From positions 26,503,811-26,567,810 of the forward strand of contig CM040085.1 of assembly GCA_022496805.1 (NCBI GenBank): a stretch of 64,000 nucleotides of DNA, in the 5' to 3' direction. Positions 1 to 64,000 of the stretch are shown here, piece after piece (the stretch's first letter is position 1; each line of letters starts with the position of its first letter). The notes under the pieces were generated by a model, which was not told the DNA's origin, searched no databases, and saw nothing but the letters and a program-made list of their open reading frames with translations. The position numbers were made by a program, and so were the translations under genes. The DNA is from Pohlia nutans. Taxonomy: Eukaryota; Streptophyta; Bryopsida; Bryales; Mniaceae.

Positions 1-1180
1 AGATAAAATCAATGTAGTACATGATTTAAACACGAGATTCTAGAGTCAATACTGTGCACACTTATAATCAATTGATCTCTTCTTTGAAAATTCTTAGTTT
101 ATTCATATGGTTTCCAAAGATGTATGTAAAGATGTGTCAGAATATTCTTTCAATTTCTAGCAAGATTCAACAAAATCAAACCAATTTCATAATAAAGATT
201 GTTAATATTGGATATTGAACCAAATATCTAAATTCACTCTAATTTTCAAAAATAATTAGCTAATATCAAAGAGCAAGTGTCATATCTTTAAAATCCAACC
301 TACCAAACAGGCATCTTTTTGAGAATAACCTTTGGAATTTTTTGTCTTTTCAGTTTTGTATGTATACTGAAAGTTTGTGTCTTGTATCTAAAATGTTGCA
401 CGATGCTTTTGCTTCAAAAAAATTCTATGATTAATCAAATTGAAATGAAATCTTGTTCTTGATCTTAGATGTGATAAAATCTTGTCTTACATTCTACATA
501 TGATAATTTGTCATCAATCCATTAAGTATATACCAAATACATATTAATAGCTCGACATATAGTGTGTAGGACCAACCACAAATAAGGGCAACCATTCAAT
601 TGGGGCCTACAAAATCTATGTTGTCAAAAAGCTTGTAAATCCTATACAACATTTTTCCTCCAAAACACTCCATATGACCAAATTTAGATGGAATCTTACA
701 CTTCCTTACACATGTGATGAATCTTGTGAATGTACATTCTACATGTAGTAACAATTATGTGAATTAGTTTAATAACTATATGTACCACACGCATAAAGTG
801 AGTAGAATTGAATCTCTAAATTTTGAAGTGTGAATGAAACTCTACTTTGAAGGGTGAACACCATCAAAAATAACTATAAGAAGAGATGCCCAAATCTTTA
901 GGATATTATTTTTTCAAAAAATTCGATTTTGTATGGTGAAAAAGAGAATACTGAAAAATATTCATAGAATTTGATATTGGTTGAAAAAAGTAAATTCCAA
1001 TTTTTAAAAATTCATTCTGCATGAAATGCCAATCCTAGTCGAGTATGGCACACTATTTTGCATTTAAGATGTTCTTACACATCACCAAGAAATGTAGATG
1101 AATTCTCTCTGTTGTTGTATTGCTACACATTTTATTTGGTTTTGATGGGGTCCAAACAATGAAGGCAAGGAGTAACAACA
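1..1180. other. AT-rich intergenic DNA, nothing recognised
   Basis: Strongly AT-rich sequence with no long open frame, no terminal inverted repeats and no RNA gene that I could see. Confidence 0.6.
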
Positions 1181-1189
1181 TTCAAAGCT

Positions 1190-1560
1190 GCAGTAGACTT
1201 GCAGCAATGTCCAGGGAGAACCGACCTTTAGTTACAAATTAGCCGGTTGAAATTCAGAATTGCCTAAGTGAGTTCAAAATCCTAAGAAAAAAATTGATTA
1301 TTTGAGGAGGATATGAGAGAATATTCCCTATTTCTTTCTTAAGGCATAGCCAAGAGCCTGAATGTCCGGAGAGAACCAACCTTTAGTTACAGATTAGCTG
1401 ATTGAAATTCAGAGTTATCTAATTGAGTTCAAAATCTTAGGAAAAAATTGATCATTTGAGGATGAAATAAGAGAATATTCCCTATTTTTAAAAGGCCTAG
1501 TAGAAAGTATGCTCCAAAAACCCAACATTTTCTTGAATTTCAACCGGTTAATCAAATGCA
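1190..1560. repeat. Dispersed repeat, two tandem copies of about 160 bp
   Basis: Two adjacent copies (about 1205-1365 and 1365-1520) share the phrases GAACCGACCTTTAGTTACA, GAGTTCAAAATCTTAGG and GAGAATATTCCCTAT. A third copy lies at 11804-12030, and a partial copy (ATGTAAGATCTTAG) follows the MITE at 1943-2060. No coding capacity is seen and the family is unknown to me. Confidence 0.65.
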
Positions 1561-1583
1561 CTCCAAGAAAATGTAGGAGCTTA

Positions 1584-1939
1584 GGGCCACTTTACACTAG
1601 GAGTTGGGCCTGTGTTGATGCGTAAAAAGACTGAAATCTTTGCTTCTCATTGGTCGAAAGCCAAACTTTGGGCCCAACGCTTTTACACTAGGAGTCGAGC
1701 CCAATGCAACTAAAACATTTTTTACATTAAAACCAACAAGCTCTTACATGGGCCTAACTCAATTCATTGGGTTCACCAAATATGAAATCCCCAACTTTGG
1801 ACTTGGACCCGAGTGCACATTTCATTAAAAACTGTAATCTTATTATATTGAGTGCTTGAGGCCATGCCTAAGGCTAATATGGGCTATTTTTTTTGTTACA
1901 TTGGGCCCAAGAATGACGGGCCCAACTCCTAAGCGGCCC
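1584..1939. mobile_element. Harbinger/Tourist-like MITE
   Basis: A 356-bp element is flanked by TTA at 1581-1583 and 1940-1942. Its ends are inverted: the left end GGGCCACTT leads to AGGAGTTGGGCC, and the right end is the reverse complement of GGGCCGCTTAGGAGTTGGGCC. A TTA target duplication with GGGCC termini is typical of PIF/Harbinger MITEs. It interrupts the dispersed repeat of 1190-2060, whose sequence resumes after it. It is non-coding; the 62-codon frame inside is not a gene. Confidence 0.6.
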
Positions 1940-2479
1940 TTAATTGGTTAAGCTAAAATTTCTCCTTGGACTATGACTGAGAGAATGCTCCAGAAAACCG
2001 GTTCGAGAAAATGTAAGATCTTAGCGAGTTAAGCTAAAATTTTGCCCCGGACTGTGGACTTGCAGTTCACCAGAACTACAAAAAACTGCATAAAAAGTTG
2101 ATGTCATTCCGTCACAGACTCAGTCACTTTCCAAAGAAGGACACGAACTACTGAGTAGTGAGTACTTCTTCAAGAGGCCAAATTTAGAGAGTCAATGATC
2201 GATCGAGCAGTTCGAGTGAGGCAGGTGCACGTGCTGGCGATGGCGAGGTTACATGATGCGGATTTCGCTCCATGAATGAAGAAAGATCTTCTCTCTCGCT
2301 CGATGAAGAAAAAATTTCGTGACGTCGTCGGTTGTGGTGATGAAGAAAATGACGCCGCGAACAGTGCCGTGAGCATCTCGGGAGGAATCAACCCACGGAA
2401 TTCCCGCATTTGTCCGTTTCCCCAGGGGATCCTCATCAGATGACAACCGGATTCTCATCAGTAGTCACGCATTCTCATC

Positions 2480-2810
2480 AGAATGGAGAGCTAGAGCTTT
2501 CCCTTCGTCAGTGAGTGTTAGTTTATTATATTCTTTCCTATTGAGAGCTCTTTGACTCCGTCGGTTAGTTGCCGCATCTCTCCACTTCCTTCCTTGTCTA
2601 CCGATTCTCTTGAAGGGACTCAGGGTTTTGGGGTTTCAGGGAATAGGGTTATGGAGGATGGGGAGGATGGAGCCGGGGAGGACACTGTGTTGCAAATCCT
2701 TCAGCAGCCTCGCGTTCGTGGAAATTAATTCATCTCTTTAGAGTTTCTTCTTTTGTTTGAAATTTTTACCTTTAGGAACAGGGGATTTCGATGATGCAAT
2801 TGACAACGTG
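2480..2810 (+). promoter_or_regulatory. 5' region of the Raf-like kinase gene
   Basis: GC content rises here. A pyrimidine-rich leader and telo-box-like G-rich tracts (2625-2655) precede the coding region, as in many plant housekeeping promoters and leaders. A short upstream reading frame starts at ATG 2651 and ends at 2727. A pyrimidine tract ending in CCTTTAG at 2775 looks like a 3' splice site, so a 5'-UTR intron may remove that upstream frame. Confidence 0.4.
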
Positions 2811-4139
2811 ATGGCGACGAAGCATCATCGTGAGAAGGTGACGATTACGGAGCCTGTAACGACGGCGAAGTTGCCGAAGTTTCATCATCGGTTGCCATTC
2901 TTTCCGGGGGGTCACAGGACGAAGACGATTCCGCTTGGGGTTCAGTTTACCGGCCCGGTGGAGATCGTGCAGGATGTTATGGAGATCGACAAGAAAGCTA
3001 AGTCGCGGTCGCTGGAAACGAGCCCCGAGAAGACGGTGGATGGCGGGCACAGTAGCGGGCACGATGGTGATGCAGGAGGAGGGAGTTACCATTGGTTACG
3101 CAAACATAAAAGCTTTGCGGGGACTTTGTCTCGCACGAATAGTATGGAGTTTCAACCCACGCAGCTGAAGGGGGGCCAGAAGCAGAAGGTCAAGTTTCCA
3201 GACATGAAGAAATCGGCCTCGTGGGCGCACTTCGTGGAGGTTTCGCAGGTGGAAGCCCCTCATTTGGAGATGGAGGTACCCGAGCAGTATGTATGCGACA
3301 TGAGCGTGCTCTTTCTGGGTGCAAAATTCGCCTCAGGCAACCACAGCCGCCTCTACCAGGGGGTTTATAATGATCAGGATGTCGCGGTCAAGCTGCTTCG
3401 CTGCGAGGATTCTGCCATCGCCGCGAGGCTCGAGCGCCAATTCATGCAGGAGGTTCACTGTCTCTCGCAGCTCCATCACCCGAATATTGTGCAGTTCGTG
3501 GCCGCCTCGTGGAAGCCGCCCGTGTGCTGCCTCATCATGGAGTACGTCCCCGGCGGATCCCTGCGCGCGTTTCTGCGAAAACACGAATCCGGAGTCATGC
3601 CCGTGAAGACCATCTTGTCCATGGCACTGGACGTTGCGCTCGGGCTGGAGTATTTGCATTCTCAAGGCGTGGTACATCGTGATTTGAAGTCCGAGAATCT
3701 AGTCCTCACAGATGACCTGCACTTGAAACTGACGGATTTCGGAGTTGGATGCTTGGAAACCGAGTGCGATTTGCGGAGTGCGGACACAGGGACTTATCGC
3801 TGGATGGCGCCCGAGATGATTAGTCACAAGCATTACTCCAAGAAGGTGGACGTGTACAGCTTTGGGATCGTGTTGTGGGAGCTTGTCACAGGACTGCTTC
3901 CGTTTCAGAACATGACTCCCGTGCAAGTGGCATACGCAGTGGCGAACAAGAATTTGAGACCGCCCATCCCGGATGACTGTCCTGCAGCATTGAGGAATTT
4001 GATGGAGCAGTGCTGGAATTCGTGCCCTGAACGGCGCCCCAACTTCTACCAAATTGTACAAACTCTGGAAGACTTGGAGCATTCGTTGCCGAAGGAGCCT
4101 TTTCCCCAGCAATACGCAAAGTCTATACTCTTTGGGTGA
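2811..4139 (+). CDS. Raf-like serine/threonine protein kinase (MAPKKK group C, HT1-type)
   Basis: Cytosolic protein kinase of 442 residues, encoded by one uninterrupted exon. The first in-frame ATG is at 2811; the open frame extends 54 nt upstream, but only from a TTG. Residues 1-160 form a basic, Ser/Gly-rich, low-complexity N-terminus. The kinase domain covers about 165-425. It shows a glycine-rich loop (GAKFASGNHSRLYQG), the VAVK lysine (about 194), the HRDLKSEN catalytic loop (Asp about 291), DFG (about 309), APE (about 333) and the Raf/TKL-type GTYRWMAPEM activation segment. The tract GAKFASGNHS and the phrase MTPVQVAYAV are typical of plant HT1-like Raf kinases, which in flowering plants act in CO2 and stomatal or general stress signalling. 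The role in this organism is inferred only. All catalytic residues are present, so it is probably active. Confidence 0.95.
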   Translation: MATKHHREKVTITEPVTTAKLPKFHHRLPFFPGGHRTKTIPLGVQFTGPVEIVQDVMEIDKKAKSRSLETSPEKTVDGGHSSGHDGDAGGGSYHWLRKHKSFAGTLSRTNSMEFQPTQLKGGQKQKVKFPDMKKSASWAHFVEVSQVEAPHLEMEVPEQYVCDMSVLFLGAKFASGNHSRLYQGVYNDQDVAVKLLRCEDSAIAARLERQFMQEVHCLSQLHHPNIVQFVAASWKPPVCCLIMEYVPGGSLRAFLRKHESGVMPVKTILSMALDVALGLEYLHSQGVVHRDLKSENLVLTDDLHLKLTDFGVGCLETECDLRSADTGTYRWMAPEMISHKHYSKKVDVYSFGIVLWELVTGLLPFQNMTPVQVAYAVANKNLRPPIPDDCPAALRNLMEQCWNSCPERRPNFYQIVQTLEDLEHSLPKEPFPQQYAKSILFG

Positions 4140-5993
4140 GTGAATGATGTGTTTGTTTGAGCCTGCAAACTCATTGTTTACAATTGTACCTTCCATTTTT
4201 TGTAATAACACCCTCATTTGAAATCAATCAGGAACATCACAAGATCAAGATGTTTTGATCTACCTTGTGTATGGTTACCGTTAATCACCTGTGTGTTGCA
4301 ACTGCTCACAATCGTGGCTCCTTTTGCAAGTTGTGAATCCAATTTTGTTCTTGCACAACTTGACTGTGTTCATTGTACTTGCTCCTGGTTGTAAAAATCA
4401 TTTTAATTGCTCCTGGTTGCAAAAATTGGAACTAGGTGTAAATTTTATGTGAATAGATTGAGACTCACTTTGATGCCAGAATCGATCATGCAATTGAATC
4501 ACGTGCTTGCTGAAAGAAATTCAGTGCTATAATTCGATATAATTTCAGTCCTTAGGAGCAGACATCCAACTCAGTGAAATAACAATACCTTGAAGGAGAA
4601 TGTGGTTGAACTAATTATAATAAAATCTTCTGTGAGGACCCCAAGCGGTATTTATCAAGGGAGGTTATCAACGAGAGAGCTACACTTTTCAGTGCAACTT
4701 TGCGAGCTACGTTAATTTTAAAGAAATTACCTTCTACAAGCTCGGAATCTACACAGTGAAAATATTTTTAACTGTCGGAGATATTTCAACATACACTATA
4801 ATTTGCACTACATTATTGTGCAATCATTAGTAGTGTCTAATAATTGCACGAAATGGTGTAGCTACTTTAGTCACCTATGAGATCATAAACAACCCAATGT
4901 AGTGTTTAACAAGTTTAACACTAAAAAATAGTCCAAGTGTCCACTTCCAAATTGCCACTTCAATATGTACATTCACCATTATAAAATATAAATTCAATGA
5001 AACTCACTAATCAGGTTATCTTCAACAAAAAGCCTGTTGATGTGGTCTCTCCACATGGGATTCATTTTTCTCTTCAATCAATGACAAAAAAAACTTGTAA
5101 AACGTGAGATAAGTTTCAACTAATTTTCCTCCATACTGCTTAAAGTGCATGACCCAGTAACCGACAATAGTAACGTGTACTATAAACCAACAATATCTCC
5201 AACTGGTATTCATTGAAAGCTTCTAATTCTATACCAGTACTAGATTTGCGTGAAAAGCTTAAAGCGTTGGTTTATGGGTTATCCACTATACTAGAGCAAT
5301 GAACGATGAACAAAAGGAAGGGAATCATTTTTCTCTTCAATTGACGATAAAAAAACAAAAATACAAAAAAAAACAAACAAAAATCCTACTCCATGAAGTA
5401 AGTTTGAACTAATTTATCTTGATTTCATCTTTTGGGATGGCTTCTAGAACACAATGAATGATCCAAAAAACTTCAATGAGAGCAGACAATAAGCAGCTAT
5501 TCGCAGCTGATCAAATGGAATGAAGCAACTGGCTGGTAAGTAGAGTCCACTCCTTTTGAAAGAACTGTAGAGCAGACAATGCGACAATTGGAGAGTACAA
5601 TGGAGAGGCCGTGATTGCAAGGTGAATATTCCTTCTTATCAGTAAAGCGGATAGGGTTAGACTTTTTTCTTGTCAACGAATGGTGCAAGTAGCTCATTGT
5701 ATGATTTTTTGAAACAATCCATTTTGTCTTTGAGATGCGACACACTTGAAATTAAGTTAGAGGTAACATATGGAAAGGTTTAAGCGATTATGCTCATAGT
5801 GCATGGAATCATTTTAGACAATTTCCCATGTGTGCTGAACATGAGTATGATAAGTTTGACTACACTTGGGGCAAACAACAGCTTGTCAACACTAGACAAG
5901 GTGGTCATGTCACTTGGGTTGCGTTCAACTACAATCTTTACAATAGTTAGACTGGCCTTTCTCTCCCCTGCGTCGTCGTTGGACATAATGTTC
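4140..5993. other. 3' UTR and intergenic DNA
   Basis: The kinase 3' UTR probably runs a few hundred bases, with U-rich and AATAAT/AATAAC-like signals. Beyond it the sequence is AT-rich with short random open frames only. I see no gene or repeat structure. Confidence 0.5.
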
Positions 5994-6389
5994 TTAACCC
6001 TTAAACGTCAAGAGGGCCTGGGCGGGGCAGCCCGAAAGGAATCTAAATTTTTGGAGGAGGAAAAAAATTAAAAATAAATAACAATTGGTTTTTTTTGGAA
6101 AAACGGCTCTACTGGCCAGCATTATTGCGGCACTGTAGCACTGCGGCACTTTTCAAAAAACGACCTCAACTGCCCCAACTTCAACTCCTGCTCATTTTGA
6201 TAACTTCGATTGCTTACCAATGTTTCTACAATCTCCCAAATGAGGCGCAAATTTGGAATTTAGATCGCTTTTTCAGTAGCTTTCCAACGCACCAATCCAC
6301 GCTTGATTTGGTTGAGAAAATCTACTTTTTTTCTTGATTATTCTCTTTTAAATAAGCCCATGGGGCTTACCTTGACGTTTAAGGGTTAA
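5994..6389. mobile_element. piggyBac-like MITE (TTAA target site)
   Basis: A 396-bp element is bounded by TTAA at both ends (5994-5997 and 6386-6389). It has a perfect 15-bp terminal inverted repeat, CCCTTAAACGTCAAG. There is no coding capacity. TTAA duplication with ends starting CCC is the piggyBac signature. Confidence 0.75.
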
Positions 6390-7440
6390 GCAAGCCATTG
6401 TCGCACATATAGCATTTGAAGAATCTGCATCTACGTGCCTTGGAATCACAAGCATCTTCGATGGTTGGAGAGTTGAATTATTTTATTAGTACTTTACAGT
6501 GTAGTGACACTGTAGAGAAAAGGTGTTATGTAGTGACTATGTACTTTACTTTCTTATTGAGTTTCTTCAATTTGTGCCAAAAAAGAAAAAAGAAAAAGAA
6601 AAAAAAGAAAAAAAAAACACAGTCGTAACTTACTTAGTGCTTATGATAAAAACTGCACAACCGGATCTTGTCAAAGTCATGCAGGTCTACTTATCAACCA
6701 GTACCGTACTGTGGCTAAACTTAGCATATTCCATGGCCAGATTCATCATTCTTCCGCAATTTAAGTTAAACAAGGGTTGTCTTGCCCCTGCTTTGTCAAA
6801 CAAAGACAACCGTAATTTAAGCGTCAACAGACTCTATGGCCGGCTGCCTGTGCAATCCATGGGGACTGAGCATCCGAAATGCTTTCTAGATTGGTGGATT
6901 TAACACGATCTATGCTTGAGTCACCAATGTGGCCATGGCATTCTTGGAGCTACAACTTCTACAAAATTACCCGTGTCGCTTGAAAGGTACCTTTTTGTGC
7001 TCGTATTACCGTACTATCATGGTTGGTTTGGCAAAATATAGATTATTTTTCGAAATGCCGTAATTTTTGAAAACTAAGACGTTTGCTTGCAGAAATAACC
7101 GTAAATAATTATTTTGTAGATATCCATGCTCCAGTTCTACCAATACACTTATGGGTTATGTCTCAATACCTACAAAAAGGGAAGTGGGTTTGGGATTTGA
7201 TCCCAACACCTGATAGTTCAACACCCTTTACATCCACAAATCAATGTTCTTTGCATCCAAAACCCAAAGCTCAAATTACATGCTCAAAATTATTGCCGAA
7301 TGTATATAAATTCTCTTGTTCATTGCCGAAGGGAAATACCATGATTTAATTAATTAATAGGAAGAATTTGCCGAACCAACCATGGTCGTACAGTAGAGAG
7401 AAATGTAGAAATAATAATCTTTGTGTACACTGGTAGAAGC
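6390..7440. other. Intergenic DNA with an A-rich tract
   Basis: Contains an A/AG-rich simple stretch at 6580-6620. The 126- and 88-codon frames here start or run through simple sequence and show no recognisable domain, so I do not call a gene. Confidence 0.45.
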
Positions 7441-7709
7441 ATTACAAAAAATTTCAAGCCTCCAAAAGGCTGCTAACTCAGCCAATCTGCCATGCAAAAA
7501 TAATAAAATAATAATTAAAAATTAAAAATTCACAAATTAAAGAAAAAAAATCCAACCTAATGTGGCCAAAATGGTGCTACGTCAATTTATTTTTTTAAAT
7601 TTGTAAAGTTTTTTTTAGTTTTTTAATTTTTAAGCTTTTTATTTTTTTATTTTTTCATAACAGTTTGGCTGAGTTAACAGCCATTTGGAGGCCTGAATTT
7701 TTTTATAAT
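7441..7709. mobile_element. Hairpin MITE, 269 bp
   Basis: Long imperfect inverted repeat. The left arm carries AAGCCTCCAAAAGGCTG and GCTAACTCAGCCAA; the right arm carries TTGGCTGAGTTAACAGCC and GGAGGCCTGAA. The interior is A/T homopolymer-rich. The ends ATTACAAAAA and TTTTTATAAT suggest a TA target site, but the superfamily is uncertain. Confidence 0.6.
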
Positions 7710-8750
7710 GGTCATACTTGGGCACCTCCTACAGTGCGAGAGCCTGATGCTGAAGGCTCATTTGGACACTAGCTTGGTGCCCATATACAATTTTTCTACT
7801 ACACTAAAGTCACCATATGTTATGGAGCACGATATTTATGAAAGATATTAACAATTTGTGTTTGTTATAAATAGTGATGTAAAATTCTTAATATTAACAC
7901 TATTTATGTTTCTTTGCATTTTTCAAGCCCACTATAATTTTCAATTGGCTCTAAATACTGTGGCAATGAAGATACTTCAGAGTACATAAGACAAATCATA
8001 TGAAGGTAGTCTAAAGTGTAGTACTATTTATGTCTCTTTTGTCAAGTTTAGGACAAATGGGCTTTCTTTCCTTAATAATTTTCACCACAAGGCATAAATA
8101 CTGTGGGCTACAATAATAATACATCCACAGTATATGGTGATTTTGGTGTATCTGTAGGAGACAACTAGGACATGAACAAGAAATTTTATACCACTTTCTT
8201 TGTCTCTTTTGTCTCTTTTTTTGAAATTTTGTTGTTTTTTTCTTTGAATCTTCTCTCTCTTTTGTTCTTTTTGAACTTCCACATTTCTTTCTAATTAAAT
8301 GATATTACATAGGCTTTAAAAAGATGGTTTTCAAGAATGTTATGGTGGTCCTTATCATTTCATTTAAAAAACAATCATAATCTCAATGAGGTCTTATAAT
8401 CTACAAGTGACAGAAAAATATTTAAAAACAAAACAAAGCCATTCAGTTATAAGCCCTAATCCCTTCCCTCCTTCTAGTGTGTATTTTGGCATTTATTCTC
8501 CTAATATATGCTTTGAATCACCCGAAATTGTAATACACTTTCATACACTTTCATTGGCTATAAGGTCGTCTACTATACACCATAGTAGTTGTATACATTA
8601 AAAAAATCTATATATACTAAATCTACCACTTTTAGCATGATTTTTTTTGAGAGTGCAAAATAAATCAATACTTTGAAACCAGCATGAAGTAAGATTTTAT
8701 GCACATGGTTCAAAACTTTTTGTGAGAAAGAATAATTCAAATTTTGTGAG
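7710..8750. other. AT-rich intergenic DNA
   Basis: Poly-T and TC-rich tracts (8200-8280) create a lysine-rich frame on the - strand that is low complexity. Nothing else was recognised. Confidence 0.5.
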
Positions 8751-9071
8751 TTATTTATTTTTTTGTTCAGGGAACTTTTTGTCCTCCAATTTTTTGAAGG
8801 CAATGTTGGCATCACGAAGGGCTTCAATAATTTTGGGTTGCTTGACATTGTCGCCACCTTTCTCTTTATTGCGCGTAGCAATGATGTCAGTGATGTTGCC
8901 CAGTTTGCCGAGCACCATTTTCAGGTTTGCCGTGATGATGTCTTTCATCTTGGGGTCTACAAATGGCTTCTTATGGCCTTTGCTTGGATATTTAGACGGC
9001 CGCTGTGCTACATTGGGATTTTCTAAAGATGATGATGCTTTAGAAGAAGAAGCCCCAGCTTTGTCTGTCAT
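8751..9071 (-). CDS. Hypothetical 106-residue basic protein
   Basis: I do not recognise the product. The frame begins at an ATG and encodes a soluble, Lys/Ser-rich protein without membrane segments or signal peptide. The first 35 residues are Ser/Pro-rich and disordered. Residues about 38-105 look like two amphipathic helices (KMKDIITANLKMVLGKLGN, then KIIEALRDANIAFKKLED). The composition is more GC-rich and protein-like than its AT-rich surroundings. That suggests a real small exon, a retrocopy or a transposon-derived fragment. No splice sites or neighbouring exons were identified. It could be a decayed piece of a larger gene. Confidence 0.4.
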   Translation of the reverse strand: MTDKAGASSSKASSSLENPNVAQRPSKYPSKGHKKPFVDPKMKDIITANLKMVLGKLGNITDIIATRNKEKGGDNVKQPKIIEALRDANIAFKKLEDKKFPEQKNK

Positions 9072-10398
9072 TTTTTACGTCTTGAGTATCAACTTTTACA
9101 TCATCTTTGTTTCTGGTGTGGAGACTTGAACAAATATCGCTCTTAATTTACACTCAAATAGAACTACAATCCTGCATCCTCACTATAGTAGGAGGAGGTA
9201 AATTTGGTACCTTTTTCTAATTCCGATGATTCCATAAATGGTAGATATTTTAGAACGCATTTTTCGGACAATCGTAGATTGCACATTCTTTAAAAAAAAA
9301 TTAAAGTGTGTTATGGAGTTCTTGTCTTTGTGTTGAGTCGTGACCCTTGAACAAGCATCCCTTGGCAACATCCCAAATCTTGGTGTCATGACTTGAACAA
9401 ATAATAGTCTAAATTCACTTTAGTATTTTCCTTAAAGCGTCATTCATCAAAACATTCGATCAATTTTTAAAATAATAATTAGTAAAGGTAAACCATTCTG
9501 GTTTGAAAATCAATTTTGGAAATTAAAATCTAATTAGCTTCTTTTTATTACTATTAACACTCTTATTAGAATTAGAAATTGTATTGTACAATATGAACAC
9601 CTTTATCAAAATTTAAAAAATCGTTAACTCATAACTAACATGGACTTTACATATGTGATGAAGAGCCATTGCCTTGGCTTTCTGACCCTTTAGTAACCAA
9701 ATTTGGGTCAATGCAACGCTCGAATAATTCAAAATTCATCAAAGAAAAATGAACTTTCATTTTTCAAATGTGGATTGACATTGTTCTCATATGCACACAT
9801 TGCAAAATCCTCACTTAGTTTGAAACACCTACAATTTCAAAATATCTACAATTACAACGCAATTTCAACAAATATTTGCAAATATACAATAGTTCTTATA
9901 GATATGATTTTTTTTTAAACTTATTTATTTATTTTAATTCTCTTGTCTTTTTAGTTATTCACTACTTGTTTACATGAATTGATTACTGTGAACCTTACAA
10001 AAGTTGCCTGGCCATCTCAAATTCATATAAAACCTAAATCATATACCAGATAGTGCGGTCACTTTGAAAAACCATGAAAATGTAGTAAAAATCCGATCGA
10101 TAACTTGTTGTGAAGGTAATTAGGTGTGTAATCTTTTAACATTAAAAGTGTTTCATTTAAAAAAAATGATAACCAAAAAAAATTGTTGATGAAGTTTGGA
10201 GTACAACAATCCCCACATCCATGGTTTTATTGTGAGAACACACTTACCTATACACATAAAACATTGAATCTGAACCATAGTCAGTGAGAGAAAAAGGGTG
10301 AAACCTTTGCAAAGGGCTAAAGAACCTTAAGTAACTAATTTCATTTCAAATCATAAAAATCTAGGAATGACCATTTTGCAAATTAGTATAGACATATA
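9072..10398. other. AT-rich intergenic DNA
   Basis: No gene, repeat structure or RNA feature recognised. Confidence 0.5.
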
Positions 10399-10789
10399 TT
10401 AACCCCTAAACGCCCAAACGACCATTTTCTGGTCGTTGCCCGAATCTAACGGGCTGCCCGGAATATAAAAAGTACTTTTTTGAAAAATAAAAAATATTTT
10501 AAAATACTTTTATCATCAAGTCTACTTTCCAACCAAATTTAACCAATCACGCTAAATTTTAAACTCTAAAAGTGAAAATTAGAATTTATACAAATTTTCA
10601 AAGGTTAATGCTTTTAAATTCATTAAAAAAAGATCTAAAATTATTTTTGAAAGTTTGACCGTACGGATAATTTGTAGAGATGATGCCCTACATTTTGTCT
10701 ATTGAACCAAACTTCATCAAACATATGGAAGGTACATATTATAACACATCTATGTTTTGTCCAATACCCCTCGGGCTTTTAGGGGTTAA
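10399..10789. mobile_element. piggyBac-like MITE (TTAA target site)
   Basis: A 391-bp element with TTAA at 10399-10402 and 10786-10789. The ends are CCCCTAAACGCCC and the inverted CCCCTAAAAGCCC. Just inside the left end is an 8-bp stem, AACGACCA/TGGTCGTT, around a five-base loop. The 121-codon frame that crosses its right end is not a gene. Confidence 0.75.
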
Positions 10790-10799
10790 GTGTAGACAT

Positions 10800-11460
10800 A
10801 GATTAAGTACAGCCAATCCAGATTTCCACATGTTATGTTGTGATTGGTTTAGGATGACGTGGATCTTTCAAGATCTGACGTGGCAATTCCATTCTCGACA
10901 CCAGTTTGTAACTGTGAGGAAACTAATTTGTGTGCAAGCATCCGCAGATTGCTTTGAGGTTTGTGGAATTCTTGCGTCGCCTTTGGACTCTTCTGGTCAA
11001 GATCGCTGCGTTTTGGTATACTCCATTTATTTTATTAGGGTTTAGGGTTTAGAGTTCACGGTATGCCACTTTCTTTTTATGGCCTTCAGTACTGTGTTCA
11101 GAATTGTGTTGTTCAGCAATTCTATTGCTATGTGGGTTCACAAGATTCTGCAATTTCGTCCGACCCACCGTGCTTCCTTGCTTTCTTCCTGCTGCGGTGA
11201 ATTTGGGTGAGTTTTCTGTAATTGATTGCTTGCTTGCATGCTTGTTCAGGTAGTGATCACATGGTCGGGTATTTCTTCATCAACTGCCATTGATAGAGCC
11301 AACTCCAAGTTCTTTGACCTGATTGATTGGGAGTTATTCCATTGGAATTATGGTATGTATTCCTCTCAACGCTTCCAAACTTTAAAAGTTTGTAGTGTAT
11401 TCAAACAAAGTGCATGGTTCCTATTATTACACTGCCTTAATTTTGTTGCCAATTGAAAGA
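10800..11460 (+). other. Gene-like 5' region, possibly upstream exons of the zinc-ribbon gene
   Basis: GC content is higher than around it and a telo-box (AGGGTTTAGGGTTTAG) lies near 11037. A strong donor (GGGTGAGTTT, about 11205), an acceptor (TTGTTCAG, about 11248) and a donor (ATGGTATGT, about 11352) are visible. They could outline non-coding 5' exons of the gene at 13090, but the phases do not join to that coding exon, so no coding exon is called. Confidence 0.3.
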
Positions 11461-11803
11461 GGAAATCTTCCAATGCATTTTTTTTGGCACTTTGTTTGAA
11501 TAAACTACGAATTCTTAAAGTGATGAGTACGGGTCACAATTAGGTGTAGTCACCTTCAGCCCTTTTAGGCGAAATAGTGTGAAAAAAACTCCGTTAAAAT
11601 CTCTTGGGAAGAAAATTGAGAATAAATGAGAAATTTCACCGTGGTTTCTTCATTTCAGATGACCCTGGTGCACATTAACACCAAGATGTCCTCTAATTTC
11701 GTTAGTAATGATTAATAATTGTGCCCAGTAAGAAACTAGTGTACTTGTCAAATATTGTCAGAATGTCACTTCTTCTTCTTTTTTTATCAAAAGTGTGCAC
11801 TAC

Positions 11804-12030
11804 CCAGCAATGTCTGGGTGGAACTGACCTTTAGTTACAAATCAGCCGATTGAAATTTCAGAATTGCCTAATCGAGTTCAAAATCTTAGGAAAATAAAAT
11901 AAAATAAAATCCCGATCATTTGAGGGGGAAACCAAAGAATATTTCCTATTTTTCTTAAGGCCTAGCCAAGAGAATGCTCCAAAAAACCGATTGGTCCGTG
12001 AAAATGTAAGATCTTAGCTGGACTATGCTA
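11804..12030. repeat. Third copy of the 1190-1560 dispersed repeat
   Basis: It shares CAGCAATGTC, CTGACCTTTAGTTACAAAT, GAGTTCAAAATCTTAGGAAA and AAATGTAAGATCTTAGC with the copies near 1.2-2.0 kb, in the same orientation. A short (AAAAT)n expansion has been inserted in this copy. Confidence 0.6.
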
Positions 12031-12251
12031 CCAAGACTTGGACTGTGCTACCTAGCACAACCAAGCCACCATCTGAGCTTTTGAATAATATATAATTAAT
12101 GCCACTTTTCTTTTCTTTTCTATTTTCCTATTTTTATTTTTACACAAATTGAGAGAACTCAATTGCAAAAAAGAGGTCCAAAATTAATGCCACTTTCATG
12201 AAAAGTGTGCACTGCCCAATACAACCAAGCCGCCATCTGAGCTTGGAATAA

Positions 12252-12610
12252 TAGAGTTATTCGTAAACTAAAGGGTTGAGTGGGCCTTAGTTTGATTTAA
12301 ATTTGGAATAATGAAAATTATTGAGAGAAGTTTTAGGGAATCAAAAGAATGGGTGAGTGGGGACGGTTTAAGTATATATAGCGAGAATCTATTGCCAAAA
12401 AAGGGGCTAGCAATGAGCTTCTTCATGTATGAAGGTGAATAATAGAAACTTCGATGAGAAGTTTTTTAGCGCCGATTTTGGTGCTTTCAAAGTTTGCATC
12501 CATAGTTTTTTCTAGTGTCCGACACATGTTCTTTTTTGAGGATTAACATGACTATTCACTCAAACTATGGTCCACTCACCCACATTTAAAGGACTTTACG
12601 GATAACTCTA
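12252..12610. mobile_element. TA-flanked MITE, left half of an inverted pair
   Basis: A 359-bp unit (including flanking TA) begins TAGAGTTATTCGTAAA and ends TTTACGGATAACTCTA. It has its own terminal inverted repeat GAGTTATCCGTAAA and TA at each end, as for Tc1/mariner-type MITEs. It is the mirror image of the unit at 12619-12978. Confidence 0.65.
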
Positions 12611-12618
12611 ATATATAT

Positions 12619-12978
12619 TAGAGTTATCCGTAAAGTCCCTCAAAAGTGGGTGAGTGGACCATAGTTTGAGTGAATAGTGACATTAATTCTCAAAAAAGAA
12701 CATGTGTCGGGTACTAAAAAAAAACTGTGGATGCAAACTTTGAAAGCACCAAAATCGGTGCTAAAAAACTTCTCACCCAAGTTTCTATTATTCACCGTCA
12801 CACATGAAGAAGGTCATTGCTAGCCCCTTTTCTGGCAATAGATTCTCGCTATATATACCTAGACCGTCCCCACTCACCCATTCTTTTGATTTCCTAGAAC
12901 TTGTCTCAATAGTTTTCGTTTCTCCAAATTTTAGTCAAACCAAGGCCCACTCAACCCTTTAGTTTACGGATAACTCTA
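12619..12978. mobile_element. TA-flanked MITE, right half of an inverted pair
   Basis: An inverted copy of the preceding unit, separated from it only by about 8 bp of alternating A/T. It runs from TAGAGTTATCCGTAAAG to CCTTTAGTTTACGGATAAC near its right end, followed by TCTA. The two halves can form a hairpin of about 355 bp per arm. Confidence 0.65.
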
Positions 12979-13089
12979 TTGCATAAGCAAAAAAAATAGA
13001 AGAAGCAGGCTGGTGAGCTTCAAGAGAAAGCGTTTGGATGTAGTAGACACAGAATGAGAATGTTGCGTTTCCACGGATGCATGTGAATA

Positions 13090-13473
13090 ATGTTGAGCCC
13101 AAGTCTGATTGAACCATTTTTGTTTCGCTCTTTGGCACAGACAGAATGGTGTTCTTTTTTCTTCGGTGGAGTAACTCAAGAAGTGCACACGGTGCTCAAG
13201 AGAGAGGCAGCGGTTTGCCCTCTGTGCAAGTCCCCAGCATCTCTGGTGGAGTATGACAATGTGCTTCGCCTTTTCTTCGTCCCTGTGTGGAAGTGGAGTG
13301 GCGATGCCCCAGCAATCAAATGCACTTCCTGTCCATTCTTGATGCCTCTTGACAAATTCAACCACCTCGGCAAACAAGGTGACCAAATTCCTCACCTGCA
13401 ATGCTGGTCTTGTTTGTCACCTGTTGAATCTGCAAGCTTCAAGTTCTGTCCTTATTGTGGAGCTTCTCTGTGA
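13090..13473 (+). CDS. Small zinc-ribbon protein, 5' end uncertain
   Basis: The exon encodes up to 127 residues with four CxxC pairs (about C43/C46, C78/C81, C105/C108, C120/C123), enough for two zinc ribbons. The last pair lies in FCPYCGASL at the C-terminus. The order FFFGGVTQEVHTVLK, then CPLC, LVEYDNVLRLFFVPVWKW and CPYCG, matches from memory a conserved family of short eukaryotic zinc-ribbon proteins of unknown function found in plants and fungi. A good 3' splice site (TTTGGCACAG, ending 13140) is in phase with the codon at 13141. The true start may therefore lie in an upstream exon, and residues 1-17 here may be intron. The MITE pair at 12252-12978 would then sit in or near the first intron. 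Metal binding is inferred; no catalytic motif is present. Confidence 0.75.
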   Translation: MLSPSLIEPFLFRSLAQTEWCSFFFGGVTQEVHTVLKREAAVCPLCKSPASLVEYDNVLRLFFVPVWKWSGDAPAIKCTSCPFLMPLDKFNHLGKQGDQIPHLQCWSCLSPVESASFKFCPYCGASL

Positions 13474-13486
13474 CTCATTTGTTCTT

Positions 13487-13610
13487 TCATGCTTTACACT
13501 TTTGTAATAGGGTAATCAATCATCTCCAGGGGATTGCAAGAATAATCATCCAAGGGGGATTATCTTGCAATCCTTGAGGGAGGATTGATTGTCCCAGCGT
13601 AAAGCATGAG
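13487..13610. other. Hairpin of about 124 bp beyond the zinc-ribbon stop codon
   Basis: Nested inverted repeats: TCATGCTTTAC pairs with GTAAAGCATGA at the outside, and GGATTGCAAGAATAATC pairs with GATTATCTTGCAATCC inside, with a short loop. It lies about 14 nt after the stop codon, so it would be part of the 3' UTR. It may be a small MITE, a foldback RNA or a miRNA-like precursor. Confidence 0.55.
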
Positions 13611-14912
13611 ATCATGGAATGTATTCCAGGCGTACATGTTGATCACGGGAAAGCTTGTGAAGTTGCTGCTGCAAGGTACTGGGTTCCAATCCCAACTGTC
13701 AATTAGGGTTCACAAGTTTGTAATCCTTGTTATGACCATTTTCCCTTGGTCGGGGGAATTATGAGAAATTACATCCTGTAGATAGAAAGGAGCTTTTTGC
13801 CTTGAGGGCTTCACATGTAGATGCATATTCTTATGCTGACTATGCTTTGATTGAATAAAGCAAATGCAGCAAAAAGTTTTTGGGTTGTGTTGTTTTGGGT
13901 TATGGTTTTGAACTAGAGTCTACCCTTAATAGGGTTATGTAAGTTTTGTCACTGTGCATCATGACATGGGACCTTAAACAAAGAGACTCTTAATGGACAC
14001 CAGTCTCCAATAGAAAATGGAGTTATTTCTCTTTCTTCTCAAAAGTTGTGTGTTAAACCCTGTGATGCTATGCAATGAATGGAAACTATAATCAATGTGC
14101 AATGATTTGATCTAAACACATAAGTGTCTGCATGTTTTGGGCCAAGATGAGCATTTTATAAGTTAGCTCGTTTGATCAAATCGGCTAGCACGCAGAATAG
14201 CGGTCATTTGTATATCACAAATCCTACGGAACGGAGCAAGTAGGGTTTGTGATAAGGCTAGAATGGTTGTGTAAGTTGTTTTTCTTAGGATTGGGTTAAA
14301 ATATTAGGGTTTAGGGTCTATAGGAGTTGATCACATTGACCTTTATAAATACGTTAATCACATTTATAAATATATTGAGGTCTGCTATTCTACATGCCTT
14401 CCATGAAATTCAAGGCTTACGGCTTGAGTTTTTCACATATATAATGAATTAGAAATTCTATGGAGAAAAAGGAATTAGATGAATGCTAATGTTCAAAAAC
14501 AGATTGAGATAAAGAAAATGGAGAGAATAGATTCTTGTGAGTATGTATTGAACAATGACGTTGTGATATTGTATGAGTGGAGTGTATTATTGCCATGGTG
14601 GATCTTAATTTTGTTGCAATAAAATACACACATGTTTCCATTTCCATGTAAAGTTTCTTTGTTGTACCTAACTCAATTGGGACACAAGTGGTCCTTTTTG
14701 CTATGAATTTGAATTGTATTGTATGATATGTTGATATTGTATAGTGTGTTGATTTGATGATAGATTGTATTGTTCTTTTACATATGAAGAATTTCTAATT
14801 TTATTTATTGGATTGCTCTACCAAGGATGCATGGAAGTGGTCTGTGCTTTTTTAATTGGTGGAGAACTAAATTTTAGGACCAGCCCAACTCTGCATGGAA
14901 GGAGGCCCTTGG
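13611..14912. other. Downstream and intergenic DNA
   Basis: Probable remainder of the zinc-ribbon 3' UTR up to about 13860 (AATAAA-like signal TTGAATAAAGC at about 13851). Beyond that the DNA is AT-rich and no gene was recognised. Confidence 0.45.
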
Positions 14913-15126
14913 TACCGTAGTACCATAGCTAGGTCTCCTAAAATTAATTAAAAAAAAACAAAATGTAAAAAATCAAAATTTATGAGGACAAAAAAACAAA
15001 AATAGAATAAATTATTTTTAGCTATAGTTTGATATTTTAAAGATATTTTGGGCCATTTTGGATAATTTCGGGCCATTTTCAATTATTTTTTTGCTCATAA
15101 ATGAATATGAAGAAATTCGTTTTTTT

Positions 15127-15824
15127 CTCGGGGAAGTCTTTGTCAAGAATTTAGATAACTATGAGAGAACAAATATAGGGTGTCTTTTATTCATTTGAGA
15201 TAGAACTTATAAATTTATAGAAGTAATATAGGGTGTTTTAAGACCAATTTGAGAATATTTTAGAAATATTCTTAGAATATATATGAAATACACTCTAAAT
15301 ATACTATAAATAGTAGAGTATTTCAATTATTTCATAGCCCCCATTAAATACCCTTTGTACGCTCATATGTCCCGGGGAGTGCACTTAAAGTGAAGATTAG
15401 AAATACACGTGAGTGCATTTTAATAGCATACCCCCTACAATACTTGGCCTCAAAATAGTTTTTAAATTAAGATTTTTTAGGGGCTAAATCATTACGTATA
15501 TATCTATCATTTGATATAAATTTCAGGACCAAATGTTTCTAAAATCCTATAAAAGAAATGATAGAAGTTTGCACTAAAATGTGTTGTTTTTCGCTTCAAA
15601 AATCAATTAAAAATATGTACAAGTGATTATTTTTTGAAATTTATACAACAAGAACTTTAGATTGTGTTTAACAACTGCATATTTTTTTTTACAATTTTTA
15701 GGTGATTTTTTAGTATGTACATAGGGGGGTGAAAAGTACGCACTCACGTGATTCCTAGTCTTAACTTTAAGTGCACTCCCCGGGTCATATGTACCCAAAA
15801 TTTACACTAAGTGACTTCCCTGAG
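15127..15824. mobile_element. hAT-like MITE, middle level, interrupted
   Basis: Flanked by a perfect 8-bp duplication GTTTTTTT (15119-15126 and 15825-15832). The ends are CTCGGGGAAGTC and inverted CTCAGGGAAGTC. Without the insertion at 15371-15784 it is about 276 bp. A related uninterrupted copy lies at 31868-32202 in the opposite orientation. Confidence 0.7.
15371..15784. mobile_element. hAT-like MITE, innermost level
   Basis: A 414-bp element with a perfect 21-bp terminal inverted repeat starting CCCGGGGAGTGCACTTAAAG. It is flanked by a perfect 8-bp duplication TCATATGT (15363-15370 and 15785-15792). The related copy at 31868-32202 shows the unoccupied site with a single 8-bp target, which confirms the boundaries. 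Confidence 0.8.
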
Positions 15825-16203
15825 GTTTTTTTAGGAACAAACCTTATTTATCAAAAAAATATTAAATATTTGTTGAGGGGTGGCGACCCAACTATGGTAC
15901 TATGGTATATGTTGGAAATCAATGTTTCAATTTTAGTTGCAAAATAAATTCAACAAAATGCTACTAGTTGCATGTATTATAGATCATACACTTTGATTTT
16001 GTTAGGTACTGAAAGCATCTTCAATCCAAAGCATAAAGAAGGGCAGTACCAATATAATAGTGACAAAACCTCAGTAAATGCGTTCCAATGCAGACATTAT
16101 AAAAAGAAGTATTGTGCAGGCCACAACTCATTTGGCCTTTCTCACGGCAAAGTTTTATTATTTGTTGAGCACATAGTAATGAAAGTCTAAACCATCTTTG
16201 TTC

Positions 16204-16449
16204 CCCGGGGGGTGCACTCTTTTATTAAACCCTGGAATCATGTGCGTTCATAACCCCCTTTAAAATACCCCTTCTACAATTAGTATATTCTTATATTTGT
16301 TCATGTGTATATATAAAATGTAAAAATATAGCCCTATTTTCAGCCCTAAATATGCTTCTTCTATGTATACATAGTACGGTAGTGTTCAAATTAATCCCCC
16401 TCTTGTGCACTCACGCGATTCTTCACACATAAAAGAGTGCACCCCCGGG
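16204..16449. mobile_element. hAT-like MITE related to 15371-15784
   Basis: A 246-bp element with termini CCCGGGGGGTGCACTCTTTT and its inverse. Flanks are CTTTGTTC and CTTTGCTC, an 8-bp duplication with one mismatch. It shares CCCGGGG(A/G)GTGCACT ends and TGCACTCACGCGATTC-like internal sequence with the element 420 bp upstream. Confidence 0.7.
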
Positions 16450-16978
16450 CTTTGCTCCAATGGTGGCACCAAAATAAAAACCAATCCGAGAACCAATCAA
16501 ATGTACTTTTACAGAAAATAGCATGCTTGTTGTTGCTCCCTTGGTTGGGTTTATACTCATCAACTTGCACATCAAAATTAAGGGACTAAAATTATCCAGA
16601 GCATATGGGCTTTAGTGTACCCTGATACCAGTCCTATTTTTTTAGGCTACGAAAAGCTAAATTACACCATAATTTTCTCTTTGGTGACAGCTCCTTACAA
16701 AATTTGGGTGTAAAAACCAATGATTGTAGCCATATATTCTACGTAGAAATATTCAATGGAGCCATATAACTTTTTACATCTCTATAAATGTTTATATATG
16801 TCATCCTGACATTCTTTTATGCATCCTTTGTTTGTTGCCAGAGAAATGGAATATATTGAGGATGTTGTTGCTAAACTTTGAATACCAGTTCAACGAGCAT
16901 TCAAGGAGAAGACCAAAATCATTCAATGTTGCTTATTTGGCACAATGTCTTGAAACTTTTGTATTAGAGCTCCAACTA
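16450..16978. other. AT-rich intergenic DNA
   Basis: Nothing recognised on either strand. Confidence 0.5.
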
Positions 16979-17712
16979 TTAACCCCTAAAGGTTGGGCCT
17001 ATGACCATGGAATCATGTTTTATCTGTCACACTCAATTTTGCTACTAAAAATAATACCAGAATTCAAATTTATATTTTTAGTAGATGAAGTCACATGTCT
17101 ACTACAAATCATGATTTTTTCATAAATTTTGGTGAAAATTCGAAATTACTATGGTTTTATGAAGTGATTGTAAAGAAAATCTATATCAATTACAAAATGT
17201 ACTAGAAAATTCCGATTTTTTTACCGGAGGTGTAAATTACAATGAAGAAAAATTTAGTTGATGAAAATCATCCGTGTATCTAAATTTAGAAATTTTGCTA
17301 CACCTTGGTGATACCTACCGAACTTGTAACTACAATAAAACACTCAATTTTCAAAATTTTCCAAAAATTCAAAGTGGAGTAGAAACTAGACTTGGCAAAC
17401 TTCATTTTATTAGTTAAGCTCAAATGCAATGGAACTCATTTTCATGGCCTAAATTTAGTTTAAGTAGAACAAGCCAAAAAAATCAAAATACACTACACGG
17501 TGAACCGTTTTTACAACTCTTTTTGTAGTTGGGACCCCATGTACAATCTAAAAATAGATTGAATGATTTAAATTTAACTTGAAGGGGTTGCATCACCAAG
17601 CAAAGCCCTTCACATAAAGAATTGGATGGAAATCATCCATGCAGCAGTTGGAATTGAATAGTCGACTTCATTTATAAGCCATTTTTTGGTCTTGCCGGCA
17701 GTTAGGGGTTAA
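16979..17712. mobile_element. piggyBac-like non-autonomous element (TTAA)
   Basis: A 734-bp element with TTAA at 16979-16982 and 17709-17712, left end CCCCTAAAGGTTGG, right end inverted CCCCTAACTGCCGG. The terminal repeat is short (about 9 bp) and the interior is non-coding. Confidence 0.65.
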
Positions 17713-19198
17713 CCAATTTTGTTCCTATATTGCTTAATTGCTTGTTACTAATACAATTGTCGCCATTCAAATGCACCTTTTGGAAATTTTAGATCACCAT
17801 TGTATGACATGAATCTAACTAAACTCAGACCAATGTAGCGAGCTAATTTAACCCAAAAAATCACAAAGTTGCCACAAGAGCACTGTCTGATGTTTAGAGA
17901 TATTGTACCCATGTGGGCATTATCTCAAAAACCAAAAAAGAAGCCCTGCCTGATACCATAACATGCAATAGCCTTCATGCTCACTACCTTTCTTTCATGC
18001 ACACTACTCATCACCTTGAGCCTCCACCTGTCCACTTAACTACTCATGAAGTACAGTTGGGTGTGGAATATGCCACACCATCTACTGTAGAGCCAAGGCA
18101 AGAACAGTGCATGCTACTGAATGTTATGACCCAGAATGCATTGAAGGATGCTCTGAATGAATGTCCATGCTGAGAATCCTGTCAATGCAACACTCAGCTG
18201 GCTGTGAATGGAATAATCACCCAAGTGCATCTCCGCTTCCTCACACAAATGAATGCTCAAAGCAGGACGACAAGAATTTCAGCGTCCAGAGCTGTCCATG
18301 CCCTGTCAGGGTGTGCATTGTTTCCATCATTTTAGAGCATGCCCAGCAGCAGAGAAAAGTACCAATCAAACGCCAATTTAAGAGAGGTTTGGGGTAAACA
18401 TGACCCCAACAGCAGTAGAAAAGCATCCGCCAAACACTAAAATAGCTTGGTGGTGGCTTTTATTTGAGTTCAGGACGCCATATACTCCTCTCTTGGCGGC
18501 TTTGATTTTCTGACGCTAAGCATGGGAACCAACTAAGCAAGGGGACAATCACAGCATGGGGAGGGACTAGCACGGAATGAGCATGTGACACATGGTGTTG
18601 CAATAATTAGCTCACTACAGTAACTTGTTATTATACTCCCTCATGCACTGGATCTTACACATGCGCTCTTTTTTTGGGGATTTCCAATATTTGCCAATAT
18701 CTTTGGTTTGAGAAAATAAGCTTGCTGCTGGGGTAGTATGCAGGCCGCCCCCTCCAATTCTCATTGAATCCCAAATCAGAGATGACGTTGGGGTGGGGGT
18801 TTTCCCTCTCACTGCTGGGAATGCTCTTAGGCCTGTCACAATTATAGTTGGTGAAAGGTAAATGCGCACTATTGCACAGCACTAACTTCGTTGGATTCAA
18901 TCTGCTGAAATTATAAAGGTATAGGTTGCAATCCATGCCTGTGAGGGCCCATCGATCTGCCCATACAAAGTAGCCTGAAATGAATTCTTTTCGTATTAAT
19001 AAGTGGGGGAGATTGCAAGAATGACTTGTCTTGTTTTCTGACACATGTTATGGGCCTGAACTGTTTTCATGTTACAGTCCAATTGCAAAACTGCATCAGT
19101 GGGCACCTTGCATCAGTGGGCACCTTAAATAGATTATGATTTTTATATTTATAATTGAATAATGATAGTACTCTTGAAGCGATGTCACACAGAGATAT
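17713..19198. other. Intergenic DNA with a moderately GC-rich island
   Basis: 17930-18880 has clearly higher GC content than its surroundings and several 80-130-codon frames on both strands. None continues convincingly or shows a domain. It may be a decayed gene or a non-coding transcript; nothing more can be supported. Confidence 0.35.
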
Positions 19199-19745
19199 TT
19201 AACCCCTAAACGTCCAGGCATCCAGTTTCTGGACGTTTGTTGGTCAAACCCAATTTTGATCTTGAAGACGACTTTTGTTGCTAATACACCCAACTAAGAA
19301 AATGAAGTTTATTAAGTCTAGTTTGAACTCCACTTTTCAAATCTTAAAAATTCCAATTATTGAGTATTTTATTGCTTGTGCAAGCTTTGTAGCTCAAGGT
19401 TTGAATTACACTACATAGGATGTTCACCTTTCGAATTTCAAAATTTAAATAAAAAATTTCTATGGAAAACATATCATGTGATTCTCCATTGTAATTTGTA
19501 CCTGCTCCCAAAAAAATATTAAATTTTTAAAGCTTTTTTGTAATAAAAATTAATTTTTGAAGTATTTGACTTAAAAATTTGTTAAAAAGGCCGTATTAAA
19601 TCAAAAAAATCTGAAAATTTCAAGACTGATAGGAAACATTCAATTCCATGCATGAAAAATATTACAAAATATATTTTGATAAATCTTGAAGGCTAAATTG
19701 TGTAGTTTGACTTTCCTACAAAGGAGTGGTACGTTTAAGGGTTAA
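19199..19745. mobile_element. piggyBac-like MITE (TTAA target site)
   Basis: A 547-bp element with TTAA at both ends, left end CCCCTAAACGTCCAG, right end inverted CCCTTAAACGTACC. Directly inside the left end a 10-bp stem, AAACGTCCAG/CTGGACGTTT, can form. Confidence 0.75.
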
Positions 19746-20293
19746 AACTGGACTATCGGACTGGAAAAGTGATGGGGAGTGCTCCCTTTCTCAATAGAGA
19801 TAGGTCCCTAATTTTTCTAAAGTGCTCTTATTCCACGCATAAATAAATTAAGATTTTTTGAAAGATTGAATTTTGACCATTGTACTAGAATTTCTACTTT
19901 AGAAGGTAAAAATAATTTTGAATTCAGTTTAAAGGATTTGAGTAGGTTAAACATCATCTCTACAAGGTCATTTTAAAAACTCATTTTTACAACATCATCT
20001 TTACAACGTTATCTTTCCAACATCATGTTTTCAAAAGTGAGTTTTTAAAATCAAAAGATAATAAAAGCTAAAACAAATCAACCAAAAAGGTAAAAATGAC
20101 CTCAATTGAAAAACACTATTTTTCACTTGAAAATTGCACTTTTTGTGTTTACTTTATTGTGCTTGTCCCCCTATGCAAAAAATTCTAAGCATCCACTGTA
20201 GCTCCACTGGAGCTCACACTGTTTATGCATTGGCTTACCTTAGATACTTGGCAATGTCAAGTGTGGCTTTTACATCCAAGATGTGAAATTCTC

Positions 20294-22533
20294 TTAACCC
20301 CTAAACGCCCACGAGCACACATTGTGTCCAAAAATAAATTTATTACTTTAGTAACTTATTTGGATCTCATAAATTTGACTCAATGTTAACTAGAGAATTG
20401 TAGATGTTCGTTACAAGAACACCAAAGTCCTTCAAGATGTGCAATTACGTTGATCGATTCACCTGAAAAAAATTAAAACGACGGCGCATGTGAACTTGGG
20501 ACATGGTAGTTAGGAAGGTTGATGACTTGGATACCGGCCCCTCCCGGTTCCCGAGTACTGTCAGCAACGTTGTGGGATCTATACATCAAGAAACCCTTGC
20601 AGAGGCTTTGATCTTGCTTCCACTGAACGCTGGTAGATGCTTACCACGGCAAGATCCACGTATGTGATGTGTGTCTTGAGTCGGGGGTGCAATCGGCTTC
20701 CGCTGCGACAAGTGCAACTTCAACAGTTATCCCAAGTGCCTCAAATTGTGCTTCATCTCAAGTACCAAAACCCGCACAATTTCTCTGTCCTCGATCAAAT
20801 CAATGGTGCATCATCAAGGGAGTTTTTTGTGCTCTAGACATTCGAGGAATCTTAGCACGTTTTGGAGTTTTTATAAAGAAGCTAGGATATCATTTTGTTT
20901 CTCTCTTTTTTGTTGTGAAGATACGTGCAAATACGTGAGCTTCATCTTGCGATTTGCAAAAGCCCATAATGCGACAATTTCTTTCGAGTTTAGAGTGAGA
21001 AATAGTTTGATATTGCTTTTGGGTTCTGTTGTAGAGGTAGTGCGGAGGGAGATGGGCCAACACACAATTGCACCGCCGCACCAAAATTCATACTCAGTGC
21101 TCAACCTAATGATCTTGGTGTTTTTCTTGATTTTTGGACTGCTACTGAAGTAAGTTTAGGATTTCCTTTTCACTCTCAAGATTGAAAGTGCTGTCAATAA
21201 ATTCACTAAATTCACATAAGCACTCTAGAGTGTTTGGCAGAATTGCTCTTGTTAAAAATGGAGACAATCATGACCCGTCATGTATCAAATTTTAATTATT
21301 TTTTTAAACATGAGTACCTGGTGTATGGAAAAAATCAATATCCACATAACAATGAGTGGGTGGACTGGATGCGCAGGCAACCAATTAATGCTTTCTTACC
21401 AGAGAGTTAGAGCCATGGACCTCGAACAAAAACAATGGAGCGAATTCGTAAGCAAGTGAAGATGAGATGCTTACCAGTCAAAACAACGGCGTGATTGTCT
21501 TTGCAGATGAGAATAAGACTGCCCTTCTGGAAGAGGTAGGAGTCGTTGGTTGTTGTGCAACTGTCGGATCCGACAGTTCAAAATTTGGGACCAAATGCTT
21601 CTTCGCAAGGGAGTGAAGAGACGAGAACTCTTGGAAGCAAGCAGAGAGAGAGGGCAGGGTTGTCATCGCTGCAACTGGCACACATATCATCCCTACACTA
21701 GTTTATGTATCTCAGTTGCTCAAATTCATTGAAGATACATGTCTCCATTCAACTTCGGAGAACAACAATCCCAGTTTGAATGCCGTGTGTAGAGGTGTTT
21801 CCAATCATGCGACATGATTGCTGGAGAGTTTTTTCAGTCAAATACTAACTTACTGATGAAGATAAGCTACAATGGAGTTTTGATTCAAGCAAGGAGCCCT
21901 TCCAGTCTTTCAAATTTACAACCACACATATTCATGTACACTTTATTCACAACACGTACACTCACTGCTCTTCTCTTGCATCTCTCTTCTATGTTGTTTG
22001 TTTAGGGTTTAAATGTCACGAGAATCGGATATTGTCGTCTCTTCTTGTGATTTGCATTTGGTGACGTTGTGACAAACCAATGCTCAAAGCAAGTTGCTGA
22101 TATAAATAACCGGTTGGTCTAGTCATCTCCAAGAATTGCACATGAACATCAATCTTTTGGAATCAATCATTGTTGTTGTGTTCAATTTTAGAACTCCATT
22201 TTTTGTGAGCACCTAGATACAACACATCTTTGTATGCCTTTGAAATTTAAAATGCTAATCATAGCTCTAGAATTTATGAGAAGTTTTGCAGTGACTGACC
22301 TGTTGAAATTGCTCAAAATTTCAGAAAACAACTCATGATCAAACCTTATAATTATGTAATCCATACGATAGATTGTCCTGAAAATTGATATACATTCTCA
22401 AGACTAAGTCCTCTTTGAGATTCAATGGTGAAATTTCCTACATGAAGACCAATTGAGAGAGAAAGTTGCATTCTTGAAAGCGTCACAAAAAGTAATAAAA
22501 TTTTAGAAATGAGCATGGTCGTTTAGGGGTTAA
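20294..22533. mobile_element. 2.24-kb piggyBac-like element, degenerate
   Basis: TTAA at 20294-20297 and 22530-22533; both ends read CCCCTAAACG inward. It is the largest TTAA element here and near the size of autonomous piggyBac elements (about 2.5 kb), but no intact transposase is present. At 20667-20760 the + strand holds closely spaced Cys codons in two frames (CDVC, then FRCDKCNFN..PKCLKLC after a shift). These could be remnants of the C-terminal cysteine-rich domain of a piggyBac transposase. The tract VDDLDTGPSR at about 20525 recurs as VDDLVTGGRG at about 54990, next to another TTAA end. The catalytic DDD region is not seen. Confidence 0.55.
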
Positions 22534-23690
22534 ACCATTTCAACATCATATTCATTAAAATGAGAGATTGGGAGCCTCTCAAAATAACATTGTGCATTTG
22601 TAGGTTCAAAAACTGAAGTAGAGTTGAAATAAATTTGAGTTGAGTAGAACTCAATTTTGTAGTTGTTAGCTGCAATTTTCATTAAAAAAAGAATTTTAGA
22701 TGGCCAAAGTGTCTCCCACAAATTATAATTAACAGTAATAATAGTAATCTCCTATATAAGTGCGTATTGTGTCCCTTTTTGAACACCAAGGCATAATGTG
22801 AATGATTGGTGGTAAGAGGCTATTTATCTCATTTAAATGGGTCGGGTTAAATTTCCATTGAATTTGTATGAGCGGGGACGAGATAAGCATGATTTGGAGT
22901 AGTTTAGTGAGCTTTATGTACAGGTAAGAAAGTTTTAACAACCAACTAGCCCCATTCCCAAAATTGTGACAAGTGCTTAGTGAATTAAGAGAATAAAAAT
23001 TGTTCCTGTCTATTACCAATTTTTTCTACTTGCACTCTATTTTCAAAAGAAATTTATAAAATGAAATGAAAAGAAAATAAAATGACATCAACATAGATAC
23101 AAGTCAATATATAATGTAACTATAAACATATTAAATACTACATTTAAGTGCACTTATTGCATATAGTGTTTCTTACAATGTAAAAAAGTAATTCCAATAG
23201 AAATTTATAAAATTGAATCATTGTACTCCAATATGTACCAAGTACTTGACAACACGCAATATAATTTTATATAAAATCATCTCTAATTATATAGAGGAAA
23301 AAATAAAGAATAAAATATCAAAGAGAAACTATGAACATAGCTTTCAAAAATTACAAAGTATATCTATAGTATCTCATACATGCACTATCAAAATTGTACT
23401 AAGCCAAAATTCGATCAATAACACCAATACTAAACAACGTAATTTTAAGAACACATTTCACTATGTCTTTCTTGATCATAGACTTCCATACTTTGATGAG
23501 AAAATTTGTCTCTTGCTAGTCCCGATTATGGATCTTGTCCACTTTCCAACACAATCCTTTGGCAAAGTCCCACCTCCAATATAACTCTTAAGCATTTTAA
23601 TCTTGTGACCTGGGCCAAAAAGATTAAACAAGTACACAATTAGAATGTGTCGAATTAGTGAAAGGATTAGACAAGGCACTTAAAATCTAT
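22534..23690. other. AT-rich intergenic DNA
   Basis: Open frames here (96 and 123 codons) are AT-driven and lack any recognisable motif. No element ends were found. Confidence 0.45.
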
Positions 23691-23697
23691 ACAAACT

Positions 23698-24170
23698 TCA
23701 TATGATCATCAGTTGAATGAAGGGCAACAAAAGGTCACGCACCATCCAAAAAGATGGAAATAGATAATTGTAGAGCTGCCCTAAATAAATATTATCCTCA
23801 ACAAACTCCTCACTGTCTTCATCAAGTATTTCTTCCTCCATTGTTTGATTCAAATAAAAGGCCATAAATCGTCCTTCAATGCTATAGACAATTGATTTGG
23901 CTCTTTTAAAGTTTCCTTCACTAACCGCCAATATAAGATCAAATTCTCAAATTGTCTCATGCACTCCCCACTTCCATCTTCATCGCATAATACTTCCAAA
24001 TATTCGATGAACCCAAATAACCTCTTGTAAATGTCATACACGCTCTACATTGGAGGACAATAGACATCCACTACCAATGAGGCTATAAACTCCGTTTTCT
24101 TTAATCCTCTTGCACAATCTGATTCCTTTACTTTCCTCTAGCAGCCAATCACTATCTGTTTGGTATATAG
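23698..24170 (-). pseudogene. Decayed coding fragment, unknown protein
   Basis: Two overlapping frames on the - strand read as parts of one acidic protein broken by frameshifts. One runs upstream through VYDIYKRLFGFIEYLEVLCD and CMRQFENLI; the other continues as EGNFKRAKSIVYSIEGRF, NQTMEEEILDEDSEEF and YLGQLYNYLFPSFW. The composition is protein-like, with few stops, yet no single frame is intact. I do not recognise the family. It lies about 600 bp outside the left arm of the large inverted repeat. Confidence 0.4.
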
Positions 24171-24771
24171 TTCATGATCGACACACCCATTGAATTTAGA
24201 TAAAATTTGAATTGTTGCACCTATGTATAGCAAACAAATACATCCACCCTTCCCAAAATCTAGGCTTCTCCGGAGGCTTTGAAATTTGGTACCTCCTCAA
24301 TAAGGTAAGGATTTGTAAGCACAAATTCCACATTAATGAAAGATGAAATGGTAGGGAAGTTCACAATTCCAGTTTAATACTCCATCTCCCAACAAAGCAT
24401 CGATGTTGCTAAGCACATGACAGACGAAGATGACTAACATAAGCTTATTAGGAACTTTTTTAGCAATAAAAAAAAATGGGAGACAAACACAAATCTACTT
24501 TTGTTGTCCCTCAAGCTGTGGTCTATTTGAATGTTCAAAACCATAGGAAGAAGAGTCCCAAAAATTGAAACTGTGGACACAAGCCAAACTTATCATATGG
24601 AAATATCTACACAATGCACTAATACACAAAATAGAGGAGCAAGGCTTGTATTCATTAACAATTGTCGTAAGGAATACTTCAAGGGCAATTCAAATTTAGG
24701 TAGCAGCTTTGCTAATCACTACACTCATTAGTTTGAGTCGTGAAATAATATATCCAAAGGTTCCAAAATAT
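24171..24771. other. Flank of the inverted repeat
   Basis: Unique sequence between the decayed fragment and the left arm. No feature was recognised. Confidence 0.4.
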
Positions 24772-25216
24772 ATGCATGAAAATCACGTTGCTTGTATATA
24801 GGCAATCACATCCATTACACAAAGCAATAGTTGTATTGGCCGATGCTCCAAGGGAGGAATGGACATCCACAAAAGTATATCGTTAAGAATTTTGTTACTG
24901 GCCTCCTTCTTGATTCATTTGCATCAAGAACACCATTCTTGTTCTTTTGTGAAGATAGTGGATAAGTGCAGACATGGTCAAAACTTGATGCAAGAGGAAT
25001 TTCAATAGTAGTACATAACATAATTGGCATTAAAGTTGTAAAAGTGAGTGGGCCTACAAATTTAACAATTGAACAGAGAAAGTGTTTTTTAAGAAAAACG
25101 TTTATTAGAAAGTCTTTCAAAAAAGAGAATTATAACAAATTGTACATAGTTCCAGTTCTAGCCAACCTCGTTGCACCTAATTGCAAATTGAAGTGAAGGA
25201 ACCAAACAAAAGGAGT

Positions 25217-26707
25217 TTCAACTCGAGTCGAGTTGAAATAGAGGTAAAAAGTCACTAAAAACTACTTAGAAGATTCATAAACACCGCGGTTTGAGATTGT
25301 TTGGCCCGCTTCTACACCTACGACATCATAAGCCTCTTCTATCATTCTCTTATAATGTGCCATAAACTTCTAGCCTCCGTGATCGCTTCCCTAACCGTTG
25401 TGGGATCCATATTCATATGATTCTTTACACCTTTGCATATGGCACGCACAGACCCGTCCTCGTTCAAAGAAGAGGTGGGCAACGGGTGAGTCTACATCTT
25501 TATGAGATTTGCAAACCCTGCAACCACAGTTTAACTCGAATCGAGTTAAATGACAAGATTCAAATTGTCTTCTCCTACGATTGAGATTAACTTTTCATGG
25601 GTGCGTCATGTTCAACTTGATACGAGTTGAATGGCAAGAGCGTCTGTTTAGCTCGATTCGAGTTGAATGGCAAAATTCAAACTCTCGTTTACTCCATTTG
25701 ACTTTTTAGAGATGCGTCTGTTTAACTCGATTCCAGCTAAATGGGCAAGTTTCAAACCGTCATTTACTTTATTTGACTTTAATTTCATGATGCGTTGAGT
25801 TGAGTGACATTTCATTTAATTTTTCATAAGTGCGTCCATTCAACTCGATTCGAGTTGAATGACAAGAGTGTCTGTTGAGATTGATTTGATTCGAGTTGAA
25901 TGGCAAGATTCAAACCGTCATTTGAATTTTCATAGGTGTGTTCATTCAAGTGAACTCGATTCGAGTTGAATGTCATTTCATTCGACTTTTCATGATGCGT
26001 ACATTCAACTCGGTTCGAGTTGAATGTCATTTCATTTGACTTTTCATGGTGCGTGCATTCAACTTGACTCGAGTTGAATGTCATTTCATTTGTGCGTACA
26101 TTCAACTCGATTCGAGTTGAATGTCATTTCATTCGACTTTTCATGATGCGTACATTCAACTCGGTTCGAGTTGAATGTCATTTCATTTGACTTTTCATGG
26201 TGCGTGCATTCAACTTGACTCGAGTTGAATGTCATTTCATTTGTGCGTACATTCAACTCGATTCGAGCTGAATGTCATTTCATTCGACTTTTCATGATGC
26301 GTACATTCAACTTGACTCGAGCTGAATGTCATTTCATTTTACTTTTCATAATGCATACATACAACTCGACTTGAGTTGAATGTCATTTCATTTGACTTTT
26401 CATGATACGTACATTCAACTCGACTCGAGTTGAATGTCATTTCAATTGACTTTTCATGATGCGTCCATTCAACTCGATTCGAGTTGAATGACATTTCATT
26501 TGACTTTTCATGATGCGTCAATTCAACTCGATTTGAGTTGAATAACATTTCATTTGACTTTTCATAGTGCGTCTATTCAACTCGATTTGAGTTGAATGGT
26601 AAGAGCGTCCGTTCATCTGAGTTGAATGGCAAGAGTGTCCATTCAACTCGATTCGAGTTGAATTTTCATGGGTTTGTCCATTTCAGCTCGATTGGAGCTA
26701 AATGTCA
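25217..26707. repeat. Palindromic satellite array (left arm)
   Basis: About 23 units, each centred on a 23-bp perfect or near-perfect palindrome whose core is CAACTCGATTCGAGTTG. Units are sparse at 25217-25840 and regular at 54 bp from about 25950 to 26600. The spacer reads roughly GTCATTTCATTTGACTTTTC then ATGGTGCGT. Two copies of a 151-bp higher-order unit (54+54+43 bp) are visible at about 25950-26250. Confidence 0.95.
25262..25491 (-). pseudogene. Coding-like exon in the left arm, one frameshift
   Basis: Mirror copy of 37285-37514; see that entry. The sequence is the same in both arms, so the frameshift predates the duplication or has been homogenised. Confidence 0.4.
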
Positions 26708-26929
26708 AAATTCAAACTTCTATGACAATTGACTTTTCATAGTAGAATAGCATTGCTATTTAACTATTCCGAAATTTGCGGCGATAATATCGGAAACCCT
26801 TGCATACGCACTACCGATTTAAAAAATGAAGCAGCAATACAATTGGATTGCAGAATTGAAATTAACTTCATCAATCATCAATGCACCTACATTAAAATGA
26901 AATCTTATCAATAGAACAAATCAAAACTT

Positions 26930-27006
26930 GCATCCTATTCACAAATCAAAACTTGCATCCTATCCACAAATCAAAACTTGCATCCCATTCACAAGTCAAA
27001 ACTTGC
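26930..27006. repeat. Short tandem repeat, unit about 25 bp
   Basis: Three to four copies of CACAAATCAAAACTTGCATC plus five bases. The mirror copy is at about 35619-35695. Confidence 0.8.
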
Positions 27007-27111
27007 ACCGCACCTGGTGGTGATTCTACGAATGTCATGCGTCGTAACCTTGAAACGCAGTAATCAATTCCAAAAAATAAACCTTGACCTTTCAATGCAT
27101 ATTTAAGAAGT

Positions 27112-27373
27112 TAGCAATATCTTACCAAAAGAAGTTGAGGGTTTGGCACCTTCGAAAAGAACTCCTTGACCTTGAGCAACAGTCGCATAAACACGGAGGC
27201 TAAAAACAGAGTGACGCAAAAACACAAAGAGAAACAAGAAAAAAAACTTGAGCTATAGAGGCTCAGAAACACGGAAGTGCATACACACACGCACATGAAC
27301 ACGCAATTGCACAAACACATGAAGCAATGAAAAAAGAATCTTTTCAACCGCACATCAAGCTTTATAGACAATT
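27112..27373 (-). promoter_or_regulatory. Promoter-like segment and short exon (left arm, outward)
   Basis: Mirror copy of 35252-35513 on the - strand, directed away from the spacer toward the palindromic array. See the right-arm entry for the TATA box, leader, ATG and splice donor. Confidence 0.4.
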
Positions 27374-27759
27374 AAGCGGGAAGGATATGGCGCCAATTGC
27401 AATGAAGAATTTCAAATTCTCAACTTTCATCCATGAAATTATAATAGGATCCACAAAGTCCAGTAGATCTCCTTTACAACTGTAGAGGTAAAAAAAGACT
27501 GAAAATTATTGAGACGACAATTGATTCCCACACCAAATTTGGATTTGACATTATTGTACAGTTGACTTTTTTGTGCTGTACAAACTTGCAAATTTTAAAT
27601 ATGAAAAAAAATAAAAATCTACTATATTCCACACTATATAAATCAATAAAAAAATGTAAAAACAATGCACTTTTTGTTTGTACATTTCCAAAAGTGCAGT
27701 CATTAACATTTGAAAAAAAAAAAAAAAACTCTATGTCTAGGGATGTATTGTGTTTTAAT

Positions 27760-28620
27760 TTAGTGTTTTTTTAAAATTATAATTAAACCTAATCCAACTT
27801 ATGAATGACTTAAAAAATAAAAAACATGGCGTGCATGTGCACAAATAGGCTAAATATAGATTGTTAAAATAATTCTACTATTTCTATATAACAACACAAA
27901 GTCATTACATTTAATTGATTCAAATGAAGACTTTGAATTAGATTATATTTCTATGACATGAATGAAAGCCATGTGGACATCTTTTTTTTAATTTAGCATT
28001 TTTAAACTTATAATTACAACCAATTCAAATTATGAGTATCAAAAAAAAATTAAAATATATATGACGATGCATGTGCACATTCATACCATGGGTTCTTAAA
28101 ATAGTTGTAAGACCTATACATCGTACATAGTTTCATTATATTTAGCTTACATATTTGGTTTTGTTTATATTTTATGACATAAATAAATGCTAGCTGACTA
28201 TGATATTCTAAGTTTGGCATTTTATAAATTGAAATTAGACCTAATCCAACTTATGAATACTGTAAAAAAATAAAAAAGTGTCATGCATATATACGCAAAT
28301 AGGCCAAATATGGGTTATAAAATTAATTATGAAATCTATATATAATAACGCAAAATCATTAACATATTCTATTTTAGCTTTTGGTTTTGTTCATATGTTT
28401 ATGACATGAATGAACTATGAAGGAAATTTTGACACAATACTCAAAATTTAGCATTTGTGTATTAGAATTAAACTCATTTCAATTTATAAGCACTGTAAAA
28501 AAGTTTAATTTCTTGCAATGCATGCGCACAAATAGGCTTTGCCTTGGGTTATTAAAAATAATTCTAATATCCAATTTTTATTTCGTATTTTTTTATATAT
28601 ATAAATCAATGTGATGAATA
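27760..28620. repeat. Degenerate tandem repeat, period about 228 bp, four copies
   Basis: The landmark CCTAATCCAACTTATGAAT recurs, with changes, near 27786, 28018, 28240 and 28469. Each is followed by a CATGCATGTGCACAAATAGG-like tract and later TATGACATGAATGAA. A diverged fifth copy lies in the spacer near 31077. Mirror copy at 34005-34865. Confidence 0.75.
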
Positions 28621-29374
28621 ATACATGATTAGGATGACTTTTCAAATTCTAGAAACGGCATAAGAGAGGAGGTGTGTACCTAAATGTCCACTTCTTATAA
28701 TGTAGTTATAATTCAAATTTTGTATATATGTTCAATTTTCACAATAATTATGCAATGTTTCTATTACAATGCATCCTTCATTTCTAACAGTAAATAATAG
28801 GAATTCCTTTTTAAATTTCTATATATAAGAAAATGATTTTTGCATGTATATGATTTTATTAGTTCAAAAAAATAAAAGAAAGTTTATATAATTGTAATTT
28901 CATTAAGTTTTATAGATGAGTTTTTAGGCATTGTAATTGCAATATGCAATATTTATTGTGCAGATAATGCTAGAATTCTATTTCTTTCTAATGAAAATGA
29001 TTAAAAAGTTATTTTTTCAATTTGAATTTTGAACCCGATTTAGAAATAAATGCAAGAAAGGTTGAACTTGGACTATTATAATGATATTTGGAGTTGAATT
29101 AGTTTGTTAATTTTAGAATTAGAATTTTAAAGAAAGGTGGTAAGTATCATTGACTTGTTGGGAAACCTTTAATTTTTGAAAATTGATGAAGTGCACTAAC
29201 ATTAAAAGTTTGAGAAGTAATAACAACAACATACAATGCTTTTTAATGAAGGGTCTTGCTTTAGAATGAATATTTTATTTTGATCAGGTAACTACTATAT
29301 TTTACAAAATTGATTCATATGTTATGGATGTTAATTAACATTAGATATAGATTGCTTTGTATATCAAGGATACA

Positions 29375-29922
29375 CTAACCCTTTAACGCGCATGCGTTCA
29401 AATATTGCACAATGAAGAGATTATTTACAAGTGTTTTAATTCTATCCGAATTAAATAGTATTCATCTACCAAAATCTCTCTTGATTCTTGGGCAAGTTGA
29501 CTATTCTTTGTACTATTTGGATCTTAGAAATAGTTTATTATGATTTTCGAAAGAAATGATCAATTGGTTTATGTCAGGTGTCATTCTTAATATGTAAATT
29601 GAGACCTCAAAGATGATTTTCCAGAATGAGTAGAATCAAATAATGGAAACCATACCATCTCATCGTACATGTTATTTTAATTTATTCCTTTATTTTTAAT
29701 TTTTTTTGTTAACTCGGGATTTTTAATTGAAATTCAAGAGAATAGCTTCCAAAAATGAATCAAAATTATAAATATAGAATATGACAAATGCAACCGTATA
29801 GATGTGATCTTTACAATGATATTTACTAGGTTTCTTTGTTCATCAACTCCATTTTTGGTTTTGATTAAGCATTTTATAACGATTCTTTGAAAACAATGAT
29901 GAATCTGAACGTTAAAGGTTAA
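29375..29922. mobile_element. piggyBac-like MITE, 548-bp family
   Basis: Left end CTAA (mutated TTAA) then CCCTTTAACGCG, right end GTTAAAGG then TTAA. The interior matches the element at 53805-54352, which has the same length (548 bp), and the partial copy at 48906-49222. The inner breakpoint of the inverted repeat falls inside this element at about 29560. Confidence 0.75.
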
Positions 29923-30096
29923 ATCAAAAAAAAAATTATACTCTATTGATTAACCAATGGAGTTAGATTTTGTCACACCTGAATGTTCATTCTAGAGTTC
30001 TGCCTAGTTTTATGGGGGCCTGTTCTGAAGTATACCATTATACAAAAAATAAATCAAAGATGAGCTTCTAACTTGAAGTTCATGTTTCTATACTAG

Positions 30097-30351
30097 GGCG
30101 ATTGCAAGCTACGGTCACCCACATTTTTTGTCGCTGCGCCTGCACCTGCAAACCTTTAAAAACCAATGGAGACAAATATAACAATGATTTTGAGAATCCC
30201 AAAATTTTCCTACTTTCCAAATACATCTTAGAATACTGGAAAATTAAAATTTCTTAAAAACATTTGTTATATTTGTCTTAATTGATTTTTAAAGATTTGC
30301 AGGTGCAGCGCCGCGATAAAAAGCTTGGATGACCGTAGCTTGCAACCACCC
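30097..30351. mobile_element. Hairpin MITE in the spacer
   Basis: A 255-bp hairpin with ends GGGCGATTGCAAGCTACGGT and its near-inverse. The 16-bp stretch TTGCAAGCTACGGTCA is perfectly inverted, with further pairing (TTTGCAGGTGCAGCG and TTGTTATATTTGTCT). ACTAG flanks both sides (30092-30096 and 30352-30356). Confidence 0.65.
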
Positions 30352-31867
30352 ACTAGTGATTGTAAAGTTGTTAGGAATGACACAAAGATAATGATGATAA
30401 AAGTGGGTTGCATAAGATAATGCTTTTAGTCTTATGCAAAGAATTGTAACGATAGTGATGATGTTAGGGGATGAAAATGATAAACTTATGAATGTCATCT
30501 ATTTTTTCATCCATATCAAAAGGTCTATTCATCTCTTATTTAGTAAACGTGCTTGGATTTGACAATCACCAACTTATAGTGATTATGGCATTTTATAACT
30601 TAGATCAATGCTATTGGATATCAAATGAGAGCCATAGTTGTTGATTTTCATGTTAATGTAGTTGATTTTTAAATTTCTTTTTCACACACCTATGATTTTA
30701 ACTTGATTTTTGCCATTGAATGACAGCATAATCTTATGCGAGAGTGTTCAATCTAGCATAATAAAAGGCGCAGTACCAATTGTTTGTTGTGTTAAACTAC
30801 CCCATCAGAACTAATGCAACCATTCTTCCCCAAAAAAATATTCATGGGTGCGGCAAAAAAAATCTCTATATTTTGTCATTGTTGTGCAAATTATTTAGTT
30901 TCTATTACACCAAAATGCGAATCTTCATTGTTAAAATTTTAATGTTTTTAAACACATGAATATATTATATACTTTATTTTACAAAATTGCACATAAATAT
31001 TTGAAAAAAAAACTCCTATGTTTAAGGATTATTGGATTGGATTGGATTTTTCATTTTTCGTAAATCACAATATTAGATCCAATCCAATTCATGAGTACTA
31101 CATTAAAAGAAAATGAAACATGCATGTGCAAATATTGACCATGGATTTTAAAAATAGTTCTAAAAACTATAAATAGTACACTTGTTCATTATATTCAACT
31201 AGGATTTTAAACATATAAATATTACACAAGTTTATTGTATTCAACTCAAGGTTTTAGATAGTTTCATCAATTATGACATGAGACAAAGCAATTTGAATAT
31301 GATAATTTGAATTTAACGTTTTGTACTTCCATTTTCATTCATCTCTACCAATTTTCATTTTCTTTCCTACTAACTCTTAGATATTTGCATGTTATTTTTT
31401 CTATATTATTTTTCTCTTCAATTGATTTTTCATTTCACTCATGATTTGATAATTAAATTTTAAAAAAACTTATGTATGATATTTTGGTAATCAAAATTGT
31501 TCAACACGTTTCTGATGGTTTAACATTGATTGTGTTCAATTTTTAATTTGCATTGACATTATATTTTGAAAGCTCAAAGTTTCTAAAGTCTAAATTTCAA
31601 ATATAATTATAATACTTGTTTGAATTGAATTCCATGAATGTAACCCCTAGCTTCAAAAACAAACGATGTTTGATAGTTGAATTCACTAAGATTTTTCAAT
31701 GTAAGATTAACTCACCAAAAAAGTCGAATATAGCACGCTGGATCAATGTCTTCTAAAAGCTATGTTGAAGGTTAGGTATTAAGGGTATTCATCAATAATT
31801 CTTAACTATTTATTTACCATAATTGTCATGATTATCTTTCCATCTTGTCAATGTAGAAATGAGAAGC

Positions 31868-32202
31868 TCAGGGAAGTCACTTAGTGTAAATTTTGGGTAT
31901 AGATTAGCGAACAAAGGGTATTTAATCGGGGGCTATGAAATAATTGGAGTATTCTACTATTTATAGTATAGTTAGAATATATGCCATCTATATTCTATGA
32001 ATATTCTTATAATATTTTAAAATTAGTTTAAAAACACCCTATATTAGTTCTAGAAATTTATAAATTTTATTCTCAAATGAATAAAAGACGCCCTGTATTA
32101 GTTCTATAAATTTATAAATTTTATTCTCAAATGAAAGACACCCTATATTTTTTCTCTCATAGTTATCTAAATTCTTGAGTCCTTAACAGTGAGTTCCCAG
32201 AG
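31868..32202. mobile_element. hAT-like MITE, uninterrupted relative of 15127-15824
   Basis: A 335-bp element flanked by TGAGAAGC on both sides (31860-31867 and 32203-32210). Ends are TCAGGGAAGTCACTTAGTG and inverted CTCTGGGAACTCAC. Relative to the interrupted copy it is in reverse orientation and carries an extra internal duplication of about 70 bp (repeat of ATAAATTTTATTCTCAAATG). Confidence 0.7.
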
Positions 32203-33034
32203 TGAGAAGCTATGCAAGAGGCAAAGCAAGAAATGAAAGAGTATGTGAGGTCATGTGTTCACTCAACTAGCTAATGCTTGATCTTTAACCATAAAACATT
32301 GGGGCCTAAAACCATGTGGTTAAACTTTTACTAATCCTTTTGATCTACTTTGATATTTACATGGTCTATTTTTAAATTAATTGTTTTTAAAACTGTTTTT
32401 ATTTTTTGGGATGAAATTGCATGTCTTCTATAAGTTATAACAATTCTAGATTCATTTTGTAGAAATTTGAAATTATTGTCAGTTTATCTAAAATTAGGTA
32501 AAAAATGTAAACCATATACAAATAAGCTTGAATATTTTTTTAAATTCACCATAGATGTACATTGCATTGTAAAATATCACGATGCAAATTGATTTTCTAT
32601 GTTATTATGTTATTAAAGTATCAAGAGACTATGATTATAGGATAAAAAATGTAAATCATATACAAATAAGCTTGTATATTACTTAATCATATATACAAAT
32701 TTTCAAATTTTCAAAAAAATTATAGAAATTCAAATTTGTAAGCAACATTTGATTAGTTGCAATTGACTTCAAAAACGATCAAATTAATCGCTAAAATCCA
32801 AAATTCCAAATCAACTAATGAAGAAGTTGATGTTGCCAAATACACCATATACTCAACTTTTGTGATCCATGGCATTCTTCTTTATATTAGCATGAATATT
32901 CAAATGATGTCAACATAAAATATCGTACCAAATGTAAATGTTCTCAATTCTTTTTCAAATCTATCATATGATTAAGCAATAACATATATGTTTTGGGATT
33001 TATCATAATGGAATTCATTAGATAAAAGGCACTT

Positions 33035-33250
33035 ATCCCACCAATAATCAAAACAAACTATTTTTAAGATCCAAACAGTATAAAGAATAGTCAACTTGCA
33101 CAAGAACCAAGAGAAATTTTGGTAGATGAATACAATAGACCCAAGAGAGATTTTGGTAGATGAATACTGTCTAATTCGGATAGAATTAAAACACTTGTAA
33201 ATAATCTCTTCATTGTGCAATATTTGAACGCATGCGCGTTAAAGGGTTAG
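33035..33250. mobile_element. Truncated copy of the 548-bp piggyBac-like MITE (right arm)
   Basis: Only about the first 180 bp of the MITE is present, ending at TTAG (33247-33250). It matches 29375-29560 in reverse. A 34-bp direct duplication (ATTTTGGTAGATGAATAC occurs twice, about 33115-33168) is unique to this arm. Confidence 0.75.
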
Positions 33251-34004
33251 TGTATCCTTGATATACAAAGCAATCTATATCTAATGTTAATTAACATCCA
33301 TAACATATGAATCAATTTTGTAAAATATAGTAGTTACCTGATCAAAATAAAATATTCATTCTAAAGCAAGACCCTTCATTAAAAAGCATTGTATGTTGTT
33401 GTTATTACTTCTCAAACTTTTAATGTTAGTGCACTTCATCAATTTTCAAAAATTAAAGGTTTCCCAACAAGTCAATGATACTTACCACCTTTCTTTAAAA
33501 TTCTAATTCTAAAATTAACAAACTAATTCAACTCCAAATATCATTATAATAGTCCAAGTTCAACCTTTCTTGCATTTATTTCTAAATCGGGTTCAAAATT
33601 CAAATTGAAAAAATAACTTTTTAATCATTTTCATTAGAAAGAAATAGAATTCTAGCATTATCTGCACAATAAATATTGCATATTGCAATTACAATGCCTA
33701 AAAACTCATCTATAAAACTTAATGAAATTACAATTATATAAACTTTCTTTTATTTTTTTGAACTAATAAAATCATATACATGCAAAAATCATTTTCTTAT
33801 ATATAGAAATTTAAAAAGGAATTCCTATTATTTACTGTTAGAAATGAAGGATGCATTGTAATAGAAACATTGCATAATTATTGTGAAAATTGAACATATA
33901 TACAAAATTTGAATTATAACTACATTATAAGAAGTGGACATTTAGGTACACACCTCCTCTCTTATGCCGTTTCTAGAATTTGAAAAGTCATCCTAATCAT
34001 GTAT

Positions 34005-34865
34005 TATTCATCACATTGATTTATATATATAAAAAAATACGAAATAAAAATTGGATATTAGAATTATTTTTAATAACCCAAGGCAAAGCCTATTTGTGCG
34101 CATGCATTGCAAGAAATTAAACTTTTTTACAGTGCTTATAAATTGAAATGAGTTTAATTCTAATACACAAATGCTAAATTTTGAGTATTGTGTCAAAATT
34201 TCCTTCATAGTTCATTCATGTCATAAACATATGAACAAAACCAAAAGCTAAAATAGAATATGTTAATGATTTTGCGTTATTATATATAGATTTCATAATT
34301 AATTTTATAACCCATATTTGGCCTATTTGCGTATATATGCATGACACTTTTTTATTTTTTTACAGTATTCATAAGTTGGATTAGGTCTAATTTCAATTTA
34401 TAAAATGCCAAACTTAGAATATCATAGTCAGCTAGCATTTATTTATGTCATAAAATATAAACAAAACCAAATATGTAAGCTAAATATAATGAAACTATGT
34501 ACGATGTATAGGTCTTACAACTATTTTAAGAACCCATGGTATGAATGTGCACATGCATCGTCATATATATTTTAATTTTTTTTTGATACTCATAATTTGA
34601 ATTGGTTGTAATTATAAGTTTAAAAATGCTAAATTAAAAAAAAGATGTCCACATGGCTTTCATTCATGTCATAGAAATATAATCTAATTCAAAGTCTTCA
34701 TTTGAATCAATTAAATGTAATGACTTTGTGTTGTTATATAGAAATAGTAGAATTATTTTAACAATCTATATTTAGCCTATTTGTGCACATGCACGCCATG
34801 TTTTTTATTTTTTAAGTCATTCATAAGTTGGATTAGGTTTAATTATAATTTTAAAAAAACACTAA
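34005..34865. repeat. Degenerate 228-bp tandem repeat (right arm)
   Basis: Mirror of 27760-28620 with the same four copies in reverse orientation. Confidence 0.75.
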
Positions 34866-35251
34866 ATTAAAACACAATACATCCCTAGACATAGAGTTTT
34901 TTTTTTTTTTTTCAAATGTTAATGACTGCACTTTTGGAAATGTACAAACAAAAAGTGCATTGTTTTTACATTTTTTTATTGATTTATATAGTGTGGAATA
35001 TAGTAGATTTTTATTTTTTTTCATATTTAAAATTTGCAAGTTTGTACAGCACAAAAAAGTCAACTGTACAATAATGTCAAATCCAAATTTGGTGTGGGAA
35101 TCAATTGTCGTCTCAATAATTTTCAGTCTTTTTTTACCTCTACAGTTGTAAAGGAGATCTACTGGACTTTGTGGATCCTATTATAATTTCATGGATGAAA
35201 GTTGAGAATTTGAAATTCTTCATTGCAATTGGCGCCATATCCTTCCCGCTT

Positions 35252-35513
35252 AATTGTCTATAAAGCTTGATGTGCGGTTGAAAAGATTCTTTTTTCATTG
35301 CTTCATGTGTTTGTGCAATTGCGTGTTCATGTGCGTGTGTGTATGCACTTCCGTGTTTCTGAGCCTCTATAGCTCAAGTTTTTTTTCTTGTTTCTCTTTG
35401 TGTTTTTGCGTCACTCTGTTTTTAGCCTCCGTGTTTATGCGACTGTTGCTCAAGGTCAAGGAGTTCTTTTCGAAGGTGCCAAACCCTCAACTTCTTTTGG
35501 TAAGATATTGCTA
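35252..35513 (+). promoter_or_regulatory. Promoter-like segment with short first exon (right arm, outward)
   Basis: A TATAAAG box at 35259-35265 is followed by a pyrimidine-rich leader of about 170 nt. The ATG at 35437 opens a 21-codon frame (MRLLLKVKEFFSKVPNPQLL plus one Leu). It ends exactly at a good splice donor, TTTTG/GTAAGA, at 35499/35500 in phase 0. If real, transcription runs outward through the palindromic array as intron. The 86-codon frame that starts at 35254 is Cys/Phe-rich simple sequence and probably not translated as such. The evidence is motifs only. Confidence 0.4.
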
Positions 35514-35618
35514 ACTTCTTAAATATGCATTGAAAGGTCAAGGTTTATTTTTTGGAATTGATTACTGCGTTTCAAGGTTACGACGCATGACATTCGTAGA
35601 ATCACCACCAGGTGCGGT

Positions 35619-35695
35619 GCAAGTTTTGACTTGTGAATGGGATGCAAGTTTTGATTTGTGGATAGGATGCAAGTTTTGATTTGTGAATAGGATGC
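35619..35695. repeat. Short tandem repeat, unit about 25 bp (right arm)
   Basis: Mirror of 26930-27006: GGATGCAAGTTTTGATTTGT recurs three to four times. Confidence 0.8.
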
Positions 35696-35917
35696 AAGTT
35701 TTGATTTGTTCTATTGATAAGATTTCATTTTAATGTAGGTGCATTGATGATTGATGAAGTTAATTTCAATTCTGCAATCCAATTGTATTGCTGCTTCATT
35801 TTTTAAATCGGTAGTGCGTATGCAAGGGTTTCCGATATTATCGCCGCAAATTTCGGAATAGTTAAATAGCAATGCTATTCTACTATGAAAAGTCAATTGT
35901 CATAGAAGTTTGAATTT

Positions 35918-37560
35918 TGACATTTAGCTCCAATCGAGCTGAAATGGACAAACCCATGAAAATTCAACTCGAATCGAGTTGAATGGACACTCTTGCCATT
36001 CAACTCAGATGAACGGACGCTCTTACCATTCAACTCAAATCGAGTTGAATAGACGCACTATGAAAAGTCAAATGAAATGTTATTCAACTCAAATCGAGTT
36101 GAATTGACGCATCATGAAAAGTCAAATGAAATGTCATTCAACTCGAATCGAGTTGAATGGACGCATCATGAAAAGTCAATTGAAATGACATTCAACTCGA
36201 GTCGAGTTGAATGTACGTATCATGAAAAGTCAAATGAAATGACATTCAACTCAAGTCGAGTTGTATGTATGCATTATGAAAAGTAAAATGAAATGACATT
36301 CAGCTCGAGTCAAGTTGAATGTACGCATCATGAAAAGTCGAATGAAATGACATTCAGCTCGAATCGAGTTGAATGTACGCACAAATGAAATGACATTCAA
36401 CTCGAGTCAAGTTGAATGCACGCACCATGAAAAGTCAAATGAAATGACATTCAACTCGAACCGAGTTGAATGTACGCATCATGAAAAGTCGAATGAAATG
36501 ACATTCAACTCGAATCGAGTTGAATGTACGCACAAATGAAATGACATTCAACTCGAGTCAAGTTGAATGCACGCACCATGAAAAGTCAAATGAAATGACA
36601 TTCAACTCGAACCGAGTTGAATGTACGCATCATGAAAAGTCGAATGAAATGACATTCAACTCGAATCGAGTTGAATGTACGCACAAATGAAATGACATTC
36701 AACTCGAGTCAAGTTGAATGCACGCACCATGAAAAGTCAAATGAAATGACATTCAACTCGAACCGAGTTGAATGTACGCATCATGAAAAGTCGAATGAAA
36801 TGACATTCAACTCGAATCGAGTTCACTTGAATGAACACACCTATGAAAATTCAAATGACGGTTTGAATCTTGCCATTCAACTCGAATCAAATCAATCTCA
36901 ACAGACACTCTTGTCATTCAACTCGAATCGAGTTGAATGGACGCACTTATGAAAAATCAAATGAAATGTCACTCAACTCAACGCATCATGAAATTAAAGT
37001 CAAATAAAGTAAATGACGGTTTGAAACTTGCCCATTTAGCTGGAATCGAGCTAAACAGACGCATCTCTAAAAAGTCAAATGGAGTAAACGAGAGTTTGAA
37101 TTTTGCCATTCAACTCGAATCGAGCTAAACAGACGCTCTTGCCATTCAACTCGTATCAAGTTGAACATGACGCACCCATGAAAAGTTAATCTCAATCGTA
37201 GGAGAAGACAATTTGAATCTTGTCATTTAACTCGATTCGAGTTAAACGGTGGTTGCAGGGTTTGCAAATCTCATAAAGATGTAGACTCACCCGTTGCCCA
37301 CCTCTTCTTTGAACGAGGACGGGTCTGTGCGTGCCATATGCAAAGGTGTAAAGAATCATATGAATATGGATCCCACAACGGTTAGGGAAGCGATCACGGA
37401 GGCTAGAAGTTTATGGCACATTATAAGAGAATGATAGAAGAGGCTTATGATGTCGTAGGTGTAGAAGCGGGCCAAACAATCTCAAACCGCGGTGTTTATG
37501 AATCTTCTAAGTAGTTTTTAGTGACTTTTTACCTCTATTTCAACTCGACTCGAGTTGAAA
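35918..37560. repeat. Palindromic satellite array (right arm)
   Basis: Mirror of the left array but exactly 151 bp longer. It carries three copies of the 54+54+43-bp higher-order unit (about 36370-36830), where the left arm has two. Because 54 is a multiple of three, some stretches stay open as 18-residue repeats (SNRVECTHHEKSNEMTFN); the 43-bp unit breaks these frames. Confidence 0.95.
37285..37514 (+). pseudogene. Coding-like exon in the right arm, one frameshift
   Basis: After a possible acceptor (AAGATGTAG, ending 37284), an open frame reads TSSLNEDGSVRAICKGVKNH and then MDPTTVREAITEARSLWHII. It stops at TGA, but the next frame continues directly as MIEEAYDVVGVEAGQTISNR up to a TAG at 37512-37514. 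About 75 residues, helical and charged, not recognised. Joined in phase 0 to the short exon at 35437-35499 it gives a small protein. More likely it is a captured gene fragment with one frameshift. Confidence 0.4.
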
Positions 37561-38005
37561 CTCCTTTTGTTTGGTTCCTTCACTTCAATTTGCAATTAGG
37601 TGCAACGAGGTTGGCTAGAACTGGAACTATGTACAATTTGTTATAATTCTCTTTTTTGAAAGACTTTCTAATAAACGTTTTTCTTAAAAAACACTTTCTC
37701 TGTTCAATTGTTAAATTTGTAGGCCCACTCACTTTTACAACTTTAATGCCAATTATGTTATGTACTACTATTGAAATTCCTCTTGCATCAAGTTTTGACC
37801 ATGTCTGCACTTATCCACTATCTTCACAAAAGAACAAGAATGGTGTTCTTGATGCAAATGAATCAAGAAGGAGGTCAGTAACAAAATTCTTAACGATATA
37901 CTTTTGTGGATGTCCATTCCTCCCTTGGAGCATCGGCCAATACAACTATTGCTTTGTGTAATGGATGTGATTGCCTATATACAAGCAAGGTGATTTTGAT
38001 GCACT

Positions 38006-38734
38006 GAAGTTCAAAACTAGGCATAGAAAGAGAGGCAACTACAATCTGAAGGAAAAAAGAAAGAATTCTTCCTCGATCCACTGCAGAACTTAATTTAGAT
38101 AAAGAATTTTATGTTCTCAAGTGAAAATACTATAGTACTTAGTCAACATTTGTCCTACATATTAAATACATAATTATGCACTCAAAGAATGTAATTATTT
38201 TTTATAGGTGGTAATTTGATAGCTATGGAGGGACAAATTTGATATTGATCAATTATCTTTTTTCTTATATTCAACGTTTGCACTTGGCCATATCCTAAAA
38301 ATTGTTTCCTTTATGAAGAGACAATAATACGGGATATTTTCAGTTTGTTTAAAAGGAGGACTTAACCAAGTTTAGGGTGCTTAAGACAACAATTAAGTAC
38401 TCCAATACTATTTTCTTTTGGTGGAAAGAGAGAAATTCTAAAGACACATTTGTTTTTAAAGAATCAGATAGAATCCAATACAAAGAGGTCAAAATAGAAG
38501 ATTCTTTTATGTTTTTTTGGTCATATTTAGGAATCACAATGTCAAAGATTTGTAAGTATTGGTTGTAATACATTAGTTTTAATGCAACTCATTTGGATTC
38601 TATGTAGACAATGGTATGTGTATTATTGTTTTGTTCAGTAATAGAATATATGACTATATATCACATTGCGTAAGTGTCATTGTGTAACTCGCCAACCAAT
38701 GTTTTCATGAACTTACATTTTGTATATTTATTTC
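38006..38734. other. Right flank of the inverted repeat
   Basis: AT-rich and outside the duplicated arm. Short frames on both strands show no recognisable protein. Confidence 0.4.
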
Positions 38735-39899
38735 TAGTCTTTGCATGCTACTTTAATCCTTGAATTGGATTGTGACAACAAGTGTATTGCTTCTAATTAT
38801 TCTTTTTTGACTATGGGTAGTTTGTTATATACTGAAAGCGGATTGGGGCACATATTGTATTGGGCAACCACCATGCAATTGACAATGGATTTCTTGATGA
38901 TGCTCATCGATGACAAGGTTATCGATAGTTGTCTAAACAAAAGAAAGTGCCTTCACCTTGTGAGCTCCTTTTTTGCATTAAAAATGCCATCCTCTATCGA
39001 TCTCACCTTGGAATTGTTTTAGGATGAATTCCATCATGCAAAAAAATCTCTAAGCTGAAAAAATGGATGTGGTATTTGCCCTTCAAGTAAGGGGGTTTTG
39101 ATCCATTCATTTAGCAATCCAATATCTTTTTTTAGGACAATGATTTAGATTTTCGTTGCGCTGCTTCAACTGATTCGATTTTGGACTACGGACAATACGC
39201 GATTTTGCAGAGTGACTTGGGACATATTATGTACTCGGCAGCTACTGCGCAGTCGACAATGAACTTTTCGATCATGCCAATTGACGATGGTGTTGTGCAC
39301 AGTCCTCCCAATGGTGTTAAGAGACCGCATCCAATTAGTTCGCCGTCACCACTGAAAGCTCAAACCATTTCAACTTCGCCGCGGTACCGCTCTACATGTG
39401 ATAGAATGCCTCAAAGGAAGCTGTATGATGATAATCATGGACTCATGGCGACGAATGAGAAAGTCCATGAAACTAAGGTACGCGTCAAGTTCAACAATCC
39501 TTTACATATCACTTTAGTTAGTCTTTTTTTGTGGTGATGTATTTTTATCCGACTCATGTTTTAGTTTTATTGTATGTAGTGCGCAAATGGCTTGCCGAAT
39601 TCAAGTCAAATGGTGTTGACTCCCTCAATATGATTGCCAAACATGCCCCTTCTCCTTTCAAAGCACCTTCATTGGTACGTCCACAAGTTCCTGCACTGTC
39701 TACCCAAAAATCAAAGACCCATGTCGACTAAGCTCAATTGGGGTATGGTTGACGTCCATGGGATGCATGGGAGCTGAAGTCATTGGAGAAACAGAGAGAA
39801 GAGTTATATCAACAATACAAGAACATGGATATTGGATATAGTCAAGATCCCGAGATTTTGAAGGCATTAGCAAAAATGAAGAGTAGATGGCATTATTGA
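38735..39899 (+). pseudogene. Decayed multi-exon gene with a duplicated exon, unknown protein
   Basis: Three exon-like pieces on one strand. Exon copy 1 (from 38735, after TTTATTTCTAG) ends in a stop at 39022. Exon copy 2 (39136-39477, 114 codons, acceptor TTTTTTTAG, donor AAG/GTACGC) is intact. The two align over GLGHILYWATTMQLTMDF and DLGHIMYSAATAQSTMNF, and over MLIDDKVIDS and MPIDDGVVHS. The last piece (39580-39899) reads WLAEFKSNGVDSLNMIAKHA, passes in-frame TAA and TGA codons near 39729-39753, and resumes as PWDAWELKSLEKQREELYQQ to a final TGA. The family is not recognised. It lies directly beyond the right arm and may be the tail of the gene whose first exons lie inside that arm. Confidence 0.5.
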
Positions 39900-40489
39900 T
39901 GCTTTTGTTCATGTGAAAAATGTCTTAGCACTGTTTTATTAAAAGTTTTGCCATCTGTATAGTCTAGTGTTAGATTTACAATATACTTAGTGTTGCAGTG
40001 AATTTAGATTTCAAACATTTTAATTAATATGTATTTTTCTGTATATGAAGGATCGCAAAAGATATTGTACGGTTGTGCAACTCATTGTTCTTTTTCTATT
40101 AATACAAGTATATTTCATATCATTTTCTGTCAAATAGTTAATTTCTACCTCTACGGTGCAATGTGTACTCACATGGAGTTGCTTTTCTGACTTTAATTTC
40201 TGGAAATTGTGCATTTCTGAAACTCTCATTATCAAAGAATTCTCTCATTTTAATGAATATGATGTTTTTCTAAAAAAACCTCTACTAACCAAGAATGACA
40301 TATGATGAATTGACATAACTCTTGAATGAAGCACTCAACAATCAACAACATAGGTGGAAAGTTAATTAAGCACTCACATGGAGCTTTTCTTGTTTGGATT
40401 CCTTTAGCCACTCTGAGAGTTTATCAAAATGTGATCAATATTCTTCTAAAATTAAATTAAAAAAAACTCTTTGAATTTTTAAAGGTTAC
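39900..40489. other. Intergenic DNA
   Basis: No gene or element boundary recognised. Confidence 0.4.
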
Positions 40490-41540
40490 AAGATTTTCTT
40501 GAACTAGATTTAACCACAACATTTCTCATTGCATAAAAATGCATTGTGTACTTAAAACTTAGCCATGTAAATTGAATGAAATTGGGACCAAGTAACTTAG
40601 GTCAACCAAGGGCACAATTGTGTATCCACAACAAGTTTGACAATAGTAATATTCATTAAGAAATGGAAAAAGATTACCACAAAGAGATTGTCACAGCATT
40701 CATGAACGGAAATTATTTTCATCATGTTCAAATGGTTGGTGAAACTTCATGCATTTTAAAGATAGAATATTCGTTCATAATGCTGCAAAATTAAGCTCGT
40801 CAACTATTAACGAATGATCACAGATTCATTACTCTTGCTTCACTCTACAGGTTGCATTCTTCACCATTTGCTTTCCTCTATCAGGTACTCTATCCATGAA
40901 AACTTACACAAATACGTTTGGTCCAACCCGTATATCCATTAATTATATAATAGCACTTACAGTAGAAGGGGTAGTTTATATATACCCGTTCTCTGAGACG
41001 CTCAGCATTCTACTGTATGTCGAATGTGACTTCCACATCATTCCACAACGAGAAATTCTGGTAAGCCTCCTATCAGAACTCTCTACTGAGCCAAGAATTA
41101 CAAGAAGGCATTGACCAAATTAAGCCCTTAATTAGCTTGTACAAAGGACGCAACTATCAATCCACGGCCGAGGTCGTAAGTACTCACGTGGAGATTGTTT
41201 TGATTGAAATCCTCTCGCAAGTCAGAGTTTGACAAGGTCCGTGCATTAATTCTCATGTATGTTTATTTAAAGAGAGGATGGTAGCAGGGCCGGAAGCAGG
41301 CCTTGTTTTATCGATCAGCACATGCATGCACAGATAATGAACAATACTCCAATGAGTCATGCTGCTGCATGAATGCTCACTGTATATATACAATTATCGG
41401 ATGGTATTTAATTTCTAATTAAGAGTTGTATGACTACAGGGGAGTCGATCCTGAAGTTGTAACTCGCAGCTAGCCTACTGATTGAGTACGTACGTAGAAG
41501 CTTACTTAGTCGAACCGAGGGTACAAGCCATAGTATATCA
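40490..41540 (-). pseudogene. Diverged duplicate of the 3' part and downstream flank of the germin-like gene
   Basis: 40490-40790 aligns with 45375-45670 (shared AACAAGTTTGACAATA, ATATTCATTAAGAAAT and GTGAAA(C/G)TTCATGCATT). 41435-41535 aligns with 45755-45850 (shared TCGATCCTGAAGT and GATTGAGTACGTACGTAGAA). The second block covers the gene's last codons in degraded form. About 600 bp of unrelated sequence separates the two blocks here. No upstream exons are present, so this is a truncated duplicate and not a second working gene. Confidence 0.6.
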
Positions 41541-43636
41541 CCCAGGAGAAGGGCACATCAAAACATTGGGGTAAACTATTAAATCTCCGAATTCTGCATC
41601 TGAATAGGGGCTGGTACTTTTATGAGGCGTAGACATGAATTACTAGAAACATGATCTGCTTGGCTTTATTTAAATCTGTGGTATGTCAATCAACCTATCA
41701 ATTATTGACATTAGAGAAGTTCTTACCTTTTGCAGCAACTAGAGCACAGGACTGATCATGAAGGATCATTGATAACAGAAAAGAAACTCAAAACCATCAC
41801 AAAAGAGATTGACTTGAAACGGCCATAACAAAGCGGAGACTGAGCACCAAAACATCTAAGACCAGTCACCTCCTAGCTCTAAGATGATATTACTAACAAG
41901 GTAGAAAATTACCAGAGATCAAACTTCCCAAATTTCTTGCAATCCTTTCATCCCAAGCATCTGAGGACCAGCATCCTGCGCTGCATGAGCGACCAAATTC
42001 TGTTAGGATTAGCTGCAGCGGATATAGCACAGAAGAAGCAATCAACTATATAGGTAAGGCAAACCCACAAGGACCCAGAATGAAGTGAAACGGCCAGGCG
42101 AGCCTCTACAAACGATCCCGTCAAACAGAAACTACATAAAAAGAGGGCAACGGGGAGCATGATTCTAACATATGTTGAAGCGATGAAACAAACCAAAGAT
42201 TGCAAGAACACAACTCCTTCACTGGAATTATTGCTCTAGAATTGGTACTACCATTCAGCAAGAAACATCACGATCTTAGGTAGTAGTAAGTAAACACTGA
42301 GTACTACCGGAAGGGCATGAGTTTTTTCCGAGCTCCAGAGCGCAATGCACTGCATCCCAGCCCACAACCTTGTAACGAGAACTCAAAACCCTAGAAAGAG
42401 GAAGACGAAGGCTTTGTCAACACCCCGGCAATGCTGGACCGGGCAGCACTATGCCACTGAAGATGCCATGTTTGTACAAAATTATTATTTTAATGTGAGA
42501 ATTGGGGACCACATCGATCTCGCGGAGATATCCAAGAATAAAGCAGAGTATGGGTCATGCTGTTGAAGACCTGCGCATGCATTTAACGTTGCTCGAAACA
42601 GAAAACCGTCGTTCCACAGCTCCACGTCCTATCCCATCGTCTCGATCTTCCGTTCGAAGCATTTTGCTTCCCAAATTGATTGGACGGAACTTCGAATGCT
42701 GTCGGTGCTAAACTTGAATCAAACAAAATCTCAAAAGCGTAGTTTAATTTGGGATCGATCGACCACCAAAGTAGAATGCAAACTCTCCATGTCGGGATCT
42801 TACATTTCGAGCTAGAGCTGAACAAATCAAAACAGACCGGTTGCCACGCGGAAGTGAGAGTGAATTTCGCTCCATCGCCATGCCATTGCCCTCCTGTAGT
42901 AACACAATTGACGCGTTACAGAAGACAAATTTGCTAAACACTAGAATTACCGTAGAGGTCAAGTTCAAATTAAGATTTGGTGACGCCATAGCTCAACCCC
43001 CAGATGCAGTACAGTGCAAAGTTGGAATGTCTTGTCTGTCTTACTTCGTCGGAGTATGGACAATGGAGGACGACGGAATGGAGCTAATGACGTCTGCTAT
43101 TACATCGGCTATTATCACCGGGTGTAAACGGCCCACTTTAGTACATACCATAATAGAGCAATGGGAGCCAACATCCTTTCGCAATGGGACCACAGTACTC
43201 AGTTACAATTAGAAACTAAGTCCTACTTAACTAAGTTCCTAATCTAAGGAACAAGGATTCATGGTTTTAAAATGAAAAATTTAAATGATCATATAGTGAA
43301 AAATATAACTTAAAGAGGACCAAATTTTATATCATTGGAATTAATGAAGAATATTACATTTGTGAAATAATAAATAAATAAATTTGAACAAAAGAAAATT
43401 TACATAAAACCTACTCACAACTACTAAAAAACATGAAGCCCCATGGAGGCCTTATGATCCTTTAGGGGTAATAACTAAAACTGGTATGCCACCTTCAGAT
43501 GTAACATACTCGTTGATTTTATAGCCAATGCGCAACCTATTTTTCCACCATAGGTATGCTGCGGGAATGAAATCCTCTACCAAGCTTACTTGTTGTTGTA
43601 CCTACCTTCTACCACCCTAGCAAAGATCGTTTTGTA
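41541..43636. other. Intergenic DNA with a GC-richer island
   Basis: 41900-43220 is richer in GC and has overlapping 60-120-codon frames on both strands. On the - strand a leader-like CTAGGGTTTTGAG (about 42390) precedes ATG 42354 and a short frame ending at a donor CCG/GTAGTA (about 42306). A short-exon gene or non-coding transcript toward 41950 is possible, but no protein was recognised and no exon is called. Confidence 0.3.
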
Positions 43637-44606
43637 TTAACCCCTAAGCATCTCTAGCCATTTTGGGTTGAAAAACATCATTACTTTTGAAGTGTTATAA
43701 ATCTAAATGTGAGGTATAGAAATCTCAGTTGTACAATCTTGCAGTGCATGTGTTGTAAACGATGTGAATCAAATTTGGAGTCATGTGGCCACAGATTGCA
43801 AGACTATATAATGTTTTGGTGTTAAAAAAGGATACTAAATTTTTCCTAGCAACGGATTAGAGGTGAAATTCAATTTTTAAACCTACTAAAATGAAAAAAC
43901 TTTAAACTATAAAGTCGTTCAAAATCATCATAAACACGCATTGGTAAACAATAATATCATTAAAATGATTTCATGTGTCTGCAAATGGCACTGAAATGTC
44001 AAAAAATAGCCAAAAAGTTGCAAAAAAGACACCTTGGATTGAACCCCCTTGTATTGAAATGTTTCTTAAAAATTCATAACATCTTGGATTGAGATGAAAT
44101 TTGAACCACACAAACAAGACTAGTACACGCAATTTTTCCAACAATTATTATTGGCTATAGACATTATATGAAGGACAAACAAGCTGCCGCAATTCACTGC
44201 AATCCAAAAGTGTCCAGACTTTGAACTTCGAATGATTCCCAGACATTCAAAACAACTTGAATTGACATGAAATTTTTACAGAAATAACTAAACTTCAAGG
44301 GAAATCTAATTCAACAATTTTTACTAAAAACAGACATTGGATAAAAGAATCAAGCCCCAAAGTTGCAGCCATCAAAATGCACTTTGATGAACTTGAAATT
44401 GAACCCTTCGTACTAAACTGCTCCCAAAAACTTAATCCATCCTGGATTAATCTGAAGACTTTACCACACAAACTAGTAGAGAGAACTCAGATTTTCTGAT
44501 AAGTTTTTATTGAATTTGGACACTGGTTAAAATTGTAAAAACACTTCAAAGTTGAAAGCGGCCCAAAAATGGCCTGAATATGGCCGTTCGGACGCTTTGG
44601 CGTTAA
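43637..44606. mobile_element. piggyBac-like non-autonomous element (TTAA), diverged right end
   Basis: Left end TTAA CCCCTAAGCATC. The right end GACGCTTTGGCG plus TTAA at 44603-44606 matches the inverse of the left end at 13 of 16 positions. 970 bp, non-coding. The interior holds diverged direct repeats (ATTGAACCC..., then GGATT(G/A)A and ACCACACAAAC) about 340 bp apart. Confidence 0.5.
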
Positions 44607-45827
44607 AAGCGACTCCTCTAATTATACCCATTTCTTTGAAAATGCACAACGTAAGCACCGTGGCCAGGCTCTACTTCTATAGCCGTTGTCCATTGGCATT
44701 AGAGTTATCTGAAAACAGAAGAGAAGTTCAAAAGGAGTTCTCTAAAATTACAAATTCTGACAGTCATTGTTCATGAAGACTATTCATGGTCAAGTCTCTT
44801 GGCTTGGGGGAACATGTGGGAATTCTCCTTTAGCATTGGGGAAGTCATGAGTTCCACACCTCATGGAGGTGCAAGGCCTTGCATTAGATTATTCTCCAAC
44901 TCACCATAGACTAGTTTTGCAGTCTTTGTGAACTCAAAACAAGTCTATTTAAGGTGAGTTTAAGGTTTGTTTCCACTTTCAGACACTCTTTTTGAATAAC
45001 TCTAGTGCTTTTGCAGAACATCGAATCTTCTCGCATGCTTCAATCCATTGAAGTAAGTCAGTTTGACTATTCCTGCCTCAAGGACATGAGTAGCATGGTC
45101 TCCTCCCTTTGCACACTACGGAGACTTGCTTGCATGTTTCAACGTTTTGACTTGCTTAATTAACTTATCCCATGTCATAACATCTCATTCCAGTTTTTCT
45201 CATGAAACACGTACACTCACATATATACATAAATATAAATATAAATATATATAAATATATATAAATATATTTATATATATTCTCAATTCATGTGCTTGTG
45301 TGATGGCTCTAATTAAGTTAGAACACTATGCATATGCGCATAGACAGCAATCCCCTTCTCTTTAAAGGCTACAAAATTTCATGAACTAAACTGAAGCGTG
45401 GACAACTGTTCTAATTGCATAAAAATACACTGTATGTACTTGAAACTTAGCCATGTGAAGGGAGCCTCTTGATAACGCTATGACAAAATAAAGGTCACCT
45501 AAGGGCACAATATATTGTGTATACACAACAAGTTTGACAATACAAATATTCATTAAGAAATCATTCGTGAACAAGTGTTTGAGAAAGATTGTCTCACCAT
45601 TCAAGAAAAATAATTATTCTCATCATGTTAAAACAGCTGGTGAAAGTTCATGCATTCTTAAAGACTGCAAAAGATCAACTGCTGCATGCACACTAGCTGT
45701 ACATACAAGTAACGGATTCAGGTAATTCACTTTCTGATCGTTCTATGACTCATTAACGGGGACTCGATCCTGAAGTGTGACTCGCAGCTGGCCCACTTGT
45801 CGATTGAGTACGTACGTAGAAGCATAA
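44607..45827. other. Intergenic DNA; source segment of the 40.5-41.5 kb duplicate
   Basis: An ATATAA-type microsatellite lies at 45221-45281. 45375-45827 is the downstream flank of the germin-like gene and is partly duplicated at 40490-41540. No independent gene. Confidence 0.5.
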
Positions 45828-46977
45828 TTAGCCGAAGCGAGCCCGGTACGAAGCCCTCAGCTCCTTCACAGTGGCAGCGTTAACACCGAAGGACTTCTCA
45901 ATCACGGCGCTCGTGATGTTTGGATCAAATATCTACACAGGCTCAAGGTCAGTCATGGGCCCTGTCTCAGTTGCATGCACTGGAAAATTCATATGAAATC
46001 ATCATTCTGAGCCTAAGTTCATTCAAAAACATGAGAATGACCGTTAGCTAGATTCGTGGAGAACGATAGGTCGATGGTGCGTGCAAATGAAATGATTACA
46101 CCGACAGACACGGTACCTGATTGACGGTGAAGTGGAGTCCGGGGTTCTGGGACGTGAGCGTGTTGAAGGTGATGGCGGTCTCGTTGCCCACATTGAGCTG
46201 GAAGTGCGAGAGGCCGCGGGGGAATATGGTCACGTCGCCGGGGTACAGCGTGGCGGCGTACAGGACGCTGTCATCGCTCACGAAGCCCGTGTACAGGCTG
46301 CCCTTTAGCACGAACAGCGTCTCGGCGGCGCGCGGGTGCGTGTGCAGCGGCACCACGCCACCGATGGCGAAGTCCAGGCGCCCGTGCGTGATGCCCTGCG
46401 TGTTGATGCCCGGGTAAGCCTCCGGAGTCGCCAGCGTTGCAATGGCGCCCGTGGGACTCGAGGAAGGGTCGCCAACTGAACGTACAATTCAAGACCAAAC
46501 CACAGTACAGTCACACTAATTAATTGCAGTCACTCAGAACAATCACTTACTTGCCGGTTTTACTGCGTATATACGTCAGGTGCCTGATTGCAACTTGTGA
46601 TTTATTCAAATCGCCGCTTGCGCAGCTGTTATCCACAAAATCGACAGGCGCGTGAAAACACCATGGTGTGTGATGCATGCAGCGCGCATGCAGTGAGCCG
46701 TGGATTAGAATTGTATGATCGAGAATGTGCGATCTGGTCTATACGTACCTGCTTCTCGAAAGCCTCTGTAAACGAAGTCTTCGGAGGTGACTTTGGTGCG
46801 GGGTATGCAAGGGAGCCCATTCACCAGCGACGCATTGGACGATAGATCCGCCACGCAGAAGTCTTGCAAGGGGTCGGGATCCGCAGCCATCACAGCAGTG
46901 CCCACGATGACGATCGCTGCACACGCCATGACGAGCAGCGTGTTCCAGCTCTGGCTGCTACTTGTGGACCTTGCCAT
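45828..46977 (-). CDS. Germin-like protein (secreted cupin)
   Basis: Three exons (46749-46977, 46117-46475, 45828-45932) join in phase to give 230 residues, the usual germin-like length. The donors AG/GTACGTA and CAG/GTACCG and the acceptors GTTCAG and GTGTAG are canonical. Residues 1-31 form a signal peptide with a hydrophobic core, leaving a mature start near ADPDPLQDFC. Cys41 and Cys57 match the conserved N-terminal disulfide. Cupin box 1 (PLHTHPRAAETLFVLKG) supplies His121, His123 and Glu128. Box 2 (GDVTIFPRGLSHFQLN) supplies His167. All four manganese ligands are present. The family is apoplastic, with oxalate oxidase or superoxide dismutase activity in some members; which activity applies here cannot be told. 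A TATA box lies upstream at 47130-47137. A degraded partial duplicate lies 4 kb away. Confidence 0.95.
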
Positions 46978-47129
46978 TGCTGCAGTTGAATTGCAGCTCA
47001 GACCCGTTGTTAGGGAGACGAACCCCCAGCTAGATGATGGATATGAGTCGCAGGTAATCAATTGCAACAAACGTGGTTGTGAAGAAGGAAAGATGGGCGA
47101 CTGATGATCTATGCCGCTGCACGGGCGAT

Positions 47130-47137
47130 TTATATAG
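47130..47137 (-). promoter_or_regulatory. TATA box of the germin-like gene
   Basis: Reads CTATATAA on the - strand, about 153 bp upstream of the start codon at 46977, in otherwise GC-rich sequence. The spacing suits a leader of about 120 nt. Confidence 0.6.
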
Positions 47138-48147
47138 CCTGGTTGTTTGCAGAACTCGTCGGAGAGCTAGTATTTCGATCGCTAGTTCCGGCCGGAGCAC
47201 CCGCAGTCGTGTGTGAGCTGTCCCGGAGACTGTCTGGAATCGTTGCGGAAGTAAGTGTGGATCGGCCTCAGAAATTCCATCAGCTTGCGGCTCCGAGAAA
47301 GCACTACGCACTCGCGAGGACGTTCCCGACAGGTCATGGAGTCGGAACTAGGTAGAGCTTGCATTGTTGGGAATGAAACGAGTATCGATGAAAGTGTTCA
47401 ATTCCAGAAGCAGATGATAACATGCTTGAGACGCAGATTTGATGGCGCATTGTCGAGCAAGTCGATGGTGTTCTCAGAGTTCTAAATGATTTCATTTCGG
47501 ACCAGGTTGTGGACCAAGTTGCAAGGATATTTGTGGGTAGGCCATCGTGATACTTTGATAGGAAAGCGGGCGTGGATTAATGGCGAAGACTTGAGCTAGT
47601 AGTTGACATGCATGTTCCAAGGTATGACCAAGGGAGCATGTGCTTAGGCGCAGGTTCCTTGCAAAACTGCTCTGTGGTCAATCGACGAGTCTCTCGGTCA
47701 CATGAAATGACCTTGTGTTCCCTGAAATCCATGGATAAACCCCTGAATGCCCATATTCCTCTCCAGATGAATCCTCAAACTTAAAAGGTCATAAGGAGAA
47801 AATTGTATTTAACAGTATAATTATTGCACCAAGAAACAATGACTTAACATTCCTGGACCCACACCCTTTACATTGTAGAGAAGCTGGTATTAAAATAATC
47901 CCATTCTCCAACCCTCGTGCTTGGACTTGTTGAAGTTAGGGAAAATTCTCATTGATTCAGCTCTGATCGTTTAACAGATTCTGAGGTGAACAGTATGGAG
48001 GCTCAGAACCTTATGCATGAATAGAGTGTGCATATCGACATCGCTGCATGCCTGTAAGTATTATAATATAATATGATTTAAGTTGTAGATGGCTGATATG
48101 TACTAGATAACCGGTCGAGCCGCGTAGCGGCGAGTCGGTTATCGTAC
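47138..48147. other. Upstream and intergenic DNA of the germin-like gene
   Basis: 47138-47480 is GC-rich with overlapping short frames on both strands that I treat as non-coding. A single degenerate CCCCTGAATGCCC at about 47745 resembles a TTAA-element end without a partner. At 48110-48145 a near-palindrome is built on AACCGGTCGAGCCGC and GCGGCGAGTCGGTT. Confidence 0.4.
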
Positions 48148-48316
48148 ATAACCGGTTGTCCACTTTTCAATCACAACCCTTGATCTTCATGATCCAAGGG
48201 CATAAGATGCAAGTTGAAAGGAGGGAAGGTTATGAGTTGTAACTTGTGATGGCGATGGTGACGGGTTGCCAATGGCATGGAGCCACATTGGCGTTGAAAA
48301 GTCAACAACCGGTTAT
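48148..48316. mobile_element. Small MITE, 169 bp
   Basis: Terminal inverted repeat of 23 bp with two mismatches: left ATAACCGGTTGTCCACTTTT, right the inverse of ATAACCGGTTGTTGACTTTT. It is non-coding and abuts another inverted motif ending in CGGTTAT. Target duplication not clear. Confidence 0.55.
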
Positions 48317-48905
48317 GTTGTGGCTAGTGTACCGTAGTCACCAAGGTGCTGATTCCGAAGCCATCGCTTGTTCCACAGTAGTTATTTTACTTCACAGAAT
48401 GGCAGCTGACGTCACAATCTGAATCTTCCAGACACTTGTCACACATTCATATGTGCGTTACCTAAGGTGGACACACCTAAAACCACCTAATTTTGCGCTC
48501 TATCATTGATCCTCAATTCTACCTTGGGGATTGACCCAAGTCCACCTCACTTCAAGTGAACACTAAATGCAGTAAGTGAAACTCCTCTGTCCCATAATCA
48601 ACTTCTTCAACCCTAAAAATAGAATAATTAATTAGTTCAAGTACAATATATTATCAAATAAAGAACCTCCTCACAAATCCTTGAACATGTGTCCATTGAG
48701 GGCTTAGGACTTTAAGTTTAAAAATTAAAATCACAAATAAAATAAAACCTTCCAAAGTTGTCTCTAACTCTAAGTTCTCTTCCAAAAACTATAAAAACCA
48801 TCAAATAAAAACCTCTCATCAAATTCTTGAACATGTGTCAAGACCCTAAGTTCAAAATTATATTCATAAATTAGAAAAACCACCCCTATAAAGTTGTCTC
48901 CAAGA
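48317..48905. other. Intergenic DNA
   Basis: Contains a diverged direct repeat of about 125 bp (CTCACAAATCCTTGAACATGTG near 48670 and CTCATCAAATTCTTGAACATGTG near 48813, each with AAAACC and AAAGTTGTCTC). No gene. Confidence 0.45.
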
Positions 48906-49222
48906 ACAATGATTTTCTAAAATAAGTAGAATCAAATAACGGAAACCATACCATCTCGTAGTGCATGTTATTCCAATGTCATTACAATATTTTTTAATTT
49001 TTTTGTGTTAATTTGGGATTTTTAAATGAATTTCAAGAGAAAACCTTGCAAAATTAATTAAAAAATATTAATAAAAAAACATGATAAATTCAACTCTACA
49101 GATGTGATCTTCACATTGACATTTACAACTTTGCTTTGTACATCAATTCCATTTTTGTTATTCATCAAACATTTTATACCAAATCTTTGGAAACAATGTT
49201 GAATTGAGACGTTAAAGGGTAA
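48906..49222. mobile_element. 3' fragment of the 548-bp piggyBac-like MITE
   Basis: Shares long stretches with 54040-54352 (AGTAGAATCAAATAA, GGAAACCATACCATCTCGTA, GATGTGATCTTCACATTGAC) and ends GTTAAAGGG with a mutated TTAA. The left part is missing. Confidence 0.75.
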
Positions 49223-49702
49223 AATGAACACAGGGTGCTCATTTTTGCATCTGCAACCCATTATTTGCTAACCCATTATTGGCTACGGGCCTCCACTCTC
49301 GGTGGACATTTTCAATTCATTTCATCTCATACTTTAATATTTTTTACACATGCACTTTATTTGAACCTTCATCATTTTTAAATTTGACAGTCCAGTTGAC
49401 ACTGATTACCATGGACAAATGGTCATTGACACAAAATAATTCAAACTTTCACAACAAGTGACATATCATCGTATGATTCGTTGGAATATATTAAAAGGTG
49501 AAATGGAAATTGCATTTCAATAACAAAGTGCCAAATTTGAAGATGAGTATACTCATACTTTTTTTCAATAAGTTTTAAGAAAAAGTATAACAATTGAAAA
49601 AAAAAAGAAGCAATTAGCAGTCACGTGTAATACAATGCATCACAACATTTGTTCAAACACTTTAACCAAAACATTCCTTAGAAAATGTTTCGGAAAAATA
49701 CT
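49223..49702. other. Intergenic DNA
   Basis: AT-rich; nothing recognised. Confidence 0.45.
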
Positions 49703-50250
49703 TTAACCCCTAAATGTCCTCGCCCTCTCCAAATTTGGAGAATTTCAAAGATGTCTTGTAAAATGTAACCAAGAGGGATATTTTGAACTTGATATGTGAA
49801 TAAAAGTTGTACATTATGAATTTTAGATTCTATCCATACGGTTAGAGCTATGATTGCTCTCACTAATATTTTGTATAAAATTTGAAAATTAAAATTGAAA
49901 ATGCTTTTGTAATTTGATTACTTATAAGATATTGACAATTTGTACATGAAATTTGTTGTGATTGGTTGAAATGTAATACTCTAATTATAGTGATTTTGGA
50001 GATTTTTTAGTTGCTTAATTTTATAAGTTAATTTTTTAAGAGCACTTTTACACTAAATTCTTCGGAATTTTGGATTTTTGAAAAGAGGCATATTTTTTTT
50101 ACAAATCATCCCCTTTCTAATTGGATCACACATGCATGAAGCTAACTCCCCATAAAATATATAGTAAAAAATCCACAATGACGGATGAGAAAACTGTGTT
50201 TAATTCTATACATCGTCCACTTTCTGAACGGTTGGACGTTTAGGGGTTAA
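49703..50250. mobile_element. piggyBac-like MITE (TTAA target site)
   Basis: A 548-bp element with TTAA at both ends. Termini are CCCCTAAATGTCC and inverted CCCCTAAACGTCC. Inside the left end TCTCCAAATTTGGAGA is a perfect 16-bp palindrome. The interior differs from the other 548-bp family. Confidence 0.8.
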
Positions 50251-50787
50251 CCGCCTGGATCTTTGGTGACAAAAGAAATAACGGTAAAGATTATTGCAGA
50301 AAGAAACGAAGAAACAAAGAACCAGCACTTGATATGATGCCACCGAAATATAGTGACAAGTGCTCCAGGCTTTTCAATAAGCAATCCAAGAGTATGATTA
50401 ATGGTAACAACACAAACTTCCTCGATCTAATGCTTTCGCCTCCACTACAGGGAGCAAATTAGATTCAACAGCCCTGTCTCAAGTAGATTCCTGGTTTATG
50501 GGAAAATCTACAACTAGGCTAAAAACAAACTAGATTTGCTAATTAATTCCACAGTACAGTCAATCATGAAAGAATCAACTACAGTGGCTCTAGACATTAC
50601 AAAATACATGTAGACAGGAAAAAGCCATGGTGATAGTGGCCTTCAAAAAATGAAAATGGAAAAAGTCAAGACACCCAAAGGATATCTACAAGTACGCAAA
50701 TATTGTAACTACTGTGTTATCTTAGGTAAGCTCAAATAGGCAAACAATTAAATCATGATCAATTAGTTCTCCGGCAGCAGAGGAAAC
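50251..50787. other. 3' UTR and downstream region of the alpha-SNAP gene
   Basis: Transcribed from the right; the UTR probably extends over the first few hundred bases below 50787. No other feature. Confidence 0.5.
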
Positions 50788-53334
50788 CTATGTGAGGTCA
50801 TCCTCATCTTCTTTGACCTTCAAAGCATTCTTCGCTCGCAACAGCAAAGTGGTTTTCCATTGGTCCTGTATTCCCCACGTCAAAGGTCAGGACTGATGAA
50901 GAGAATTACAAGACAATGACGAATCATCCAAATATTCCCAAATAATCGACCAAGAAGTCCAACCTTACTGATGCGCAATGGAAAAAGTAATACAATGCCG
51001 ATTACACGAACTTAGCTGAGCACCAGGTAAACTAAGTAAATACTCAACACCAACATTCACAAACGGGAGGACTGATCAAACAAATTCACTTAGTGTTTTC
51101 CAAGTTCTGATTTACTTGTAAAGACCTTATTTGACTTCGACTGGTGACCAACAGATAAGTCATCAAGAACCTCACCAGGCGACTCATGCTGTCGAATTCT
51201 TTTACAACATCAGTGAATTTCACAACGTCGCTCTCATCGATGGAAGCGGCCAAATCCTGCAATAAGTTTAAACAATGATAATACTTCAGAGTCGGGCACA
51301 CAGGAGTCAGAAGAAAGCACTGTCCTCTTGCAAAAACACAGTGGTCTAGATCAAACCTGAACCATAGTTACAGTTTAGAGTAGGGAATTGCAGAAACTGC
51401 ATGGTTGGAAAAGATACCTGCAAAAACTTGCATTCTCTTGTGCCGGAGAATGTAGGATCCACCTCCTGCAGCAGCAACATGCATTTTAATAATTTCTTGC
51501 AATGTCGTCCAATGTCGGCTTAAAATGTCTTCACCACGCTGATAATCATGCATGCAATATGGACCAAGAATAAAAATGGTGAAGAACTGACCTGGTAACT
51601 TTCTATGGCATTCTGGACTGCAACAATGTCTTTCCCACAGATCTGGCACAAACCAGCATTCAACAGGTATCCTTTCACACTATACTTCAACAAGTTATTA
51701 TTCATCGAGTTCTTTGCTACCGCTTCGTAGATTTGAATTGCTCTGTCATACCTGTGACAACAATCAATGATCGTCATTAGCTATTACTGACAAGTTACTC
51801 AAGCTGAGGTTGCACAATGAATTTGAGCATATAAGCAAAAGACAGACACTGGTTTTCCGCTATCTTCTATACAAATCAAAGCGATTCCTAAACTTTGCGA
51901 CTCTACACTGACAGTTGGTGTATAACGATCAATATGAATTGTAACAACGAGCTTCAGATGTAGCTCCTGACAACGCGTCAGAAGGGAGATATAATGAAAC
52001 ACAGAAAAGGCTATATCTCCATTTTATGGTTGGCTGACCTTTGTGACGAGTAGACTCTAATAAATGGGGGAAAAACCATATCTGATGTCACATGTACATT
52101 CATATGTCCGTAAGAAAGAATACTACCCCATGATTTCCAAAAGACTGCTCTAACACCAATACACTGAAAGAGATTGCAGAACGTACTGTTCCGTTTGTGC
52201 AGCATACTGTGCGACCTTGAGCTTGCATTGGTTGCTTGTACTTTCCACATTCTCTCCAGAATAAAGTTCAGCAGCTTTGTCGTAGTATTCCATAGCTTTT
52301 ACAAAATCCTCCTCCTTCTCATAAATGTCAGCTATGTCCTGTATACACACATCATGCCATCAACAACCCGCCGTATCTTGGCCCACATGAGCCTATAATG
52401 ACGACAAATGAAAAAACTTAGCAGGAGAGGCTATCCATGTTCATCTTTGACCAAAAATAACACTTCACCAAATTAATGACGAACACGAAACCTCTATCAA
52501 TTCACATTTGTAAATATGACGCACTATTTGCAATGGACACAAGCTTGACAACACTAATCCACGATCAGCACGTCATTTCTCTCTTTGCCATCATGAACTA
52601 TCACCAAAGGTCAGTGGAACGAATGATCACCTTATAATGCTTAGCTGCCATGGATAGTCGTCCAATGTCCTCGAACATCTGTATTGCCATGTTCAGCATA
52701 CTCACAGCCTCTGTGTTGCGAAGACATAGCCAAGTTAGGTTACATGTGCATGGCAAAAAACAACCAAATCAAATGATAAAAATAAAAAAAGCAAACGAAC
52801 AAGCTTTAATCCCAAAGATCTTGGAGGACGCCTTACCCTGGGAGTTTGGCTTCTTCTTGTACGCGTTTGCAGCGTCAACATAAGCTGCAGCTGCTTCATG
52901 CTTGCTATCCGACTGCAGTTTCGGAACAGACGCTTTTTCAGTTTCAAGAAATAAAACAACAAAACCCTAGATTCTTGCTAATCCAACCTACAGTCAAGAA
53001 CGAATTCTACCATTGCTGTTAGCATCGTACCTTCAAATGACAGGACGCTAACTTGATGTACACGTTAGCCGCTTCATCCCCTACACACCACAGAACGAAC
53101 GCCTCGTCACCAAATCGATCACACGGAAAAAAATCGAAAGAATCGCGGGCAAACCTTTGGTAGGAGATTTGTAAATAATAAACACTCACAGGCTTTGGCA
53201 AGCTTGTAACAGTTGCCGGCCTTGTCGAACAAATCCGCGGCATCTTCGAACTTGCTCCCGAACAAGCCCCATCCGTTCAGCTTCTTCTCGGCCTTCTTCT
53301 CGTAATCCAGCCCCTTCGCGCGGTTGTCCGCCAT
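50788..53334 (-). CDS. Alpha-SNAP (soluble NSF attachment protein)
   Basis: Nine exons join in phase to a 289-residue protein, the normal family length: 53190-53334, 53031-53080, 52837-52912, 52631-52710, 52187-52338, 51592-51751, 51418-51465, 51176-51256 and 50788-50865. All introns are GT-AG. Alpha-SNAP is a cytosolic adaptor that binds SNARE complexes and recruits the ATPase NSF to disassemble them after membrane fusion. The sequence is an all-helical TPR-like array. Recognisable parts are [20 protein letters not shown] near the N-terminus, [40 protein letters not shown] and the C-terminal [10 protein letters not shown] with an acidic tail ending DDLT. The penultimate leucine, needed in known homologues to stimulate NSF, is kept. 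A full set of exons without stops suggests a working gene. Retention of beta/gamma forms elsewhere cannot be judged. Confidence 0.96.
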
Positions 53335-53804
53335 GGCCCCGTGAGAATCACCTTCGCCTTAACAAAATTTGATCGCAAAAATTTGATCGCAATATGCAAT
53401 GGAAGCGAAGGTTGTACAGGCAAGGGCGAGGGACGGCAGGCACGCACTCTGTTTTCTGACGACGGCCTGCAAAGCGTAACTTACTAATCGTTACTGGTCG
53501 GTCGTCCGTCGCTCTTCTTCGTCTCCTTCTTCGGCTCAGTTCTCAGTTTTCCTAGAATGGGAAGAAAACGAGTGAGAGTACCGTACGCGAGGGTCTGACT
53601 CAGACAGCCTGGTGTCGAAATTGCATTTCCCACGTCAGATTTAAAAAGGTCCACGTCACCATAAACCAACCACAAAACCACACGTGACAATGTTTACAAA
53701 GTTATGTCGAACGTGACCACAACGTAAGGTATTCTCAACAATGCCCTGCGAACTTACCTGTATCTCCATAGCAGATCTGACGTGTTTAGGCACACTGACC
53801 AACA
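53335..53804. other. Promoter region of the alpha-SNAP gene
   Basis: GC-rich 5' leader with TC-rich tracts (53500-53560), then intergenic DNA up to the MITE at 53805. No TATA box was identified with confidence. Confidence 0.4.
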
Positions 53805-54352
53805 TTAACCCTTTAGCGCGCCAGCGTCCATATATTGGACGACGAACAGATTGAAGTTGTTCGGATCTTATTCAGATTGGACAGTTTTCATCCACCAAAA
53901 TTATTCTTGGTTCTTGTGTAAGTTGACCATTCTTTGAACAATTTGGATCTTCAAAATAGGTTATTATGATTTTTAGAAAAATAACACAATTGGTTTATGT
54001 CAAGTTTCATTCTTAGTTCAAAAAATGAGACCTCAAACATGATTTTCCCAAATAGGTAGAATCAAATAATGGAAACCATACCATCTCGTAGGGCATGTTA
54101 TTCCAATTTCATTACAATTTTTTGAAATTTTTTTGTGTTGATTTGGGATTTTTAATTGAATTTCAAGAGAAAACCTTTCAAAATTAAATAAAAAATATTA
54201 ATAAAAAATATGATGCATCCAACTGTACAGATGTGATCTTCACATTGACATTTACAAGTTTTCTTTGTACATCTACTCCATTTTAGGGTTTCATCAAACA
54301 TTTTATAGTGCATCTTTGAAAACAATGTTGAATTGGGATGTTAAAGGGTTAA
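53805..54352. mobile_element. piggyBac-like MITE, complete member of the 548-bp family
   Basis: TTAA at 53805-53808 and 54349-54352. Left end CCCTTTAGCGCG, right end inverted CCCTTTAACATCC. It has the same length and sequence family as 29375-29922. CGTCCA/TGGACG forms a stem just inside the left end. Confidence 0.85.
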
Positions 54353-54768
54353 AACTGTATCTCATCTAATACAAAAATTGGGCTTAATAATTTTATTTTA
54401 TTTTGGAAGCTCCGGTTATTACAAATTTGAAGTATTTTTTGGGTGTTAATTTATATAAAATGAAATGTTTATCACAAGAGTACCATACCTGGCTATCAGG
54501 ATCAGCAACTCTTGCAAAATATTTTATCTTTTTTTCCGAAATGATGAGAATATTTTCTAAGATTATGTGAATATTCTCTAAGATTCTCGTTTTCACCATA
54601 GAAAATAAACCAAATTGGGCTTCTATTTTAATGATTATTTTTTGCCGACCTTGACGGCTAGGTATGGTGTTTAATCTTTAATTGCCTAACTGTTTAATCT
54701 TTTGTGTTTTATTTTTATATATACAATGCGACTTCTATAGGACTTTTAAATACATCAATTAGAACCTT
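54353..54768. other. Intergenic DNA
   Basis: AT-rich; nothing recognised. Confidence 0.45.
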
Positions 54769-55200
54769 TTAACCCCTAAAGGACCGTGAGGACATATTGT
54801 GTCCTCAATGTTTTTTCAATATTGTATGGCATGCATGGATTTACTCAAATCAGGGTTTGCTTCACTAAAGAATTGTAGCAAGTTGAAATGGCAACATACT
54901 TAATGACTACGATTGTGGAAAATCGTGAAATATCGACCAGGGAAAATATCTACAAGTGTGGAGGTAAAAGCAGTGACTTGTCAGTTATGGAGGTCGATGA
55001 CCTGGTGACAGGCGGAAGAGGTCTCTTGGTACACGTTGCCTTCCTCGAACATGAGGTTTTCTCTTTATTTCACCCACCTGTAGTGGTGGTGGTCCATGCC
55101 ACAAATGCGCAGCATTTTCAATGCAACAAATGCGCCGTCGTTGTCAATCCATTCCACTACTTTGTCGGTGCAGATTTATAGCCAGAGCAAAGAAATATCA
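54769..55200 (+). mobile_element. Left end of a piggyBac-like element with coding remnant
   Basis: TTAA then CCCCTAAAGGACC, with the stem TGAGGACA/TGTCCTCA directly inside. No matching right end was found downstream, so the extent is unknown. A 97-codon frame (54888-55181) contains VDDLVTGGRG, like VDDLDTGPSR in the 2.24-kb element, and HFQCNKCAVVV, a CxxC remnant. It is probably a relic of the same transposon-encoded protein, not a working gene. Confidence 0.5.
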
Positions 55201-55707
55201 AGATTTTCTATCGCCTTCTCCTTGTAGACTGACCCGTGGATGTTTGCATTGAGGGGGTTTGGCGAGGGATTCACGACTTCAAATATATCTTGACTCCAAT
55301 GAATACAATAGTGTCGAGTTGTAGATATATCTTACGTTTAGGGTAGCTACTCTTTTGTGCGCCCGCATTGCAATTTATTGACAGGATGTCGGCCGCTATA
55401 GAAGTCACAGCTAATTTCAGTAGGGTTCAACATTTACTTGAAACTTAGAGCATCTCAAAGGGAGCGAACACTTATACACTTGGTAGGGTTAGACAATTGC
55501 GGAATCCAGAGTTCTTGTTGCAATTAGGAATCCCGAAGAGGAAAGGGTTGTACTGGCCGTCGAGACATGCAAACAAGAATTACCGCTTCTTGTTCAGGCA
55601 TCACCTTTGTGTCACTCTGCTTGGCATTCGTGAGAGACTTGTAGAGGGAGCGCCTGGAAGTATTCCTCCCGCTGTAGACAATTGGTTGAGGTTCAAGCAT
55701 TGGCCTA
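55201..55707. other. Region upstream of the unidentified + strand frames
   Basis: GC content rises from about 55200. The frame from 55497 overlaps the next gene in another frame and is probably its shadow or leader. Nothing else was recognised. Confidence 0.35.
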
Positions 55708-56331
55708 ATGCCAAAGGGAGAAATCGTAGTCATGGAGGCAACTCCTCCGGCTCAGCGTACGCGCGCACAAACAAGCCAAGGCCGATTGTCACAGACAGAG
55801 GGCTTCTACAACGAGCTGTCGAGCACAGAGGAATCCAACAGCTCAGAGAGCCAATCCTCTCTCCCAAAGTCGGCAGACAGAAGCGGAAATTCGAGCAGCT
55901 CGTATGCGAGGACCCGGTCAGGCCAAGGGGGCCCATTAAAGAAGACGGTAGTGACCGAGGATGCCTCAAGGGTGACAAAATCTAGAAGACGCTTCAGATC
56001 ATCGAGTCGAGGCCGATGGACTATGGGGGGGAGGGCAAGTCAGAAATCACCAAGTCTGGGGGCTCTGCTTTCTGTGAAAGAATCCTCTAAATCGACACGG
56101 GGCAAGAAGAAGGCAATGGGCAGATCCCCGCCTACTCCAACACCTATCACACCTTATTTGAAGCGGTCTGGAGGAGGGAGGAGGGGCAAGAAGGGCGTCG
56201 ATAATCGATCGGGCTCCGAAGATATTGATGTAGGGAAGAATAAGACGAGTGCTAGAGATTTGGACTGTGGCAGGGCGTCTTCGCCTGAAGGCCATGTTCA
56301 CAAGTTGTCAAGGCTTTCACATCTTGATTAA
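55708..56331 (+). CDS. Hypothetical basic, disordered protein (207 residues)
   Basis: I do not recognise the product. The frame begins MPKGEIVVMEATPPAQRTRA; a second ATG at codon 9 is an equally good start. It is rich in Ser, Arg and Lys, with an SR-like tract (KSRRRFRSSSRGRW), a GKKKAMGRSPPTPTPITPYL stretch and no predicted folded domain or membrane segment. This suggests a nuclear or nucleic-acid-binding protein. An overlapping frame (55497-55985) is also long, a side effect of GC content. The next frame starts 123 nt downstream on the same strand. They may be exons of one gene or parts of an unknown transposon. No homologue was recalled. Confidence 0.45.
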   Translation: MPKGEIVVMEATPPAQRTRAQTSQGRLSQTEGFYNELSSTEESNSSESQSSLPKSADRSGNSSSSYARTRSGQGGPLKKTVVTEDASRVTKSRRRFRSSSRGRWTMGGRASQKSPSLGALLSVKESSKSTRGKKKAMGRSPPTPTPITPYLKRSGGGRRGKKGVDNRSGSEDIDVGKNKTSARDLDCGRASSPEGHVHKLSRLSHLD

Positions 56332-56454
56332 ACACCTCCCTGTTTAGTTAGAGGCATAAGACTTGTTGCTCTTGATCCCTCCACTCCACCAGAATGGATG
56401 TGCCCTGACATCATGCCATCACATTTTCGTCCACCAGTCCTTAGGGCTTGAGTT

Positions 56455-57150
56455 ATGTCAGACTCTCGTCTCTGCAATTCATGTAATCAGGTCCATGATG
56501 TCTGCATGTTTCATGGGGCTGTTTATTGCTCTGCACAAGAGCCTGAGATCCCGAATCTTGTTTCCCCACGACCTCTGAATCCATTTCAAGGTAGATTCCC
56601 TCCTCCCCTTGTCCATGGCAATGTTGATTCAACCACATCTGGCAGTGACGACTCTGATTTCTATGCTCCCGCCATGACACCTCCATCGCAAGCAATCCCC
56701 TTGTATCCTCTAGTAGAACATACATCTGCACAGGCTAGAAGAATCGCAAACAATGCTGTGATCGGACATCGTGTAGCTCGGAGCCTGACTGATACTTTGG
56801 ACGGTTCCCAGGCTGTGAACAATTGGCTTGTAGAAATGAGCTATACCCCTGTCACGCCCCCAAGGCAACAACCCAACGTTGATGATGAGGGCTGGATGAG
56901 AGACCCACCAGCATTATCTCCTATGAATGCAAGTGCTGCATTTGAGCGTAATCGTCCTTTTCGTACTAGCCTGCCAGACAATGTCTATGTCCTATTATAT
57001 GTCTTAGGGCATGATCCTGATCAGTGGGGTGGGTTACAGCATTTCATGGGCCAAGTTACCATGAGCTGGGATGAAAATGAGATCATATGGTACCATGTAG
57101 ATTTTGAGGATCTATTGGTAACCATTCTGTGCGCGTCTCAGATTGCCTAA
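56455..57150 (+). CDS. Hypothetical protein with N-terminal Cys/His cluster (231 residues)
   Basis: Starts at an ATG preceded by an in-frame TGA. Residues 1-28 (SRLCNSCNQVHDVCMFHGAV and YC) hold Cys/His residues spaced like a small zinc-binding knot. Later segments are Pro-rich (VTPPRQQP), then a more ordered C-terminal part (NVYVLLYVLGHDPDQWGGLQ, SWDENEIIWYHVDFEDLL). No family was recognised. The stop lies 22 nt inside the next frame, which is shifted by -1. Either a frameshift mutation, a programmed shift or a missed intron could link the two. Confidence 0.45.
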   Translation: MSDSRLCNSCNQVHDVCMFHGAVYCSAQEPEIPNLVSPRPLNPFQGRFPPPLVHGNVDSTTSGSDDSDFYAPAMTPPSQAIPLYPLVEHTSAQARRIANNAVIGHRVARSLTDTLDGSQAVNNWLVEMSYTPVTPPRQQPNVDDEGWMRDPPALSPMNASAAFERNRPFRTSLPDNVYVLLYVLGHDPDQWGGLQHFMGQVTMSWDENEIIWYHVDFEDLLVTILCASQIA

Positions 57151-57914
57151 AGTTGGACTTTTGGAAAGAGCCAAGTGATCCACCATACACTCTTCCTCTC
57201 CGTTGTGCCACCTCCGCAGTTCACAATGAAAGTGTTGCTGTCGATCTGAATCCAAATGCTCATATGAGTGACGAGGCAAATAATACAGATGTTGTGCCTC
57301 AGACCGATTCCCGTGGTGCCTCCTCATCTTTGCAATCACAGTGCACCCCATTGGTAGGCTTTACTGACAACTCGACTTTTGGAAGAGAAGACTGGTTGAT
57401 GACTGGCGCTGAACCACTGTCATACTACGATGGGTTCACCGACGACTCCTCAGATCAAACCTGGATGGCTAAGTATCGTGACTTCGCAGGTAATTCTGAT
57501 CTCAGCAATTCTGATTGGCGTTTGTCATATCATGATGAGGGATCTGTTGTTTCAGAATCTCTATCTGAGTTGAATTATCAGTTAGGGATCTATGATGATA
57601 CAGATGATCTGTCTATGATGACAGTGAGAGAAAGGTATGCCGATGAGTTCTGGCAATGCCAAGACAACACGTTAGTAGGGGACAGAAGAGGATTCAGTGG
57701 ACCATTCTCAGGTCCGACCCAAAGGTATACAAGGAATGTGCCATCGGCAGGCAAATTCTTTGATTTATTTTGGGATGTCGCTACTAGGACGAGGATAGTA
57801 TGCGCGCGGGGAGCGGTGAACAGTGAGCGGAGAAATGTGGGCTTACGAGCAAGAATTTCAGGTCAACCGTGGTCAACGATACTATATTTAGCAAATATTC
57901 GAATATTCGGTTAA
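57129..57914 (+). CDS. Hypothetical acidic frame continuing the previous one (no ATG)
   Basis: The open frame begins without an ATG (GTG at 57129, open from about 57108) and overlaps the previous frame by 22 nt. That argues for a continuation, not an independent gene. It encodes an acidic, Ser/Asp/Tyr-rich protein (GFTDDSSDQTWMAKYRDF, YQLGIYDDTDDLSMMTVRER). Coding character fades after about 57790, so the real end may be earlier or spliced. Function unknown. Confidence 0.4.
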   Translation: MRVSDCLKLDFWKEPSDPPYTLPLRCATSAVHNESVAVDLNPNAHMSDEANNTDVVPQTDSRGASSSLQSQCTPLVGFTDNSTFGREDWLMTGAEPLSYYDGFTDDSSDQTWMAKYRDFAGNSDLSNSDWRLSYHDEGSVVSESLSELNYQLGIYDDTDDLSMMTVRERYADEFWQCQDNTLVGDRRGFSGPFSGPTQRYTRNVPSAGKFFDLFWDVATRTRIVCARGAVNSERRNVGLRARISGQPWSTILYLANIRIFG

Positions 57915-58018
57915 TTATAGTAAAATTTGGACCTATGACCGTGGAATATTTGGTACCTATAACCGTGGAATTGGGTCGGTGGAAAATGTTCAAGGCACAT
58001 GAAAGGCACACTTTGTGC

Positions 58019-58057
58019 CTAAAACCGTGGTAATTGGACCCAATTCCGCGGTTTTAG
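58019..58057. other. Perfectly placed hairpin between convergent genes
   Basis: CCTAAAACCGTGG and TAATTGG pair with CCAATT and CCGCGGTTTTAGG around a two- to three-base loop. CCGTGGAAT-type motifs also recur at 57938-57975. It lies between the + strand frames and the 3' end of the - strand transposase gene. It could be a transcript-end hairpin or a transposon terminus. Confidence 0.5.
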
Positions 58058-58333
58058 GGTAAACTGAAAATTTTATTTATTAAACCTTTTTTATAGACCA
58101 ATCAGTAGGTTTAGGCATAGATTTTCTACATCAGTAGTATTTGAACTGAGTAGCAAATTTATGATATAGACCAGCTACGGTTTAGGGTACAAAATAGAAG
58201 AAATTACAGAGTTTAGGGTAAAGAATAGAACATGATTTTGAAAACTGCAGTAGTGGCCCTTTTAGTCTCACTACAATTTCATTGATTTGAAGAGTGAACA
58301 TGTCAACAATGGAACTAGAAACATTGAAGTACC

Positions 58334-61300
58334 CTAAGATATTGGATGAGTCAACAACCCACTCTCAAGAACTAGCTTAACTTCGTTGAAGCTAAGAGTG
58401 GGTGCAAGTATGAAGGCATCTACATCAGCATCAAACCCACAAATGACCGTGAAGACAAAATACAAATGTTTGCAGTGAGCCCATTGACTGCGGCCTCCCT
58501 TTGCCTTAGTCAGCATCTCCTTGAAATAAGGGCAGGAGCAGTCTGGAAACTGGGAAATTGTGAGATGGTACTGCTGAATCGTCGAAGGCGTGCCCGAATC
58601 CAACGTGACGATGCAACCCAGGGCAGGGACTGGAACCATGTCCACCTTCCTTATGCGACCTTTGTATGCTCCCGCACTGGCACAATTGTTGGCTTGCTTG
58701 ATAGATGGGCTCTTCTTGTTGCGGCGGACATTTTTGCCGTGACGTCGCTTGGGAACTTCATCAGGGAATGCTGGAGTTGCATAGGATGACAAGTCAACGG
58801 GGAGAGGGTGGTCTTGGAAGAGCCTTCGCGGCGACATGACCTCCCGCTGTGGAAGTCGAAAGCCAGCATTCTCCAGTGCAAGTATCTCCTTGCGTGTTAG
58901 GTCAGTGCCGTTCTTGACGGGCCAGATCTCGGGGACCTCCGGGCGGGACATAACCCACTTCCTGCGGGATCCTTTGACACACCTCTCAATGTCGTCGTTG
59001 CAGAAGAAAAACTGCATGCGGTCCTTGCGATTTTTTCTGTAGTTGTCCATCAAACCCGTGTACGTAGGAGCAGCGGTAGATTTTCCATCTTGTACAATTC
59101 GAGCGATGCACTTCTTCTTAGTGACAGCCTGCTGCGCGAAACAAGCTTTCGCAGATGTTTTTGGCAGCCTAACTATGTGCCACTGACTCTCGTCGCAAGC
59201 CGTTTCTTGCACGGAAGTAACGTGGTTTAGGGTTGCCGCTGGGGTGGTCTCTGGAACCTGCACTAGCACATCTAATTTTTCTAATGCTTCGGGAGAGTCT
59301 GCCAGCTCCACAAGAGAAGCATTGAGGTTTAGGGCGTTGTACCTTGCTGACCTGGTTTGGACTCGAGGACGCGAGATGCTGATCATATCAGGTCGGTGAG
59401 AGTCAAACTCCAAACCGATGGGAACGTCTGCTTTCCGCTTCAACGACAGGAAGACTTCCTCTCCTTCGAGTTGAGGCATTCGAGTGCAAAACTCCTCAGC
59501 ACCCGGCATCTTCGCTAACGCATCGTGTAGGGATTTCGAGTTCCCCGTGCACTCTGTAGACTTTTGTGCAATCCGAAGTTTCAGTTCTTCTTTGGTAGGG
59601 CCGGTTCCAGCTCTATCCCCCTTGAGGTATTGGTAGTACGCGACGCTCTGCATGAAGGATCGGACGAAGTCATCCACAGTAGCGACAAAAAGGTCTAACC
59701 CTCGATCACCGGACTGCTGTTTCCATTTGTTGTGGATACTTTCCCCTAAGTTGCAAGAGGGCATTTCAGCCAACTCGTCCTCCGTGGGGTCCTGGTACAT
59801 AGAGAGTAGTGCACCTTCAGAGTTTGTAGATGAAGAGCGGAAAATAAGCAATGGTAGAGACTTAGGGATTTGGGTGTAGGGTTTAGGGTTTAGAAGCTCA
59901 CCAGCTGCATGAAGCCTCCCCATTGGCGGTATCGAAAATGCCAGAAGGCAAGCCATAGGTCGAGACGTCTCAATCCATCTTCTGTCGTAGCTCCCGAAGA
60001 CAGCCACTAAGCTCGGATAGCCAGGTACCTGGAATCTGCATCCGCTTGCGTTGAGGCGTTCTTGTATTGCTTGCAGAGCATGCGATGTTGGTCTTGGAGG
60101 TCAGCTCTGATGTCAGCCTTCGTGTGCTTCTCCAATGACTGCACCCAACGGAAGAGACAAGTTCGTTCTTTATTCGGCATTGGGATTGATGCATCTCCAC
60201 TTCCGTACACAATGCGTATAGCATTCCAATTAGCTTGCGCGCTGTCAGCCATGAAGCCCTTGAAGTTCGGGTCCGGAAGTCCGTGGCGAGCGACGACGGC
60301 ATTGAGATTTTTCCAAACGACCATTTGGGCTGCGACGTCTTCAGACTGCATATCGCACAACGCAATGGTCATGACACGACAATAAGTGGGGTCGTAAACG
60401 TGGCAGCCCATAGTTGTCCACTGTTTCACCCTCTTTACATGATCGAACATAAGCCATGCGTTCTGTAGGTCTCCGCCAAGCTACATACGTTTTACAAGGT
60501 CGACTCCGCTACCGGGACCGATTTCAGACATTTTGAAGACAAAGACCTTGTCCGACTCCGATCCTTGACCAGGAAACTTGTTCTCCTGGACAAATGGCCA
60601 ATTGCTGGACCCGCGAAGCTTGGTGATGCTATCCATAACACCAAACCTGCGGAAGTACTTGAAGCCCATCACTTTGTTGCGAATGTTGGGCGAGGTGAAC
60701 TCCTTGCATCTGTCAAAGAGTGGAAGGAGTTCACTAACTTCAAGTGTCTTCGATTCCACACCTTCCGCTGCAACAAGCATGTCCCCGACCATCTCCTTTG
60801 TTGCTTCTAAGACAATGGCAGAGTTGGTTGCAGTAGGAGTTCGCTGCACGTGCTCCTCGACCAAACTTTCCCCTCTTGCAATATCGTCACGGTAAGCCCC
60901 GACCTTGACAGGATGGTTGTGACTTCCAAAATGAACACAAGCTCTAGTCATGCTGTCTTTAGCTAAAACGTAATAGATTTTGGCATCGCAGGTTGCCAGA
61001 CACGATGGAGGAACCTTACAGCATTTGCAATCCAGAGTGGATCCTTTGGGAGGATGACATCCCACGTCAAAAACAAAAGAGGATATTCCATCCCACTCAG
61101 TTTCATTAACAGCTGTCGTCCAGTGCACTCGGGTTAGAAAATCGCAATGGACATTTTCACATCGCAAATGACCACAACAAGAGGAGGTACGGAAAATCAA
61201 ACCGAAGTCGTTGACAATGTTAGACGTGTGAGTACGGGTCCATGCATGTCCGTCATAGTGTTTGTCCATACCACAAAGTTGCTTTGCTTTGTTGGTTTTT

Positions 61301-61973
61301 GAAGAGGAACCCAACGGAGGGAACTCGAAGATGACATCTCCATTGTAATGGGGCGGGAGGAACTCGACTCGCTTGATAGATGTAGAGTTGTAGTCAAACT
61401 TTTTGAAGATATTCCTAGAGCCCTTTCTAGCCAGTAGCAATTTCAAGCACTCCACGACACTATGATTTTCAGACAGAGAAAGCGGTGTAGGCTGCTTACT
61501 AGTGGACGGACAGCTGCCTGCAGAAGATTGAGGATTAGGCTGAGAAGGAGGAAGACTAGGATCGTGATCTACATTCTCTGGAACTTCATCGTCACTGAGT
61601 TCATAAATTGTGTCTAAACTTGGCTCGATTTTCATGCGAGCTGGGACAGATGTTTGCATAGTGCAAGTGGATGACTCTCTTGGAGTCAAGAGTTCGGTGG
61701 ATGCGCCATAAGGCAATCCGTGAGACCGTAAGCTCTATATCTACCCGGCTTAAGCAACCAGACTTTCCCATCCTCAGTAACAGTTGAGAGCTGCCTAACG
61801 GTGTGCGAAAGTTGGCCAGACTCAGAATCAAATACCTCTTCATCAACGTGCACCGTTGCTGCGAGAAACTGAAATGTTAAACTGAGACTGAACGCAGAGA
61901 CAATTGCAAATCCATCGTCCCCTAGCGGGAAGGATGTAGGGACACCTGCACCTTCGACTCGAATGAGTGCCAT
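58334..61973 (-). pseudogene. MULE-like transposase-derived protein with SWIM zinc finger, two in-frame stops
   Basis: A single long coding frame on the - strand of about 1150 codons. Proposed exons are 61745-61973 (start MALIRVEGAG), 59902-61676 and 58334-59791; the introns of 68 and 110 nt are phase-consistent and GT-AG. The middle exon contains TAG at 60481-60483 (between DLVKRM and LGGDLQNAWLMF) and TAG at 60007-60009 (between RYLAIRA and WLSSGATTED). The frame continues unchanged past both. Visible parts are a Cys/His-rich N-terminal segment (CKCCKVPPSCLATCD), a DDE-like core (CRVMTIALCDMQSED, FKGFMADSAQANWNA) and a SWIM finger (CSC, then CKH, in CSCPYFKEMLTKAKGGRSQW and following). SWIM plus this core is typical of Mutator-like transposases and their domesticated relatives. 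Telomere-like AAACCCTAAACCC lies in the last intron. Terminal repeats were not found. Confidence 0.7.
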
Positions 61974-62536
61974 GATGTACTCTTGGAGAAGTCTGAACTC
62001 AAAACATTCTATGCAATATCGAATGAGAGTGAGCACTTGTGGAAATTCGTTTAAGTCAGGAATGAGAGGTAGAACAAACTTGAACGGTATTCAGAGACGG
62101 GCGCTCAAATCTAGATCTGTCTTTCTGGTAGACACGATGTAAGAGAAATGTCAGTGAGGTTTAGCGTATTTTGAAATGGAAAATAGTAAAGTGCAATTGC
62201 AGTCGAAGTCGTCAGGGATATACTACAATTGAAATTCGCCGTCAAAATTCTGACAGACATCTAAAATAATTTTGTATGTGTTGGTCACGGTGAGCATCAT
62301 GGCAAATTAATAGTAGATTCATATAGGCAGGATTAAACTCTCTTGAAGCTAGGATGGGACTGTAGCTTAAAATTAGGCGGTGATTGATTTGAAATTTGGA
62401 GATCAGACTTTATGGACGGCCGCCAAGCTGACGATGGACAACATTCTATCAAAAGTCATTATCAGATACATGAGGGTATAATTGCCAGTGCAAATTCAAA
62501 ATTGTTAAATTGCTAGAGCAATGGGAGATTTCCAGC
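61974..62536. other. Divergent promoter region
   Basis: Lies between the start of the - strand transposase-like gene and the start of the + strand gene at 62537, so it may serve both. No clear TATA box or repeat. Confidence 0.35.
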
Positions 62537-62830
62537 ATGCCTAGAGAAGGCCCAAAGAGAAGGCGTAAGAGTAGTCTGTTGTTCAGTAGTTCGAAAGCAT
62601 TGAAGCGAAGTAGAATGGTGCGGACAAGGCGTGCAAGTAGTCAAGAAGATGTCCAAGAGGGCACTGCAAGGATTTTGGATTTTGACAACGTTGTCAGTGA
62701 GCAAGAGTTGGAGACGATTTTAGAGACTATGGAGAAGACGGCCACACACAAGACTTTAGAACATAACGAGCAACCAGAGATTAGTGAAGACCAGGAAATC
62801 GATTCCGAGGAAGAGAAGCAAAATGTAGAG
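62537..62830 (+). CDS. First exon of an unidentified gene
   Basis: 98 codons from ATG 62537 to a good donor (GAG/GTAAAC). The product starts MPREGPKRRRKSSLLFSSSK, a strongly basic, nuclear-localisation-like segment, and becomes acidic and Glu-rich (LETILETMEKTATHKTLEHN). No domain was recognised. The open frame extends a little upstream but without an ATG. The next exon may be 63395-63554, also acidic. The gene appears to continue past the window. Confidence 0.5.
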
Positions 62831-63394
62831 GTAAACTATGTCCACGATATGTGACTATTGAGTCGATTTAATCTTATGTATTCATATCAATCCCACTGAT
62901 TCTATATTTTGAATTTTCTTCGTACAGTGGCCCATGGCCTTGCCCTTGTCCTCTCATTGTGACCCATGGCCTTGTTGCCTTTGTGCTCTTACACTGGCCC
63001 CTGCCTAAGCTTCGTTCTCTTGAGCTTGGGGCTGCTCCTCCCAAGCTCCCCTTCTCTCTAATACTCCACCTCCATTACTCTTCCTCCGTCGGCCTCGTCC
63101 TCTCGGCCTCGTCTTCTGGCCTTCTTGCCTTCCGCATTGCCATAATCTAGCATTCCGCCTTCTTGCATTCCGCCTCCTTGCAAAACCACGTTCTTGCATT
63201 CCGCCTTCTTGCTGTTTTGGGCTTAGGGTTCAAATGTGGCTCTGGATCCTGCAAGTTTCTTCATCTTGGTCTTCGCCATCAAATGCCAAGGGTATGCCTC
63301 CACTGTACCACAGGGTTTAGGGTTTCTTGCTCTTCGAGAATGCATGCTCACAGGGTTTACATTTGAGCGATGGGTTGACTAGTGCTTGTCCCAG
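62831..63394. other. Probable intron with short C/T-rich repeats
   Basis: Contains GTGGCCCATGGCCTTG-type repeats at 62928-62970, TTGCATTCCGCCTTCTTGC repeated three times at about 63150-63212, and a telo-box (GGGTTTAGGGTTT) near 63312. Non-coding by appearance. Confidence 0.4.
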
Positions 63395-63554
63395 ATGGAT
63401 AGCCTTGCAGGTGGAGATGTCCAAGAGATTGAGGCAGCCAACACAGGAAGAGTAATGGACGTGGAGAGCAGCTTGGGAGTCTCCAATGGTGCGACAGTGG
63501 AGGCTAATGAGGAACCCAGTGTTCACGTGGACAAGGAGCAACATCTCCAACGAG
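63395..63554 (+). CDS. Possible second exon of the 62537 gene
   Basis: Preceded by a fair acceptor (GTCCCAG) and ended by a good donor (CGAG/GTATGA). It reads MDSLAGGDVQEIEAANTGRV and then EEPSVHVDKEQHLQR, an acidic segment compatible with the C-terminal character of the preceding exon, in phase 0. It could equally be the start of a separate gene, since it opens with ATG. Confidence 0.4.
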
Positions 63555-63599
63555 GTATGAGCCCTCCAGATCAAATTCAAATTCTCTACAACTCAATTC

Positions 63600-64000
63600 T
63601 TGACCAAGATCCCAGTGTGTACAATTCAGTCTTTTGCACTCTACATTTACAACCCAGTGTTTAGGGTTGAGGGTTCTAAGTCAGTGTTCAGAACACAGAA
63701 TAGAGTACCAGTGAATTCTACACAAAATTATTGAACAGGGTCAACTTTGCCCTAGCCGGTACCGGCTGACCCCATGCACAGGCATTCTAAGATCCTGAAC
63801 TTAGACAAAAAAAAACCAAAATTGAACCCAGTGCTTAGATGGTGTTAGAACCCATAGTTTAGGAACCATAGTTTAGGAACCAGTGTGAAGAGCATAGTGT
63901 GTAGAATAGTGTTTTGATCCATCTGTTGGAACCCAGTGTGTTGAACCCAGTGGTCCAATTTTTTTTTTAAAACCCAGTGGATATATCCAAGTGTTAGAGG
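63600..64000. repeat. Degenerate short repeat based on ACCCAGTGT
   Basis: The 9-mer ACCCAGTGT or close variants (GGAACCAGTGTG, AACCCAGTGGTCC, AACCCAGTGGATA, GATCCCAGTGTG) occur about ten times in 400 bp, mixed with TTTAGGGTTGAGGGTT. It lies in the probable intron after 63554 and continues to the window edge. Confidence 0.6.

Follow-up and report, generated by a model that had tools for sequence, protein, structure and literature searches.

A 17,725-bp transposon of the moss Pohlia nutans carries a large internal inverted repeat whose arms appear to evolve in concert

The near-perfect inverted repeat analyzed here is an internal part of a larger, 17,725-bp transposon of the moss Pohlia nutans. 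It lies in a 64,000-nucleotide stretch of DNA, referred to below as the window (Table 1). Very probably, the structure is an old inverted duplication inside a non-autonomous subfamily of giant transposons with terminal inverted repeats (TIRs), in which the arms are homogenized by gene conversion and the spacer is flipped by crossing-over. The element ends, the target site duplications (TSDs), an internal repeat common to several insertions, the sister arms within copies, and both spacer orientations could be read directly from the assembly. Because a single plant genome holds a whole set of such insertions, the rates at which linked inverted repeats convert each other and cross over become measurable copy by copy.

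Table 1. Features of the transposon copy, in window coordinates
Feature	Position	Strand	Basis
Entire non-autonomous transposon copy, 17,725 bp	22542..40266	.	End probes, TIR, TSD
TSD TTTC, left	22538..22541	.	Flank reading
TSD TTTC, right	40267..40270	.	Flank reading
Left TIR, 26 bp	22542..22567	+	End comparison, genome count
Right TIR, 26 bp	40241..40266	-	End comparison, genome count
Broken DUF7869 gene remnant (aa 485-955 of C3 copy)	23396..24757	-	tblastn E 2e-35, 1e-25; 36-53% identity
Left arm of internal inverted repeat	24773..29545	+	Self-comparison, alignment
Array of 23-bp palindrome ATTCAACTCGANTCGAGTTGAAT, left arm (plus one match at 25216)	25529..26663	+	Motif search
Tract with no difference from 33172-36672, presumably the latest conversion tract	25953..29453	+	Alignment, mismatch clustering
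MITE with piggyBac-like ends, inner end of left arm	29372..29923	+	Related copies in window; ends
Spacer	29546..33045	+	Opposite orientation versus outer flanks in 4/9 scorable copies
Right arm of internal inverted repeat	33046..38003	-	Self-comparison, alignment
Truncated inverted copy of MITE start, inner end of right arm	33046..33253	-	Sequence comparison
Array of ATTCAACTCGANTCGAGTTGAAT palindrome, right arm (plus one match at 37538)	35962..37247	-	Motif search
151-bp extra tandem unit, right arm only	36673..36823	-	Alignment; tandem array
Weaker second copy of small-ORF remnant, 40%	38741..38983	.	Sequence match
Remnant of small ORF of gene-bearing element, 72% aa identity	39136..39480	+	Sequence match

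Self-comparison of the window gave inverted arms of 4,773 and 4,958 bp around a 3,500-bp spacer. Together with the alignment, this bore out an earlier sequence-only reading of the locus, which had described a near-perfect inverted repeat with arms of about 4.8 and 5.0 kb and a 3.5-kb spacer; length and identity exclude a chance origin. In a global alignment, the arms differed over 4.68 kb (24773 to 29453) by six mismatches, at 24778, 24787, 24901, 25528, 25725, and 25818, and by one 151-bp indel, and the 3,501 bp from 25953 to 29453 showed zero differences from 33172 to 36672. All six mismatches fall within the outer ~1.05 kb (P of about 1.5e-4 under an even spread), a clustering of the kind that a conversion patch would leave. 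The innermost ~92 bp of the arms (29454 to 29545 and 33046 to 33171) have diverged and lie inside a MITE with ends resembling those of piggyBac (CCCTTTA...TAAAGG adjoining TAA/TTAA); the inner breakpoint does cut through such an element, as had been proposed. Two more copies of the left-arm MITE were detected in the window, at 48909 to 49224 and 53802 to 54353. Elsewhere in the window, a cluster of long ORFs (55449 to 61734) looks by eye like another transposable element, and a protein-kinase ORF (2742 to 4139) and germin-like ORFs (46096 to 47166), also recognized by eye, are probably ordinary host genes.

The published P. nutans genome is reported to total 698.20 Mb, with 22 chromosomes and 313 scaffolds, sequenced with PacBio reads averaging 13.73 kb, Illumina polishing, and Hi-C, with DNA transposons accounting for 23.68% of the assembly (PMC9247546). 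We searched the 697.8-Mb assembly (332 contigs) that contains the window for further copies of the arms and for outer ends. A 601-bp outer-arm probe gave 12 facing pairs 6 to 20 kb apart, plus single ends, and in the fetched copies homology with the window extends beyond the arms on both sides. The left-end probe had 17 other matches starting no more than 4 bp from 22542, 16 of them with 84 to 98% identity, and a few weaker ones that start further in; three matches to the right-end probe (98 to 99%) all end at 40266. Both ends of the transposon carry AACATCATATTCATTAAAATGAGAGA and read AACATC. A 25-mer of the TIR, with up to 2 mismatches allowed, was found 298 times in forward and 285 times in reverse orientation (583 in the genome), and its reversed control 0 times.

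TSDs of other copies were TAGT (C1:48.78M), TACT (C8), and GAAA (C11:0.53M). Of the 6 subfamily copies that could be read at both ends, 4 have an exact 4-bp TSD, as do 8 of 10 pairs in the wider family. The two subfamily exceptions are C20, which is internally deleted and whose flanks (TACT/AACT) match at three of four bases, and C17, whose flanks are mirror images and which therefore has no TSD. The matching ends and flanking duplications thus delimit an element of 17,725 bp with a 4-bp TSD, in which the repeat starts 2.2 kb inside each end; matching 26-bp TIRs and a TSD of fixed length are the marks of a TIR (class II, DDE/D) DNA transposon.

The sequence-only reading had offered a large foldback transposon as one origin. 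The repeat does sit within a transposon, but its arms are internal and the mobile ends are the 26-bp TIRs; because the element ends 2.2 kb outside both arms, we rejected a Foldback or long-TIR element. A segmental inverted duplication, also offered, holds for a duplication inside the element but not for one of a host segment. Polinton/Maverick elements, which have a 6-bp TSD and polymerase B and capsid genes, do not agree with the 4-bp TSD. The piggyBac/Teratorn class, for which the rule is a TTAA target duplication and CCYT ends (PMC5601938), was rejected on the basis of the TSDs (TTTC, TAGT, TACT, and GAAA) and the AACATC ends.

Both gene-bearing relatives that we read (C3 and C1:42.67M) encode a DUF7869 protein. 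The model of DUF7869 (PF25273) has an RNase-H-fold core, with Mos1, Metnase, and integrase cores as the top VIA rows. Our analysis points to DUF7869 as a likely transposase for these giant transposons, several hundred ends of which occur in the genome, and giant elements with DUF7869 may represent a transposase superfamily. The name had no match in the literature searched, which excluded most subscription journals, and none of the listed titles on giant transposons in mosses or on internal repeats with conversion concerned this family. In C3:27.32M, the gene occupies 997 to 3870 of fetched segment L037 (homologue set P0001-P0099). When six C3 ORFs were compared with Pfam, only DUF7869 and NIF scored above the cut-off. 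The C3 element has four further larger ORFs (L038:5529-7157, L038:7328-8770, L038:8977-9993, and L039:696-1505), of which one is a NIF-type phosphatase and three lack a Pfam match. No matching 4-bp TSD was found around this element, and no internal repeat of at least 100 or at least 60 bp was found in either relative. The copy in the window is non-autonomous. In its left flank, only a broken piece of the DUF7869 gene is left, which covers the second half of the protein in fragments and stops 16 bp short of where the repeat begins; its right flank keeps a small-ORF remnant.

The repeat has sharp outer ends, TGCATSAAAATCAC, and is missing from the two gene-bearing relatives, as might be expected if a foldback-type transposon (24773 to 38003) had inserted into the larger element. 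However, no duplication was found at 24772/38004, C1b and C8 have the same two flanks, left and right, next to the repeat, and the readable flank in the other scored copies (fetched copies only) is of the same family. A nested insertion would also predict that the DUF7869 remnant on the left resumes in the right flank, where no continuation was found. We regard such nesting as quite improbable.

An inverted duplication inherited within the subfamily, the reading we prefer, agrees with where the flanks stop. Right-flank homology ends at 38005 in C1b, C8, and C11 and at 38012 in C23a-c (6 of the 7 other loci with a right-flank match), and left-flank homology reaches 24758 to 24772 in five copies (C17, C1b, C8, C10, and C11). 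Distant copies do not keep the junction to the exact base: in C11, 0.56 kb of DNA without a match lies next to the right flank, and C23 arms match the window only from 24847 or later. Because flank homology stops at common places across copies, the duplication appears to be shared and old and the arm identity young.

A tree of the unique part of the arm (26700 to 29250) was built from 17 aligned arms of 10 copies, drawn from 12 loci examined. Two arms were usable in seven copies, and in every one of these the left and right arms were sisters (bootstrap 100), counting C17, a special case whose flanks are mirrored too. Within these seven copies, the arms are 99.65 to 100% alike (0/2551, 0/2528, 0/2538, 2/2544, 2/2045, 7/2021, and 4/1990 differences), and between copies they differ by 0.8 to 14%. 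Longer alignments of the two arms in nine copies put them 0.06 to 2.1% apart: 2/3531 in the window copy (main segment), 5/4343 in C1b, 3/1716 in C8, 3/3906 in C11, 12/4139 in C23a, 9/3953 in C23b, 6/3486 in C23d, 17/1098 in C23c, and 63/3009 in C16. The copies themselves diverge freely, since their outer flanks differ from those of the window by ~2% in near copies and by 16% in C11. Sister arms within copies despite divergence between copies is, as judged from these alignments, concerted evolution, in which each arm apparently serves as a template for the other and so keeps the pair alike. The near identity had earlier been ascribed to recent origin or gene conversion; our results support conversion, but not a single recent origin, because copies 7 to 14% apart share the repeat and the right-flank meeting point.

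Alternatively, the arms could be homogenized only during transposition, through an intermediate (a hairpin, gap repair from one arm, or a replicative form) in which one arm is rebuilt from the other, so that a new insertion starts with identical arms that drift apart afterwards. The few arm differences seen everywhere (0 to 7 per 2.0 to 2.6 kb) would fit drift since insertion, but those in the window copy are limited to the outer ~1 kb beside 3.5 kb of identity, which resembles a conversion patch, and C16 likewise has near-identical beside diverged stretches. We consider this alternative possible, albeit doubtful.

Spacer orientation relative to the outer flanks could be scored in 9 of the 12 loci. 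Five copies (window, C11, C23a, C23b, and C23d) have the spacer as in the window and four (C1b, C8, C10, and C23c) have it inverted, with C10, C23c, and C23d scored from one flank only or a partial flank. The arm tree splits a window/C11 branch from a C23/C16 branch; C23c is outside the tree, and its arm is 82% like the window, the same as other C23 copies. Each group thus contains spacers of either orientation, which makes repeated inversion probable. The arms of C8 and C23c are short (1.7 and 1.1 kb) relative to the 13.7-kb mean read, so reads should have resolved their orientation, while the orientation of long-armed copies in the assembly may be the assembler's choice. Retrotransposon-like ORFs, identified by eye, are nested in the spacers of two copies (L013:617-2998, and L034 from 8798 into L035 in C11:0.54M) and help explain variation in spacer length.

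One related locus, C17 (27899000-27959189), is a near-perfect palindrome whose arms, 99.9 to 100% alike where sampled, include the left half of the element and extend through at least 17 kb of flanking DNA but not as far as 21 kb. It is either a mis-assembly or an inverted duplication that started at the repeat. A palindrome running at least 17 kb past the element and possibly mis-assembled raises the question of whether the window repeat is itself an artefact, one arm having been placed twice. The window arms, however, differ at six bases and a 151-bp unit, the outer flanks are unlike each other, and other insertion sites show this arrangement too, with sequence specific to each copy. With known differences between arms, differing flanks, and recurrence elsewhere, a simple assembly artefact is very unlikely.

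The arms contain 54-bp tandem arrays based on the palindrome ATTCAACTCGANTCGAGTTGAAT, which has 41 matches in the window (3 mismatches allowed), all in the two arms, and 0 in five doublet shuffles. Among the gene-bearing relatives, C3 has 34 matches and C1:42.67M has 25, mostly in two arrays each; the arrays are therefore a family feature, probably older than the inverted repeat. Our guess is that they are bound by a protein of the element. A more elaborate proposal makes the repeat a working part of the life cycle, with a plasmid-like extrachromosomal form, arm-to-arm recombination that drives amplification and copy correction, and palindrome arrays that serve as replication, partition, or transposase-binding sites for one of the proteins that the element encodes; we think this highly improbable. 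It is also unlikely, though compatible with our preferred reading, that the locus acts as a hairpin whose read-through RNA yields siRNAs that silence the family. The geometry would suit this, since arms of 4.8 to 5.0 kb would give long double-stranded RNA if transcribed, but it leaves the inverted spacer unexplained.

We propose that the middle of an ancestral element, ~20 kb long and carrying a DUF7869 gene, was lost and replaced by the inverted duplication. The DUF7869 protein of intact relatives would move the non-autonomous copies through the common 26-bp TIRs. Within each copy, the arms would pair and be homogenized by gene conversion, and crossing-over between them would invert the spacer. 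With an inherited duplication and ongoing homogenization, the arms would thus be old as structure and young as sequence.

Parallels exist in several systems. The inverted repeat of plastid genomes undergoes copy correction between its arms and occurs with two isomers of the single-copy region, as proposed here, but on an organelle chromosome rather than in a nuclear transposon. Galileo and Foldback elements are described as having long, internally repetitive inverted repeats associated with rearrangement (PMC3573991, PMC2775673), but these are terminal, whereas the moss termini are 26-bp TIRs outside the repeat. Teratorn of medaka, a giant transposon, likewise has long internal inverted repeats and a middle (80 kb) that is inverted between two subtypes; it differs in its size (~180 kb), its piggyBac transposase, its herpesvirus genes, and the extra TIRs at its repeat boundary (PMC6431247, PMC5601938). 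On yeast chromosome XIV, the flip/flop region is described as two almost identical 4-kb inverted repeats that are continually homogenized around a repeatedly re-inverted spacer (PMC9731477). The moss element resembles it in its homogenized inverted repeats and flipping spacer, but the yeast region is a host locus with genes, whereas the moss repeat resides in a dispersed transposon.
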